This document shows, in pieces, positions 1 through 64,000 of a stretch of DNA of 64,000 nucleotides. Both the position numbers and the translations under genes were made by a program. Each line of letters begins with the position of its first letter. The first letter of the stretch is position 1. Origin of the DNA: Polytrichum commune (Eukaryota > Streptophyta > Polytrichopsida > Polytrichales > Polytrichaceae); the NCBI GenBank assembly GCA_950295325.1, contig OX485806.1, positions 54,369,169 to 54,433,168 on the forward strand, given 5' to 3'. Below the pieces are notes generated by a model. That model was not told the DNA's origin. It made no database searches and saw only the letters and a list, made by a program, of their open reading frames with translations.

Positions 1-923
1 GCAACCACCTGTTGATACATGTTAGTCCACCAATATTGGCCACGCAACATCGAATGTGTCTTGCGTATGCCAAAATGGCCAAGTTCCTCGTGCACTTGTT
101 GCACCAAGAAGGCCCTTTGATTCGGCCTAGGGACAATGCGCCTTGTCCCATCCGACCACAATCGAAATAACAAACTGTTCTCCCAACGGAACCTTGTTAT
201 TTGATGTCCAATCCTATCCCTTTCCATTGCCGATGTCGACGAAGGAAATATCCCTTGCTGAAGCTTATGCCATACGGGAAGATTTTCCCATATATCCACA
301 ATAGCTTGAGGTCGATCAGTCTCATCATCCGAGCCCTGTATCGGAATCTCAATAGATGCACCAGAAAATAAAGTGAAGTAAACAGCCGCGTACCAACGTG
401 GAACCGCCTCTCGATCACAATCTCCATGCCACCTAGCCCCGGTCAAATCCTCATCCGAAGGACTTGGATTGCGTGAGAGTCCATATGCATCCAGGTTGGT
501 AATCCCAGCACGGTGTACCTCTTCAAAGTCATACTCCTGGAGCAACAAATCCCACATGGTGAGCTTGCCAGTAAGCTTATCCGACTCCATAAGCCACCGT
601 AACGGTTGATGGTCAATTACCAAAGTAAAGTGTTGACCATGAAGATATGGCCGGAAATGGGCAATAGGCCACACCGCCGCCAATGCTTCTCCCTCATAAG
701 ATGAATAATTGGCATCCGTCGTATTGTTGCTTCGCGACGTGTAAGCAACAACATACTCCCGGCCAAAGTCATCCTTCTGAGTGAGAACTGCTTCCAAGCC
801 CAATGAGCTCCAATCCATATGCAACTGGAAATATTTGGAGACATCTGGACGTCGAAGCACTGGAGCCGTACCCAGTCTTTGCTTCAACGTTTCGAGTGTT
901 TGTTGTTGCTCACGACCCCAAGT
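1..923 (-). CDS. Ty3/gypsy RNase H and integrase zinc domain, partial
   Basis: The minus-strand frame is open from a TAG at 924-926 to the left edge of the window, about 307 codons. Read from 923 downward it shows the end of the RT connection region (TWGREQQQTLETLK, then APVLRRPD), an RNase H domain (YVVAYTSRSNN, NYSSYEGEALAAVW, VIDHQPLRWLMESDKL, then LSRNPS near 465), and the integrase H2C2 zinc region (HEELGHFGIRKTHSML, about 40-85). These are the usual steps of Ty3/gypsy pol: RNA degradation in RNA/DNA hybrids and DNA integration. The integrase catalytic core lies outside the window. This part is open while the upstream parts of the same element are broken. It belongs with the methyltransferase, protease and gag pieces up to 8.6 kb. 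Confidence 0.9.
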
Positions 924-1658
924 CTAATGTTGGTCCTTGCTCGTGAGAATGGTGAGCAAATAAATGCTCGTATTTTCCGTGCCTCAGCACCAGTGAGATG
1001 AGGGCCCAATTCCAATGGCCAATCATCAAACTCTGTGCTTTCCTTCTCCACTAGAAAAGATCCACCTGGTGCTGGCACGGACTCTAACTGCTAATGAGAG
1101 GAGGGGGCATTAATCGTTCGGTTTCTCCAACCATGATTTCAAATACTTCTCCATGGATGTGGACCGCTGTGCCCCCTGACTATAATTTTCTATCCCCTGA
1201 GACAACAGTTGGTCACCATGATGCTGTTGCAATGCAAGGCATAAACCAACAGTCTACACCATGGTAGGAAGATCCATGGCTTGGCCCAACACGAAGTGCC
1301 GTTGGCCCTTAGAAAGGCCAAGAGCTGCTGTGGTGCTAGTGCGGAATCCCATGGCCCGCTCCTCTTCGTTAGCCAATGGTTCGGTGTGGGTTTTGGTGTG
1401 AGTATCCCACACCATACCCGGGCCCCGATCGCGGAATGCGAATGACTATGGAAACGTCATAAAGGTGAGAGATGCCTGCCGTGATGCCCCCACTTTGTTG
1501 ACCAATCCCAACGGGGGTAAATCATCTCGAACAATCGGGAAAGAGGTCCGGTTTGGATCCAAGATGTCATCCACCTTTTGATCAAAGGTGAAGGCACTAT
1601 AGAAAATGTTGCAGCTAAAGTAGATGACGGTTCGAGGTTGGTCCAAATCCATCGAGGC
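924..1658 (-). pseudogene. C5 cytosine DNA methyltransferase domain, C-terminal half, joined to a deleted RT
   Basis: Reading from 1658 downward there is RWIWTN (about 1637-1654), which fits C5-methyltransferase motif VIII. A target-recognition-like stretch follows. Then come AIRGPGMVWDT (about 1410), EERAMGF (about 1365) and RHFVLGQAMDLPTM (about 1263-1300), the last fitting motifs IX/X. At least one frame change (near 1510) and several stops break it. After about 1145 a few residues resembling a gypsy RT start give way within about 200 bases to RT thumb/connection sequence, so the RT palm with its catalytic aspartates has been deleted. The other half of the domain is at 3208-4161, beyond an inserted LTR. 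Recruitment of a methyltransferase by a retroelement is inferred from collinear order, not from an intact polyprotein. Confidence 0.8.
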
Positions 1659-3207
1659 TGTGAGCCCAATGTTGTGTTCACATGTAATCTTGACCATTAA
1701 GAATTGAGGCTTTTGATTTATATCAAATATTCAAAAAAAATAAAATGGGTTAGGTTTTAAAGTTTAGATTTGGATTGAGTTAAAGGGTTAGATTACGAGT
1801 GGTTAGGGCTAGTGGGGTAGAGGAACTAAATTAGAGATTAGAAGGAAGTTAATTGGCACCGAGGTTAATCGTTGGACACCCAGTTTTATGTTGGTTTTAG
1901 GCTCTTACCTGGTCGGTTTTAGGAGTGGGCTGCCGGGCTAAAATTTCGGCCGCAAGGAAGTCCACAAAAGTAGTTGGGGGAAGGAGGCAACTCGAGATGG
2001 ACAAGATAGGATAGGAACTCTCAGCAGCCGGAGGCGGGGAGGACAGAAGAGGATGTTGGCGGCCGAAGAATGGTTGCTGCCGGTAGGATGAAAGGATGGC
2101 CGAGTTAGCGGAGCTGACAATGGGATTCTAGGCCATGGGTAACTTCAGGAAGAGGATGACAGGAAGAGGAGCAAGGGTAGAGCATTTTCCAAGGAAGCGC
2201 CACAACTCGGTGAAGAAGCTTAGATTCAGATCGAGGCATGATCAAGTGTGCTAGGAGGGTTGAGCCTCACTGACTAACGGAGGGCCACATTGGAAGCCAA
2301 TTTCGAAGCGCAGAGGCAGGTTTTACATGAATGTGAGAAGGCTGCCTAATTGCCTGTTTCCTCGGATCTGTGTAGGGATGCTAGGTGGATGATGGGCACA
2401 TTGTGCTCTTGGTTGGGAAAGGAGGAAACTTTGTGGCTGCGGCAACATCCGAGAGTGGGCAACATGCAATCAGCGGCGGAGACCAGTAAGGGGGGATTTT
2501 CTTAGGCGGTGCAACACTCAGGTTGCTCTCGGAGGATGGCTGTTGGCCGAAGTAGTGCCGAGCTGAGAACGGAGGCAGCAGGATTGAGGTGAAACGAGGA
2601 TTTGGGCAACTGGGAAGTGATGCAGGCAAGTCTGTGAAGGTGGGTAGCACAGGCAAGGGAAGAGGATACTGCCAGGGCCATCCACCGAGGTTCTGACGCT
2701 GCCGAGGCTGCTGGAATGGCCTTTGTCGTGGGTAGCTGCCTCACTTGATGGACATGAGCTAGGACTGGGAGGGGGAGAAGATTTTTAATTAGATGAGTAG
2801 TTACACTTTAGTTATTAAGCTGGGATTTAGGTGGTAGATGGGCTAAGTTGGAGGCCATGAGGGTCGAATCAAGTAGAGGACATTGGTGTTGTAATGGTGT
2901 GATGTGGCGTTGTACAATGCCAGTGAGACATGTGATTTAGGATAATTTAGTGACCTAGTGGGATGAATTGGATTGGGGGGGTTGAAGTTTAATATGTGAT
3001 GATGCATTGCAACAACCACTTTAGTACAGAGTATTTCTCAATACTTGGGCATTGTGGTGATTTAATAAAAAGTTGTGTGTTTAATATCCTGGTGTTGGAG
3101 CTTCGGGAGTTGTACTCTAATGCCAAGGAGAGTGGGAATCAATTGTGTGTGAGCCATGAATTCTCACCAGGACTACGACACACAAGAGTGGGAGTTTAGG
3201 GCTGACA
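1659..3207 (-). mobile_element. Solo LTR, family B, inserted in the methyltransferase domain
   Basis: On the minus strand it starts TGTCAGCCC (3207) and ends GGGCTCACA (1659), near-perfect inverted LTR termini. Both sides carry the 5-bp direct repeat GAGGC (1654-1658 and 3208-3212), a perfect target-site duplication. Excising the 1549-bp LTR plus one duplicate rejoins the methyltransferase reading frame between YRP and RWIWTN. The last 30 bases match the ends of the copies at 11228-12694, 20171-22043 and 29578-30752. The body is GC-rich and contains no convincing gene. A single LTR without internal domains implies LTR-LTR recombination. Confidence 0.9.
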
Positions 3208-4161
3208 GAGGCCGGTAGGCATAAGCTCCAATGCTCGCGGCATCCACAAAAACGGGATCTCCAAGGTGTTGACAAACATAATGACCGCCTTCCAACACCT
3301 TGTCCTGAGAGTCTCCCAACAAAGGTACATTCTCAAAGATATACCCTTGAGGGAAAGGTTGGTGGTCCCAAAAAAAGCTAGACCTGGGATCTTCTAAACC
3401 TCATCCTGCTCCAATACGTGAGTGGCTTTGGCATGGCCATCCCGCAATCACCATATCCACCGGACGCAAGTGTCATCAATCGGCCTCACTGAGGAGTGTG
3501 ATATCACGAGGGAGACGTGAAAAACACTCACGAATGGCAGTTGGGTGTAACTGCTGGGGGTACAATACCATCAACTGGTGAAGATGGTGACGAGCCACAC
3601 GGGTGGACACTGGAGAGTTGTCCACATAGACATATTGTTTGACCGTGAGGCCAGCCTCCAATACGCTTGCTAAGCCCATGCCGATGCCCCCAAACAATTC
3701 CACCAAAGTGAGCCCTGCGTCAGGCGGGCGCCACATAATGGGGTGTGCCAACGCCGATGCACTATCAAGTATGACCGGTGTCATAGAGGCAAGAGAAAGG
3801 ACAATGTCCTCACATCGCCGGAATAGATCGGCGGAATCGCACCAGGGAGGAAGGGGATCCTTGGGAAGGCGTACCAATGCACCCTTAGGTGCCATATCCA
3901 ATTGATCGTCTGTACTCCCCATGAATGCCAGTGACTCCCCAACAATGAGGAACCATAAGGCAAAGTATCTACAATAGCACCACATCCAAAGATCATGGAT
4001 AATGGTGCTATGATCATGGTTGTCGTAAATGCCACAAAAATAAGCTCCCTACGGCCGTCCCCAGCCCACCGACCTGGTTGGATCCACGCCTCCTCAGTCC
4101 AGTTGTCTAAACCAAAATGTGGTACTTTTGGGCCACCCTCTTTCGAGGGAGCCTAAAAGTA
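3208..4161 (-). pseudogene. C5 cytosine DNA methyltransferase domain, N-terminal half
   Basis: One minus-strand frame from 3985 down to 3208 shows successive C5-methyltransferase motifs: LVELFGGIGMGL (motif I, S-adenosylmethionine binding; LFGGIG at 3680-3697), YVDNS (motif II/III), VIAGWPCQ with the catalytic Pro-Cys (PCQ at 3428-3436), IFENVP (motif VI; ENV at 3326-3334) and VDAASIGAYAYRP just before the LTR. The frame is interrupted by TGA-TGA at 3473-3478 and TGA at 3401-3403, which fit mutated arginine codons. Upstream, a linker including DNWTEEAWIQPG near 4100 follows the protease once the repeat at 4170-6316 is removed. The motif set is diagnostic of the family, but the copy is inactive. 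It could also be a host methyltransferase pseudogene hit by elements, but collinearity with protease and RNase H argues against that. Confidence 0.88.
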
Positions 4162-6321
4162 TCACACAAGCCCTTCGGTGAAGGTGGCCTGCATTTGCAG
4201 GCGCCCAAGCCGAACCCGGATGATAGGTGTATAACGTGAGTAGTTAGATTTTTTAGGAAGATTAAATATGCGTCGTAGTACCTCCGGAGGTTGGGCCTTA
4301 GTTTTTTACTAGTGTGGCTCTAAACTCCACTAACTAATTTCCTATCTAGTTATAACCTTAACCTACAACCTATTCTACGCGCAGACGCACCAGCCTTGAA
4401 ACCAAGGCACCTACCTCACTACATTCACATATTAAGCATCACCCCTTACCTTGGGTCTCTTGCCAACAAGGGTTTACGATTTATTTTGTATGTTTTAATT
4501 GACAGGTGTGTTTACACTGGATAGACCACGAAATTATAACTTAATGAGACTAGGGTGACGGACAACATGTAGGTTCAACCTGTTGCACAATCTTCATAAA
4601 TTGGGCCATTACTCCCAATCTATGGGGCCAACAACATAATAGTGGATTCGCGGGTCATTAACCCCACCTTTCCACCAACAACATTCAGAGTGGTCGTGTC
4701 GGTGATTAATCCGACTTACCACACACGAAACTTGCTAATAAATGAAGCTACTACCACAAAACATACCAAGGGCCCCGAAAACAATGGAGTTGGGTATTCC
4801 CTTGGCGGTCAAGTGGTCAAGCCACTTGACCTTACGAGATAGGTGAGTGGGTTTAGAGATGCGTACCTTAGCCACGCTCCCTCCAACCCTAAATGGAAGG
4901 CTAGCGTTAGTAAATTTACCTCAACTTTCTTTGGTTGATTTGGGCTCGATGTAGGCCGAGCCGCTACCTCCTTCCTTGCTCCACTTCCCTAGCGTCGACC
5001 TTGCCTTCTTCTTTGTAACTAGTTTGGTAGTAAGCGTACCTTAGTTAACAATTAAAATATAAGGTATTTATTCTGCACTGTAATTTAATCCTAATAATAA
5101 TATTTATACTTAGTGCACCTAATTATCTTTCCAATGATCTAAAAATCACTTGAATCGGATAAGAAATGCAAAAGTTATGAGGGTTGGAAGTGTGAGGTCG
5201 ATTCAACCGACCCTTCCAACCCACCTATCTAACTTCTAACTTCAAAAATTCATAGCACATTCCTTACTACTTGGGTCTAGGCTTTCCTTATACCATTGGA
5301 AAGCTATGAATATGTTCTAACTAGGAAAATTATGACATCAGCAGGTTAAGCTAATAGAAATTCAGCAGACTCCTTGTAACACAACAGTCAATCAAGAAGG
5401 CTTAAACTATGTATCTCGCCTTCAACAATTCATATCTAATTCAAATGTTATTCAAATCAAACGTTCTATATGACCCTGGAGAGATATTAAAAATATGTAT
5501 TTGATAAAAATATGTGATTAGAAAGGTAAGTCGAAGTGAACCCAACAGATCCTCTGTAATACAGCAGTCAAGCAAAAGTTCTCAAACTATGTGTCCCATC
5601 TTGCACAATTCATATCCAATTCAAATCATGCTCAAATCAAATGTTCTTAGCCATTTTGGAAATCTACACAAAAATTCTACTTGGGAAAAATATAACTTCT
5701 TGGAATTAAAGTTCCTATTGGGCTTGCAGGTCTGATCCAGCAGCCGCTACCCACAAGACCACCCAGTTTTTTCTACTCCATCTTTGAAAATCCATAACTA
5801 ATTGTCATCTTAACCAAATCACAAATGGGAAACGGCTATGGATAGCTATAGGAAATCTCTCTAAGAGAAAAATAATAAGTATCTTTTTCTAGCTTCTAAA
5901 CTAAGCCTTCAGGGCATTGGCAGATGAGGTCTACAATGCCTCCACTCAAAAGTCTACCATCCAACCTACCTCTACAAAAGAAGGAATCATTTTGTTGGTG
6001 TGTTAATAAACACACATTCTAACTAGGAGAGAGAGTAAAGGAGATTCTCAAGCCTTTCTTTTAGGCCATTGAGAATGCATGCTAAAGGATTTTTTCCTAA
6101 CTACATTGAAGCAGGGCTTCGCCCAAGCATTAGAGGACCATCTTTTTTCTACTTCATAATCTTCTAGCACTATTTAGTTTCATTTTTACGTTCCTTCTTC
6201 TAGGCTAAATGGTAAATGAACTAATTTTCCCTAAATTCCCTATCAATTCTAACTTTTAATGCTAACATTCTAACGAAAAGTGATCCCGCAGAGTGGTGGA
6301 CCACTCAAAGGGTTCACACAA
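4162..6321. mobile_element. Long non-coding repeat, family D, copy 1 (about 2.1 kb)
   Basis: The segment 4170-6316 matches 47375-50512 in inverse orientation over most of its length, with indels. It separates protease from methyltransferase in the gypsy-like element. It is flanked by the 8-bp direct repeat TCACACAA (4162-4169 and 6314-6321), of which CACAA fits a 5-bp duplication. Its ends are hairpin-rich: CCTTCGGTGAAGG, then GCCTGCATTTGCAGGC at the left, and GAGTGGTGGACCACTC at the right. Two diverged direct repeats of about 115 bp lie near 5355-5465 and 5530-5645. There is no credible gene. Copy 2 has LTR-like termini (TGTTGCCC ... GGGTTCACA), so this may be a very long LTR. The 8-bp repeat alone would also suit a non-autonomous hAT element. 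Confidence 0.75.
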
Positions 6322-6598
6322 AACCAAGAGGGTAAAGTGTTTGTTGACCAACTAAAATGTCATAGTTCGTCGCATCCGTCACTGCACACCTAAGACGAAG
6401 AGGTGCGGGTGGATCTCCAGGTTTCACTCGAAAGCTAAGCTGTAATGGCTCCCGAGTATAACCTATGGCCTGCTCCACGTAACGAACGGATGTGACAATG
6501 GTGAATGGACAGGGAGCCAAGTCCTCAGCTACCAATCCCAAGTCTTGGGCAAGCCTCGTGCCGATCATAATCAGTTGTGCCCCTGAATCCATCATCAC
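6317..6598 (-). pseudogene. Retropepsin-like aspartic protease of the gypsy-like element
   Basis: The frame shows MMMDSGAQLIMIG (active-site Asp-Ser-Gly, about 6560-6598) and, 65 residues later, YDILVGQQTLYPLGF with the hydrophobic-hydrophobic-Gly turn typical of retropepsins. It would cleave the Gag-Pol polyprotein. It lies between the gag pieces (upstream on the minus strand) and the methyltransferase, and the frame is cut by the family-D repeat directly after YPLGF. The N-terminal part before the active site is not cleanly open. I assign it to the same element as the gag at 7174-8354 by order and orientation. Confidence 0.82.
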
Positions 6599-7497
6599 AC
6601 AACGGGGAACAACTTAAGTGGCATTGCCCCCAGTTCGACTAACCACCAAAATGACAGTATCATTCACCATACACACAACATCAGGTTGAATGTCGCGGCG
6701 TTTGCGAGCAGGTCTAGCAGCTACATCAGATAGATAAGTTGCTCCCGCGGATTGTGGTGAGGCATAAGATGTGGTCGGCCCCTGTCATCTGAGGTGTGTG
6801 CGTCAAAACATGCAATGGTCTCTGCGGCAAGCCTCGCTCGCCGTTTGGCCACTTCATCGGGGTCTTCAGAAGCAGGGATGTCCGTGGTGGTTTGGGCCAC
6901 GGTCAGAGAAGGTCAGGATGCCTTCCCTTCCAAAATCCTACCCGGTAAGTGGAAAACCTTAGCAAGTTGGAACTCTGGCGACGACCACTCCATCGCCATG
7001 AACAAAGGGGTTTGCAACACTGTGGATGCCAAAGTGAGCACCATGCCAGTCGCCGGATTCGAAGCCTCGAAGCTCGAATAACGACCACTTACAGATTGGA
7101 CCGCATCCGCCAATCCAAAAGATAATGGCAGACGAGCATGGCCAATTTGATCCGCGGGACCATTGCCCCGAGCTCATAAGCCATCCACAGATTCCCTTGT
7201 GGTCGAGGGCGTGGCTCGTAACACGGATTGAGTTTGTGTCACCACTTTGGAACTCACCATTTCTCTTGAGGCTCTGAACATATAATAATCCAGAGTGGGA
7301 GAACTAGCCTTAGCGGCGGAGGAGGACGGTGAGTCTAAGATTTGGCTGGATGAAGCCAAAATTTTGAACCTCTCCTCCAATGCTCCAATCTTTGCCTCCA
7401 ACGCCTTCTCCCGATTGGAACAAAGACGTTTCTCTGGATGAAGAGCAAAGCAGTTCTCCACCGCGTAATTGTTCCGCCCACAATGGGAACACGTCAA
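6599..7497 (-). pseudogene. Gag C-terminal region with a second, damaged zinc knuckle
   Basis: From 7497 downward: CSHCGRNNYAVENC, a CX2CX4HX4C knuckle in which Tyr replaces the His, then LHPEKR and an acidic/Lys helical stretch that looks coiled-coil (EKALEAKIGALEERFKIL), then a Ser-rich linker to about 7174. From 7113 to 6913 another open piece (about 66 codons, including FEASNPATGMVL and HLPGRI) bridges to the protease. Frames change between the pieces. Plant Ty3/gypsy Gag proteins often carry such knuckles to bind genomic RNA. The His to Tyr change is one C to T transition. Confidence 0.65.
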
Positions 7498-7570
7498 GTA
7501 CTTGGATGAATGTTTACCCGCCCCTTCGTCGAATCTTACACGAGAACGAATGGTTTCCGCTTTGGATTAC

Positions 7571-8354
7571 CTACGTCTGGGCTTGCCTTTGCTTCAAAGG
7601 ACAATCCTTCTTAGCGTGGCCCGCCTGCCCACAAGACCAACAATGCAAGGTCTTGTCCACCTCCTCCTCTGCCAATCTTGCAGTCGCGACTGGAGTCTTC
7701 CGGAATTTTCTAGAATCCACTAACAAGAATACCAAATCAGTAGCATCGTGCTGATACAATGCACGATCACATTGATCCACAATGGCGAATGCCTTTGCGA
7801 GTGTCGCCCAACCACCAAAGTCCATGATGATCATGGGCAGCGCCAAATCAAGGAGGCGTTTGTCAATCTTGGACAAAAACACCTTCATTAATTGACTTTC
7901 TGCAAACACACCTCTAGATTCTCTGGCAAACCTCGCCAACCTCGTATACATGGTACGAGGTGTATTGTCCTTCTCCTGTCTAAAATCTTATATCTGTTGC
8001 ATTTGGTCCCAACTAAAACCTCCGTACTCCTTATGTAGATGCAGCTCAAATGCCCGCAACGGCTAAAAAAACTGGCGGAACCCCTAAAAAAACTAAAGCC
8101 GCATGGGTAGCCTGGGCATAACGGGAGAGTGGAAGAATGGGGTTCGACGAATGGGGCTCGGTCGTAGTGGGAGCATAACTATTATTCTTGGGTTCACCAG
8201 GAGAAACTCCCTCCACATCCACCACATATACTCCCTCCGCCACCTCCGACTTAACCTCATGAACAGCCATAAAACTGGAAGTTGCGGCTTCCTTCAATGC
8301 GGATACCAACTCAACCCGAGTCTCCCTATACCGCTCGACCTGACGCAACTCCAT
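7571..8354 (-). pseudogene. Gag capsid/nucleocapsid region of the gypsy-like element
   Basis: The pieces 8354-8046 and 7951-7571 read as a retrotransposon Gag. The N-terminal part has a helical charged start (MELRQVERYRETRVEL). The core contains LHLHKEYGGFSWDQMQQI, followed by a stop and DFRQEKDNTPRTMYTRLARF. It ends with CWSCGQAGHAKKDC, a perfect CCHC zinc knuckle (CX2CX4HX4C, near 7620). The knuckle binds RNA and the helical core forms the particle. The two pieces are in different frames or separated by stops, so the copy is not functional. The primer-binding-like site lies about 220 bases upstream. Confidence 0.82.
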
Positions 8355-8571
8355 CCAATGAGCCTCCGCCCAACGCTTATAAGTTTAGAGAGCTTCGTTT
8401 TCCAAATGTTAGGGCAGTAGCTCGAACGCATACTACTCATTGAAACAGGTATTGCTTCTCCCTCGTTCATGTCCTAAACCAAATTTTCCAATCTTGCAGG
8501 AAAATGATCCCCCCTCGACCAGAAAATCAGTCCCAGATGTCGCCTCGCGTCTCCTCCTCCATCTCGTCAAA

Positions 8572-8583
8572 GGATCTGATCCA
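8572..8583 (-). other. Primer-binding-site-like sequence of the gypsy-like element
   Basis: The minus strand reads TGGATCAGATCC. It resembles the plant initiator-Met-tRNA primer site TGGTATCAGAGC with one base missing and one changed. It sits upstream of gag in the right orientation, where reverse transcription would start. I could not find a convincing 5' LTR edge beside it. Confidence 0.5.
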
Positions 8584-8911
8584 AAGGACGTAAGACCGAG
8601 TGGCAGTCCCCCAAGCTGAAGTAGGTTGAAAAACCTTGTTGGGTGTAGTGCTAAAACACTCCAGCACTACAACCCGCCACAGGGGAAGGTACCACAACAA
8701 AATACAAGGAAAAATGCAATAACATCATTGGATCCTCTTTCCCAAACAACATTTAAACAGAAATTGAAAGCAACCGCGACCAACCGGCACCCGCCTGCGG
8801 TTGGTTGTCAAAATGAAGAGCCTTTGTTGCTTAGGAAAAGGAAACGCACATGTCCTATCCTTATCTTACAATCCAGAATTCAATGCTTAAGGAAACCTAT
8901 GGAACCTATGT
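8584..8911. other. Presumed 5' end or LTR region of the gypsy-like element, unresolved
   Basis: This stretch lies outside the primer-like site, where a 5' LTR should be. It contains GTAGTGCTAAAACACTCCAG, which has a short dyad. No second copy exists in the window to define LTR ends. No gene recognised. Confidence 0.3.
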
Positions 8912-9525
8912 GGGTGCAAGCATGGTAAAGTGGACCAAAAAAATGCTCCAGTACACTAAAACCATAGTTTTTTTGGTCAAAGGCCTTGAAGTAATAACAA
9001 AGCGTTGTTTGAATTGGATTTCTTTTCGTGATGACCTTTGTTGTTGTTTTGAATACTTAAATGTAGAAAATCAAGTTGAGATCTTCAATACTTATCATTA
9101 AAAGTGATGCTCAAAAGCAAATGGTTAAGTATGGTTTTGGACGTACATTTCATGACTTTAACTATTTTGAAGTTGGATATTTCTTTCATATTCCTTGAAT
9201 TCATTATCTACTTGAGGGCATCATCAAAAAACTTTGTGGAAAACCATCAATTTAATGTAATTTTATCATACTTGAAACAAATTTTAGATAGTCACTTGTT
9301 CAATATCACCTACTTGCACACCACTTGTACCATCTTCTAGAATATGTAGACTTTTTTTGGAATTTTTTTGTCATCATAATTTGCTTGGCTTTGTAGGTCA
9401 ATATGTTTTTAAAATGTCTATGATTTTTTTCTTCACAAAATTCAAAGCTAGTGTATAGTTTTGAATCACTTTCATTGAACACTAGGCAAGGATCAGGAGT
9501 TGTCCACTTTACCGTGCTTGCACCC
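8912..9525. mobile_element. MITE-like element with 24-bp terminal inverted repeats
   Basis: The left end (8912-8935) begins GGGTGCAAGCATGGTAAAGT and the right end (9502-9525) is its inverse complement with one mismatch in 24. ATGT stands on both sides (8908-8911 and 9526-9529), a possible short target duplication. The interior is AT-rich and non-coding. A diverged relative of interior and left end is at about 18700-19195. A cut-and-paste MITE fits, superfamily unassigned. Confidence 0.7.
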
Positions 9526-9718
9526 ATGTTCATAAACACAATTCGACCTCAACATAGGTTGAATGGTGATTCCACATGCCACACAACTCCCAGTGACAAT
9601 CCCTCGGCAATCTCGTACTCCACAAATTTTCAACAAATTTAATGTCCGAAGGGAGGCCGCCGCCACCAAGAATATTCTCCAAGAAATTAACCACAAAGAA
9701 GACTCTTCGTGTGATTAG

Positions 9719-10047
9719 TTATTAGGTTGAGGTCTCGTTCATTAACAGAATTAACCAAACAAATCACTCCAGCAATCGTCCATATTAATCATTATTCCGG
9801 TTTCGACGGCCGCACTCATGCTACCTTGACCACGATCCAACTCCGCGCTTGTTAACTGCAACAACTTAAATGCACACTATTGGAGCTAGAATTACCGCGG
9901 TTGTTGGCACCAAACTTGCCCTCCAATGGATCCTCGTTAAGGGATTTAGATTGTACTCATTCCAATTACCGAACTTGTAAAAGCCGAGTGTTGTTATTCA
10001 TTGTCACTACCTCCCCGTGTTGGAATTGGGTAATTAGCGGAGAATGT
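9719..10047 (-). rRNA. 18S rRNA fragment, internally deleted pseudogene
   Basis: The plus strand is antisense to eukaryotic 18S rRNA. Near-exact blocks include TCCAATGGATCCTCGTTAAG and AACTGCAACAACTTAAAT with GAATTACCGCGG between about 9855 and 10030, and GAGGTCTCGTTCATTAACAG near 9730. The blocks are separated in real 18S by several hundred bases that are missing here (around 9775-9850). Point changes in invariant positions (for example GCGGTTGTTGG for GCGGCTGCTGG) show it is not functional. No 5.8S or 25S sequence is adjacent. Confidence 0.9.
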
Positions 10048-10584
10048 GTTATGCAACCAGTTGGACTTGCAAACACTCGAATATCAACCGTTTAGGCCCA
10101 AAAATCTCCCCGAGCCTTGTTGGTTGCAGTCTGGCCAACTGCCGCGGCCAGACGCCAACGGCCGTCGACTGCCGGACATGAGCAGAGGCGAGCAGAGGGT
10201 GGAGGATGGCCTCCTTCTTGTTTTTTTTTGTCATTTTTTTGTCACAAATTTGATCCCTTTTGAGGATCAAGAATGCCCTCTTCACCTCCCACTTCACAAC
10301 CTCCTGCCTGTAGGCAATTCATGACAAGAAATTTTGTGTAGTATTTAGAAATTTCTCACCACCATTCAAAATGATGTGTAAACTTGACAAGCACACATCT
10401 TTCTTCTTGTTGCTCCGGTAATCCGCGATGTTTATCATTCTCCACTCCACAATCCCGCCACCACTTGTCCTCACACTCCCTCTGAAGTGTTGTAGCTCAT
10501 GATTTGAAGAAAAGAGAAGAAATCATTCATTCTTGCCAAGGGAGAAGGAAGAGAGTCAAACACTCATAAGAGCTCTAAATCTCT
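10048..10584. other. Unrecognised spacer
   Basis: GC-rich at 10120-10220, then a T-tract (10220-10245). I see no gene, repeat partner or RNA here. Confidence 0.4.
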
Positions 10585-11092
10585 CTTCAAATGTACATAA
10601 TGAATAAAACTATCTCTCACTCCACCACGGGAAAATCCAATAGTATAAATAGGAGGAGAAGAACGTAAGATTTATTGCAAAAACATGCAATCTTCACCTC
10701 ACACAAGCTCTCTCCACACACTCACTCACAAGACTTGACTTGACTTGGCAAGAATGCCAAGCCAAAGAGGAGGTTCCTCACTTAGGAGCCTTCATTTTCA
10801 CATCTAGATTCATCCATCCAAACCTAAATGAATGAAGCCCAACGGATAAGGTGCGGCCGCCAACGCCGCATACCGTGACATAACGGCTATGCCTTGATTC
10901 CTCAAGCCCAACCTTGAGTGGTTCATGCGGCAAAGGAGTGAGAACCTTCCAAAGAGTGGCAAGGTCCCACAAGACAAAAACAACTCTTAAACAACCCTTT
11001 CAACCCAAGTAACTACCCTAAAGGTTGTACTAATATAATGATTACTATATAAACCAAAACGTGGTTTGGTGTTCGACATCATGCCACGTGAC
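10585..11092 (+). mobile_element. LTR, family C, 5'-truncated copy
   Basis: It matches the right part of the LTR at 31414-32034. Shared blocks include GAGAACCTTCCAAA with CAAGGTCCCACAA, and the terminal block GGTGTTCGACA...GCCACGTGACA (ends 11092). A TATA-like TATAAATAG lies at 10644-10652. The 5' end is missing. Confidence 0.7.
10644..10652 (+). promoter_or_regulatory. TATA-like box in the family C LTR
   Basis: TATAAATAG sits within the LTR, upstream of the CT-rich CACACAAGCTCTCTCC block. It is the kind of core promoter LTRs use. Assigned by sequence only. Confidence 0.35.
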
Positions 11093-11097
11093 AATAG

Positions 11098-11203
11098 TTG
11101 TGTAAATACACATCGTTATACATAACACATTGTACAAAAAACATAACTAGAATACATACAATAAACTATAACAAATGTGTTATTAACACATTCTCAATTG
11201 CCT
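11098..11203 (+). mobile_element. LTR, family C, 5' end only
   Basis: Starts TGTGTAAATACACATCG and matches the first ~105 bases of the LTR at 31414 (TGTCATGTAAATATACATTG). It follows the previous family C end after only 5 bases (ATAGT, 11093-11097), so two copies stand head to tail. Confidence 0.6.
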
Positions 11204-11764
11204 CCTTAGCTGAGAAAAATGCCCCTGTGTGAGGCCAAACCCACCACCCTTAAGCGTCCTAGTCCGGGTGATGATTTTGAGAATCACATGTGTCATACCA
11301 AAACTCGTGGCAACATGGGATGTAATTCCATCTCAACGAGCTCCCAACTTACTTTAAGTCATGATGTTTTATTAATGCTAGCCTCTTGAATAGGTAGAGC
11401 ATTGGCCTTCTCAAGGGTCCACCCCGCAGCCTTGGCTACACATGTCTTTGAGGATTTTCCTCTTGAAACCTTGGCCTTGGCCAATGTCTTCTCATTAGTG
11501 CTCGTGACCTCATTGAGGCTATGGCTTGTCAGCTCCATGAGGCAAGTAAGTCTCTAATGTATTAATTCCCGATCGTTAACCCAAGGCCATTTCCCCCGTG
11601 TGGGGCCAACAACCCACCCTGGTGCTTCACGTCAATATTAGCACTTCAATTCATTCCATGAGAATAATACAAGTGTTAAAAAACACTTATCTTTCTTATC
11701 ACTTATCGTCGCCTCCTCTTCCACAAGTCCCTCACAACTCATCTCCAAGTTCACTCCTTAATGC

Positions 11765-11940
11765 AGCCCCTAACCCGGCTAGCCTAACCCAACTAGCCTA
11801 ACCCAGCTAGCTTAATCCAGCAGCTTAACCCAGGTAGCTTAACTCAGCTAGCCTAACCCAACAGCCTAACCAAGGTAGCTTAACTCAGCTAGCCTAACCC
11901 AACAGCCTAACCCAGCTAGCTGCTCCCTAATGCGGCCCAA
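11765..11940 (+). repeat. Short tandem minisatellite inside the family B LTR
   Basis: About ten degenerate units of 14-17 bases of the type CCTAACCCAGCTAG. Variants with CAGCAGCTTAACCCAGGTAG form larger units of about 60 bases. It sits at the LTR position where the copy at 20171-22043 has a different 39-bp repeat. Confidence 0.85.
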
Positions 11941-12323
11941 CAGTAACGATTCCAGCAACCCTCAGCAGTAACAATTCCAGCACCTTCTGCAGTACTGATG
12001 CCAGCCTTCGGCCAAATACTAATACCAACAAAATTAAGTGCCAACAATCCAACACTATACTAGGTGCTACAATTTTAATACTTTAAACTAAGCTCCATAA
12101 ACTAAATACTATAAATTGAACACTATGAACTAAACACTATTTCTAAATGCCTTAAGTCAAATGCTACATCTAAACAATGTAAAACTAACTTTAAAACTAG
12201 TTGACCTCGGTTCTCCACCTAGAAACCTTGCGTCCCTACGTGCCCCTCTCTTGCTCCACATACACCCACGCTCACACCACGTGGAACGCCAAGGGAGCAA
12301 GAAAAAAAATAAAAAATGAGGAA

Positions 12324-12330
12324 TATATAG
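12324..12330 (+). promoter_or_regulatory. TATA-like box in the family B LTR
   Basis: GAATATATAGGGAGAGGG here corresponds to GGTTTATATAGTGAG at 21671-21685 in another family B copy. Conservation between copies supports a core promoter. Confidence 0.45.
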
Positions 12331-12984
12331 GGAGAGGGAAGGGAAGAGGTGAGCACCCCCAAAGCTCAAGATAAGCCTTTTGATCATGTCCTACTTCGTA
12401 GGCTCTTATCCTATCCACTAAGCCTTCAACTCCTAAACCAACAATATGGATTCCAATTCAAACATTTAAACTCAAGGAGCTCCCCTTGGTTTACCACACA
12501 CTACACTCACCTAACCAAAGCACTTCCTTCATGCCGCTAAGCTTCTAATCAACTACACCACATAAGCCTAAGGCCTAAACATAACAAAGCCTCAATCTTT
12601 TTATATTTTTGAGAATAATCATAAAACATCAAAATCTAACTCCTAATGGTTTCAAAGGGTTAAAAACACATTTGGGCACCATTTTGGGCTCACACCATGT
12701 CTATCAACTAGGCCTACACAAATTAATGTGGTTAGTTCAACTGTCGCGGCAAAGATGAAACATTTCTCCATATCCTAGGTTGACGTAAAGGTCCGCCGAC
12801 GAGCATAAGAATAACTTTGCTAAAAACATTGCAACAAAATTTGTAGGTTGGGTATAAATGTGATGCCCCTTCATTAGTTTTTGTTGTCAAATCTTATCAC
12901 AATCCATCCATCAAATTGTGCCTTGCCGTGTATTTGGCGCCTAGTTACCAAATGATAATGTTGTTGTTATGATAACAGTGAGGA

Positions 12985-13640
12985 TCCCTCCTAGAAATAA
13001 TTAACGTTTGTTGGAAGACGTAGCATGTCCTGAAGATTTCCGACATTGAAGACAAATTCAATCACTTGAAGGCAGTGAAGTCAATGGCGGAATTAAGCAT
13101 GCCACATGCCAACCTCATTGGCATGTATCACACAACAACATGGTTGTCGCACCTTTCTGCTCACCACAAATGAAATATGAAACAATGGCACCACCGCCAA
13201 TTGGGATGCAAGGTCCCCTCAATGGAAAGGTGACAAGGTCCGCAAATCTTATAATGCTCTCGACATTTTGTCCACCTTTTCCTTCAAGTAGCAAAATGCC
13301 ACTTAGAAGGACACCCTTCACACAAAGGATTGTACACGTTGTTTTGATGTCCGAATTGTGGCCTCACGTTGTAGGTAAACATAATTTCCCTTGGAGAAAC
13401 GTTGTATCTGAGGTCAATAAGCACTGCTACGAATACAAACATATCGCAATGTATCACAATGTTGGGCGATAGACAAATTCTCCATGGCAATAGGCATGGC
13501 TCGTTTGAAAAACTCAACTCATTCATGTAGACATTGAGCCTAGACTTTTGGGTCGTCCCAATCAACAACAGGATTTCATTTTTCTCAAATAAAACTTGAC
13601 AACATAGGTTCCCTTCCATACAAAAATTGGTGAGGACAAT
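12985..13640 (-). pseudogene. PHD-finger protein fragment, probably from a retroelement
   Basis: Reading down from about 13620: an open piece with ICLSPNIVIHC, IDLRYNVSPREIMFTYNV and YNPLCEGCPSKWHFAT, a frame change, then EGKGGQNVESIIRFADLV and a PHD finger. The finger shows ICGEQKGATTMLLCDTCQ, stop, GWHVACLIPPLTSLPSSD, stop, ICLQC. These provide the CX2C, HX3C and CX2C ligands expected for a C4HC3 PHD finger, a chromatin reader that usually binds histone H3 tails. Both stops are TGA, where the family usually has Arg and Trp. I do not recognise the N-terminal part. The parent element is unknown. Confidence 0.7.
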
Positions 13641-13754
13641 ATAAAGCCAAAGATGTTGGTCTACTAAATCAGTAACCCATGGCTATCCAAGGATACATAA
13701 GGTCTCAATCATGATGGTTGCCACGAAGTAAGCCATACTTGCGCAAACCCTATT

Positions 13755-14536
13755 TGTCGCGCACCTCTTCATGAGGAGTGTCTGCAACACCATGAGCACA
13801 AGGGGGACCCCGGAGTGACACCCGGGATTTGTGGCGCCATTGGTGAGAAGGCCCAGATACTCCTAGTGTGGGTGAAGGCCCCGGGCGTTGAGAACGCCTC
13901 TCACCCATGGAGACTAAGAGTCATGAAGGTAAGGCCATGATTTATGAGTAGATTATCGTGGCAGAATTCTAGAATGCTAAGGAACACCTCAATCGGAGGT
14001 GCAGGCTAGGAGATATGGCAATTTGAGTGGGGCGCTGTCCCGGGACAGCACCCTGGGACAGCAGTGACCTGGGAGTGGTGCCCGGGACTGCCTAGGTTTG
14101 AAGTGCCATAACTTCCTCAATACTTGCCTGAATGGGGCAAGTGAGGGGTCCATCGGCATTTTCACAAAGCGTAGATGACAATGGAGTGGTTGCTTGATAG
14201 CATTAGGTATCATATGTAGAAGTTATGGTGGTCTAAAGCTGCTGGGGGTTCTAGCCCCATCGGCTAAAGGAAAATGTCTACTTGGCCCCAACCCTTGTAG
14301 AAAGACAAAAGGATATTTGATGGTGGGGTAGGGGCCCCGCCCAAAGTCCTAGAGGCTTATATGGGTGAGGCGGCTTAGCCTACTGACCCCCCGGAGCTTA
14401 CTTGGCAATTTGCTCCGGGTAGTTGTAGTGTTGTTTTGGCAACACGATGATCAACTCAAGAGTGGACTTCCATGGATGGAAGTCCACCTTAGCCATTGGC
14501 TACCTACTAAGGGGAGAGTCCCGAATGCATGTGTAG
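13755..14536 (+). mobile_element. LTR, family A (chromovirus), 3'-truncated
   Basis: Starts TGTCGCGCACCTCTTCATGA and follows the family A consensus (compare 17534-18509 and 35364-36012) to about 14536, where the last ~200 bases are replaced by the minisatellite at 14545. Landmark blocks are GCGCTGTCCCGGGACAGC and TTGGCCCCAACCCTTG. The 5' flank is CTATT, with no partner because the 3' end is lost. Confidence 0.85.
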
Positions 14537-14544
14537 CACAACCC

Positions 14545-14690
14545 AACATTAATGCCCATGCCCATGCCCACCCATGCCCATGGGTTTTGGGTGGGCACGG
14601 GTGCGATATTATGTTCATGGGCGAGCATGGGTGGGCGTGGGTGCGATATTATTTTTCATGGGTGGGCGTGGGTGCAACCCCCCATCTACC
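14545..14690. repeat. CATGGGTGGGC-type minisatellite with fold-back
   Basis: GCCCATGCCCATGCCCACCC on one side faces several GGGTGGGCACGGGTGCGATA units on the other, so the strand can fold back. The same GCATGGGTGGGC core recurs next to the hAT gene at 27555-27595. Confidence 0.75.
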
Positions 14691-14696
14691 AAGTGA

Positions 14697-14923
14697 CAGT
14701 GAGTTTTCTTCCAGAGTGCAATTGTGTATACTTCTTGGATATGATTTCAAAGTTCGGCCGCAAACGAAATTCTTATATGAATTGTAAGCATCTCTATTAC
14801 ATCTTCATCAAGGTTTCTAATTTGGATGCGGAAGTGAATTTGTTCATTCACGCCCCAACATTTAGCTTCAATGAAACCAAACTCATCCTCGAAGGGCGTC
14901 TTTTGATGCAATCTACTTCCTAG
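14697..14923 (+). pseudogene. SWIM-type zinc finger fragment
   Basis: The frame ends with ECNCVYFLDMISKFGRK, a short spacer, CKHLYYIFIKV and FIHAPTFSFNETKLILEG. The CXC ... CXH spacing (Cys-Asn-Cys, about 20 residues, Cys-Lys-His) is the SWIM zinc-finger signature found in MULE/FAR1-type transposases and other plant proteins. Only this module of about 70 residues is visible. It starts against the minisatellite and a truncated LTR, so the upstream part of its gene is gone. I cannot say which parent family it comes from. Confidence 0.55.
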
Positions 14924-15594
14924 AATTGATCTCAGCCTACCAATACATTGTGTGCTAATAGATGTGCCAATTGTGGACATCATGTGAACTCATAATTGTT
15001 TGCGATAATAAATATAATCTCATGGATTTTTTTTCCCTCTAAGATATTTTATTACAATACGGAATTGTATCAAGTGACTCTTTCACTGTTGAACACTACA
15101 TGTTCAGATTAGCATGCCTACTATGTCTATCAACTATACTTCCGTGTTTCCATTCTCCTACATGCTTCGGACTTCTTTTCGTCGTCCCTTCTTGATGGAG
15201 GTGAACATGTCTCTCTCCTCTCACATTGTGTGCATATGTCTCTACATCCGTATTGGATACAAGTATAATTTATGTCCTCATTTATATTCAGCTGAAGATA
15301 ATCTCTTCGACCACAAACAATAATTGTTGGAGTCTAAGCTCTAGAGTTGACTTACACATAGGACAAAGACAAAAGTGATGGAATAAAAACGAAGCAAGTT
15401 GGTCGTTTTTTCTATTTTGATTGACTCATTCTTCAATTATATTAACCTCGATAAAATCATTTTCATTCGTTGTTTTTTGGGATCATCATTGGTTTTAATC
15501 ATATACTTATCTTTTTTATCTTAATTTTCTATCATTTTAGCATTTTCCGATTTCCAAATGTAATGAGACCATTTCAAATTCAGGGCCTTTCGAT
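14924..15594. other. Unrecognised AT-rich spacer
   Basis: No gene, repeat partner or RNA recognised. Short open frames here lack motifs. Confidence 0.35.
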
Positions 15595-15785
15595 TTATTT
15601 TTAGACCTATACATTCCACGGAAATAGGTCACAAATTTTTACTATTTTTGGAAAATCTAGAATATTATGGATATATTGGAATTTTTTTCCCATTATGTCT
15701 AAATTTGATCTGAGAAGTTTATTATGTTTACATCGTTTCCGCTCTCCGCTCTCCGCTCACCGCTCACATAGAAGTGTCGTCCAAT
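15595..15785 (+). repeat. Dispersed repeat with GCTCTCC-type heptamer tract
   Basis: This stretch aligns with 63055-63210 and, inverted, with 32910-33065: GAAGTTTATTAT...TCCGCTCTCCGCTCACCGCTC...AGTGTCGTCC. The inner tract is 7-base units CCGCTCT. A third context of the tract, on the other strand, is at 42839-42864. Probably one end of an unnamed element. Confidence 0.6.
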
Positions 15786-16250
15786 TCTAAAATGCTAAAG
15801 AACACCTCAATCAAAGATGTGAGCTAGGAAATATGGCAATTTGAGTGGGGCGCTATCCCGGGGCAATGCCTTGGGACATTACTGATGGAGGAGTGGCAAC
15901 CGCAATCGCCCAAGTTTGAACAGCCGTAACTTCCTCAATACTTACATGAATGGGGCAAGTGAGGGGTCTAGTAGCATCTACACAAAGAATCATGTCAATA
16001 AAGTGGTCCTTTGATATATCAGAGATCATATATAGAAGTTAGGGTGGTCTGAAGCGGTTGGGGGTTTTTTATGCAAGTGGCTAAGGGAAAATGTTTACTT
16101 GGCCCCAACCCTTCTAGAAAGACAAAAATCTACTTGACAATGAGGTAGGGGCCCTGCCCAAGTCCTCAAGGCTTGTATGGATGAAGCAACTTAGCTAAAC
16201 GCCCCACCAGGAGCATACTTGGGAATTTGTAGGAGGGTTTGGTGACCAAA
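15786..16250 (+). mobile_element. LTR, family A, internal fragment
   Basis: Aligns with the middle of the family A LTR (AACACCTCAATC..., TTTGAGTGGGGCGCTATCCC..., TTGGCCCCAACCCTTCTAGA) but lacks both ends. It directly abuts the repeat at 15595-15785. Confidence 0.8.
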
Positions 16251-17533
16251 CCAGGAACTTGGAGGATTTATCACACGTGATAAACGAGTGTGTCAAAAAA
16301 AACTAGTCATGCTAGGTGGACCAATTGAATTAGTTCCGCCAAATACATGGGTGTATTGGACGTATCGGTTGTAACAAATGGATTGGACATGGCAGTCAAA
16401 CATGTACTTCCGAATATCCTAATCATAAAACATGTGACAAATATGATAGTTGAAATAAATACAATGGACGCAATGGATGTTGAAAATGTGACAGAAAGAG
16501 TGGATGTTGTAAACAAAGTGAAAATGATGGACATCACAAACAAAATAATGTAATACGTATAAACATGGGGGCAAAAAATGAAAAAAATTAGAGCCGGCCA
16601 AATAGATTGCATCTTTGGTCTAAGGGCTAAAAACGCCTAGTTAATGATCCAACATGAGTTTCAGTTGGTAAGAGCGACAACTAACAATTGGTGTTGGCAA
16701 CCACAATAGGGTTATAAATAAAGTCATCTTAGATTTATGGTTATGCCAAATGTGTTCATATGGTTGGCAAGATAAAATTGCATTCATTACCATCAATTGG
16801 CCTTGGAAATAACCACCTCCTTTAGCACAACCAACCATCCAAGGTTTGACTCAACTTACTTGGAGATTAACCTAGGAATGTGCCAACGTCTTAGAAAAGG
16901 GTATTCAATGTTTTGTTTTATAAGCAAAATTGTTCTTCATAAACCAACTCACCAAAAACTAGACAAATTAGTCACATATGATGAGAAGGGCAAAAGGGTA
17001 GTATACTAATTGATGACAAATTGTTTTTTTGTACAATTAATTGTTACAACGTCCATTGGTTAGTTTTAGTAGTTTTTTTAATGAAAGGCACGGTCAATAT
17101 TATTAATTATTTGGTCATAAATTGAACAAAGGACAATAATGCATTAAAACAATTAGTTACAATAGGTTGTGAGGGTGACAACCTACAAAGTTCACCACCT
17201 AATAGATAGTGTTTTAAATGAGGGAAGTCCTATAGCCTTTTGGTTTTCTTAGTCTATATGTGCCAAGATAGCTTGGAGAGTGTGTATACATATTTTCCAT
17301 CAGCCAGTGAAAAATATGTTAATGGTTAAAACATGTCAAATCCACACTTAGTTTGTGGAAACAATTCTCAAAAGTTGGATGATTGAACCAAAAATGTGGT
17401 TTGGTGTATAATGTTTAAAACATGTTTTTGGGCCTCAAACAAAATTGCAATGGTGATGTTTGCTTGGAATTTTCTCTAAGAATGAAATACTAGCTTGGAA
17501 GACAATTTACCAAGTCTTGGACATGTCAAGTGG
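16251..17533. other. Unrecognised AT-rich spacer
   Basis: Contains a low-complexity stretch 16330-16560 rich in GATG/AATG triplets and a few short open frames without motifs. No repeat partner seen in the window. Confidence 0.35.
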
Positions 17534-18509
17534 TGTTGCGCACCTCTCCATGAGGAGTGCCCAAAATACCATGGGCACAACGGGGATCCCGGAGTGACAC
17601 ACGGGACTTGTGGCACCATTGGTGAGAGGGCCCAATTGATCCTAGTATGGGTGAGGGCCCGAGACGTTGGGAACGCCTCCCACCCACCGGTATTAAGAGT
17701 CACGAGGGTAAGACCATGAGGTATGTATATCTTATGGCATGGTGATTTTAGGATGCTTAAGAACACCTCAATCGGAGGTGTGAGCTAGGAGATAAGGCAA
17801 TTTGAGTGGGGCGTTGTCCTAGGACAGCGCCCTGGTATAGCACTGGCCTGGGAGTGGCTCTCGGGACTGCGAAGGTTTAAACAGGCATAACTTCCTTAAT
17901 ACTTGCCCAAACGGGGCAAGTGAGGAGTTCATTGACATCTAAGTGAAACGTAAATGATGATGGAGCAGTTGCTTGTTAGCATCAAACATCATACAAGGAA
18001 GTTGTGATGTTCTGAAGCTGTTGGGGGGTTCTAGCCCCAGCGGCTAAAGGCAAATGGCTACTTGGCCCCAACTCTTGGTAGAGAGACAAAAGGTTTCTTG
18101 ACGGTGGAGTAGGGGCCATGCCTAGAGTCCTAGGGGTTTATATGGGTAAGGTAGTGTGGCCTCACCCACCCGAGGCCGAATGGCACGGCCTCCATGGGCT
18201 TTGGCCCAATGTGAGGGCATAGTTGCCTAGTATGGTTCGGGTTGTTAAAGTGGTGCTCCGGCAATGCGATGATCAACATAAGATTGGATTTTCATAGACG
18301 GAAGTCCACATCTAAGACTTGGTTACCGATTAAGGGGATGAGTTCCAAAAACAAAGAATGAGGGTTGGTTCCCCTCTTATAAATTACAAGGTCCAGGGTA
18401 GGAAGAGCTAACCATTAGCATGGCGGAATGCGAAGGGTTAGCGCTCGTGATCATTGCTAGAAATGAAAATGGTTAAGATGGTTAAGGGGAATTAGTAAGG
18501 GTTGCGACA
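17534..18509 (+). mobile_element. Solo LTR, family A, complete with target duplication
   Basis: Starts TGTTGCGCACCTCTCCATGA and ends AAGGGTTGCGACA, inverted termini TGTTGC/GCGACA, 976 bp. The perfect 5-bp duplication AGTGG flanks it (17529-17533 and 18510-18514). It has no internal domains. This is the reference copy that defines family A, shared with the chromovirus pieces at 33-36 kb and 38-42 kb. Confidence 0.95.
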
Positions 18510-18699
18510 AGTGGTGAACTTGGTGAGTGAAACAATGAAAAGATTGTGGAAATCCATTAACATTTGGTGACCATGCAATGATATTGCATTTCTTACTAAT
18601 TTTCTCTCTTTTGAACAATAAGGTTAGGGTAATACTTATACATGTATATATTTAGAAAAACATTATATAACTAATGAAAATTGGAAAAAACATTATGGA

Positions 18700-19195
18700 G
18701 AACAAACATGGTCAAGTATACAAATATTCTTTGATATACTAGAAACCATAACAAGTATGTTCAAATGCCTAAAAATAATAGAAAAATGTTGTTTAAGTTG
18801 TATTCTTCATGGTGTCTGCTATTGTTGTGCTAGGTATATAGAATACCAAGATAAAAATATCAAAACTTATCATATAATGCTTAGTAAATAATGGCTAAAT
18901 ATAGTTCTAGACCTCAATTTCATGACCATGAATATATTGAAGATGGAATTTGTTTTTCATATTCCTTGAGTTCATTATAAATTTTAAGGCAACATGACAA
19001 ATATTTGTAGAAATAAATCATTTAAATATATTTTTATTGTGTTTTAAACAAATTTTTGTACAATTTTATTTCCAACATATTGATTTGCATACTATTTGCA
19101 CCGTATTCTAAGTTTTGTATATTTTTCTTTAAGATAAATTTTCAACATAAATTGTTTAGCTATGTAGATCAATATAAAATTTATGGAAATAATCG
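18700..19195 (+). mobile_element. Diverged relative of the MITE-like element at 8912-9525
   Basis: ACAAACATGGTCAAGTATAC (about 18710) corresponds to the left inverted repeat of the other copy. Interior blocks such as CATATTCCTTGAGTTCATTA, TCATGACC and TATGTAGATCAATAT align in order. The right inverted repeat is not recognisable. Confidence 0.6.
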
Positions 19196-20170
19196 CATGT
19201 ATGGATGGCATAGTGGGAATATCCGACCACCATCACTCATTATAGGCTTAGAAACATATAGGGAATAGCACATGGCTATATTAATACAAGAAAATTAAAT
19301 TTCATTTTTAAAATTTAGTGTGAGCATAATTTTATGGCTACAGCCTGGCTTGTAGGCTCAATTTCCAAAATTAGTAAAAACTAAAGGGAATAGGCAGTTG
19401 GAAACCCATCTCGAGTGGGAACAAAGGTTATTGTCGTTCTGAGGCGGTAGCTGCAACCACCTTCCCCTCCTCAGTGATAAAAAAGAGGTCAGCTATTGCC
19501 TACTCAGTCTATTTTTCCATTGTAGAAATTAAACATAGTCTCATAACAGTAGCAATAGGTTGATAGAAGCATCAATGCTCAGTAATTGAGGTTGAATGGC
19601 AAATAGGTATTATTCAAATGAGATACTTGAGAGAAATAGTACTAGGTTGATATGGAACCAAGTTATTCAAAATTTTGAATATTTAACCTTGATATGAAAG
19701 AAAAAAATCTATTTTCTGCAATAGTCTCGATGTCTTTGAAGTTGAATTATGATTGTTGAGTATGTTTAGAAGTAATGTTTTGTATGATTTTTGACAATGG
19801 CCATAAATGCTGAGATTGGCGAATAGACTGCTAAGAGGGCAAGAGAAATCAATGGTAATGTCTTGGAGGCAATGTTGGTCGCTACCAAATTATGGCCATA
19901 AGCATGTGAGTTGGTTCAGTCAATTTGAAATAAAGAGTAAAGGCTAATTGCCAAGGAAGAAGTGTGAGAAGGTTCTGAAAGCACAAGTTCGCAAAGACAA
20001 ATAGTCTTAAGTGAGCGGCCAGTGATTAACAAAGTCAAATTGCATGAGAGAGGAGTTGATTATTGAGAGGAGCTTGAGAGAAATTGTCTTCCTGTATGTA
20101 ACAAACTATGCTAGAAAATATGCACTTTGCCATGACCTTAATAAATTGTGGTTTCCAAAATTTCATCACT
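19196..20170. other. Unrecognised spacer
   Basis: No gene or repeat partner found. The last five bases (20166-20170, TCACT) are the target duplication of the LTR that follows. Confidence 0.35.
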
Positions 20171-22043
20171 TGTCACCCAAAGTCCCTCACCCTTGATTTC
20201 GTCCTAGCCCGAGTGTGGAATGTTGGATTGACACATAATAACTCCCTCCTCGGTAGTTCAATGTATAATTCTACTACACCGTTGGAATATACATAAAACA
20301 CACGACTCTTGATGAGCTTCCAACCTAATACAAGTTATGTCATTTTATTAGTGTGAACCTCAGGCAAGGTTATATCCTTGGCTTTTTCCAAAGTCCATCA
20401 TGCCGCCTTGGCCACGCACGCCTTCAATGATTTACCTCGTACGACTCTAGTCCTAGCTGTTGACTCCTCACTAGTGCATGACACCTCGTTGAGGCTATTA
20501 CATGATGACACCATGAGGCACATGAGCTTTTAACATAGGTGTAAAAAAAAACACTTATGTAACTTACCGTTGCCTCCTCCCCATTAAGCTTTAACACTCT
20601 CTCTCAAGTTTAATCCTTTAATGTAGTTATTACGACTACTAATGTGAGCCTAGTAATTTAAGTAACTAGTCTAACTAACTAATCCATAAGCTGGCCTCCC
20701 TTAACCAATTGTTGTAAGCGGCTGGTCATCTTCGGAGCCAGCATAGCTGGGAACAGCAGCTGATAGCCTTCGTGAACCAGCCGAGCTGGGCACAGCAGCT
20801 GATAGCCTTCGTGAACCTGCAGAGCTGGGAACATTAGCTGATAGCCTCCGAAAACCAGCAGAGCTAGGGACAGCAGCTGATGGCCTTCGTGAACCAGCCG
20901 AGCTGGGAGCAGCAGCTGATGGCCTTCGGGAACCAGCCGAGTTGGGGACAGCAGTTGATGGCCTTCGTGAACCAGCCGAGCTGGGAACGGCAGCTGATAG
21001 CCTTCATGAACCAGCAGAGCTGGGAACAGTAGCTGATAGCCTCCGAAAACCAGCAGAGATGGGAAACCAGCAGAGCTAGGGACAGCAGCTGGTCACCTTT
21101 GTAAACTAACAGAGTTAATAAAACCGAAGCAGTTGGCTAGTCCGAACCAGCCCTAGACTACCCTAATGAAATCCACACTAATAATTCAACCTTCATCTAC
21201 ATGTGATAAATCTAAACCCCACAAGTTTAGCTAAGCTCAAACACTCTAACTTTAAGATTTTAAATCTAAATGCTACAAGCTTAACTAAACGTAACACTTT
21301 GATTAACTAAACCAACTATTTATCAACAAAACTAATTGCTCCAATATAAATGTAAATTTGCAAGTCCCAACAACACTAAGTGCTCCGATATTTCATAAAT
21401 GTAACTTTGTAAGTTCAAATAATTATAAGTCTAGATAATATAAATCCAAGTACTACAATTTGAAGACTATAAATCAAACTCTAAATTCTTCAAACCCAAG
21501 CTACTCCTAACAAGAGGTCAAGCCCACTTCAAGGCTAACTAGTCTTGGCTCTTCACCTTAAAACCATGCACACACGCGTGCTCCTATCTTGCTTCCCACA
21601 TACCCACACTTATAACACGTGGGTGCCAAGGAGCACGAAGGAAAGAGAGGAGGAGAGAGAGAAAAATAAGGGTTTATATAGTGAGTTGAGGAGGTGAGCA
21701 CCCTCAAGGCTCAAGATAAGCCTTTGTAATCCTTCTCTACTTTGTAGGCTCTCATCTTATCTTCTAAGCCTTCGTCCCTCAAACGATCAACATAGATCCT
21801 AATTCAAATATTTAACCCAAGGAACTATCCTTGGTTCTCCACCTACCACGCTCACCGACTAAGGAATTTCCTCACACTACTAAATTTACTCAATCCACTC
21901 CACACGAGCCTAATGCTAAAACATAGCTTTCTTCAAGCTTCACTCTTTTTATATTTTTTGTGAATAATTAAAAAGCATAGAAACATCTCTTGTAGTGTTT
22001 TACAAGAGTTAAGAACACATGTGAGCATCATTTTGGGCTCACA
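20171..22043 (+). mobile_element. Solo LTR, family B, third copy, with perfect target duplication
   Basis: Starts TGTCACCCAAAGTCCCTCAC and ends TTTTGGGCTCACA, 1873 bp. TCACT flanks it at 20166-20170 and 22044-22048. It contains a 39-bp tandem repeat (20714-21115) and a TATA-like TATATAG near 21675. Length differences among the family B copies (1175-1873 bp) come largely from internal tandem repeats. Confidence 0.95.
20714..21115 (+). repeat. 39-bp minisatellite inside the family B LTR
   Basis: About ten units of the form GAACCAGCCGAGCTGGGAAC followed by AGCAGCTGATAGCCTTCGT. Consecutive GATAGCC blocks at 20762 and 20801 set the 39-bp period. Each unit carries the dyads CAGCYGAGCTG and CAGCAGCTG. 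Confidence 0.9.
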
Positions 22044-22048
22044 TCACT

Positions 22049-23072
22049 CTTGATATGATTACTCCAAGGTCCAAATCACAATTACAACGTGTTGATTTGT
22101 ATGGTGGACAAGCTTTTTTGTGGAAATTAAATGATATGATTCTTTGATAGAATATGCAAAATTTATTATTATTATTTTAAAATAAATTTTTTGATTTGAT
22201 TTCCATTTTTCATTGATTGACTATATAGACGCATGGGTCAAACCAATTGGCCCACTAAATCCATAGATATTCAAAGGCTTGGTGGTGGTGGTTGTTGCCT
22301 AGCCGTTATCCATTAGTTTTGCGTGGAATTGTTTTTTAAAAAAGAGGGCTAAATTAAACCCCCACCATTCCTATTTAAAAAATCCCAAATATGGGTCACA
22401 TGCCAAAGCTTCCTTCACAAAACATGCATGTGACAAGTGAAAATGGAAAAAAAATACATATGATACATGAAAATGACTCACCCAACCTCTCAAAGCAATT
22501 GGAAGGTACAACAACATATGCATAATTTAAAAACTATCTTAATCAATGCATCATTCAATTGCTTATCACCAAGATAACACCCCCAAAACACTTATATCAT
22601 TGCCACACATGGCTCATGTAAGCTTAGGGAGGTGACTATCGGAATTTTACAAAACCTTGTGAGATAAAAAAATAAGGTCAATTCAAAAATTTTAAGGTAA
22701 AAATGTGTAATAGGATCAATAGAATAATTACGGATTTTACTATTTGGATGATAAAGTGAGTAATTTATGTTCAAATTTGAATCAAATGCGTTAGTATGTA
22801 GGGAAATGTGGTGGTATTTTTTTTTGGGGGGGGAAGAAATTTGTTGGCGCTCCTCAACGGCCATTGGATTTTGCAACGACGTTGAACATGTGGGACTTTG
22901 TTGGATGCTTGCCTGTTATTTTTGTTATTTTTTTATCTCCATGTTTATTGGTAACCATCTAACTAGTATCCAAGTGCAATTGGTATTTCTTATTAAAACT
23001 AAATGAATGACAATTTGAATGCTACGAAATGTTTTCTGCTTGCATGGTTGGTTTTATAATGCTACTGTTGTC
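22049..23072. other. Unrecognised AT-rich spacer
   Basis: Contains a G-tract at about 22825-22834 and poly-A/T tracts. No gene or repeat partner recognised. Confidence 0.35.
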
Positions 23073-23148
23073 ACGCACCTATCCATGAGAAATGTCCGAA
23101 ATACCATAGGCACAAGGGGGATCCCAAAGTAATACCCGGGACTTGTGA
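23073..23148 (+). mobile_element. LTR, family A, 5' end fragment
   Basis: GTCACGCACCTATCCATGAG...ACCCGGGACTTGTGA matches the first ~75 bases of family A and stops. Ethylene-receptor-like sequence begins about 40 bases later. Confidence 0.75.
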
Positions 23149-23189
23149 GTTGCATCTGTTTCAATGTCTTCGAGAATGTCTTCAAGAAA

Positions 23190-24972
23190 CAGAGTTGACA
23201 ACGTTCTATGGTAGATAGCATACTTAAAAGCAACAATCTGCTAGCAACGTTGATCAATGATGTGTTGGACCTCTCTCGGCTGGAAGATGGGAGCTTGGAG
23301 CTGGAAACTCGCACTTTCATCCTTCCTGGTGTGTTCAAGGAGGTATGTTGCAAATGATCTTCTTCAGTTTGATTGTGTCCCACTCATCTAAAATTGCACC
23401 TTGCCAGATGGTTGAAGGGAACATGGAGGATCTGGCATGGATAATCTGAATACAATCTAGGAAAGGATTTAGCAGCTGAATCTCTACAATTTGTTTGTAA
23501 AAAGTGATGTTGTGAAGGACACTCTTTTTGTATATTTAAAAAATAAAATTTCAAGAATCAAGGTTCTTGGTGACATGCATAAATGGCAAGCATAGTCAAG
23601 CAAGCTCTCATTTGTCAACACCTCATTGTTCCTCTTTGAAACACAAAAGCTTTCTTCCATGTATATACCAAGATTCAAATAAAGAGGTACGTCCAAAATG
23701 CAGTCATTCTTAGGTCACTCCTATTGCAACGGAACCTAAAGAGGCTACTTTAGTACCTTGGAGACACATCTGGCTGTTTGTGAAGTGCATGCACCACTCT
23801 CTCCTCAAACGGCGTCACACGCCATTCTACCTTGTCATCCTGTTTACCCAACCAGCTGTTTTAAGTTCATAATTTTGAAGTAAGAAATCTGGCAGTCTGT
23901 AAAGGTCTTTTTTGCCATGGAAAATGCAAGCATCCTTACAAGAACCAAACCGTGCTCTCAAGAAACCATTCAGCAACTCCAAAAGTTTTTCCTCAATACA
24001 TCAGATAGGTGGTACCAAATTGAAATAGAATTGCCTTAGAAGCAAAGCCTGAGCCATTTTACCTTGTCATCCTGTTCACCCGACCAGCATCTTCAATATC
24101 ATACTTTTGAAGTTGTACTCATTTGCTTTCAATGCTTGTTGAGGAGTATATCATATCTAGTGGGTTATTTATTATTCGTTCTTTTATGTTTATTGGTACA
24201 GGTTATGAAATTGGTCTCACCTATTGCTTCAGTGAAGAAGCTGAAATCATAATTGATTCTTGCACCGGACCTCCCTGAGCATGTGGTTGGTGATGAGAAG
24301 AGGCTTATGCAAACTATTCTCAATGTGGTTGGAAATGCAGTGAAGTTTACCAAAGAAGGGGTTGTGATGGTGCGAGTTTATGTTAACAAAAGTGATATGC
24401 AGTTGGATCCTCGTGTGCCAGATTTTATTCCAACACAGGATGAGCATCACTGCAACATCAAAGTTTAGGTACATATTCAAGTATAAGTTGTGTCTGTAAT
24501 TTTTATTTCAGTAAACCTTGAAGCACCCTTGTGATTGGTAGGGTAGTTTGATAATTCCTATCGGGCATTGAGGTATTGCAGTTGTATAATCATACGTTGA
24601 GGCGCTTATACACACGATGAGAGTAGTGGTGTGTATAGTTGAGTCAAAGGTCATGTATTCCTGGCTTGGGTTGGTTTAAAGTACATGTGGTCAATGGGTG
24701 AAGGTTGCAGTTGATAACTGAGCCATTATTGCTTAGTCAGTATTTTCTTTGTACATTTGTATGTACTTTTTGGTTGAGGTTTCTTTGTGGAAGGACTTCC
24801 AACACAATCTAGTTCATATGTGGAAAATACACACCCTTTCTTGCCAGAAATATACTAGGCTTTTTGTTAACATTTCCAACCTGTATGGCAGGTGAGAGAT
24901 ATTGGAGTAGGTTTGAATCCACAAGAGATTCCAAAGCTATTCAATAACTTTCTTCAGGCTGTTTACAGGAAA
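23190..24972 (+). pseudogene. Ethylene-receptor-type histidine kinase, three-exon pseudogene fragment
   Basis: Exon 1 (about 23190-23342) encodes [20 protein letters not shown] followed by [13 protein letters not shown], the dimerisation/phospho-acceptor helix region of the ETR1/ERS family. It ends FKE at GTATGT. Exon 2 (24202-24468) follows TTGGTACAG and encodes VMKLVSPIASVKKL, a TAA stop, LILAPDLPEHVVGDEKRLM, then the ATP-binding N-box NVVGNAVKFTKEG, ending in a TAG that fits a mutated CAG at the splice junction. Exon 3 (24892 to about 24972) encodes VRDIGVGLNPQEIPKLFNNF, the G1 box. In intact receptors these modules signal at the ER membrane. The ethylene-binding N-terminus, the rest of the kinase and any receiver are absent. 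Intron positions and phases are preserved, so this is a genomic fragment, not a retrocopy. Confidence 0.9.
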
Positions 24973-25326
24973 ATCTAAGCCCATCAGGAGTCTCAATCAA
25001 GAAGTAGGTCACATGTTCAATGGCGGATACATACATGTTTGGCAATGTATGATGAGAATCTGAGACTTATTCTTGAATTATTTTGAGACATACGAATTCT
25101 TGAAGATTCTTCGAACTCGCTTTTTGAGTGAATGGATATGTCCAAGATAACTTACATCGAGAAGAGCTTTAATAAGTTAGCAGTGCATTCTGCGTATTTT
25201 ACGTATTTTCGAATCTCAGGGTTTATTTGCCTTTGATCTTCCAGCATTTGAGCCCATCTGAGGCAAATCTTATTGAGGCAAAGCACAAATTTAACGCCCA
25301 CAAGTGAGTGACTAGGGCTTATTGAG
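24973..25326. other. Spacer between receptor fragment and hAT gene
   Basis: No gene recognised. It probably includes the 5' end of the hAT element, but I could not find its terminal inverted repeat. Confidence 0.35.
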
Positions 25327-27407
25327 ATGGTGCCATCTAGCTCTAGTTCGCTAAATGCACAAGTGATCGAGAAGGAATTAAAGAAGACATTGCCGAATGA
25401 CGCCGATCGTGTATTTTCATTGCGCAAGAACCATGTTGGTCTGAATTCTACTCTCTAGAAAACTTTTGGCATCGTGCAACAATATGGTAAGGACTGTGAA
25501 TATGCAGCGTGCTTCAATTGCAAGAAAGTATACACATTCAAAAAAACCACGAGTACTAGCACCATGAATGATCATAAGTGCCTTAAGGGTGAAAGATTGG
25601 AAAGTGGAGCAATGAATGTATTTGCAACAAAGGGTGTCCCCACCACACATGATAAAAAAAAATGACGCTTGCCGCTGCCAACTTTTCCGCAATTGACCTT
25701 CGACCATTTGAATCAATAGCCGGAAATGGTTTGAAAGGGCTTATTCAAACAACCTTGGACATCGGTGTTGCAAGAAATAAACAACTTATGGTTGATGACC
25801 TCTTGTGTCAACCAATTACCGCTAGACGCAATATAGAGACCCGTGCGACGAAGGGGCGTGCCATAGTGGCAAAGTGTCTTCAAGAACACATTGATACCAA
25901 CGTATCCATGGCAAGCACCCTTGATCTATGGACAGACAGTATCAAGAAGGTAGCTTATATATCTGTCACGGCGCACTACATCGATGAAGAGTTTGTTTTG
26001 TTTGATCGAACATTGCATGTGAAGCCTGTTCGCGATGAGAGCCACACCGCTGTTATGGTTTTGGATAAATTCAAGGAAGCTCTGGACATCTTCGGTATCA
26101 AAGATTTGGTGTTTGATAAAATCACTGTTGTGGCGGATTGTGGATCAAACATCGTCGCTGAAGATGGCATTTCAAGCGAGTTTAACTTGTTAGGATGCAT
26201 TGATCATAAAATTGCGAACACTCTGACCTATGTATTCAACAAGACTACGAAACAGGTTGATGGTAAGAAGAGCAAGTTTTTTTATCGATACCTTGATGAG
26301 CCCAACATGGCAGTCTTATACTCTCTCATTGATGCATGTAAGAGTTTGGTTGCATACTTTAAAAAATCAAATCTTCAATCAAAGTTGTCGAAGACATTGA
26401 AACAAAAGAATGCAACCAGATGGAACTCACCATACCATTGTCTGCTTAGTGTTTCTGAAATGCTAATTGAGGTGATCGATCTACTAAAGCAAAAGGATGC
26501 ACTGCGGAAAATTGCCTCAATCTCAGAGACCTTTTTGAAACATTTAATTGACTTATTGACACCATTTCAGAAGGCAACTCTTGATCTCGAACAATTCAAA
26601 GAGCCGACATTGCATAAGGTTGTATTTTGGCGATTTCAACTGTTGAAGCATCTAAAACCTGTTATGAACGATGTGATTAATGACGATGGTACCGTCAAGA
26701 CGAGCAAAGACTCCCCTCCGATCATAGCTTGTAAGGACCTCTTGACACCACTAGTGCAAGAGAAGATGGAGCTCGATGTGCTTCATGTTGTAGCAACACT
26801 TCTGGATCCTGTTATGAAGAACCATATGCGCAAGATGGAGGTTTCTGACGCTTTAGTTACTAAGGCGAAAACAAAATTGAGGGAGCTTATGCGTTCGATT
26901 GGCACAGGAGAGGTTTTAGCAAATTTGGATCATGAGAAAGATGATGCACCGGCCCCACCACAAAAGAAGCATCGTACTATTGACCCGACGTCTATGTACG
27001 ATGAGTTTGAAGATGAGTTAGAAGAGAATCATGACAATGGGGCTAAGATCCTAGTTTTCAACAACCTCGACGCACGTATTGAGCTGGAGTTCAGTATGTA
27101 TGAGACATACAAGGTCACTAATCTTGAAAAAAATGAGATCATTGCAGCGGTGAGCTTAGCATTGCCAGTGAAACATGATACTACTGCTAAATTCAGTATT
27201 CTCTTGTGGTGGAAGTTGAAAGGAGCCCCCACATTCCCCATCATGTCGCGCGTGGCGCGTTCGGTTTTATGCATCCCTGCATCCAGCTCCAAATCGGAGT
27301 CAAACTTCTCGGATGCAGGGAATACGCTAACCAAGAAGCGCTCCGCGCTAAAGCCAACGACAATGAACGACCTTTTATTTGTCCGATCCAACCAAGACTT
27401 GGTGTAG
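25327..27407 (+). pseudogene. hAT-superfamily transposase, near-intact
   Basis: The reading frame starts MVPSSSSSLNAQVIEKEL at 25327. It has one TAG (25456-25458, fitting a Trp codon before KTFGIV), then a BED-type zinc finger (CFNCKKVYTFKK ... NDHKC). At a nine-A run near 25653-25661 the frame shifts by one, and a 581-codon frame (25662-27407) completes the protein. Visible hAT features: TLDLWTD (first Asp), VVADCGSNIV (second Asp), LGCIDHKIANTL (CX2H insertion motif), LLWWKLKG, and the C-terminal dimerisation block RSVLCIPASSSKSESNFSDA, then NTLTKKRSALKP. The enzyme would excise and insert DNA with 8-bp duplications. Total about 690 residues, normal for the family. Only two lesions separate it from an open frame, so it is a recent arrival. 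Confidence 0.93.
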
Positions 27408-27417
27408 GCGGGTTATA

Positions 27418-27600
27418 CACATTACACAACTTTTGAATACTTGAGCACAATTTTTGAATATATGAGTGCAATTTTTGAATACATGGGCATAATTTTTGAA
27501 TACATTGGCACAATTTTTGAATATATGGGTGCAATTTTTGAATACATGGGCGCAATTTGAATAGCATGGGTGGGCATGGGTGGGCATGGGTGGACACATT
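27418..27600. repeat. Minisatellite at the 3' side of the hAT gene
   Basis: Seven units of about 21-22 bases (AATTTTTGAATACATGGGCG type) are followed by three GCATGGGTGGGC units. The latter recur at 14545-14690. It may be the subterminal repeat region of the hAT element. Confidence 0.8.
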
Positions 27601-28287
27601 CATGCTATGGTTTGTCTTGTAAACACTAAGACTATGTTAGCTTCCAAGACGGGTAAAACACCAACAATGAATCTACTCTTCAAATCCCTCCTTCAACACT
27701 TTATTGCTTGTTTTTCCAGGACTGTGGTTGTGTTCGGACTGCAATACACTTCCAGATTGCCACCTGTCCTAATCTAAAAACTCACAAACATACATATCTT
27801 CTCTAAGGTCTAAGTCCTCTCCGCATATGTGTACTAAGAGAGCCAAAAGGCTCAAGGACTATCCTTATATACTTCAAAACAACTATCATTAGGTGGATCA
27901 ACTTGGAGGTTGCCATCCTATCAAAACACTGCAACTAGCTGTCTTGACGCGTTCCTGCCCTCTGTCCAGTTCATGACCAGCTAGGACACTGGGGTCATAA
28001 AAAAATATCAACTAGTAAAAGACTCCCAATGCCATTTTAATAACTTTGGACCTACAAGTCATTTTCTGATTACCTAAGTTACTAACCCCAAACACTTACT
28101 ACTACTTAATAGACCATTCAGTAGTAAAATAATAAAAACCAACTAGTGGACGTTCTAACAATTTTGCATCAAGGGCAAATTTGACGTCAACTAGTAAACT
28201 AGCATTTTTTGCCCTTTTGACAATTTGTGACCAACTAGTCAATTTTTGACAACTTAAAACACAGTGCTAAATTCTACCTTAACATAG
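27601..28287. other. Unrecognised spacer
   Basis: No gene or repeat partner seen. ACTAGT-containing words (CAACTAGTAAA, CAACTAGTGGA) recur between 28005 and 28240. Confidence 0.35.
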
Positions 28288-29577
28288 ATATGGTTGACTA
28301 GTATCAATTTAGTTCGGCTTAGTTGTTTGAAGTCGGCCAAGGGACCAGATTTTGAATTTAATGTTGTAAGGGTTGTATGTGTAGATAAGGTTTGAACTGT
28401 GTAGAGTAGTAAGGCTTAGTTGTTTCGAATTGGCCATGAGGACCATATTTTGAGATTAATGTTGTAAAGGTTGTATGTGTAGATAGGGTTGACTAGTGCC
28501 AATTTAGTTGGGCTTGGTTTTGTTTGTGCAAGGAATGCACCCTCTTGGATCCAAGAGGGTCATGGGGAAGGCCCATGAGGACCAGATATTGAGATTAATG
28601 TTGTAAGGGTTGTACGTATACATAGGGTTGACTTGTGTCAAAATGGTTGGGCTTGGTTTTGTTTGTGCAAGGAATGGACCCTCTCGGATATGAGAGGGTC
28701 ATGGGGAAGGCCCATGAGGACCATATTTTGAGCTTCATGTTGTAAGGGTTGTATGTGTAGATAGGGTTGACTAGTGTCAAAATAGTTCGGCTTAGTTGTT
28801 TGAAATCGGCCAATGGACCAGATTTCGAGCTTAATGTTGTAAGGGTTGTATGTGTAGATAGGGTTTGAATTGTGTAGAGTAGTTAGGCTTAGTTGTTTCG
28901 AGTCAACCATGAGGACTTGATTTTGAGATTAATGTTGTAAGGGTTGTATGTGTAGATAGGGTGGACTAGTGTCAACTTAGTTCAGCTTGGTTTTGGATGT
29001 GGAAGGAATGGACCCTCTTGGATCCGAAAGGGTCATGGGGAAGGCCCATGAGGACCAGATTTTCAAATTAATGTTGTAAGGGTTGTATGTGTAGATAGGG
29101 TTTCAATTGTGTCAAAATAGTTGGGCTTGGTTTTGTTTGTGCAAAGGTGGGACCCTCTTGGATCCGAGAGGGTCATGGGGAAGGCCCATGAGGACCAGAT
29201 TTTTGAAATAATGTTGTAAGGGTTGTATGTGTAGATAGAGTCAACTTGTGTCAACTTAGTTCGGCTTGGTTTTGGATGTGGAAGGAATGGACCCTCTCGG
29301 ATCCGAAAGGGTCATGGGGAACGCCCATGAGGACCAGATTTTGAGCTTTTATGTTGTAAGGGTTGTATGTGTAGATAGGGTTTCAATTGTGTCAAAATAG
29401 TTGGGCTTGGTTTTGTTTGTGCAAAGGTGGGACCCTCTTGGATCCGAGAGGGTCATGGGGAAGGCCCATGAGGACCAGATTTTCAAATTAATGTTGTAAA
29501 GGTTGTATGTGTAGATAGGGTGGACTAGTGTCAACTTAGTTCGGCTTGGTTTTGGATGTGGAAGGAATGGACCTTAG
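28288..29577 (-). repeat. Palindrome satellite array A1
   Basis: Ten monomers marked by GTTGTAAGGGTTGTATGTGT. Spacing is about 140 bases where the unit contains the palindrome (type CCTCTYGGATCCRAGAGG) and about 95-100 where that block is missing. Read on the minus strand it aligns with arrays A2 and A3: TTACAAC...CAAAATCTGGTCC, then the palindrome. It lies upstream of the exon relics at 30779-31171 in the same relative orientation as A3 to the gene at 43227-51369. Confidence 0.93.
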
Positions 29578-30752
29578 TGTGACAATGATAATATTTTTCG
29601 CCACCTTTCATGCAGTTCTCCTTCACAATCGATTTTTTTTCTTCCGAAGAGTCCAAACTCAACAGACTCAATCCCAAGCGCAACCACCCGGCTCTAGGAG
29701 TTCCGAGGTCAGCAGCACTGAGTTCCGAGGTGCTCCGGCGGCGGCTTTGGTAAGGATTTCCCCAACAGGTTGCGATGACCCCGAATTTGCACTGCACACG
29801 GCAGGTGGAAACTCAAGAATCCCCCGTTCTGGAGTAGATTCGGTCCGGTCTCCCACTGCCGACGTAGTGCTTCCTCCGCAACCCAGTGCTTAAAGATGTG
29901 CACTTCCCCCAACCTCGATTTGCACTGGACTCCCTCCTACCCCCGATCCCCACTACTGGATCTCCTTTACATTCTCCCCAAACCCATTAGACAACATCCA
30001 TCTAGCAAACCGGGTGCAACTTGTTAGTTACCCCTATTCCGTAGTTGATTTACCGATGCCTTGAGCCGATTCCGGCCACAGCTTGAATGCAGCCCCCACC
30101 GCACTACTCTGGCCCTTAGTCCTTCTTTGCCATTGACCGTTCACTCCCAAGTCTACTTGCCTTGGCATTACCGCTCGTGATCTTGGTGCAACCGGCATTT
30201 GACGAACCTACGTCCGATGGACCCCCTTCAACCGTCCTCTTTCCTCCGTTATCCTTCCTTCCTTCCGTCTTTGTTTCTTCTTCCCTTAGAGACTCATTGC
30301 ATCACCCGGAGATACTTGTGAGGGGAGTGTCAATGTAGTTCCTAACCGCACCACCTCCCCATGACTGCCATGCTCCTTGCAAAACAATATTCCGAGCTGG
30401 GGCAGAGCTTCCGCCTCCTAACCTCCTAGCTTCTTTCTTTCCCCTCCCTCTCTACCTAATGAGACTCTCCTACCAGGCCTTCTGAGACCCCTCCAACTTC
30501 CTCATTTTTTCTAACGCTGCCCGGCATCTTTCTGGCCGCCCGGAAAAAAATGAGTTTGACTTCCTCCTTTGGCCTTTTCCCTTTCTAGGACTTCGCCTTC
30601 CACACCCATTACTTGCACTTACCTCTTTGTAGTTTAGTTTAATTTAATTTACCCCTTTCTAAAGGTGAGGTTGACCTTTTTAAGTTATTTTTTTCATTCC
30701 CCAATTTCATGTTAAGGTTAATAACCAAGTGAACACGATCTTAGGGCTCACA
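29578..30752 (+). mobile_element. Solo LTR, family B-like, fourth copy
   Basis: Starts TGTGACAATG and ends CTTAGGGCTCACA. The last 30 bases resemble the other family B ends (AAGTGAACACGATCTTAGGG). The flanks CTTAG (29573-29577) and CTGAG (30753-30757) differ at one base. It interrupts a satellite monomer: GGAATGGACC stands before it and a GGATCC-containing half palindrome after it. The body is CT-rich and not coding. Confidence 0.75.
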
Positions 30753-30778
30753 CTGAGGATCCAGAATGACGTTATGCA

Positions 30779-31171
30779 GTTGATTGCATATGTTTGAATG
30801 CACTTGGCAATTTTGGAGTTTTTTTAAGCGTTGCATGATGTGATTAGGTATAAATTTTATATTTATTTTTTACAAGTTTTTCATAGCTTGATTTTTATCA
30901 TTTTAATTAATAATTTCATTTTTTTCTAGGTCCGCTGAAAGACACAATATGAAAACCAATCTTGTTGACAAACTTCATTGCATTTGTCATTTTGGTCTTC
31001 TACCTCTTCAGGATTTAAAGTTATTAATTTCAATTGGTGATTACAAAACAAAATGGAAAAAAATGAAAAAAATAGAAGAAAAAAAACTAATTGGATTTAA
31101 AATGCTTGAACAATTAATACCTTTGCGGAATTTTGATACAAGGCTCTATCTCAGACTCTTGTTTGATTTTG
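30779..31171 (+). pseudogene. Two exon relics of the methylase-like gene family
   Basis: 30779-30847 (ending GATTAG/GTATAA) resembles the end of exon B of the gene at 43227-51369: VDCI, then a divergent stretch, then donor. The intron 30848-30929 ends TTTTTTCTAG. 30930-31171 resembles exon C: LVDKL, FGLLPLQDLKLLISIGDYKT here against VKDNL, FGKLKLEDFKDLISIDDYKT there. The intron position is identical in both copies. Other exons are missing downstream, where a family C LTR lies. Confidence 0.75.
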
Positions 31172-31413
31172 GTATGTTTCTTTTCATATTTATGGTAAAA
31201 GTTAAAATCTTATTATACGTTCGTGTATACAACGTGAAGTTGTTGCGGCCATAGACATAGCATGTAGAATTTATAATGAGACTACACTCTCTGTGGAGAG
31301 GTCTGAATAAGGATTGGAAGAGGTAATATCAAAGACACATATAAAAATCATCAAATTTCTCAAACCATAGATTTTGATAAATTGTTAGCTGTTGTAAATT
31401 CGGGAAACGGGGT
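31172..31413. other. Short unrecognised segment
   Basis: AT-rich, possibly an intron remnant of the preceding exons. Nothing identifiable. Confidence 0.3.
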
Positions 31414-32034
31414 TGTCATGTAAATATACATTGTAACACATAACACAACGTGCAAAAAATATAACTAAAAAAATATGTAATAAAACAACAACAGATGTAT
31501 TATTAACACACACTCAATTAATAGAACATATATCTAGAAACTTATGCAATAAAGGAGGCATTACATACTTTCAAAATACAAAACATCTTTTAAGACTCAC
31601 TTGATACAAAGCGAGCTATCTCTCACTACATATGGGGAGAATCTAAGAATGTAGAAGGAGATGAAGAGATCTCATAAGCTTTACTCAATGACAATTTGTC
31701 ATGCTTGAGGCAAACCCTACACCGTAAGCTCTCTCTCTCACACATAACTATAAGACTCAATTTGGCAAAAATGCTAAGCTGAGGAAGCCGCCGCGCGTTG
31801 ACTCCTCAAACCCGACCCTAAGTGGGTCCTACGGCAAGAAGGTGAGAACCTTCCAAATGATTGCAAGGTCCCACAAGGCAAAAACACCTCCTAAACAACC
31901 ATTACAACCCGGGTTACCACCCCAAAGGTTGTTCTAACATAATGATTAGTTTATAAAATAAGCAACAAGATTGATTAGCCTTTAAACTAACTAATCAAGA
32001 CGTGGCTTGGTGTTCGACACCATGCCACGTGACA
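31414..32034 (+). mobile_element. Solo LTR, family C
   Basis: Starts TGTCATGTAAATATACATTG and ends CCATGCCACGTGACA, inverted termini TGTCA/TGACA, 621 bp. The flanks GGGGT and AGGTG do not match, so no target duplication is visible. Copies at 10585-11092 and 11098-11203 confirm both ends. Confidence 0.8.
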
Positions 32035-32119
32035 AGGTGGAATTTTTGGAGGAGGTGAATTTTATTCCTCATTTCTATACTATTTTATTCTGAGTCATTT
32101 CTTATAATTTTTGCATATT

Positions 32120-33101
32120 TTATTTTTTACATGTTCAAATCTTACATAATTTATTTTTTATTATTAGATTATAACATATGTAACTTTTGCATACTTAATT
32201 TTTGCATACTTGACTTTATATACACTTAGATTTTTGTATATTTGTATCTTTGATTTTCAGATATTTGAATTCATTTATACTGAAAATATTGCATAATTGA
32301 ATACTTTATTTTCACAAAATTTTATTATTGCATACATTAATATATTTGAGATATATTCATGTTTTAAATTATTATCTAGGTCAACACGCATTGGAGCTCC
32401 AATCCATAATCGGAGATGGCATTGGAAAAATTGGAAAAATTTGCTACCTCAGTGGTTTATGGCATATATAAGTGTGTGTGAAATCAATGTCCATTCCTTC
32501 CTCACTGCTCACATGTCACTGCTCACCACTCACCTGATAGCACTCCCCGTTACAATACAACACCATTTCTTCCAATACAAACAATTATTGGTTTTCTCTC
32601 GTTTTTCACTTTAATTTTTGCCAAAACCCATATGCCTATATATATGTGGAATAAAATATTTGCATTAATAACCAATTCCTTAATGAATTGTTGAAATAAG
32701 CAGTGGGTTTTCCTACTGGATCATGTTAAAGGTCCATAACACATTCAATGGACATGTAAAGGGCTCCAACTTCTTTATCCATGTAATTTTGATATTTTTA
32801 TTCATGAAATAAAATTAAGGATAGTCATTTTCTTTGGTAGTATTTATTGGAAGCAAATATGAACCCAAAAAGTTTGCATAGAAAATTCAACAAACAATGT
32901 GGAAACAGGACGACACTCTTATTTGAGCGGTGAGCAGAAAGCGGAAAGCGGAGAGGAAGTAAAAATAATAAACTTCCTAGAGTAAACTTAGATTTTTTTA
33001 AAGATCCGAATATATTTAGAATTTTCCATATTCTCCCCAAAATAATAAAATTTTTGTGATGCAAGATACGGGAGGGGTAAATTAACTACCCCACAGCACA
33101 A
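32120..33101. other. Unresolved outer part of the left arm
   Basis: AT-rich. It contains two clusters of short G+C motifs: CACTGCTCACATGTCACTGC at about 32505-32540 and GAGCGGTGAGCAGAAAGCGG at about 32927. The segment 32910-33065 is the inverted form of the repeat at 15595-15785. No gene recognised. Confidence 0.5.
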
Positions 33102-34550
33102 ATGCTTTTAGGTGAGCTTCGCAAGAGCAAGGTGCTTAAAGAGGTTAAGTTGGTGGACGGATTGTTCAAGTGCAAGCAAAGTTGGGTGTATGTGCCACAA
33201 GGCAAGTTGAGGCTATCGGTTTTGAGGGAGGAATATGATAGTCCTATTGCCGGCCATAGAGGAGAAAAATATAACCACCATAGAATGATGTCAAAGAGAT
33301 ACCATTGGCGGTGCATAAAGTAGGATATAACCCACTTTGTGAAGGCGTGAATAAAGTGCCAAGTGAACCGAGCCTCTTACCAAAACCAAGGCGGTTTCTT
33401 GCAACCGTGCCTATCCCGTCGGCGCCATGGCATTGTATGTGCATGGACTTGATCACAAGTTTGCCGGAGTCACATGGGTATGATGCCATCTTGTTGATGG
33501 TATAGCGGTTTGCCAAGTTGGCACGCATGGTGCCGATTGTGGGAACCGCCACCGCGTTGGAGACCGCATAGCCTTTTCTCAAAGGATGGTTGAGGCACCA
33601 CGGGTTGCCAAGAGTGATTGTGTGGGATCAAGATCCAAAGTTCACAAGTGCATTTTCAATGCATTTCTCTAAGGAGGTCGGAATGAAACTAAAGTTTAGC
33701 ACGGCCTTGCATTCCCAAATGAATGGGAAAGCGGAGCATGTGAATGGAGTCTTGAAGCAATACTTGAGGAACTTGGTGGGGGCGGACCAAGGAGATTGGG
33801 CGGACTATGTGGGTCGAGCGGAGTGTAATTGCAATGTAGCCACGCACTTGGCTACCAAGGGGTGGTCTTTCGTGGTGGCTTATGGAGTGGATGCGCTCCA
33901 ACCTATTAACCTAGCCCTCGAGGGGGCACATTCAACACTAGAGTTCAACCAAGATGGTGAGGACTTGGCCAAGGATGGTAAACAAGTCTTGGAGATGACC
34001 AAGTTGTTGGTGGAGAAAGCCCGAAGGTGCTACGGAGTGCAAATCAATGCCGGAAGACGCGAAGTGGAGTATAAGGTGGGCCAATAAGGTGTTGTTGAAT
34101 GTGGACAAATTCACCTTGCCCAAAGGCCTTACTCCAAAAGTTCATGTCCAAAATTGGAGCTTTTGTTTTCCATTGTGGAACAAGTGTTCAAAGACATGTA
34201 TAAGTTGGAATTACCGCCCGAGATCAAAGTGCATCCGACATTTCATGTCTCATTACGAAAGTCATTTTAGGACGACACCTTGTGGCCCGAACACAAGCAA
34301 GTGATTAGGCCACGTCCCGACCTTGTGGAGGTCATTTGGAACATGAGGTAGGAGGGCATCCTCAAGTGTAGGAAGCCCAAGTGAAAATGAAAGAAAATGT
34401 ACAAAGGAGTACTTGGTGAAATGGTGAGGATGCCATGAGAAAGAAACCACTTGGGTGGCGGCAAGAGACATGGTGAACACCAATGAATTGGTGAAGCACT
34501 TTGAAGAAACTAAGGCTAAGGATTCCAATAAAATGAAGCGTAGGCATTGA
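33102..34550 (+). pseudogene. Chromovirus integrase and chromodomain (left arm copy)
   Basis: Order: linker MLLGELRKSKVLKEVKLVDG; H2C2 zinc region (YVPQGKLRLSVLREEYDSPI, then AGHRGE, with a CX-type pair after a stop); core Asp in MDLITSLPES; second Asp in VIVWDQDPKFTSAF; Glu in MNGKAEHVNG; C-terminal VLLNVDKFTLPKGL; then EYLVKW, stop, and ETTWVAARDMVNTNELVKHF, a chromodomain. The domain order marks a Ty3/gypsy chromovirus, whose chromodomain steers integration to marked chromatin. At least four in-frame stops and frame changes inactivate it. RT and gag are missing upstream. The 3' LTR follows at 35364. Confidence 0.92.
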
Positions 34551-35363
34551 TGAGGACATCAATCTCCTTTAGTGGGGGAGAGACGCTAGTAGCACACTTA
34601 GCTTCGAGGTTAATTACTCCACAACATGAACTTGTTCTTTGGCTTGAGGGAATAAAGTTGAACTTTAGTGGTGCAAAGATAAAAGTATGAGATGAGGTCC
34701 TAGTCTTGTACTTGTGCTTGGTTAGTGGAAGAGGGGGAATAGACATGCCAAACTAGGTTGGGTAAGCCGAGTAATTGGGGGCCATGGCTTGGAGGGGCCT
34801 TGGATAAAACCAAGAAACTTCTTAGTTGTGGGCTTGTCCGGGCGGGGATAAGGTGATGGCGCGTGCTCATAAAAGTGCTACCCGCGAGCTAATGAGAGTT
34901 GGCGCATGGGAGTCATGAACCCATGTCTCGAAAGAGCAAAGTGGGAACCGAGTCGGGCGGGACTTGGCATCACCCCCGTGCAATCGAGGCGTGGCTTAAC
35001 AATGGAAAGCCATCTCGGAGTTGCAACCGAGACAACTTAGTGGAAGCGTTGAGGTCTCGCCTAGATGTGTCACGTTAGGCTAGTGGAGCCTAACGGGGGA
35101 GGCCCCAAAGGAGGGGCAACCCAAGTGAGTCCCAAAGTAGGTGGCTCTAGTATAGGTTAGGTCCTTGGATGAGAGATCCAAGGTTGCTAACGGACCACCT
35201 AGGAACGACACCTTTGGGACTATGCCAAATTTGAAGATGCATTGTGGGGGTCGCGCCCTAAGGTAAACACAATGCCGCACCATAGAGGATGGCAACTTGA
35301 GAATTGGTGTGCCGACTACGAGCATAGTCGATGAGGGCATCGACTCCGTTAGGTGGGGGTGAG
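34551..35363 (+). other. Chromovirus 3' non-coding region with polypurine tract (left arm)
   Basis: No coding motif between the chromodomain stop and the LTR. AGGTGGGGGTGAG (35351-35363) directly before the LTR is the expected polypurine primer of plus-strand synthesis. Confidence 0.6.
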
Positions 35364-36012
35364 TGTCGCGCACCTCTCCATGAGGAGTGCCCGAAACACC
35401 ATGGGCACAAGGGGGACCCCGGAGTGACACCCGGGACTTGTGGCGCCGTTGGTGAGAGGGCCCAAGTGATCCTAGTGTGGGTGAGGGCCCCGGGCGTTGG
35501 GAACGCCTCCCACCCACAAAGATTAGGAGGCACAAGGGTAAGGCCATGAGTTATGCGTAGCTCATGGCGTGATGATTCTAGAAAGCTCAAGAACACATCA
35601 ATCGGAGGTGTGAGCTAGGAGTTATGGCCATTTGAGTGGGGCGCTGTCCCGGGACAGCGCCCTGGTACAGCAGTGCCTGGGAGTGATTCCCGGGACTGCC
35701 AAGGTTCAAACAGGCATAACTTGCTCAAGACTTGCTCAAATGGGGCAAGTGAGGAGTCCATCGGCATCTACGTGAAGCGTAAATGAGGATGGAGTGGTTG
35801 GTTGTTATGATCAGACATCATACAAGGAAGTTATGATGGTCTGAAGCTGCTGGGGGGGTTCTAGGCCCAGCAGCTAAAGGAAAATGTCCACTTGGCCCCA
35901 ACTCTTGGTAGAGAGACAAGAGGTTGGTTGACGGTGGGGTAGGGGCCCCGCGTGAAGTCCTAGAGGCTTATATGGGTGAGGTGGTGTGGCCTCACCCACC
36001 CGAGACCAAATC
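35364..36012 (+). mobile_element. Chromovirus 3' LTR, family A, truncated (left arm)
   Basis: Starts TGTCGCGCACCTCTCCATGA and follows the family A LTR to about 36012, losing the last ~330 bases. It breaks directly into the 3' end of the 481-codon gene, so one event trimmed the LTR and probably the gene. Confidence 0.88.
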
Positions 36013-36019
36013 GACCCCA

Positions 36020-37465
36020 CTACCAGGGCCGACCTCGATCATCTTGAAGGCGAAAACCTTTGTCCGTTTCGTCACCCTGGCCTGGGAATTGATTTTGTTG
36101 GACATAGGCCCAGGTGCTGACACCTCTGAGCTTGGCGATGCTATCCATAACTCCTAGGCTACGCAAGTATTTGAAGGTGGTAACCTTATTTCGGAGGTGG
36201 GGGGAATTCAACTCTTTGCAACGATAAAAAACGGGCTCAAGTTCTTCCAAGGAAAGAAGTTGATGAGGATCACTATCATTGTGGAGGAGGAACTCACCCA
36301 CAAGGTCCTTGCTCGCCTCAAGAACGATTTTGCTATGAGTGGCTTGGGGCGTTCCCTCGACGTGCTCCTCGATTAGGGCGTCGATGCGCAGGCGACTATC
36401 CCCGCATTTGCCGACCTTGACGGGGTGACAATGATTGCCAAGATGAATGCATGCCCACTGAGTGGTGTCGTTGTCGTGTACGTAGAAGATTTTGGCAACG
36501 CAGGGTGCAATGCATTTGGGTGTCTCCTTGTAGATCTTGCACACTAGAGCGGAGGAGGTAGGCACGGGACCACCAACTGGAAAAGGGTCCTTGGTAAATC
36601 CATCGAATTCAGTATCATTGATTGAGGAGGTATGATGAACATGTTGGAAGTAGTCGCAAAGAGGATTCTGGCACTGGAGGTGCCCAACGCAGGTGGAGGA
36701 ACGAAAAACAAGGCCTAAGTCATTGCTGATGTTGGTGGTTTGGGATTTGGTCCAAACATGGCCGTTATAGCGTTTGTCCATGCCGTCCATGGATTTGGCC
36801 TTGGTATGAGAGGAAGAGACACCAACGGGGGGGAGGACAAACATCCGATTCCCATCAAAGCGAGGGAGGAAATTGACCTCTTCAATTTGCAAAGGGTCAT
36901 AATGTAGCTTCTTGAGGATGTTCTTCCTACCGGGCATGGAAATGTATGGTTTGGCATGGGATGGAGGAAGAGGACATAAAGGTTGAAGGCCTACAAGGGG
37001 GTAAAGAAAGGAGGAATTGAGGGAGGAAGGGGATGGCTTGAGAATGGGAGTGGATAGAGGGGGCTCATCACCATCGGAGGAATCTGAAAGATCTATGACA
37101 GTGTGTACACCAGGTTCAATCTTAAATTTGACCACGGGAGGAGTGTTTAAAGTGGAAGAAGATGAATGGGGAGGGGTATGGATTTCTGTGGATACATTGG
37201 AGCAAGAATGTAGGAGTCCGTACACTCTGTATTTACCAACGCAAAGTTCCCATACTGATGATTCGTTGTCGGCAACCCTAGAATTCTCACGGATGGTCAA
37301 TGACAAAAGAGAAGTAGCATTATCATAAATCAGACGTTCGACCCATATTGTATTATTTTGCAACGAAAACCTCATACTAAGGTGAAGGGAAGAGACACAT
37401 GCAAATCCGTTTGCATCTATGGGGAAAAGAGGGATCCCGACTCCATTGGCACGGAGCTCAACCAT
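36020..37465 (-). CDS. 481-residue protein with GCM1/WRKY-like Cys-His cluster (left arm copy)
   Basis: Identical to the copy at 58655-60100, described there. It is transcribed toward the LTR at 35364-36012. Its 5' flank (37466-38209) ends at a satellite stub. A fully open frame of 481 codons inside an arm whose other genes are full of stops points to a young or recently constrained gene. The two copies are base-for-base collinear. Confidence 0.85.
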   Translation of the reverse strand: MVELRANGVGIPLFPIDANGFACVSSLHLSMRFSLQNNTIWVERLIYDNATSLLSLTIRENSRVADNESSVWELCVGKYRVYGLLHSCSNVSTEIHTPPHSSSSTLNTPPVVKFKIEPGVHTVIDLSDSSDGDEPPLSTPILKPSPSSLNSSFLYPLVGLQPLCPLPPSHAKPYISMPGRKNILKKLHYDPLQIEEVNFLPRFDGNRMFVLPPVGVSSSHTKAKSMDGMDKRYNGHVWTKSQTTNISNDLGLVFRSSTCVGHLQCQNPLCDYFQHVHHTSSINDTEFDGFTKDPFPVGGPVPTSSALVCKIYKETPKCIAPCVAKIFYVHDNDTTQWACIHLGNHCHPVKVGKCGDSRLRIDALIEEHVEGTPQATHSKIVLEASKDLVGEFLLHNDSDPHQLLSLEELEPVFYRCKELNSPHLRNKVTTFKYLRSLGVMDSIAKLRGVSTWAYVQQNQFPGQGDETDKGFRLQDDRGRPW

Positions 37466-38209
37466 TTCTCATAAACATGGCATTGTGGATGAGGAAGCCA
37501 TGGACAAAGAGAGGGACGAATAAATTAAAAATAAAAAAAATGAATACGAGGCAAGGCTCGCAGACGATTGGAAGCCCTAAACTTTCAACAGTGGTACTAT
37601 ATACGTATGAGAGGTAGGTGAGGGGTCATTTTGTGAGGGAATGAGAGGTATGCCTAGAGAGTAGAGAGCACAGAAGAGAGCAGGAAAGGGGAATTGGAAC
37701 GCACACTTGAAGGAACCAGACCAAAATACAGTCTCTACAATCGATCCAGGATAGAAGCAGAAAAGAGAAAGGGAGGCACAAGTTTCAGCAATTCAAAACA
37801 GAGGAGACGGAGAGAACTTAAGAAGAAAGAGGAAACGTGCATAGAAGGAAGAGGGACCCCATCAGAATCGCGTAATACGTTTGCAGTGGACAATAGAGGG
37901 TTGAATTTGCATTCGATAGACGAAGAAACGGAGGACAGTGGTTCACAAGCACCATCTATGGCAGAGAGCGAGTATCGCAAAAATTCAAATCAGAGCGAGT
38001 CTCACGAGGATAATAGAGAAAATTTGATTATTACAGTAAGTTTGTCGTAGAGGTTATATGCACAAAGGGCACTTAAAGATTTAGGTTTATGGGAATAAGA
38101 GAATGGAAATTCAAATCTCTAAATATGGAAGAGAACTTGCAAACAATAGGACAAGCAAGATATGGGTCGGGATTTCAAAAACAAGAAACTTGCGCCTCGG
38201 TGGGTTTTT
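37466..38209 (-). other. 5' flank of the 481-codon gene (left arm)
   Basis: It should hold the promoter and 5' leader of the minus-strand gene. On the gene strand it contains CT-rich blocks (TTTCTTCTTAAGTTCTCTCC, CCCTTTCCTGCTCTCTTCTG) and begins AAACCCACCGAGGCGCAAG next to the satellite. A 118-codon open frame on the opposite strand (37694-38050) is purine-rich and motif-free, and I do not call it a gene. Confidence 0.5.
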
Positions 38210-38308
38210 GACTTGAATGAGGTGTATTATAAATGTGTATGTATATGGACTAGCTAGATTCATATGTTAAAATTCTTTGGGAATGCATTACAGTCCCACC
38301 CTCTCGGA
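38210..38308 (-). repeat. Satellite stub at the inner end of the left arm
   Basis: 99 bases of one A3-type monomer (TTTGACTTGAATGAG... to half of the palindrome, CCCTCTCGGA) are carried at the breakpoint. The full array adjoins the right arm only. Confidence 0.95.
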
Positions 38309-38364
38309 CATGGGTCGCTGCTGATGGTCATGGTCTGGGTATGGGTACAAATTCAAAGGGAACT

Positions 38365-39190
38365 GTTGGGCTCTGCTAGGAATCACGAGGGTAAGGTCAT
38401 GAATTATGAATAGCATATGATATCTAAATTCTAGAATGCTCAAAAATACCTCAATCAAAGGTATAAGCCATGAAATATGGCAATTTGATTGGGGTGCTGC
38501 CTAGGGACAACCCCTTGGGAGAGCAGTGACCTCAGAGTGGCGCCCATAACTGCCAAGGTTTGAACATTCATGATTTCCTCAATACTTGCCCGAATTGATC
38601 AACTGAGGATTCTATCAGCATCTACGTAAAGAGTAGATGACGATGATCCTTGACAAAAACCAATATTACACAATGAAGTTGTGAAGGTTTGGAGCTGCAA
38701 GAGGCTTCTATCCCCAACAGCCAAGGAAATATAATTACTTGGCTCAAACCCTTCTAGAGAAACAAAAGGTTTCTTGATGGTGGAATAAGGTCCTACCCAA
38801 AGTCATGGAGGTTTAAATGAATGAGGCGGCGTGGCCGACTGAACCCACTTGAGGACGAACAGCGCATCCTTTACATGCAATGGCCCAATATGGGGGCATA
38901 GTTGCCTAGTATGGTTTGGGTTGTTGCAGTGTTGCTCCGGCAACGAGACCATCAATCAAAGATTGGACTTCTATGAATGAAAGTTCACATGTAATCATTG
39001 GCTACCAACTAAAAACAATGTCCCGAATACAAGTGTAGGAGGGTTGTTCACCCACATTTGAGCTTGAAGGTCCAAGGCATTGAAAGCTTATCATTCGTAT
39101 GGGTGGAATGTGAAAGGTTAGTACTCGTGATTCTTGCTAGAATTGACAAACGGTCAAGATAATTAAGGGGCGCTAGTAAGGATTGCGACA
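38365..39190 (+). mobile_element. 5' LTR (family A) of a degenerate chromovirus, start missing
   Basis: Matches family A from AATCACGAGGGTAAGG to the terminal GGATTGCGACA (39190). About the first 170 bases are missing. The segment 38309-38364 between it and the arm edge is unassigned. Confidence 0.82.
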
Positions 39191-39192
39191 TG

Positions 39193-39204
39193 TGGTATCC
39201 TAGC
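39193..39204 (+). other. Primer-binding site of the chromovirus
   Basis: TGGTATCCTAGC two bases after the LTR end matches the initiator-Met-tRNA site TGGTATCAGAGC at 10 of 12 positions. Its place right after an LTR confirms orientation and element class. Confidence 0.8.
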
Positions 39205-41779
39205 ATGGTGCAGTCTAAGAGCTAGCAATTTGAAGAGATGGTTATCAAACGTGCGGGTAATGATGGTGGGTTAGTGGGAAATGCAAGAATATGAGGTGAT
39301 GGCAAGCTTAATTTGGGTTGTTTTCATGGAGTTACTTGTAGAAAGGTTCACATTAAAAAACCAAAAATTACGTGAGGGAATGTATTTGGTGTAAATGAAG
39401 CACATGGGGTATTTTAAGGACTATGTGCATAATTTTACCGCCCAAATGAATGCTACACCTATGATGGATGAGGTTGCTACAAAACTCATTTTCTTAAGTG
39501 GTTTGTAAAAATAGGTGGTGAACACCTTGATCAAGTTCCCAAAGTTTTGAGGAAATGAGAGGGATCATTAAGATTGCCGAGAGAAATGAAACCAATGATC
39601 TTGAAAAAAAATGGGGTAGCCCCTCATAACAAAGTGGTTTGAGCCAAAATATGTCTCAAGACAAAGAGCGCAAGAAGTTTGGACCATTATACCAATACAA
39701 AAGACAAGCCAAAGGTACAACTCCCAACATGGGTGGCGCCTAAGTACAAAGCCACTCCATGGTGGAAACAATGAACATGGCTTTGTGGTACCAAGGCAAA
39801 TCAAGTTGTTGCTGCGGATTGAATGTTATAGGGTGGATTTGTGGCCAAGGCCAGTAGCCTTAAGCCAAGGCCAAAATCAATGGAATAAAATTTTCATGTT
39901 TGGTTGACAAAGAATTAATGCACTCCATCATGATCTTAAAATTATAAAGGAGTTGGTTTTGCCAATGTGTAAAGCTGGGCAAATCCATCAATGTGCGATT
40001 TGCAAAGGGTGAACCAAATGAGACAAAGGAGGTGGCGTTGCATGTGATCTTATAATATGGGACATTGGAATTTGTAGAGAATTTACACTATATGAAATGA
40101 ATGGGGTGGACTTCATTTTGGAGGACATTTTTTTTTTAAACTCACACGGTAGATGTGATATGCAAGCTGGTGGGCTTGTGGTGTGCCCTGATGGCAAAGA
40201 GGTGACTTTAAGGTTGGCAGTGATTCCTATGATAGGAGAAGCCAAGTTGAATTTGGTCTCAATGGACCAAAGCATGAATGAACAAATTGTGGTTGTGGTT
40301 TGATTGGAACAAGTCTAAGGGACTCATAGGGAGGTTAGAAAGGATGGCCCTCTTCCAAAGCACATTTGTGGAATTTGGAGAGGTACAAGAATGTACTTAC
40401 CAATGACTTGTTTTTAAAATTATTGCCAAAGAGGAAAAAAATTTATTTTGCTTGACAATATATTCAGTTTTGGGCTATTTGGTGACAAATGATGGAATTA
40501 AATTGGACATGAGAAATGTCAACGCAATCAAAGAGTGAAAGCGACCCTCTATTCAATAGGGCTTAGGTCATTCATTGGCCTAGCCAAGTACTACCACCGT
40601 TTCATTCAAGATTTTTCTAAAGTTGCTAAGCCTTTTTAGTGTCTTGTTTAAGGAAGGTATATCCCTTGAGGGGGATAAAACTTGTCACCAAGCCTTTGGG
40701 GAGCTCAAGATCAAATTATCTTTGCCGTTCATTTTCAAGTTCTCAAAGTTTGACGAGGCTAGTAACTTTGCCATTGGCGGGTGCTGTTGCCGATTGAGGG
40801 CAAGAAGGTTGAGGGTTGTTAAAGGAGTCGGTCAACTCACAAGAAATAAGTCTTTGTCATAGCGCATTGTTTGGAGACGTGATAACATTATTTGGGGTCG
40901 CACAAGGCCAAGGTATACATGGACAATCTGTCTTTGACGTATTATGAGACACAAACATAATTGAACACCAAGCCATTGCGGTGGTATGATACGTTGATGT
41001 TTATGAATGAAGAGATGATCCACAAACCGTGACAATGTAGTGTTGAACGCGCTAAGTGGACGGGAAGAGTTTCAAGCAAAAAACATGACCCAAAGCTTAT
41101 GGCTAATGTTTAATGGTGAATGAAATTTGTGACACAACACAAAGGAGGGATGCATTTATTTCTCCAAAACACAAAGGCTTCTAAGTGAGTTTTGAAAAAA
41201 CAAGTCGCTCAAAGAGGTCAAGTTGGTGGATGGATAGCTCAAGTATAAACAAAATTGGGTGTATGTCTCACAAGGCAAGTTGAGGCTATTGGTTTTGAAA
41301 GAAAAAATATGATAGTTCCATTACCGGCCATAAAGGAGAAAAAACCATCATAGTGGCAGTGTCAAGGAGGTACCATTAGCCGTGCATGAAGGAAATATAG
41401 CCCAATTTGTGAAGACTTGTGTGAATGCCAGGTACACCGAGCCTCTTACCAAAAGCAACCCGGCCTCTTGCAACCGTTGTCTATCTTGCCGAGGCCATGG
41501 CATGGTATGTCCACATATTTTATCACAAATCTATCGGAGACACAAGAATATTATGCCATCTAGGTGATGGTAGAAAGGTTTAGCAAGTTAGCACAAATGG
41601 CGTTGACTGTTGAGAGCGCAACCGTGTTGGAAAACCGATAGTGATTGTGTCGAATTAAGATCCAAAGTTTACAAGTTCATTTTTGAGGCACTTCTTTAGG
41701 AAGGTTAGAACAAAACTAAGCTTTATCATGGGTTTTTATTCCCAAATAGATGGGAAAACATAGCGTGTGAATGGACTTT
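39205..41779 (+). pseudogene. Degenerate chromovirus gag-pol interior
   Basis: Gag-like sequence around 39340-39600. A protease-like stretch at about 40080-40300 (MNGVDFILEDIFFL). The RT palm is lost. RT thumb/connection at 40440-40625 (GYLVTNDGIKLDMRNVNAIK, then LRSFIGLAKYYHRF). RNase H start at 40640-40790 (HQAFGELKIKLS). Integrase zinc region at 41200-41420 and core traces at about 41490-41780 (DPKFTSSF near 41660). Stops and frame changes are everywhere. It is a diverged relative of the chromovirus in the arms, since the same residues align in integrase. The chromodomain is gone. Confidence 0.8.
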
Positions 41780-42311
41780 CAAACCAATGTTATGGAGGTT
41801 TAAAGTTGCTTGGGGCTTCTAGCTGCAGTGGCTAAGGGAAAATGTCCAATTAACCCCAACCCTTAGGAAAAAAAACTAAAGGTTTCATGACAATGGGATA
41901 GGGCCCTGTCCAAAGTTCTAGAAGTTTATATGGGTGACGCGGCGTGGCCAACCAAACCTACCTGAGCTCAAACTGCATGACGTCCACGAGCATTGGCCCA
42001 ACATGGGGGCATAGTTGCCTATTGCTTGGTATAGTTCGGTTTGTTATATTGTTTCTCCGGCAACGTGATGATCAACTAAAGATTGAAATTCCATGAATCA
42101 AAATCCACATCTAACCATTGGCTACCGACTAAAGAAAGTGTCCCAAATGCAATTGTAGGAGGGTTGGTCACCAACGTTTGAACTTGAAAATCCAAGGTAT
42201 TGAGAGCTTACAATTTACATGGGTGGAATGCAAAGGATTAGCACTTGTGACTCTTTGCTAGGATTGAAAAATGGTCAAGATAGTAAAGGGGCACTAGCAA
42301 GGGTTGCAACA
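41780..42311 (+). mobile_element. 3' LTR (family A) of the degenerate chromovirus, start missing
   Basis: Matches the second half of family A from GGGCTTCTAGCTGCAGTGGC to AAGGGTTGCAACA (42311). The integrase/LTR junction shows a deletion that removed the LTR start. Confidence 0.8.
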
Positions 42312-43226
42312 ATAGTATTCCGCCCATTATTTGGCACTTCTACAATTTATAAAAAAATATGTTGCCAAAAATTAGCCTCTCTAAAGAATTAAAAATAAAT
42401 ACAGGGTACTAAAATATATGTCAAAGTAGTTTTTTATCTTCAACTAGGGAGGGGAAAGTATAAATAGTTGCACAAATATCCCCCCATTAAATACCCCATT
42501 ATTGCACGTCGTTATAAAACCTAAAAAGGTGTGATCTTCTCGAAGTTGTAACTAACTGACAACTTTAGATGTAGGTCCAAAATAGACAAAAATTCAATGT
42601 TGTTTTATTTAGTCTCAACCCAACATTTTTATTTTTACTCAGGATTTTTCTCAAAACTCATTATTGATAAATATCTATTATTTCCTAACACAAATATAAT
42701 TTTCTCATACAATCAAGCATTTTAAAAATTCTATTTTATTTCTTTCATTTTTTATATTATATTTTTTGAAAATTTTGAAAATATTTATTCGCGTGTAATA
42801 TATGCCACCCTATTTGTTTATACAGGGAAATTTAGTAGTGTGAGCGGAGAGCGGAGAGCGGAAAATTCAAAGTTTAGTGGGCGATTTTCATAGAATGAGT
42901 GCCTATGACTGTCGATTTTGGAGATACTTTATATTCAATTTGTTGAAAATGTACCCCATTCCCGTGGATTTTTTAACACAATCTAATTTGATTGTGAAAG
43001 AGTGGAAGAATGTATTTGTTATCAACGTTATTGTCGTGTAGTTCTCAAAAGGTTAAGGGTTAAATTAGGGTTGACGTCAGCAAATGAAATCAAACAATAA
43101 CATAAGATGAAGAAGGAGATGAATGGAATTTGCAAAAGGTACATGGAAATTCAACAAATGAATTTATAAAAAACTTAAACATAAATAATACATATGAGAT
43201 TGAGGTTCCAAACGCACGAGGCGTAG
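42312..43226. other. AT-rich spacer with one heptamer tract
   Basis: Contains GTGAGCGGAGAGCGGAGAGC (42840-42859), the same 7-base tract type as at 15735-15770. Otherwise poly-A/T rich. No gene recognised. Confidence 0.4.
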
Positions 43227-44579
43227 TCAACAACTTGGACTACCATGTCTATCACTATCCTCGCCCTGCTCGGCCTCTATGTCTAGGAAATCAAATACTA
43301 CTTTGTTGAAAGGGCGGATGCGACTAAGAGGTGGGAACTGTGCTTCCGCCAAAAGATGGGCAAGGTCAGCGGCATACGAAGGGAGTTCGAATGTCGTCGA
43401 AGGGGTTGCAAACATGTCCGCATTAAGGACACGAATGAGGCTCTCATTTTGAACTCTGCACACATAGGATGAAAAAACAAACAAAATGAGCACAAGCCAA
43501 AAATCCCGATCCAAGAAGATAGAAATGCAAGTAAGCAAGTTAGAAGACAAAAACGAACTTACGCACAAAGCAAATCGAAATTGCGCATCGCTATCTTCCG
43601 CGGAGGAGGAGCAAAATCCGATCCTCGTTATGGGGCAACATGCTGAGAAGTGTGTTCTTGCTCAAGCTCACGCATGGGGAGGAGGATGGACTCGAAGATG
43701 TCGATGTTGGACTCAAGCGCCATAACATGGCGTTGCATGGATCGGCATGCAATGACGGAACCTCCTAGAATAACGAAATGCGAAAAGGTGAGCATAAAGA
43801 AATGAATGGGAAATGGAATGAACACAAAAGAAAAGAAAACATTACAAAACAAAAACATGAAAAACAATGAGATGAAAAACCAACCAACGCTACATTGCCA
43901 ATCCATGATAATGTCGTCCTTGTCCGTGAGGGCGGAGAAAATGATGGACAATAACTCGGGTGTTTTTTACGAGCACATTTCCAAGGCACCCCGTCTTCCT
44001 TCATGGACTGGTTCTTCGCATCAGCGAAGCTGTTGAGCCAACCATCTCTTTTGAGATTGTAACCCATGTGTTCGAAGTCCGAGGTCCGGACATTCAAAAC
44101 ATATTCATTACGGACAAACACCTCGATAAAGAATTTGCGAGTCTGTAAGAAATGCATACGGTAGAATTAGAAATATAGAAATGAAAGGATAAAAAATATA
44201 AGAATAAAAAAAGATAAGACTAGAAAAGAATTACCAACTCGGAAGGATTAGTGGGCGATTGGAGATCGAGGCCGTTCATGCCTAACCAGTGATTGGCAAC
44301 GTAGAAGTCCTCTGTATGTGTCTAGTTGTGAATTCATCTAGACACATCAAAATCAACGACGTGTGCAAAGACAAGAACGCCGTCGTCATGGACGTTTCCG
44401 CTTGCGAAGGCAAACAGAACATCAAAGTACGTGGAAGAACGTATGTTCCACTTAGGAACATCCGAGGATGATGACAAGATGTTTGGCACACGGAGGTTCT
44501 CGGGCACATCTGGAAAGAGTAGATCAAACACTGTGTGAACTTTAGGCTTGGTATTTGGACGAGTACGGCCCGTTCCAAC
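43227..44579 (-). pseudogene. Methylase-like C-terminal module (exons H-K)
   Basis: Exon H: TVFDLLFPDVPENLRVPN, then YFDVLFAFASGNVHDDGVLV and, after two stops, ANHWLGMNGLDLQSP. Exon I: KFFIEVFVRNEYVL, then VPWKCARK, frame change, TPELLSIIFSALTDKDDIIM, then DWQCSV. Exon J: GGSVIACRSMQRHVMALES, IDIFESILLPMRELE. Exon K: tail ending GSPSC, stop. The order of a target-strand motif (DPPY-like), then a DXXXGXG-like glycine loop (DWQCSVGGS across the I/J splice), then ALES at the next strand fits the permuted (beta) layout of N4/N6 amino-methyltransferases. The catalytic D/N-P-P-aromatic signature reads DVPE, so catalysis is doubtful even before the stops. I am fairly sure of the fold, not of the substrate. 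Confidence 0.55.
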
Positions 44580-44670
44580 CTGCAAAAGCCAAAATGCAAA
44601 GAAAATTTAGAAAAAAACAAGTGTTCAATTTTATGGAATGAACGAGAAAACAAGATAATGTCGCACAAAC

Positions 44671-45675
44671 CTTATTAAGGAATTATTGGATACGGTGATA
44701 AACCGAAGGGGGAACCTTGGACCGCATGAGATCCTCTATGAGCTTCACCATGTCAACATTCTCAATCAAAGAGAGAGAAAAAAACCGCTCCGAAGAAGTT
44801 GCGGAGGTATCCGGAGCGACGGCCTTCGTCTTGCGCGGCACGGAGAGAATGGTGACACCGCTATGGAAAGGACCAGGAACAAGGTCCCGAGAAGGGGCAG
44901 AAGGAGTGCAGTTGGACTTCCAACAACTGTGGTAGTTGGAGCTGGAGTGCGCTTAACTGATGCCTTGGTGAAAGAACGGGTGGACACTTGACTGGAGGCA
45001 ACCCTCTTGCCTTTGCCCTTCACCTTCACCGGCGGGACCTCTTTGTCATTGGTGGGAAGAGGAGGATTCACATCTTCTTCCGGCTCTTCCTCCAATTCAA
45101 TAACCTCATGCGCAAAGGAAGCAAGGCTGTTGTAGAGGGGTTCTTATACGTCGGGAATGAATCCACGAGAGCAATCCAAGTACCAACCACCATCTACCAA
45201 ATGCACGCGTGGAAATTTTGCAAGTTCCATGGGCGTGTATACACAAAGATTTGAGTTGTCATCGATCCAATCTTCAAGGAATGACGGCAAGGACGAAGAA
45301 AGAAGAGCATTCTTCATGACAAGCTCACGGTGAATGTACCTAAAGATTGAAGAACATGAGAACAAATAAATGGAGTGGAATAAGTGAAAGCAAACGAAGA
45401 TATGAAGGAAAAAAGAAAAAGAAAAATGATTACCGGTAAGCAACACGCTTGATAGCTATGGGGCCTTCCTCGAACTCCATGAGATCGAGCCCTTTGGTGA
45501 ACTTCAAGTCTCCCTTGTCGTCAAAATACACCCGAAAAACCTTGTCCCACAAAATGAGCCTCCAATGCTCGACAAAATGAGCAGGTTGCAAAAGATCTTC
45601 CGTAGAAGCCCAGTCGATGTCGATGGAGCATTCATTTTCAAATCAGGTGATCTCACCCTCAACCCTTTTCTCCAA
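44671..45675 (-). pseudogene. Middle exons F and G of the methylase-like gene
   Basis: Exon F has a compact globular stretch (HFVEHWRLILWDKVFRVYFD, MEFEEGPIAIKRVAYR). Exon G has YIHRELVMKNALL, an acidic run (EVIELEEEPEEDVNPP), a basic run (VKVKGKGKR) and a Ser/Thr/Pro linker. After a frame change it ends ENVDMVKLIEDLMRSKVPPS. The basic run could be a nuclear localisation signal. I recognise no family. Splice sites are clear (TTATCTTAG/TTGG, TACCG/GTAATC, TCTTTAG/GTAC, AATAAG/GTTTGT). Confidence 0.6.
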
Positions 45676-45724
45676 CTAAGATAAAACAAATACAAAGTTA
45701 GAAATTTGGTTGAACCTATCTAGT

Positions 45725-46875
45725 CATACAATCTTCAAAACCTTGAAGTCAAAATCTGGTCCTAATGTCCTACCCGATACTATCAAATGAACTAGTCCAC
45801 ATATCTTCAACCTATGTACACATACAAAACACACCACATTCAAGTCAAAATCTGGTCCAAACAACCGCAACAAAGACCCTCTCGAAACATACCCAAACAA
45901 TTTGTACGTATGAACCGAGGTAGGCCACATACATACACATACATAATACACCTCATTCAAATCAAAATCTAGTCCAAACAACTGCAACGAAAACAATTTG
46001 AATATATGAACCGGGCTAGTCCACATAGATACATATAAGTAATTTACCACATTGAAGTCAAAATCTGGTCCAAGCATCCGCAAACCAAGACCCTCTTAGA
46101 ACCGAGATTGTCGGATTCTAGTGCATATCCAAACAATTTGTAGATATGAACCGAGGTAGAACACATACATACATATACACAATACACCTCATTCTAGTCA
46201 AAATCTGGTCCAAACAACCGGAACCGAGAGGGTCAGACTATAGTGCATACCCAAACAATTTGTACATATAAACCGAAGTAGGCCACATACATACACATAC
46301 ATAATACACCTCATTCAACTCAAAATCTGGTCCAAACAACCGCACCCAATACCCTTTCGGAACTGAGAGGGTTGAATTCTAGTGCATTCCCAAATAATTT
46401 CAACATATGAATCTAGCTAGTCCACATATTTACATATCCATATTACAACCCATTCAAGTCAAAATCTGGTCCAAGCAACCGCAACCAAGACGCTCTCGGT
46501 TCCGAGAGGGTCAGACTCTAATGGATTCCCAAAGAATTTCAAGATGTAAATTTTGGTACTCAACATATATACATATCCATATTACAACCCATTCCAATCA
46601 AAATCTAGTCCAAGCAACCCAACCCAAGACCCTCTCGGATCCGAGAGGGTCGGACTCGAGTGCATTCTCAAAGAATTTCAACATATCACCCTAGCTAGTC
46701 AACATATATACACATACATATTACAACCCATTCAAGTCAAAATTTGGACCACACAACCGCAATCAAAACCCTCTCGGTTTTAAAGCTATTTGAACATATC
46801 AACCAAGCTTGTCCACACATCTTCAACCTATTCACACATACATATTAGACAACATTCAAGTGAAAATCTAATCCT
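45725..46875 (+). repeat. Palindrome satellite array A2, inside an intron
   Basis: About eight monomers of the A3 type (TCAAAATCTGGTCCAAACAA, palindrome near 46490, 46630 and other places). The first three or four have lost the palindrome. It lies between exons E and F of the minus-strand gene, in the same orientation as A3. Confidence 0.9.
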
Positions 46876-47369
46876 ACTATGCTCAAGAAGGTAGTGGAGT
46901 ACGTGTGCCCAAAAAGAAGCTTTGTGAAGCCAATCATCAAGGATTTTTTCGCGAAGAGGAAGAGAAGAGGGGAAGTTGTTTTTGGTTTTGACATCGGCGG
47001 GGGAATTCCACCATCGAAGCCACATAGCCTTCAAGGAAACATCCACATGTGTAGTTGCGCCATTTTGGAGTTTCTCAATAGTCATATCCGAGACAAGGAA
47101 GGTGGAAAAATGACGGTCAATCTGCAAAATAGATTACTGCAATGTAAGAAAATATACTTAAAGCACAAGTGGAAAAACACGAACGTGGAAGCAAATAAAA
47201 AGTGAAGAGGTGAAGGGAGTACCTCTTGGAAGAAGTCATCGTCGTTGTCCTTGTGGGCGACGCAGATGAATTTTTCAAAGCTCCGAGATCAAATACTTTT
47301 GATCAATCTATCTTGCGTTTTTGTCATAGCCTCCCAAATCCTAGGAGTAGATCTAAGAGCCTCGGGAGT
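46876..47369 (-). pseudogene. Exon D (second half) and exon E of the methylase-like gene
   Basis: 47369-47223 reads TTPEALRSTPRIWEAMTKTQ, then DRLIKSI, TGA, SRSFEKFICVAHKDNDDDFF, ending at GAG/GTACTC. 47121-46876 follows TTTTGCAG and reads IDRHFSTFLVSDMTIEKLQ, then LKAMWLRWWNSPAD and WAHVLHYLLEHS. Exon E loses its donor where satellite sequence begins. The frame of D continues from the codons at 50517-50559, showing the repeat between them is an insertion. Confidence 0.65.
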
Positions 47370-50300
47370 TGTGAACCCTTTGAGTGGTCCACCACTTCGC
47401 GGAATCACTTTTAGTTAGAATGTTAGCATTAAAAGTTAGAATTGATAGGGAATTTAGAGAAAATTAGTTCATTTAGCATTTAGCCTAGAAGAAGGAAGGT
47501 TAAAATGAAAACTAAGTAGTGCTAGAAGATAGCAAAGTAGAAAAAATATGCTAGCTAGTAAAAACAACTAGCTAAGGTTTAAGTTAGTAAATGCTAGCTA
47601 AGCAAATGTTAATAGATGCTAGCTAAGAAAATGTTAGTTTATTAGTTAGTGTGAGGCACACAAGACTATTGGAGGTGTTTTGCGTAAGAAGACAAAATCG
47701 GCTTGAAGACTTTTGAAGACAAAAAAACAAGGGGGTTACTTGCCCACTTGACCACTTGCCCCTTTGCCAACTCGATGGCGAAAAATTAGAAAGATTTCTA
47801 AAGGTTTCTCGTCGGAGCCACCTCGGCGAGAGGGTGGCAACCTCAACCGGGAAAACCCCCAAGCCAAAATTTCGGGAAATGATTCGAAAAATGGAGCCGG
47901 TGGAGGAGGGATCCAACTCTTTTGTGAGAGGGTTTAAAAACCCCTCCTTCCACCTTGTAGGAACTTTCTCCTCCTCTTATGGTTGGACGAAGCCCTGCTT
48001 CAATGTAGTTAGGAAAAAATCCTTTAGCATGCATTCTCAATGGCCTAAAAGAAAAACTTAAGAAACTCCTCTACTCTCTCTCCTATTTAGAATGTGTGTT
48101 TATTAACACACCAACAAAATTATTCCTTTCTTTTGTAGAGGTAGGTTGGATTGTAGAGTTTTGAGTGAAGGCATTGTAGACCTCATCTACCAATGCCTTG
48201 AATGCTTAGTTCAAAAGCTAGAACAAAATACTTATTATTTTTTCCTTAGAGAGATTTCCTATAGCTATCCATAGCCGTTTTTCATTTGTGATTTGGTAAA
48301 GATGACAATTAGTTATGTATTTTCAAAGATGGAGTAGAAAATTTGGGTGGTCTTGTGGGTACCGGCTGCTGGATCAGATTTGCGAGCCCAATAGGAATTT
48401 TAATTATAGGAAATTAAATTTTTCCCAAGTATAGTTTTTTCGAGCTTTTGAAAATTGCTTAGAAAATTTGATTTGAGCATGATTTGTATTAGATATGAAT
48501 TGTGGAAGACGGGACACATAGTTTGAGAGCTCTTGGTTGACTGCTGCATTACAGAGGATGTGCTGGGTTCACTTTGGCTTAACTTTCTAATCACATATTT
48601 GTATCAAACATATATATTTAATATCTCTCTTGGGTCATATAGAATGTTTAATTTGAATAATATTTGAATTAGATATGAATTGTTGAACGTAAGATACATA
48701 GTTTAAGCCTTCTTGATTGACTGTTGCGTTACAAGGAGTTTGCTGAACTTTTATTAGCTTAACCTGCTCATGTCATAATTTTCCTAGTTAGAACTTGTTC
48801 ATAGCTTTCCAATGGTATGAGGAAAGCCTAGATCCAAGTAGTAAGGAATGTGCAATGAATTGTTGAAGTTAGAAGTTAGATAGGTGGGTTGGAAGGGTCG
48901 GTTGAATCGACCTCACACTTCCAACCCTCATAACTTTTGTATTTCTTATCCGATTAAAGTGATTTTTAGATCATTAGAAAGGTAATTAGGTGCACTAAGT
49001 AGAAATATTATTCTTAGGATTAAATTACAAGGCAAAATAAATACTTTATATTTTAATTGTTAACTAAGGTATGCTTACTACCAAACTAGTTACAAAGATG
49101 GAGGCAAGGTCGACGCTCGTGAAGTGGAGCAAGGAAGGAGGTAGCGGCTCGGCCTACATCAAGATCAAATCAACCAAGGAGAATTGAAATAAATTAACTA
49201 ACCTTAAGCCTTCCATTTAGAATTGGAGGAGCGCGGCTAAGGTATGCATCTCTGAACCCACTCACCTATCTCGTAAGGTCAAGTGGCTTGACCACTTGAC
49301 CGCCAAGGGAATACCCAACTCCATTATTTTCGGGCCCCTTGATATGTTTTGTGGTAGTAACTTCATTTATTAGCAAGTTTCATATGTGGTAAGTCGGATT
49401 AATCATCGACATAACCACTCTTAATGTTGTTGGTGGAAAGATGAGATTAATGACCCGCGAATCCACTATTATGTTGTTGGCCCCATAGATTGGGAGTAAT
49501 GGCCCCAATTTATGAAATTGCCCAATAGGTTGAACCTACAAGTCGCTCGTCACCCTGGTCCCATTGCGTTGCATTTTGTGGTCTATCTAGTGTAAACACA
49601 TTTATCAATCAAAACATACAAAATAAATCGTAAACCCTTGTTGGCAAGAGACCCAAATCAGAAACTTAACTCGGTAGAGTGACACCACCCTTCGAACCAT
49701 TGATGTTCGAATGGGTTTGAGATGTTACTCAACCTTCAAAGGACCTGCACGAGGCCTTAGAAGGTTCCGAGGTAAGGGGTGCACCAACCAGATAAAGGGT
49801 TATGCCTAATATGTGAATGTAGTAAGGTAGGACGTGCAAACGAAAGTAAGTAATAAGAAGGAATTTGTGTGAAGGGTGGGACTTAGGCCAAGTTCCCCCA
49901 TTTAGAAACTAAATAGAACTAAGTAAAGAAATAGGAAGAATTGAATGGTCCTTCAACCTTCAAAGGACCTGCACGAGGCCTTAAAAGGTTCCGAGGTAAG
50001 GGGTGCACCAACCAGATAAAGGGTTATGCCTAATATGTGAATGTAGTAAGGTAGGACGTGCAAACGAAAGTAAGTAATAAGAAGGAATTTGTGTGAAGGG
50101 TGGGACTTAGGCCAAGTTCCCCCATTTAGAAAACTAAATAGAACTAAGTAAAGAAATAGGAAGAATTGAATGGTCCATCAAATTGTCGTTATTCCGTTCA
50201 TTAAGCTAGGGTGGTATGAGTCACATCCGGTTGGTGTGTATCAAAACCATCCCAATTCACAAATTAAAATAGCCTTGGTTTCAAGGCTGGTGCGTCTGCG

Positions 50301-50516
50301 CGTAGAATAGGCTGTAGGTTAAGGTTAGAACTAGATATGAAATTGGCTAGTGGAATTTATAGCCACAATAATAAAAAAAACTAAGGCCCAATCTTCGGAG
50401 GTACTACGACGCATATTTAATTTCCCTTAAAAATCTAACTACTTTAGTTATACACCTATTATTCGGGTTTGGCTTGGGCACCTGCAAGTGCAGGCCACCT
50501 TCACCGAAGGGCAACA
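47370..50516 (-). mobile_element. Long non-coding repeat, family D, copy 2 (about 3.1 kb)
   Basis: Inverse copy of 4170-6316, about 1 kb longer. On the minus strand it runs TGTTGCCCTTCGG ... CAAAGGGTTCACA, inverted TG/CA ends typical of LTRs and similar to the family B ends. The flanks CTTGC and GGAGT do not match, so no target duplication remains. Unlike copy 1 it keeps a segment at 47520-47990 and carries a 224-bp tandem duplication (49731-50177). It splits exon D of the methylase-like gene. No convincing gene inside. Confidence 0.75.
49731..50177 (+). repeat. 224-bp tandem duplication inside the family D repeat
   Basis: Two copies starting AACCTTCAAAGGACCTGCAC at 49731 and 49955, nearly identical, ending GAATTGAATGGTCC. 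Confidence 0.95.
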
Positions 50517-51369
50517 CTTGCAGGTATAATCGTGCAGCAGTATCCGCCGCATTGGATGTCTCTCTTTAAAACAAATAAAGATGTGTGTAAAGATAAATGC
50601 ATAGAACACGAGGATAGAAAAAAAAACGAAGAGTAAAATTACCTTGTATAAGAACTTGACGTAGACATCCAATGTGAGAGGATACCAAGTAGGATTCTTT
50701 TCCATCTTAGATTCGCACGTCTTGTAGTCGTCAATAGAAATGAGGTCCTTGAAATCCTCAAGCTTCAATTTTCCAAATGTACGAATGCGAAGCAATTTGG
50801 CAGGGAGGTTGTCCTTAACATGATCGTGCTCCGTGGACCTAAAAAACAAAGTAATGTGAATCAAAGAAATAATGCAATATAAAACAAGGATAAAAAAACA
50901 AAGAAAAGAAAACTGAACTTACCAATTGATGTCATTCATGGCATTTAAGAAGATCGCGGTGGAATTTCTTGGATCCACGACAATACAGTCAACTGAGATC
51001 GAGAAACGCAACTTAAAAAGGGGTTTGATTCGAACCCGATGTATCACAACATTAGAGTCTTCTTTATGTGATCTTCGAATCAAGAGCTCCGTCTCCTCTG
51101 AGTTGGAGTCATGAAGAGGACGCAAAGAATCAGTTCCAATAGGTGCATCATTCTACAAAGGTAACCAGAAACACATAAGACAATGGCCAAATTAACTGAA
51201 ACACAAACAATCCTAGGCGATGGAAGGAGAACAAGAAAAAAGGGAACTCCAATAAATGAAACATCTATTGACAAAAGGGATGAAATAATGCCCCAATTCA
51301 TACAACAGGAACCTCTAGTGGAACATTATAGTCCTCCATTGAGGGTGCCACCGAGAGAATGAGATCCAT
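50517..51369 (-). pseudogene. Exons A-D (N-terminal part) of the methylase-like gene
   Basis: Exon A starts with ATG at 51369 (MDLILSVAPSMEDYNVPLE). B: NDAPIGTDSLRPLHDSNS, then VRIKPLFKLRFSISVDCIVV, NAMNDIN, ending ATTG/GTAAGT. C: STEHDHVKDNLPAKLLRIRT, then LKLEDFKDLISIDDYKT, LDVYVKFLYK/GTAATT. D: SNAADTAARLYLQV, then the family D insertion. These exons carry no stop. Exons B and C have a paralogue at 30779-31171 with the same intron between them. The function of this N-terminal region is unknown. ATG choice is supported by the open frame and its position about 70 bases inside the edge of array A3. Confidence 0.7.
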
Positions 51370-51439
51370 GGATTGTGATCCTTGCAAAAATTCACACATA
51401 CAAACTTTAGAACCTCGAGTAAAGATCAAATTCAAACAT

Positions 51440-54400
51440 ACTCAACCAAGACCCTCTCGGAACCAAGAGGGTCCAATTTTAGTGCATTCCCAAACAATTT
51501 CAACACATGAACCTAGTTAGTCAACATATGTACACATCCATATTAAAACCCATTCAAGTCAAAACTTGGTCCAAGCAACCCAACCCAAGACCCTCTCGGA
51601 TCCGAGAGGGCCGGACTCTAGTGCATTCCCAAAGAATTTCAAGATATCACCTTATGTAGTCAACATATATATACATCCATATTAAAACCCATTCAAGTCA
51701 AAATCTGGTCCAAGCAACCGACCCCAAGACCCTCTCAGATCCGAGAGGGTCGGACTCTAGTGCATTCCCAAAAAATCTCAACATGTGAATCTAGCTAGTC
51801 CACATATATTCATATCCAAATTACAACCCTTTCATGTCAAAACCTGGCCCAAACAATCGCAACCAAGACCCTCTTGGATCCGAGAGGGTTGGACTCTAGT
51901 GCATACCCGTTCGATTTCGACATATGAATCTAGGTACTCAACATATATACACATCCATATTACAACCCATTCAAGTCAAAATCTGGTCCAAGCAACCCAA
52001 CCCAGGACCCTCTCGGATCCGGGATGGTCGGACTCTACTCCATTCCCAAAGAATTTCAACATATGAAACTAGCTAGTCCACATATATACATATCCATATT
52101 ACAACCCATTAAAGTCAAAATCTGATCCAAACAACCCAACCCAAGACCCTCTCGGATCCGCGAGGGTTGGACTCTAGTGCATACCCGTACGATTTGTACA
52201 TATGAATCTAGGTTCTCAACATATATACACATCCATATTACAACCCATTCAAGTCAAAATCTGGTCCAAACAACCGCAACTAAGCCCCTTTGAGATCCGA
52301 TAGGGTTGGACTCTAATGCATACCCGAACGATATGGACATATGAATCTAGGTATTGAACATGTATACACATACATAATACACTTCATTCAAGTCAAAATT
52401 TGGTCCAAACAACCGCACCCAATACCCTTTCGGAACTGAGAGGGTCCAATTCTAGTGCATTCCCAAACAAATTTAACATATCAATCTAGCTAGTCCACAT
52501 ATTTACATATTCATATTACAACCCATTCAAGTCAAAATGTGGTCCAAACAGCCGCAACTCAGACCCTCTCGGATCGGAGAAGGTTGGACTCTACTGCATA
52601 CCCGTACGATTTGGACATATGAATCTAGGTATTCAACATATATACACATCCATATTACAACCCATTCAAGTGAAAATCAGGTCCAAGCAACCCAACCCAA
52701 TACCCTCTCGGATCCGAGAGGGTCGGACTCTAATGCATTCCCAAATAATTTCAACATATGAATCTAGCTAGTCCACATATATACAAATCCATATTACAAC
52801 CCATTCAAGTCAAAATTTGGTCCAAACAACCGCAACCAAGCCCTTCTCAGATCCGAGAGGGTTGGACTCTAGTGCATACTCGAACGATTTGGACATATGT
52901 ATCTAGGTACTGAACATGTATACACATCCATATTACAACCCATTCAAGTCCAATTCTGGTCCAAGCAACCCAACCCAAGACCCTTTCGGATCCAAGAGGG
53001 TCGGACTCTACTGCATTCCCAAAGAATTTCAACATATGAATCTAGCTAGTCCACATATATACAAATCCATATTACAAACCATTCAAGTCAAAATGTGGTC
53101 CCAACAACCCCAACCAAGACCCTATCGGATCCGAGAGGGTTGGGCTCTAGTGCATACCCGTACGAATTGGACATATGAATCTACGTACTGAACATGTATA
53201 CACATCCATATTACAACCCATGCAAGTCAAAATCTAGTCCAAACAATTCAACCTAAGACCCTCTAGGATCCGAAAGGGCTGGATTCTAGTGCATTCCCAA
53301 AGAATTTCAAAATATGAATTTAGCTAGTCCACATATATACACATGCATATTACAACCCATTCAAGTCAAACTCTGGTGCAAGCAACCCACCCAAGACCCT
53401 CTGAGATCCGAGAGGGTCGGACTCTAGTGCATTTCCAAAGAATTTCAACAAATGAATCTAGATAGTCCACATATGTATATATCGATATTGCCACCCATTC
53501 AAGTCAAAATATGGTCCAAACACCCCACCCAAACCCTCCCGGATCTGAGAGGGTCGGACTTTAGTGCATTCCCAAAGAATTTCAACAAATAAATCTAGCT
53601 AGTCCACATCTATACACATCCATATTAGAACCCATTCAAGTCAAAATATGGTCCAAGCAACCCAACCCAAAACCCTCTCGGATCCGAGAGGGCCGGACTC
53701 TAGTGCATTCCCAAAGAATTTCAAGATATCACCTTATGTAATCAACATATATATTCATCCATATTAAAACCCATTCAAGTCAAAATCTGGTCCAAGCAAC
53801 CGACGCCAAGACCCTCTCATATTTGAGAGGGTCGGACTCTAGTGCATTCCTAAAGAATCTCAACATGTGAATCTAGCCAATCCACATATATTCATATCCA
53901 AATTACAACCCATTCATGTCAAAATCTGGTCCAAACAACTACAACCAAGACCCTCTCGGATCCGAGAGGGTTGGACTCTAGTGCATACCCGTACGATTTG
54001 GACATATGAATCTAGGTACTCAACATATATACACATCCGTAATACAACCCATTCAAGTCAAAATCTGGTCCAAGCAACCCAACCCAAGACCCTCTCGGAT
54101 CCGGGATGGTCGGACTCTAGTGCATTCCCAAAGAATTTCAACAAATGAATCAAGCTAGTCCACATATGGATATATCCATATTACCACCCATTCAAGTCGA
54201 AATATGGTCCAAGCAACCCAACCCAAGACCCTCTCGCATCCGAGAGGTTCGGACCCTAGTGCATTCCAAAAGAATCTCAAGTTATCACCCTAGCTAGTCA
54301 ACATACATATACATCCATATTACAACCCATTCAACTCAAAATCTGGTCCAAGCAACCCAACCCAAGACCCTCTCGTATCCAAGAGGGTCGGACCCTAGTG

Positions 54401-57400
54401 CATTCCAAAAGAATCTCAAGTTATCACCCTAGCTCGTCAACATATATATACATCCATATTACAACCCATTCAAGTCAAAATCTGGTCCAAGCAACCCAAC
54501 CCAAGACCCTTTCGGATCCGAGAGGGTCGGACTCTAGTGCATTCCAAAAGATTCTCAAGTTATCACCCTAGGTAGTGAACATATATACACATCCATATTA
54601 CAACCCATTCAAGTCAAAATCTGGTCCAAGCAACCCAACCAATACCCTCTCGGATCCGAGAGGGTTGGCTCTAGTGCATACACGTACAATTTGTACATAT
54701 GAATCTAGATACTCAACATATATACACATCCATATTACAACCCATTCAAGTCAAAATCAAGTCCAAACAACCCAACCCAAGACCCTCTCGGATCCGGGAG
54801 GGTCGGCCTCTAGTGCATTCCCAAAGAATTTCAAGATATCACCATAGGTAGTCAACATATATACACATCCATATTACAACCCATTCAAGTCAAAATCTGG
54901 TTTAGGGAACCCAACCAATACCCTCTCAAATCCGAGAGGGTTAGACTCTTGTGCATACACGTACGATTTGTACACATGAATCTAGTTACTCAACATACAT
55001 ACACATCCATATTACAACCCATTCAAGTCAAAATCAAGTCCAAGCAACCCTATCCAAGACCCTCTCGGATCCGGGATGGTCCGACTCTAGTGCATACACG
55101 TACGATTTGTACATATGAATCTAGGTACTCAACATATATACACATCCATATCTCCACCCATTCAAGTCAAAATCTGGTCCAAACAACCCCACCCAATACC
55201 CTCTCGGATCCGTGAGGGTTGGACTCTAGTGCATTCCCAAAGAATTTCAACAAATGAATCTAGTTAGTCCACATCTTTACACATCCATATTACAACCCAC
55301 TCAAGTCAAAATATGGTCCAAACAACCCAACCCAAGACCCTCTCGGATCCGAGAGGGTCGGACTCTAGTGCATTCCAAAAGGTTTTCAAGTTATCACCCT
55401 AGCTAGTCAATATATATATACATCCATATTACAACCCATTCAAGTCAAAATCTGGTCCAAGCAACCCCATCCAAGACCCTCTCGGATCCAAGAGGGTCGG
55501 ACTCTAGTGCATTCCCAAAGAATGTGAAGTTATCACAGTAGCTAGTCAACATATATATACATCCATATTACAACCCATTCAAGTCAAATTATGGTCCAAA
55601 CAACCCAACCAACAGCCTTTGGGATCCGAGACGGTTGGACTCTAGTGCATACCCGTACGATTTGTACATATGAATCTAAGTACTCAACATATATACGCAT
55701 CCATATTACAACCCAATCGAAGCAAATATGGTCCAAGCAACCCAACCCAAGACCTTCTTGGATCTGAGATTTTCACAACCCTTGCTAGATTTTCATAACC
55801 CTTGACAAATTTGCCAATTTTCAATTTTAGCAAAGGTTATGAGCGCTAACCATTCACATTCCGCCATGCCAATGGTTAGCTCCTCTTACCCCGGACCTTA
55901 TAGTTCAACCCTCCTATTTTTCTTTCGGGACGCACCCCTTAATTGGTAACCCATTCGTAAATATGGACTTCCGACCATGAAAGTCCAATGTTATGTTGAA
56001 CATCGCGTTGCCGGAGCAACACTACAACAACCCGAACCATAGTAGGCAACTATGGCCTCACATTGGGCCAAAGCCCATGGAGGCCGTGCTGTTCGGGCTC
56101 GGGTGGGTGAGGCCACACCACCTCACCCATATAATCCTCTAGGACTCTATGCGGGGCCCTTACCCCACCATCAAGAAACCTCTTGTCTCTCTACCAAGAG
56201 TTGGGGCCAAGTAGACATTTTCCCTTAGCCGTTGGGCCTAGAAGCCCCCAACAGCTTCAGACCATCATAACTTGCTTGTATGATGTCTAATACTAACAAG
56301 AAACCACTCCATCTTCATCAACGCTTCACGTAGATGCCGATGCACGCTTCATCTGCCTCATTTGGGCAAATATTGAGGAAGTTATGCCTGTTTGAACCTT
56401 GGCAGTCCCGGGAATCACTCCCAGGCACTTCATTACTAGGGCGATGTCCCGGGACAGCGCCCCACTCAAATTGCCATTACTCCTAGCTCACACCTCCGAT
56501 TGAGGTGTTCTTGAGCATTCTAGAATCACCCTCATGCCTCCTAGTTTCCGTGGGTGGGAGGCGTCCCCAACGCCCGGGGTCCTCGCCCACACTAGGATCA
56601 CTTGGGCCCTCTCACCAACGGCGACACAAGTCCCGGGTGTCACTCCGCGGTCCCCCTTGTGCCCATGGTGTTTCCGGCACTCCTCATGGAGAGGTGCGCA
56701 ACAGAGAATGTCGGACTTTAGTGCATGCCCGTACGATTTGGACATATGAATCTTGGTACTCAACATATATAGACATCCATATTCCAACCCATTCAAGTCA
56801 AAATCTGGTCCAAACAACCGCAACCAAAACCCTCTCGGATCCGAGACTGTTGGACTCTAGTGCATACCCGAACGATTTGGACATATGAAGCTAGGTACTC
56901 AACATATATACACATCCATATCACAACCCAATCAAGTCAAAATCTGGTCCAAGCAACCCAACCCAAGACCCTCTCGGATCCAAGAGGGTTGGACTCTAGT
57001 GTATTCCCAAAGAATTTCAACATATGAATCTAGCTAGTATACATATATTCAAATCCAGATTACAACCCATTTAAGTCAAAATCTAGTCCAAACAACCGCA
57101 ACCAAGACCTTCTCGGATCCTAGAGGGTTGGACTCTAGTGCATACCCGTACGATTTGAACATATGAATCTTGGTACTCAACATATATAGACATCCATATT
57201 ACAACCCATTGAAGTCAAAATCGGGTGCAAACAACCCACCCAAGACCCTCTTGGATCCGAGAGGGTCGGACTATAGTGCATTCCCAAAGAATTTCAACAA
57301 ATGAATCTAGGTAGTCCACATATGTAAATATCGATATTACCACCCATTCAAGTCAAAATTTGGTCCAAACAACCCCACCCAAGACCCTCTCGGATCCGAG

Positions 57401-57910
57401 AGGATTGGACTCTAGTGCATTCCAAAAGAATGGCAAGATATCACCCTAGCTAGTCAACATATATATACATCCATATTAAAACCCATTCAAGTCAAAATAT
57501 GGTCCAAACAACCCAACCCAAGACCCTCTCGGATCCGAGAGGGTCGGACTCTAGTGCATTCCCAAAGAATTTCAACATATCACCCAAGCTAGTCAACATA
57601 TATACACATCCATATTACACCCCAATCAAGTCAAAATCTGGTCCAAGCAACCCCACCCAAGACCCTCTCGTGTCCGAGAGGGTCAGACTCGAGTGCATTC
57701 CCAAAGAATTTCAACATATCACCCTAGCTAGTCCACATATATACACATCAATATTACACCCCTTTCAATTCAAAATCAAGTCCAAACAACCGCAACCAAG
57801 ACCCTCTCAGTTCCGAGAGGGTGGGACTGTAATGCATTCCCAAAGAATTTTAACATATGAATCTAGCTAGTCCATATACATACACATTTATAATACACCT
57901 CATTCAAGTC
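51440..57910 (+). repeat. Palindrome satellite array A3
   Basis: About 39 monomers of 138-139 bp, interrupted by a solo LTR at 55771-56703. Consensus landmarks: the 20-bp perfect palindrome CCCTCTCGGATCCGAGAGGG with central BamHI site, GTCGGACTCTAGTGCAT, CATATGAATCTAG, ACATATATACACATCCATAT, CCATTCAAGTCAAAATCTGG. Two monomer classes differ after GTGCAT: ...TCCCAAAGAATTTCAA... or ...ACCCGTACGATTTGGA.... The array lies between two divergent genes, the methylase-like gene leftward and the 481-codon gene rightward. Confidence 0.96.
55771..56703 (-). mobile_element. Solo LTR, family A, inside satellite array A3
   Basis: On the minus strand it starts TGTTGCGCACCTCTCCATGA (56703) and ends GGGTTGTGAAA (55771). 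The flanks GAGAT (55766-55770) and GAGAA (56704-56708) form a 5-bp duplication with one mismatch, falling inside the palindrome of a monomer. The satellite continues on both sides in phase, so the array predates this insertion. Confidence 0.92.
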
Positions 57911-58654
57911 AAAAACCCACCGAGGCGCAAGTTTCTTGTTTTTGAAATCCCGACCCATATCTTGCTTGTCCTATTGTTTGCAAGTTCTCTTCCATATTTA
58001 GAGATTTGAATTTCCATTCTCTTATTCCCATAAACCTAAATCTTTAAGTGCCCTTTGTGCATATAACCTCTACGACAAACTTACTGTAATAATCAAATTT
58101 TCTCTATTATCCTCGTGAGACTCGCTCTGATTTGAATTTTTGCGATACTCGCTCTCTGCCATAGATGGTGCTTGTGAACCACTGTCCTCCGTTTCTTCGT
58201 CTATCGAATGCAAATTCAACCCTCTATTGTCCACTGCAAACGTATTACGCGATTCTGATGGGGTCCCTCTTCCTTCTATGCACGTTTCCTCTTTCTTCTT
58301 AAGTTCTCTCCGTCTCCTCTGTTTTGAATTGCTGAAACTTGTGCCTCCCTTTCTCTTTTCTGCTTCTATCCTGGATCGATTGTAGAGACTGTATTTTGGT
58401 CTGGTTCCTTCAAGTGTGCGTTCCAATTCCCCTTTCCTGCTCTCTTCTGTGCTCTCTACTCTCTAGGCATACCTCTCATTCCCTCACAAAATGACCCCTC
58501 ACCTACCTCTCATACGTATATAGTACCACTGTTGAAAGTTTAGGGCTTCCAATCGTCTGCGAGCCTTGCCTCGTATTCATTTTTTTTATTTTTAATTTAT
58601 TCGTCCCTCTCTTTGTCCATGGCTTCCTCATCCACAATGCCATGTTTATGAGAA
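57911..58654 (+). other. 5' flank of the 481-codon gene (right arm)
   Basis: Promoter/leader candidate between array A3 and the start codon. CT-rich between 58260 and 58490, which is common in plant 5' leaders. Short upstream ATGs exist. No clear TATA box found. Confidence 0.5.
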
Positions 58655-60100
58655 ATGGTTGAGCTCCGTGCCAATGGAGTCGGGATCCCTCTTTTCCCCA
58701 TAGATGCAAACGGATTTGCATGTGTCTCTTCCCTTCACCTTAGTATGAGGTTTTCGTTGCAAAATAATACAATATGGGTCGAACGTCTGATTTATGATAA
58801 TGCTACTTCTCTTTTGTCATTGACCATCCGTGAGAATTCTAGGGTTGCCGACAACGAATCATCAGTATGGGAACTTTGCGTTGGTAAATACAGAGTGTAC
58901 GGACTCCTACATTCTTGCTCCAATGTATCCACAGAAATCCATACCCCTCCCCATTCATCTTCTTCCACTTTAAACACTCCTCCCGTGGTCAAATTTAAGA
59001 TTGAACCTGGTGTACACACTGTCATAGATCTTTCAGATTCCTCCGATGGTGATGAGCCCCCTCTATCCACTCCCATTCTCAAGCCATCCCCTTCCTCCCT
59101 CAATTCCTCCTTTCTTTACCCCCTTGTAGGCCTTCAACCTTTATGTCCTCTTCCTCCATCCCATGCCAAACCATACATTTCCATGCCCGGTAGGAAGAAC
59201 ATCCTCAAGAAGCTACATTATGACCCTTTGCAAATTGAAGAGGTCAATTTCCTCCCTCGCTTTGATGGGAATCGGATGTTTGTCCTCCCCCCCGTTGGTG
59301 TCTCTTCCTCTCATACCAAGGCCAAATCCATGGACGGCATGGACAAACGCTATAACGGCCATGTTTGGACCAAATCCCAAACCACCAACATCAGCAATGA
59401 CTTAGGCCTTGTTTTTCGTTCCTCCACCTGCGTTGGGCACCTCCAGTGCCAGAATCCTCTTTGCGACTACTTCCAACATGTTCATCATACCTCCTCAATC
59501 AATGATACTGAATTCGATGGATTTACCAAGGACCCTTTTCCAGTTGGTGGTCCCGTGCCTACCTCCTCCGCTCTAGTGTGCAAGATCTACAAGGAGACAC
59601 CCAAATGCATTGCACCCTGCGTTGCCAAAATCTTCTACGTACACGACAACGACACCACTCAGTGGGCATGCATTCATCTTGGCAATCATTGTCACCCCGT
59701 CAAGGTCGGCAAATGCGGGGATAGTCGCCTGCGCATCGACGCCCTAATCGAGGAGCACGTCGAGGGAACGCCCCAAGCCACTCATAGCAAAATCGTTCTT
59801 GAGGCGAGCAAGGACCTTGTGGGTGAGTTCCTCCTCCACAATGATAGTGATCCTCATCAACTTCTTTCCTTGGAAGAACTTGAGCCCGTTTTTTATCGTT
59901 GCAAAGAGTTGAATTCCCCCCACCTCCGAAATAAGGTTACCACCTTCAAATACTTGCGTAGCCTAGGAGTTATGGATAGCATCGCCAAGCTCAGAGGTGT
60001 CAGCACCTGGGCCTATGTCCAACAAAATCAATTCCCAGGCCAGGGTGACGAAACGGACAAAGGTTTTCGCCTTCAAGATGATCGAGGTCGGCCCTGGTAG
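58655..60100 (+). CDS. 481-residue protein with GCM1/WRKY-like Cys-His cluster and SUMO-interaction-like motif
   Basis: Open from MVELRANGVG to a stop at 60100, no lesion. Residues 1-95 are a compact N-terminal region. At 114-117 FKIE fits the sumoylation consensus, and at 120-134 VHTVIDLSDSSDGDE fits a phospho-regulated SUMO-interaction motif (hydrophobic VIDL plus Ser/acidic tail). 135-175 is Ser/Pro rich, and 179-186 is basic. Residues 259-347 hold a ligand set C259, C265, C270, H275/H277, C309, C318, C322, C339, H341, H345, H347. The end WACIHLGNHCHP resembles the closing HXH of GCM1/WRKY/FLYWCH DNA-binding folds used by transposon proteins. The C-terminus (RLQDDRGRPW) runs into LTR-adjacent sequence and may be truncated. 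It is divergent from the methylase-like gene across array A3. I infer a nuclear DNA-binding protein of a mobile element. The family is not named with certainty. Confidence 0.85.
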   Translation: MVELRANGVGIPLFPIDANGFACVSSLHLSMRFSLQNNTIWVERLIYDNATSLLSLTIRENSRVADNESSVWELCVGKYRVYGLLHSCSNVSTEIHTPPHSSSSTLNTPPVVKFKIEPGVHTVIDLSDSSDGDEPPLSTPILKPSPSSLNSSFLYPLVGLQPLCPLPPSHAKPYISMPGRKNILKKLHYDPLQIEEVNFLPRFDGNRMFVLPPVGVSSSHTKAKSMDGMDKRYNGHVWTKSQTTNISNDLGLVFRSSTCVGHLQCQNPLCDYFQHVHHTSSINDTEFDGFTKDPFPVGGPVPTSSALVCKIYKETPKCIAPCVAKIFYVHDNDTTQWACIHLGNHCHPVKVGKCGDSRLRIDALIEEHVEGTPQATHSKIVLEASKDLVGEFLLHNDSDPHQLLSLEELEPVFYRCKELNSPHLRNKVTTFKYLRSLGVMDSIAKLRGVSTWAYVQQNQFPGQGDETDKGFRLQDDRGRPW

Positions 60101-60107
60101 TGGGGTC

Positions 60108-60756
60108 GATTTGGTCTCGGGTGGGTGAGGCCACACCACCTCACCCATATAAGCCTCTAGGACTTCACGCGGGGCCCCTACCCCACCGTCAACCAACCTC
60201 TTGTCTCTCTACCAAGAGTTGGGGCCAAGTGGACATTTTCCTTTAGCTGCTGGGCCTAGAACCCCCCCAGCAGCTTCAGACCATCATAACTTCCTTGTAT
60301 GATGTCTGATCATAACAACCAACCACTCCATCCTCATTTACGCTTCACGTAGATGCCGATGGACTCCTCACTTGCCCCATTTGAGCAAGTCTTGAGCAAG
60401 TTATGCCTGTTTGAACCTTGGCAGTCCCGGGAATCACTCCCAGGCACTGCTGTACCAGGGCGCTGTCCCGGGACAGCGCCCCACTCAAATGGCCATAACT
60501 CCTAGCTCACACCTCCGATTGATGTGTTCTTGAGCTTTCTAGAATCATCACGCCATGAGCTACGCATAACTCATGGCCTTACCCTTGTGCCTCCTAATCT
60601 TTGTGGGTGGGAGGCGTTCCCAACGCCCGGGGCCCTCACCCACACTAGGATCACTTGGGCCCTCTCACCAACGGCGCCACAAGTCCCGGGTGTCACTCCG
60701 GGGTCCCCCTTGTGCCCATGGTGTTTCGGGCACTCCTCATGGAGAGGTGCGCGACA
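60108..60756 (-). mobile_element. Chromovirus 3' LTR, family A, truncated (right arm)
   Basis: Inverse copy of 35364-36012. It abuts the 3' end of the 481-codon gene in convergent orientation. Confidence 0.88.
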
Positions 60757-61569
60757 CTCACCCCCACCTAACGGAGTCGATGCCCTCATCGACTATGCTC
60801 GTAGTCGGCACACCAATTCTCAAGTTGCCATCCTCTATGGTGCGGCATTGTGTTTACCTTAGGGCGCGACCCCCACAATGCATCTTCAAATTTGGCATAG
60901 TCCCAAAGGTGTCGTTCCTAGGTGGTCCGTTAGCAACCTTGGATCTCTCATCCAAGGACCTAACCTATACTAGAGCCACCTACTTTGGGACTCACTTGGG
61001 TTGCCCCTCCTTTGGGGCCTCCCCCGTTAGGCTCCACTAGCCTAACGTGACACATCTAGGCGAGACCTCAACGCTTCCACTAAGTTGTCTCGGTTGCAAC
61101 TCCGAGATGGCTTTCCATTGTTAAGCCACGCCTCGATTGCACGGGGGTGATGCCAAGTCCCGCCCGACTCGGTTCCCACTTTGCTCTTTCGAGACATGGG
61201 TTCATGACTCCCATGCGCCAACTCTCATTAGCTCGCGGGTAGCACTTTTATGAGCACGCGCCATCACCTTATCCCCGCCCGGACAAGCCCACAACTAAGA
61301 AGTTTCTTGGTTTTATCCAAGGCCCCTCCAAGCCATGGCCCCCAATTACTCGGCTTACCCAACCTAGTTTGGCATGTCTATTCCCCCTCTTCCACTAACC
61401 AAGCACAAGTACAAGACTAGGACCTCATCTCATACTTTTATCTTTGCACCACTAAAGTTCAACTTTATTCCCTCAAGCCAAAGAACAAGTTCATGTTGTG
61501 GAGTAATTAACCTCGAAGCTAAGTGTGCTACTAGCGTCTCTCCCCCACTAAAGGAGATTGATGTCCTCA
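60757..61569 (-). other. Chromovirus 3' non-coding region with polypurine tract (right arm)
   Basis: Inverse copy of 34551-35363. CTCACCCCCACCT (60757-60769) is the complement of the polypurine tract. Confidence 0.6.
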
Positions 61570-63018
61570 TCAATGCCTACGCTTCATTTTATTGGAATCC
61601 TTAGCCTTAGTTTCTTCAAAGTGCTTCACCAATTCATTGGTGTTCACCATGTCTCTTGCCGCCACCCAAGTGGTTTCTTTCTCATGGCATCCTCACCATT
61701 TCACCAAGTACTCCTTTGTACATTTTCTTTCATTTTCACTTGGGCTTCCTACACTTGAGGATGCCCTCCTACCTCATGTTCCAAATGACCTCCACAAGGT
61801 CGGGACGTGGCCTAATCACTTGCTTGTGTTCGGGCCACAAGGTGTCGTCCTAAAATGACTTTCGTAATGAGACATGAAATGTCGGATGCACTTTGATCTC
61901 GGGCGGTAATTCCAACTTATACATGTCTTTGAACACTTGTTCCACAATGGAAAACAAAAGCTCCAATTTTGGACATGAACTTTTGGAGTAAGGCCTTTGG
62001 GCAAGGTGAATTTGTCCACATTCAACAACACCTTATTGGCCCACCTTATACTCCACTTCGCGTCTTCCGGCATTGATTTGCACTCCGTAGCACCTTCGGG
62101 CTTTCTCCACCAACAACTTGGTCATCTCCAAGACTTGTTTACCATCCTTGGCCAAGTCCTCACCATCTTGGTTGAACTCTAGTGTTGAATGTGCCCCCTC
62201 GAGGGCTAGGTTAATAGGTTGGAGCGCATCCACTCCATAAGCCACCACGAAAGACCACCCCTTGGTAGCCAAGTGCGTGGCTACATTGCAATTACACTCC
62301 GCTCGACCCACATAGTCCGCCCAATCTCCTTGGTCCGCCCCCACCAAGTTCCTCAAGTATTGCTTCAAGACTCCATTCACATGCTCCGCTTTCCCATTCA
62401 TTTGGGAATGCAAGGCCGTGCTAAACTTTAGTTTCATTCCGACCTCCTTAGAGAAATGCATTGAAAATGCACTTGTGAACTTTGGATCTTGATCCCACAC
62501 AATCACTCTTGGCAACCCGTGGTGCCTCAACCATCCTTTGAGAAAAGGCTATGCGGTCTCCAACGCGGTGGCGGTTCCCACAATCGGCACCATGCGTGCC
62601 AACTTGGCAAACCGCTATACCATCAACAAGATGGCATCATACCCATGTGACTCCGGCAAACTTGTGATCAAGTCCATGCACATACAATGCCATGGCGCCG
62701 ACGGGATAGGCACGGTTGCAAGAAACCGCCTTGGTTTTGGTAAGAGGCTCGGTTCACTTGGCACTTTATTCACGCCTTCACAAAGTGGGTTATATCCTAC
62801 TTTATGCACCGCCAATGGTATCTCTTTGACATCATTCTATGGTGGTTATATTTTTCTCCTCTATGGCCGGCAATAGGACTATCATATTCCTCCCTCAAAA
62901 CCGATAGCCTCAACTTGCCTTGTGGCACATACACCCAACTTTGCTTGCACTTGAACAATCCGTCCACCAACTTAACCTCTTTAAGCACCTTGCTCTTGCG
63001 AAGCTCACCTAAAAGCAT
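61570..63018 (-). pseudogene. Chromovirus integrase and chromodomain (right arm copy)
   Basis: Inverse copy of 33102-34550 with identical motifs and identical stops (DQDPKFTSAF near 62480, VAARDMVNTNELVKHF near 61620). Since the lesions are shared, they predate the duplication. Confidence 0.92.
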
Positions 63019-64000
63019 TTGTGCTGTGGGGTAGTTAATTTACCCCTCCCGTATCTTGCATCACAAAAATTTTATTATTTTGGGGAGAATATGGAAAATT
63101 CTAAATATATTCGGATCTTTAAAAAAATCTAAGTTTACTCTAGGAAGTTTATTATTTTTACTTCCTCTCCGCTTTCCGCTTTCTGCTCACCGCTCAAATA
63201 AGAGTGTCGTCCTGTTTCCACATTGTTTGTTGAATTTTCTATGCAAACTTTTTGGGTTCATATTTGCTTCCAATAAATACTACCAAAGAAAATGACTATC
63301 CTTAATTTTATTTCATGAATAAAAATATCAAAATTACATGGATAAAGAAGTTGGAGCCCTTTACATGTCCATTGAATGTGTTATGGACCTTTAACATGAT
63401 CCAGTAGGAAAACCCACTGCTTATTTCAACAATTCATTAAGGAATTGGTTATTAATGCAAATATTTTATTCCACATATATATAGGCATATGGGTTTTGGC
63501 AAAAATTAAAGTGAAAAACGAGAGAAAACCAATAATTGTTTGTATTGGAAGAAATGGTGTTGTATTGTAACGGGGAGTGCTATCAGGTGAGTGGTGAGCA
63601 GTGACATGTGAGCAGTGAGGAAGGAATGGACATTGATTTCACACACACTTATATATGCCATAAACCACTGAGGTAGCAAATTTTTCCAATTTTTCCAATG
63701 CCATCTCCGATTATGGATTGGAGCTCCAATGCGTGTTGACCTAGATAATAATTTAAAACATGAATATATCTCAAATATATTAATGTATGCAATAATAAAA
63801 TTTTGTGAAAATAAAGTATTCAATTATGCAATATTTTCAGTATAAATGAATTCAAATATCTGAAAATCAAAGATACAAATATACAAAAATCTAAGTGTAT
63901 ATAAAGTCAAGTATGCAAAAATTAAGTATGCAAAAGTTACATATGTTATAATCTAATAATAAAAAATAAATTATGTAAGATTTGAACATGTAAAAAATAA
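63019..64000. other. Unresolved outer part of the right arm
   Basis: Inverse copy of 32120-33101. Contains the heptamer-tract repeat (63055-63210; CCGCTTTCCGCTTTCTGCTC) that also occurs at 15595-15785. No gene recognised. Confidence 0.5.

Follow-up and report, generated by a model that had tools for sequence, protein, structure and literature searches.

A decayed two-gene Mutator-like transposon in Polytrichum commune probably bears a palindromic docking array for an element-encoded protein

Mutator-like elements (MULEs) have target duplications of 8-11 bp, typically 9, and their hallmarks are a DGTY...D...C-x2-H pattern and a SWIM-like CxC...CxH motif; to our knowledge, a divergent methyltransferase-like partner and a bank of palindromes are no usual part of them. 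The closest working parallel to the locus described here appears to be the VANDAL/VANC system of Arabidopsis Mutator-like elements, in which, according to excerpts of two reports, the element's own anti-silencing protein binds to motifs located within tandem repeats, and both the motif binding and a loss of methylation have been demonstrated (PMC5735166, PMC10398659). VANC-bound repeats are also reported, in an excerpt of the former, in the introns of VANC21 and VANB21 (PMC5735166). DNA methyltransferases are carried by some retrotransposons, namely DIRS (Dam-like) and elements of Symbiodinium and Klebsormidium (DNMTs), as described in an excerpt of a further report (PMC5890265).

We analyzed a 64,000-nucleotide window of P. 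commune (contig OX485806.1), of which positions 42825-60116 form the decayed remainder of a large DNA transposon, truncated in this copy. TRF identified a 139-bp period at 51446-55769 (31.2 copies) and 56710-57914 (8.7 copies). The palindrome CCCTCTCGGATCCGAGAGGG occurs 45 times in the window at ≤3 mismatches (0 in 100 shuffles), with 36 sites in 51452-57821, three at 46.35-46.65k, and six at 28.5-29.5k. These last six form a separate array in the opposite orientation. An earlier note, made from the letters of the window, had described about 39 palindromes between two divergent genes; this count is right because 40 sites lie within 51452-57821 at ≤6 mismatches. Beyond that description, one intron of the methylase-like gene contains an additional stretch of the array (~45.9-46.8k).

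The copy begins with a terminus on the methylase-gene side (42825-42860, + strand; GGGAAATTTAGTAGTGTGAGCGGAGAGCGGAGAGCGG) that resembles the corresponding end of intact copies (GGGAAACTCAAGTATGTGAGCGTAGAGCGG). For a candidate 10-bp target duplication next to it (42815-42824), no second copy was found in the window and 20 kb on either side. The decayed, multi-exon methyltransferase-like gene follows (43230-51369, - strand), with approximate coding stretches, assigned by tblastn and reading, at 51304-51369, 50922-51152, 50643-50837, 47220-47288, 46888-47124, 45433-45708, 44686-45344, 44241-44606, 43948-44142, 43562-43760, and 43230-43451; it is interrupted by stops and a frameshift and has lost, by deletion, the N-terminal stretch that carries an EGNHR motif. 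The intronic array stretch occupies 45895-46777 (+ strand) and holds five palindromes at ≤6 mismatches (46091-46649), and another intron contains repeat-derived DNA (47370-50512), pieces of which are 90-92% identical, inverted, to window 4170-6318. The main array of 139-bp units (51446-55769, + strand), whose first palindrome lies 83 bp upstream of the methylase-gene ATG, is divided from its second part (56710-57914, + strand) by a 940-bp repeat insertion (55770-56709) with relatives at 13.7-14.4k, 17.5-18.5k, 35.4-36.0k, and 60.1-60.8k. The last palindrome (57802-57821) is 834 bp upstream of the ATG of the transposase-like gene, of which the N-terminal part of exon 1 is present (58655-60116, + strand); this fragment has a frame shift near 60065 and is truncated past its zinc-binding region, where homology stops at the start of a repeat (60116). 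An identical second fragment (36004-37465, - strand; open reading frame copy at 36020-37468, - strand) lies in an inverted duplication with arms at 12120-38308 (+ strand), whose inner end is mid-palindrome, and 57812-64000 (- strand), extending to at least 84000. The arms (12120-38308 and 57812-84000) are 99.992% identical, and this near-perfect duplication is no part of the transposon's own design.

Elsewhere in the genome, two young copies, A and B (16.6 and 19.4 kb), lie in unrelated places and have terminal inverted repeats. Their ends match over about 50 bp, inverted, and one such end is retained in the window copy; their 7.3-kb transposase sides are 99.8% alike. Each of the two complete copies is flanked by a perfect 10-bp duplication of its target (CAACTGGCCA and GTTCATTTGA), a count that leaves aside the truncated window copy and the C5 copy. 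An additional compact copy is located at C2:9.35M. Across the 408-Mb genome, the partner exon (exon 2) lies within 25 kb in at least 70 of the 104 examined transposase loci, and in all 70 the two are divergent (head to head), compared with an average of 0.54 and a maximum of 3 paired loci in 200 random placements. The partner matches listed were 150 of 1,276 candidates, and the remaining 34 loci are those without a partner among the matches listed; for the transposase, first-look candidates numbered 2,430 and 1,636. The three parts belong together, as had been proposed, in a layout that recurs outside the window, ends and target duplications could be found, and the element is a mobile one. The condition that the earlier note had named as refuting, a lack of the paired layout at other loci, is not borne out by these 70 loci. 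The paired loci rule out a host promoter or a satellite unrelated to the genes, and a Helitron or a retrotransposon does not fit the inverted ends and 10-bp target duplications.

The zinc-protein frame of the earlier note (58652-60100, + strand) is confirmed as the opening segment of a longer exon. Comparison with 106 relatives, the longest of 700-800 aa, showed that it encodes the N-terminus of a transposase-like protein and not the stand-alone regulator that had been suggested. This protein combines a putative zinc-binding region at the N-terminus with a putative DDE-like core (D..D..C-x2-H), and exon 2 encodes a SWIM-like motif at its C-terminus. A set of Cys/His residues shows little or no variation across 24 aligned relatives, and HVYDGTY, FMADSAQAN, and ERTC-x-F-HW are common to nearly all relatives long enough to include them; the model of the core is poor, as were both structure models. 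The label GCM1/WRKY is reduced to a motif-level resemblance, with conserved Cys/His residues and no WRKY, GCM, or FLYWCH family found in Pfam. The inverted ends and the 10-bp target duplication are shared with MULEs, and the DGTY...D...C-x2-H and SWIM-like CxC...CxH motifs resemble theirs, whereas hmmscan of the fragments and the whole protein gave no match to a Pfam MULE, SWIM, or zinc family. Because no MULE profile is matched, we call the element Mutator-like, an assignment drawn from its ends and motifs, and not a member of the MULEs. Between the window copy and A, pN/pS for the two proteins was 0.30 (460 codons) and 0.34 (453 codons), which shows past purifying selection on both.

The partner protein (1,100 aa) carries EGNHR N-terminally and a C-terminal domain resembling beta-class amino-methyltransferases. 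The EGNHR motif is ParB/sulfiredoxin-like at the motif level only, and no ParB/sulfiredoxin-like domain was matched in Pfam or among PDB sequences. At E up to 1, PF01555 (N6_N4_Mtase) was matched by 9 of 11 relatives and other families by none; the Pfam matches of the domain at E 0.011-0.12 (best 16.1 bits) do not reach the curated cut-off of 26.7 bits, and neither the transposase-like nor the partner protein passed a curated Pfam cut-off. The earlier amino-methyltransferase call gains weak support in Pfam and better support from profile comparison with PDB, in which the motif X/I region aligned with the DpnA-type N6-adenine methyltransferase 5hfj/5hek (E 8e-4 to 1e-3). Motif IV (D[VI]PxWN) precedes the AdoMet-type motif I (DWQCGVGGS...RHIVALESD). 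In contrast to DpnA-type enzymes, the partner has D-[VI]-P-x-W-N in place of DPPY, as well as a long extra N-terminal part. The domain resembles N6/N4 amino-methyltransferases, and it may be inactive because its motif IV departs from the canonical D/N/S-P-P-Y/F/W. Like the retrotransposons described in the excerpt cited above, this element bears a DNA-methyltransferase-like protein; theirs are Dam-like or C5 enzymes, whereas the present element is a DNA transposon, and its N6/N4-like domain of the beta class is encoded by a separate gene of ten exons in divergent orientation.

Exact matches to CTCGGNNCCGAG (CTCGG-NN-CCGAG) number 7,400 genome-wide versus 154 for the reversed control, a 48-fold excess. 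In four upstream regions chosen solely by transposase homology, there were 11, 9, 31, and 1 sites at ≤1 mismatch versus 0, 0, 0, and 1 for the reversed control, the single site of one locus (L048) being equaled by its control. Chance or an artefact as the source of the array is ruled out by the shuffles and the reversed-pattern controls. Subfamilies with unrelated spacers keep CTCGG-NN-CCGAG, and the central and outer bases vary: the centers are AG, AT, TA, GA, GG, AC, CA, GT, and AA among the listed places, with GAAT, AG, and TT as further variants seen. Spacers of the window and B are similar only at shuffle level (z -1.3 to 1.5, 18 comparisons), and the unit classes of B (96/117 bp, 126-129 bp, and 274 bp) are mutually unrelated or barely related, with the palindrome common to all. 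In A and B, where sites were picked by the 12-bp core and the outer arms played no part, the 20 central columns hold 1.97 bits compared with 0.76 and 0.87 around them. The sites of A begin 6.3 kb from one end and cease 5.4 kb short of the other. The site is conserved against unrelated spacers, and the palindrome has the look of a selectively maintained docking site, perhaps for one of the element's own proteins.

The locus is a broken copy of a 16-20 kb two-gene Mutator-like transposon, and we consider it probable that its array docks an element-encoded dimeric protein. The bank of independently amplified tandem repeats, each with the inverted site CTCGG-NN-CCGAG, lies between two divergent genes and would serve as a high-density docking array. 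The first-choice binder would be the methyltransferase-like protein, as a candidate no weaker than the zinc protein; it would thereby recognize copies of its own family and keep their control region expressible, or mark it otherwise, as VANC does for VANDAL. By analogy, this would be a self-recognition array similar to that of VANDAL/VANC. As far as the cited excerpts describe them, VANDAL elements are likewise large DNA transposons with an accessory gene beside the transposase gene and a subfamily-specific short motif, dense in non-coding tandem repeats and present in an accessory-gene intron, as seen here in the window copy. The two systems differ in that VANC has DUF1985/DUF287-type regions, of which no such Pfam family was found in the methyltransferase-like partner, and its motif is non-palindromic and 9 bp long, whereas the site here is an inverted repeat; VANC binding and methylation loss have been demonstrated, whereas the corresponding effects are predictions for the present element.

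Alternatively, as the earlier note proposed, the zinc-binding region of the transposase would bind the palindromes. The array would in that case either titrate the transposase or keep its promoter repressed, with the partner serving another function. A dimer suited to palindromes, the conserved Cys/His region in the transposase N-terminus, and the position of the array upstream of the transposase at every examined locus that holds one speak for this; yet the terminal inverted repeats, which a transposase must bind, are without the site, and the array lies 178 bp from the partner gene in A and 83 bp from it in the window, closer than to the transposase gene (1,548 and 834 bp), and we regard this reading as unlikely. 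Another reading, in which the partner actively methylates adenine or cytosine-N4 and the palindromes are the substrate by which the element marks its own DNA, agrees with the DpnA-type profile match, with GATC-centered sites in the window, A, B, and another locus (L045), and with Dam-like adenine methyltransferases said, in an excerpt, to be carried by DIRS retrotransposons (PMC5890265). It is a doubtful explanation, against which stand the non-canonical motif IV and a site center that is not conserved, so that GATC (a fixed Dam-type target) is ruled out as the general site. A passive satellite grown by slippage, its palindrome a mere seed of expansion without a bound protein, would account for the wide copy-number difference between the near-identical A and B (31 vs 47 exact cores); this reading is already strained by the recurrence of the inverted site across subfamilies and unrelated units, far above the reversed pattern, and seems improbable. 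A ParB/parS-type replication or partition center for an extrachromosomal element, suggested by EGNHR and an array of inverted sites, is very improbable, the partner having matched no ParB family or PDB chain.

Returning to docking of an element-encoded protein, we tentatively suggest, as possible though short of probable, that these elements form an undescribed DNA transposon lineage, Mutator-like or its own superfamily, which couples a methyltransferase-like protein to hundreds of private CTCGG-NN-CCGAG arrays and uses the pair for recognizing and epigenetically managing its own copies, the site center and arms diverging per subfamily so that each family would control itself alone. The odd satellite between two genes is explained by its being part of a mobile element and not a host regulatory locus. 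That a transposon can be controlled, self-specifically and by a protein it encodes, through arrays of a motif has an experimental precedent in VANDAL/VANC, as far as the excerpts above describe it. If the suggestion is true, P. commune would add another system of this kind, built on an unrelated, DNA-methyltransferase-like protein, which would mean that the strategy arose repeatedly, and the thousands of natural sites in its genome would allow motif, spacing, and binder to be compared.

The array of palindromes that the earlier note described between two divergent genes is borne out in the window (C4:54369169–54433168). We found 45 palindromes at ≤3 mismatches, versus none in 100 shuffles, with an array period of 139 bp; the intergenic region contains 36 at ≤3 mismatches and 40 at ≤6. 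Array sequence also lies inside an intron of the methylase-like gene (45.9–46.8k), another intron of which (47.4–50.5k) contains repeat DNA. Outside the arrays, 90.2 kb of this region holds no exact match to the core, CTCGG-NN-CCGAG, and three one-mismatch sites, all of them in the mirrored array on the left. A smaller array of this type (28285–29573, opposite orientation) has six sites at ≤3 mismatches and no recognised transposase or partner gene adjoining it. In the palindromes of the old window array (45.7–58.0k), G>A and C>T at CpG positions are among the commonest changes, as expected from the decay of methylated cytosines. The two genes lie where they had been placed, but each is a fragment of something larger: the methylase-like gene (51369 to 43230, minus strand) is broken, and the zinc-protein open reading frame (58652–60100, plus strand) corresponds to the N-terminal 480 residues of the long members (700–800 aa) among 106 homologous proteins.

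The paired three-part layout was also found elsewhere in the genome (407.8 Mb in 64 contigs). The full exon-1 frame of the transposase-like gene, the zinc gene of the window, recurs in at least 65 matches with P0001 (62 of 2,430 first-look candidates scored), many with an uninterrupted 766-codon frame. For pairing we took 104 transposase loci, from 62 of the 65 rows in one match list and 42 of 89 in another; the remaining rows were fragments or repeated these loci. The loci were compared with 149 of the 150 listed matches to exon 2 of the methylase-like partner (150 of 1,276 candidates scored). Among the partner matches listed, a partner lies within 25 kb at at least 70 of the 104 loci, against a chance expectation of 0.54 (maximum 3; 200 random transposase placements), and all 70 partners are divergently oriented and lie 5′ of the transposase (median distance 7.0 kb). 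The 34 loci with no partner among these matches may reflect the scoring of 150 of 1,276 candidates, or real loss. In a compact copy at C2:9.35M, all three parts fall inside 3 kb. By raw counts, C4 is the contig richest in listed matches (partner, 45/149; transposase, 27/104).

The ends and target duplications were found in two complete copies, A (C1:34531309–34547939; 16,631 bp) and B (C4:30634690–30654068; 19,379 bp), both with inverted ends that match and both flanked by a perfect 10-bp direct repeat (CAACTGGCCA; GTTCATTTGA). A and B share 99.8% identity across a 7.3-kb stretch on the transposase side and 99.4% across 3.9 kb at the opposite end, so their transposition was recent. The window copy retains its methylase-side end at 42825 and has lost the opposite one, the transposase homology ending at 60116, where a repeat starts. 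To its left is a remnant of another copy, with a SWIM-like exon (14633–14905) that shares 81% identity with its counterpart in copy A; near 15786 this remnant has a transposase-side end (...CACATAGAAGTGTCGTCC). We are almost certain that the three parts form a transposon of two genes, bounded by inverted ends and carrying a conserved bank of palindromes.

The window also carries an inverted duplication (12120–38308 versus 57812–64000, the right arm running on into the flank as far as 84000 or beyond; ≥26 kb per arm, 99.992% identity, 19.5-kb spacer), whose inner break is the exact centre of the array palindrome at 57802–57821; it may be a real rearrangement at the palindrome or an assembly artefact. 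Other features are a long open frame for a hAT-type transposase (25656–27407; Dimer_Tnp_hAT, E 3.6e-19), a piece of eukaryotic 18S rRNA (9878–10056; Rfam RF01960, E 7.5e-37), and an open frame (3476–4048) with no Pfam match, whose stretch LTLVELFGGIGMGLASVLEAG we take to resemble a C5 DNA methyltransferase motif.

The later part of the transposase relatives (n = 24) contains HVYDGTY, FMADSAQAN, and ERTC-x-F-HW, which we read as the D..D..C-x2-H pattern of Mutator-type transposases; neither any Pfam model nor a low-confidence predicted structure backed this reading, and MULE membership was not found by profile. The second exon in copy A carries a SWIM-like CxC...CxH motif. The WRKY-GCM1 likeness proposed earlier for the zinc protein had no profile match. 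The partner gene is intact in copy A (ten exons, 1,114 aa, all introns GT..AG), and its product is 53% identical to that of the window over the alignment. A search gave 194 relatives, of which the best 120 were listed. Most rows reaching the catalytic part have D-[VI]-P-x-W-N as motif IV (TDVPAWN, 17; SDVPQWN, 10; TDVPDWN, 8; plus others); motif I is DWQCGVGGS, followed by RHIVALESD. Profiles match DpnA-type adenine methyltransferase structures (E 8e-4 to 1e-3), and PF01555, which 9 of 11 members match at scores under its cut-off, is the sole Pfam family seen. The partner is a putative methyltransferase, and its catalytic motif departs from the rule. Its N-terminal EGNHR motif recalls ParB/sulfiredoxin-like domains at motif level; Pfam and PDB sequence searches gave no backing for such a domain beyond the motif, and neither VANC nor ParB membership was found by profile.

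Copies A and B carry the site as GAGGCCTCGGATCCGAGGCCTC, with the exact 12-bp core occurring 31 and 47 times, respectively, at periods of 96, 117, 126–129, 179 bp and more. The central 20 columns of the site have an information content of 1.97 bits, versus 0.76 and 0.87 in the surroundings; the old window copy shows a faint difference (1.60 versus 1.28 bits). Similarity between the spacers of the window and those of B does not exceed that of shuffles (z −1.3 to 1.5 in 18 comparisons), and the 96/117-bp, 126–129-bp, and 274-bp repeat classes of B are mutually unrelated or barely related. Four regions upstream of transposases, picked solely by transposase homology, contain 11, 9, 31, and 1 sites at ≤1 mismatch, against 0, 0, 0, and 1 for the reversed control (shuffles, 20 each: mean ≤0.10), so the fourth is no better than its control. 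Site forms vary among them (AGGCCTCGGATCCGAGGGCT, CCCTCTCGGAATCGAGAGG, CCCTCTCGGAGCCGAGAGCC), and the shared part is CTCGG-NN-CCGAG, with 7,400 exact matches genome-wide versus 154 for the reversed pattern. Since the centre varies, the target cannot be a fixed GATC. This pattern of sequence conservation argues that the palindrome is the part maintained by selection.

The bank probably serves as a docking array for a protein that the element itself encodes. The targets described for VANC proteins are tandem repeats, which lie upstream of VANA21 and within introns of VANB21 and VANC21 (PMC5735166), with motifs that vary by family (PMC5735166; PMC10398659). Our array has the same anatomy: a single inverted site is densely amplified between the two genes in units that are unrelated to one another, its centre and arms are specific to the subfamily, and in some cases the array reaches into an intron of the accessory gene. 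From this anatomy we lean modestly towards the methylase-like partner as the most probable binder. The main rival is the zinc region of the transposase, whose Cys/His set is invariant or nearly so over 24 aligned relatives. The array lies 178 bp (A) and 83 bp (window) from the partner ATG, 1,548 bp (A) and 834 bp (window) from the transposase gene, and farther from both element ends than from the partner gene; we therefore reject it as a transposase end-binding site. For the methylase-like protein, pN/pS between the window and A is 0.34 (453 codons; synonymous sites saturated), similar to 0.30 for the transposase (460 codons), so the accessory protein has been preserved to about the same degree as the transposase. 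The candidate partner protein would dock on the palindrome bank, and the likeliest effect, by analogy, would be self-specific release of the element from silencing, or its marking.
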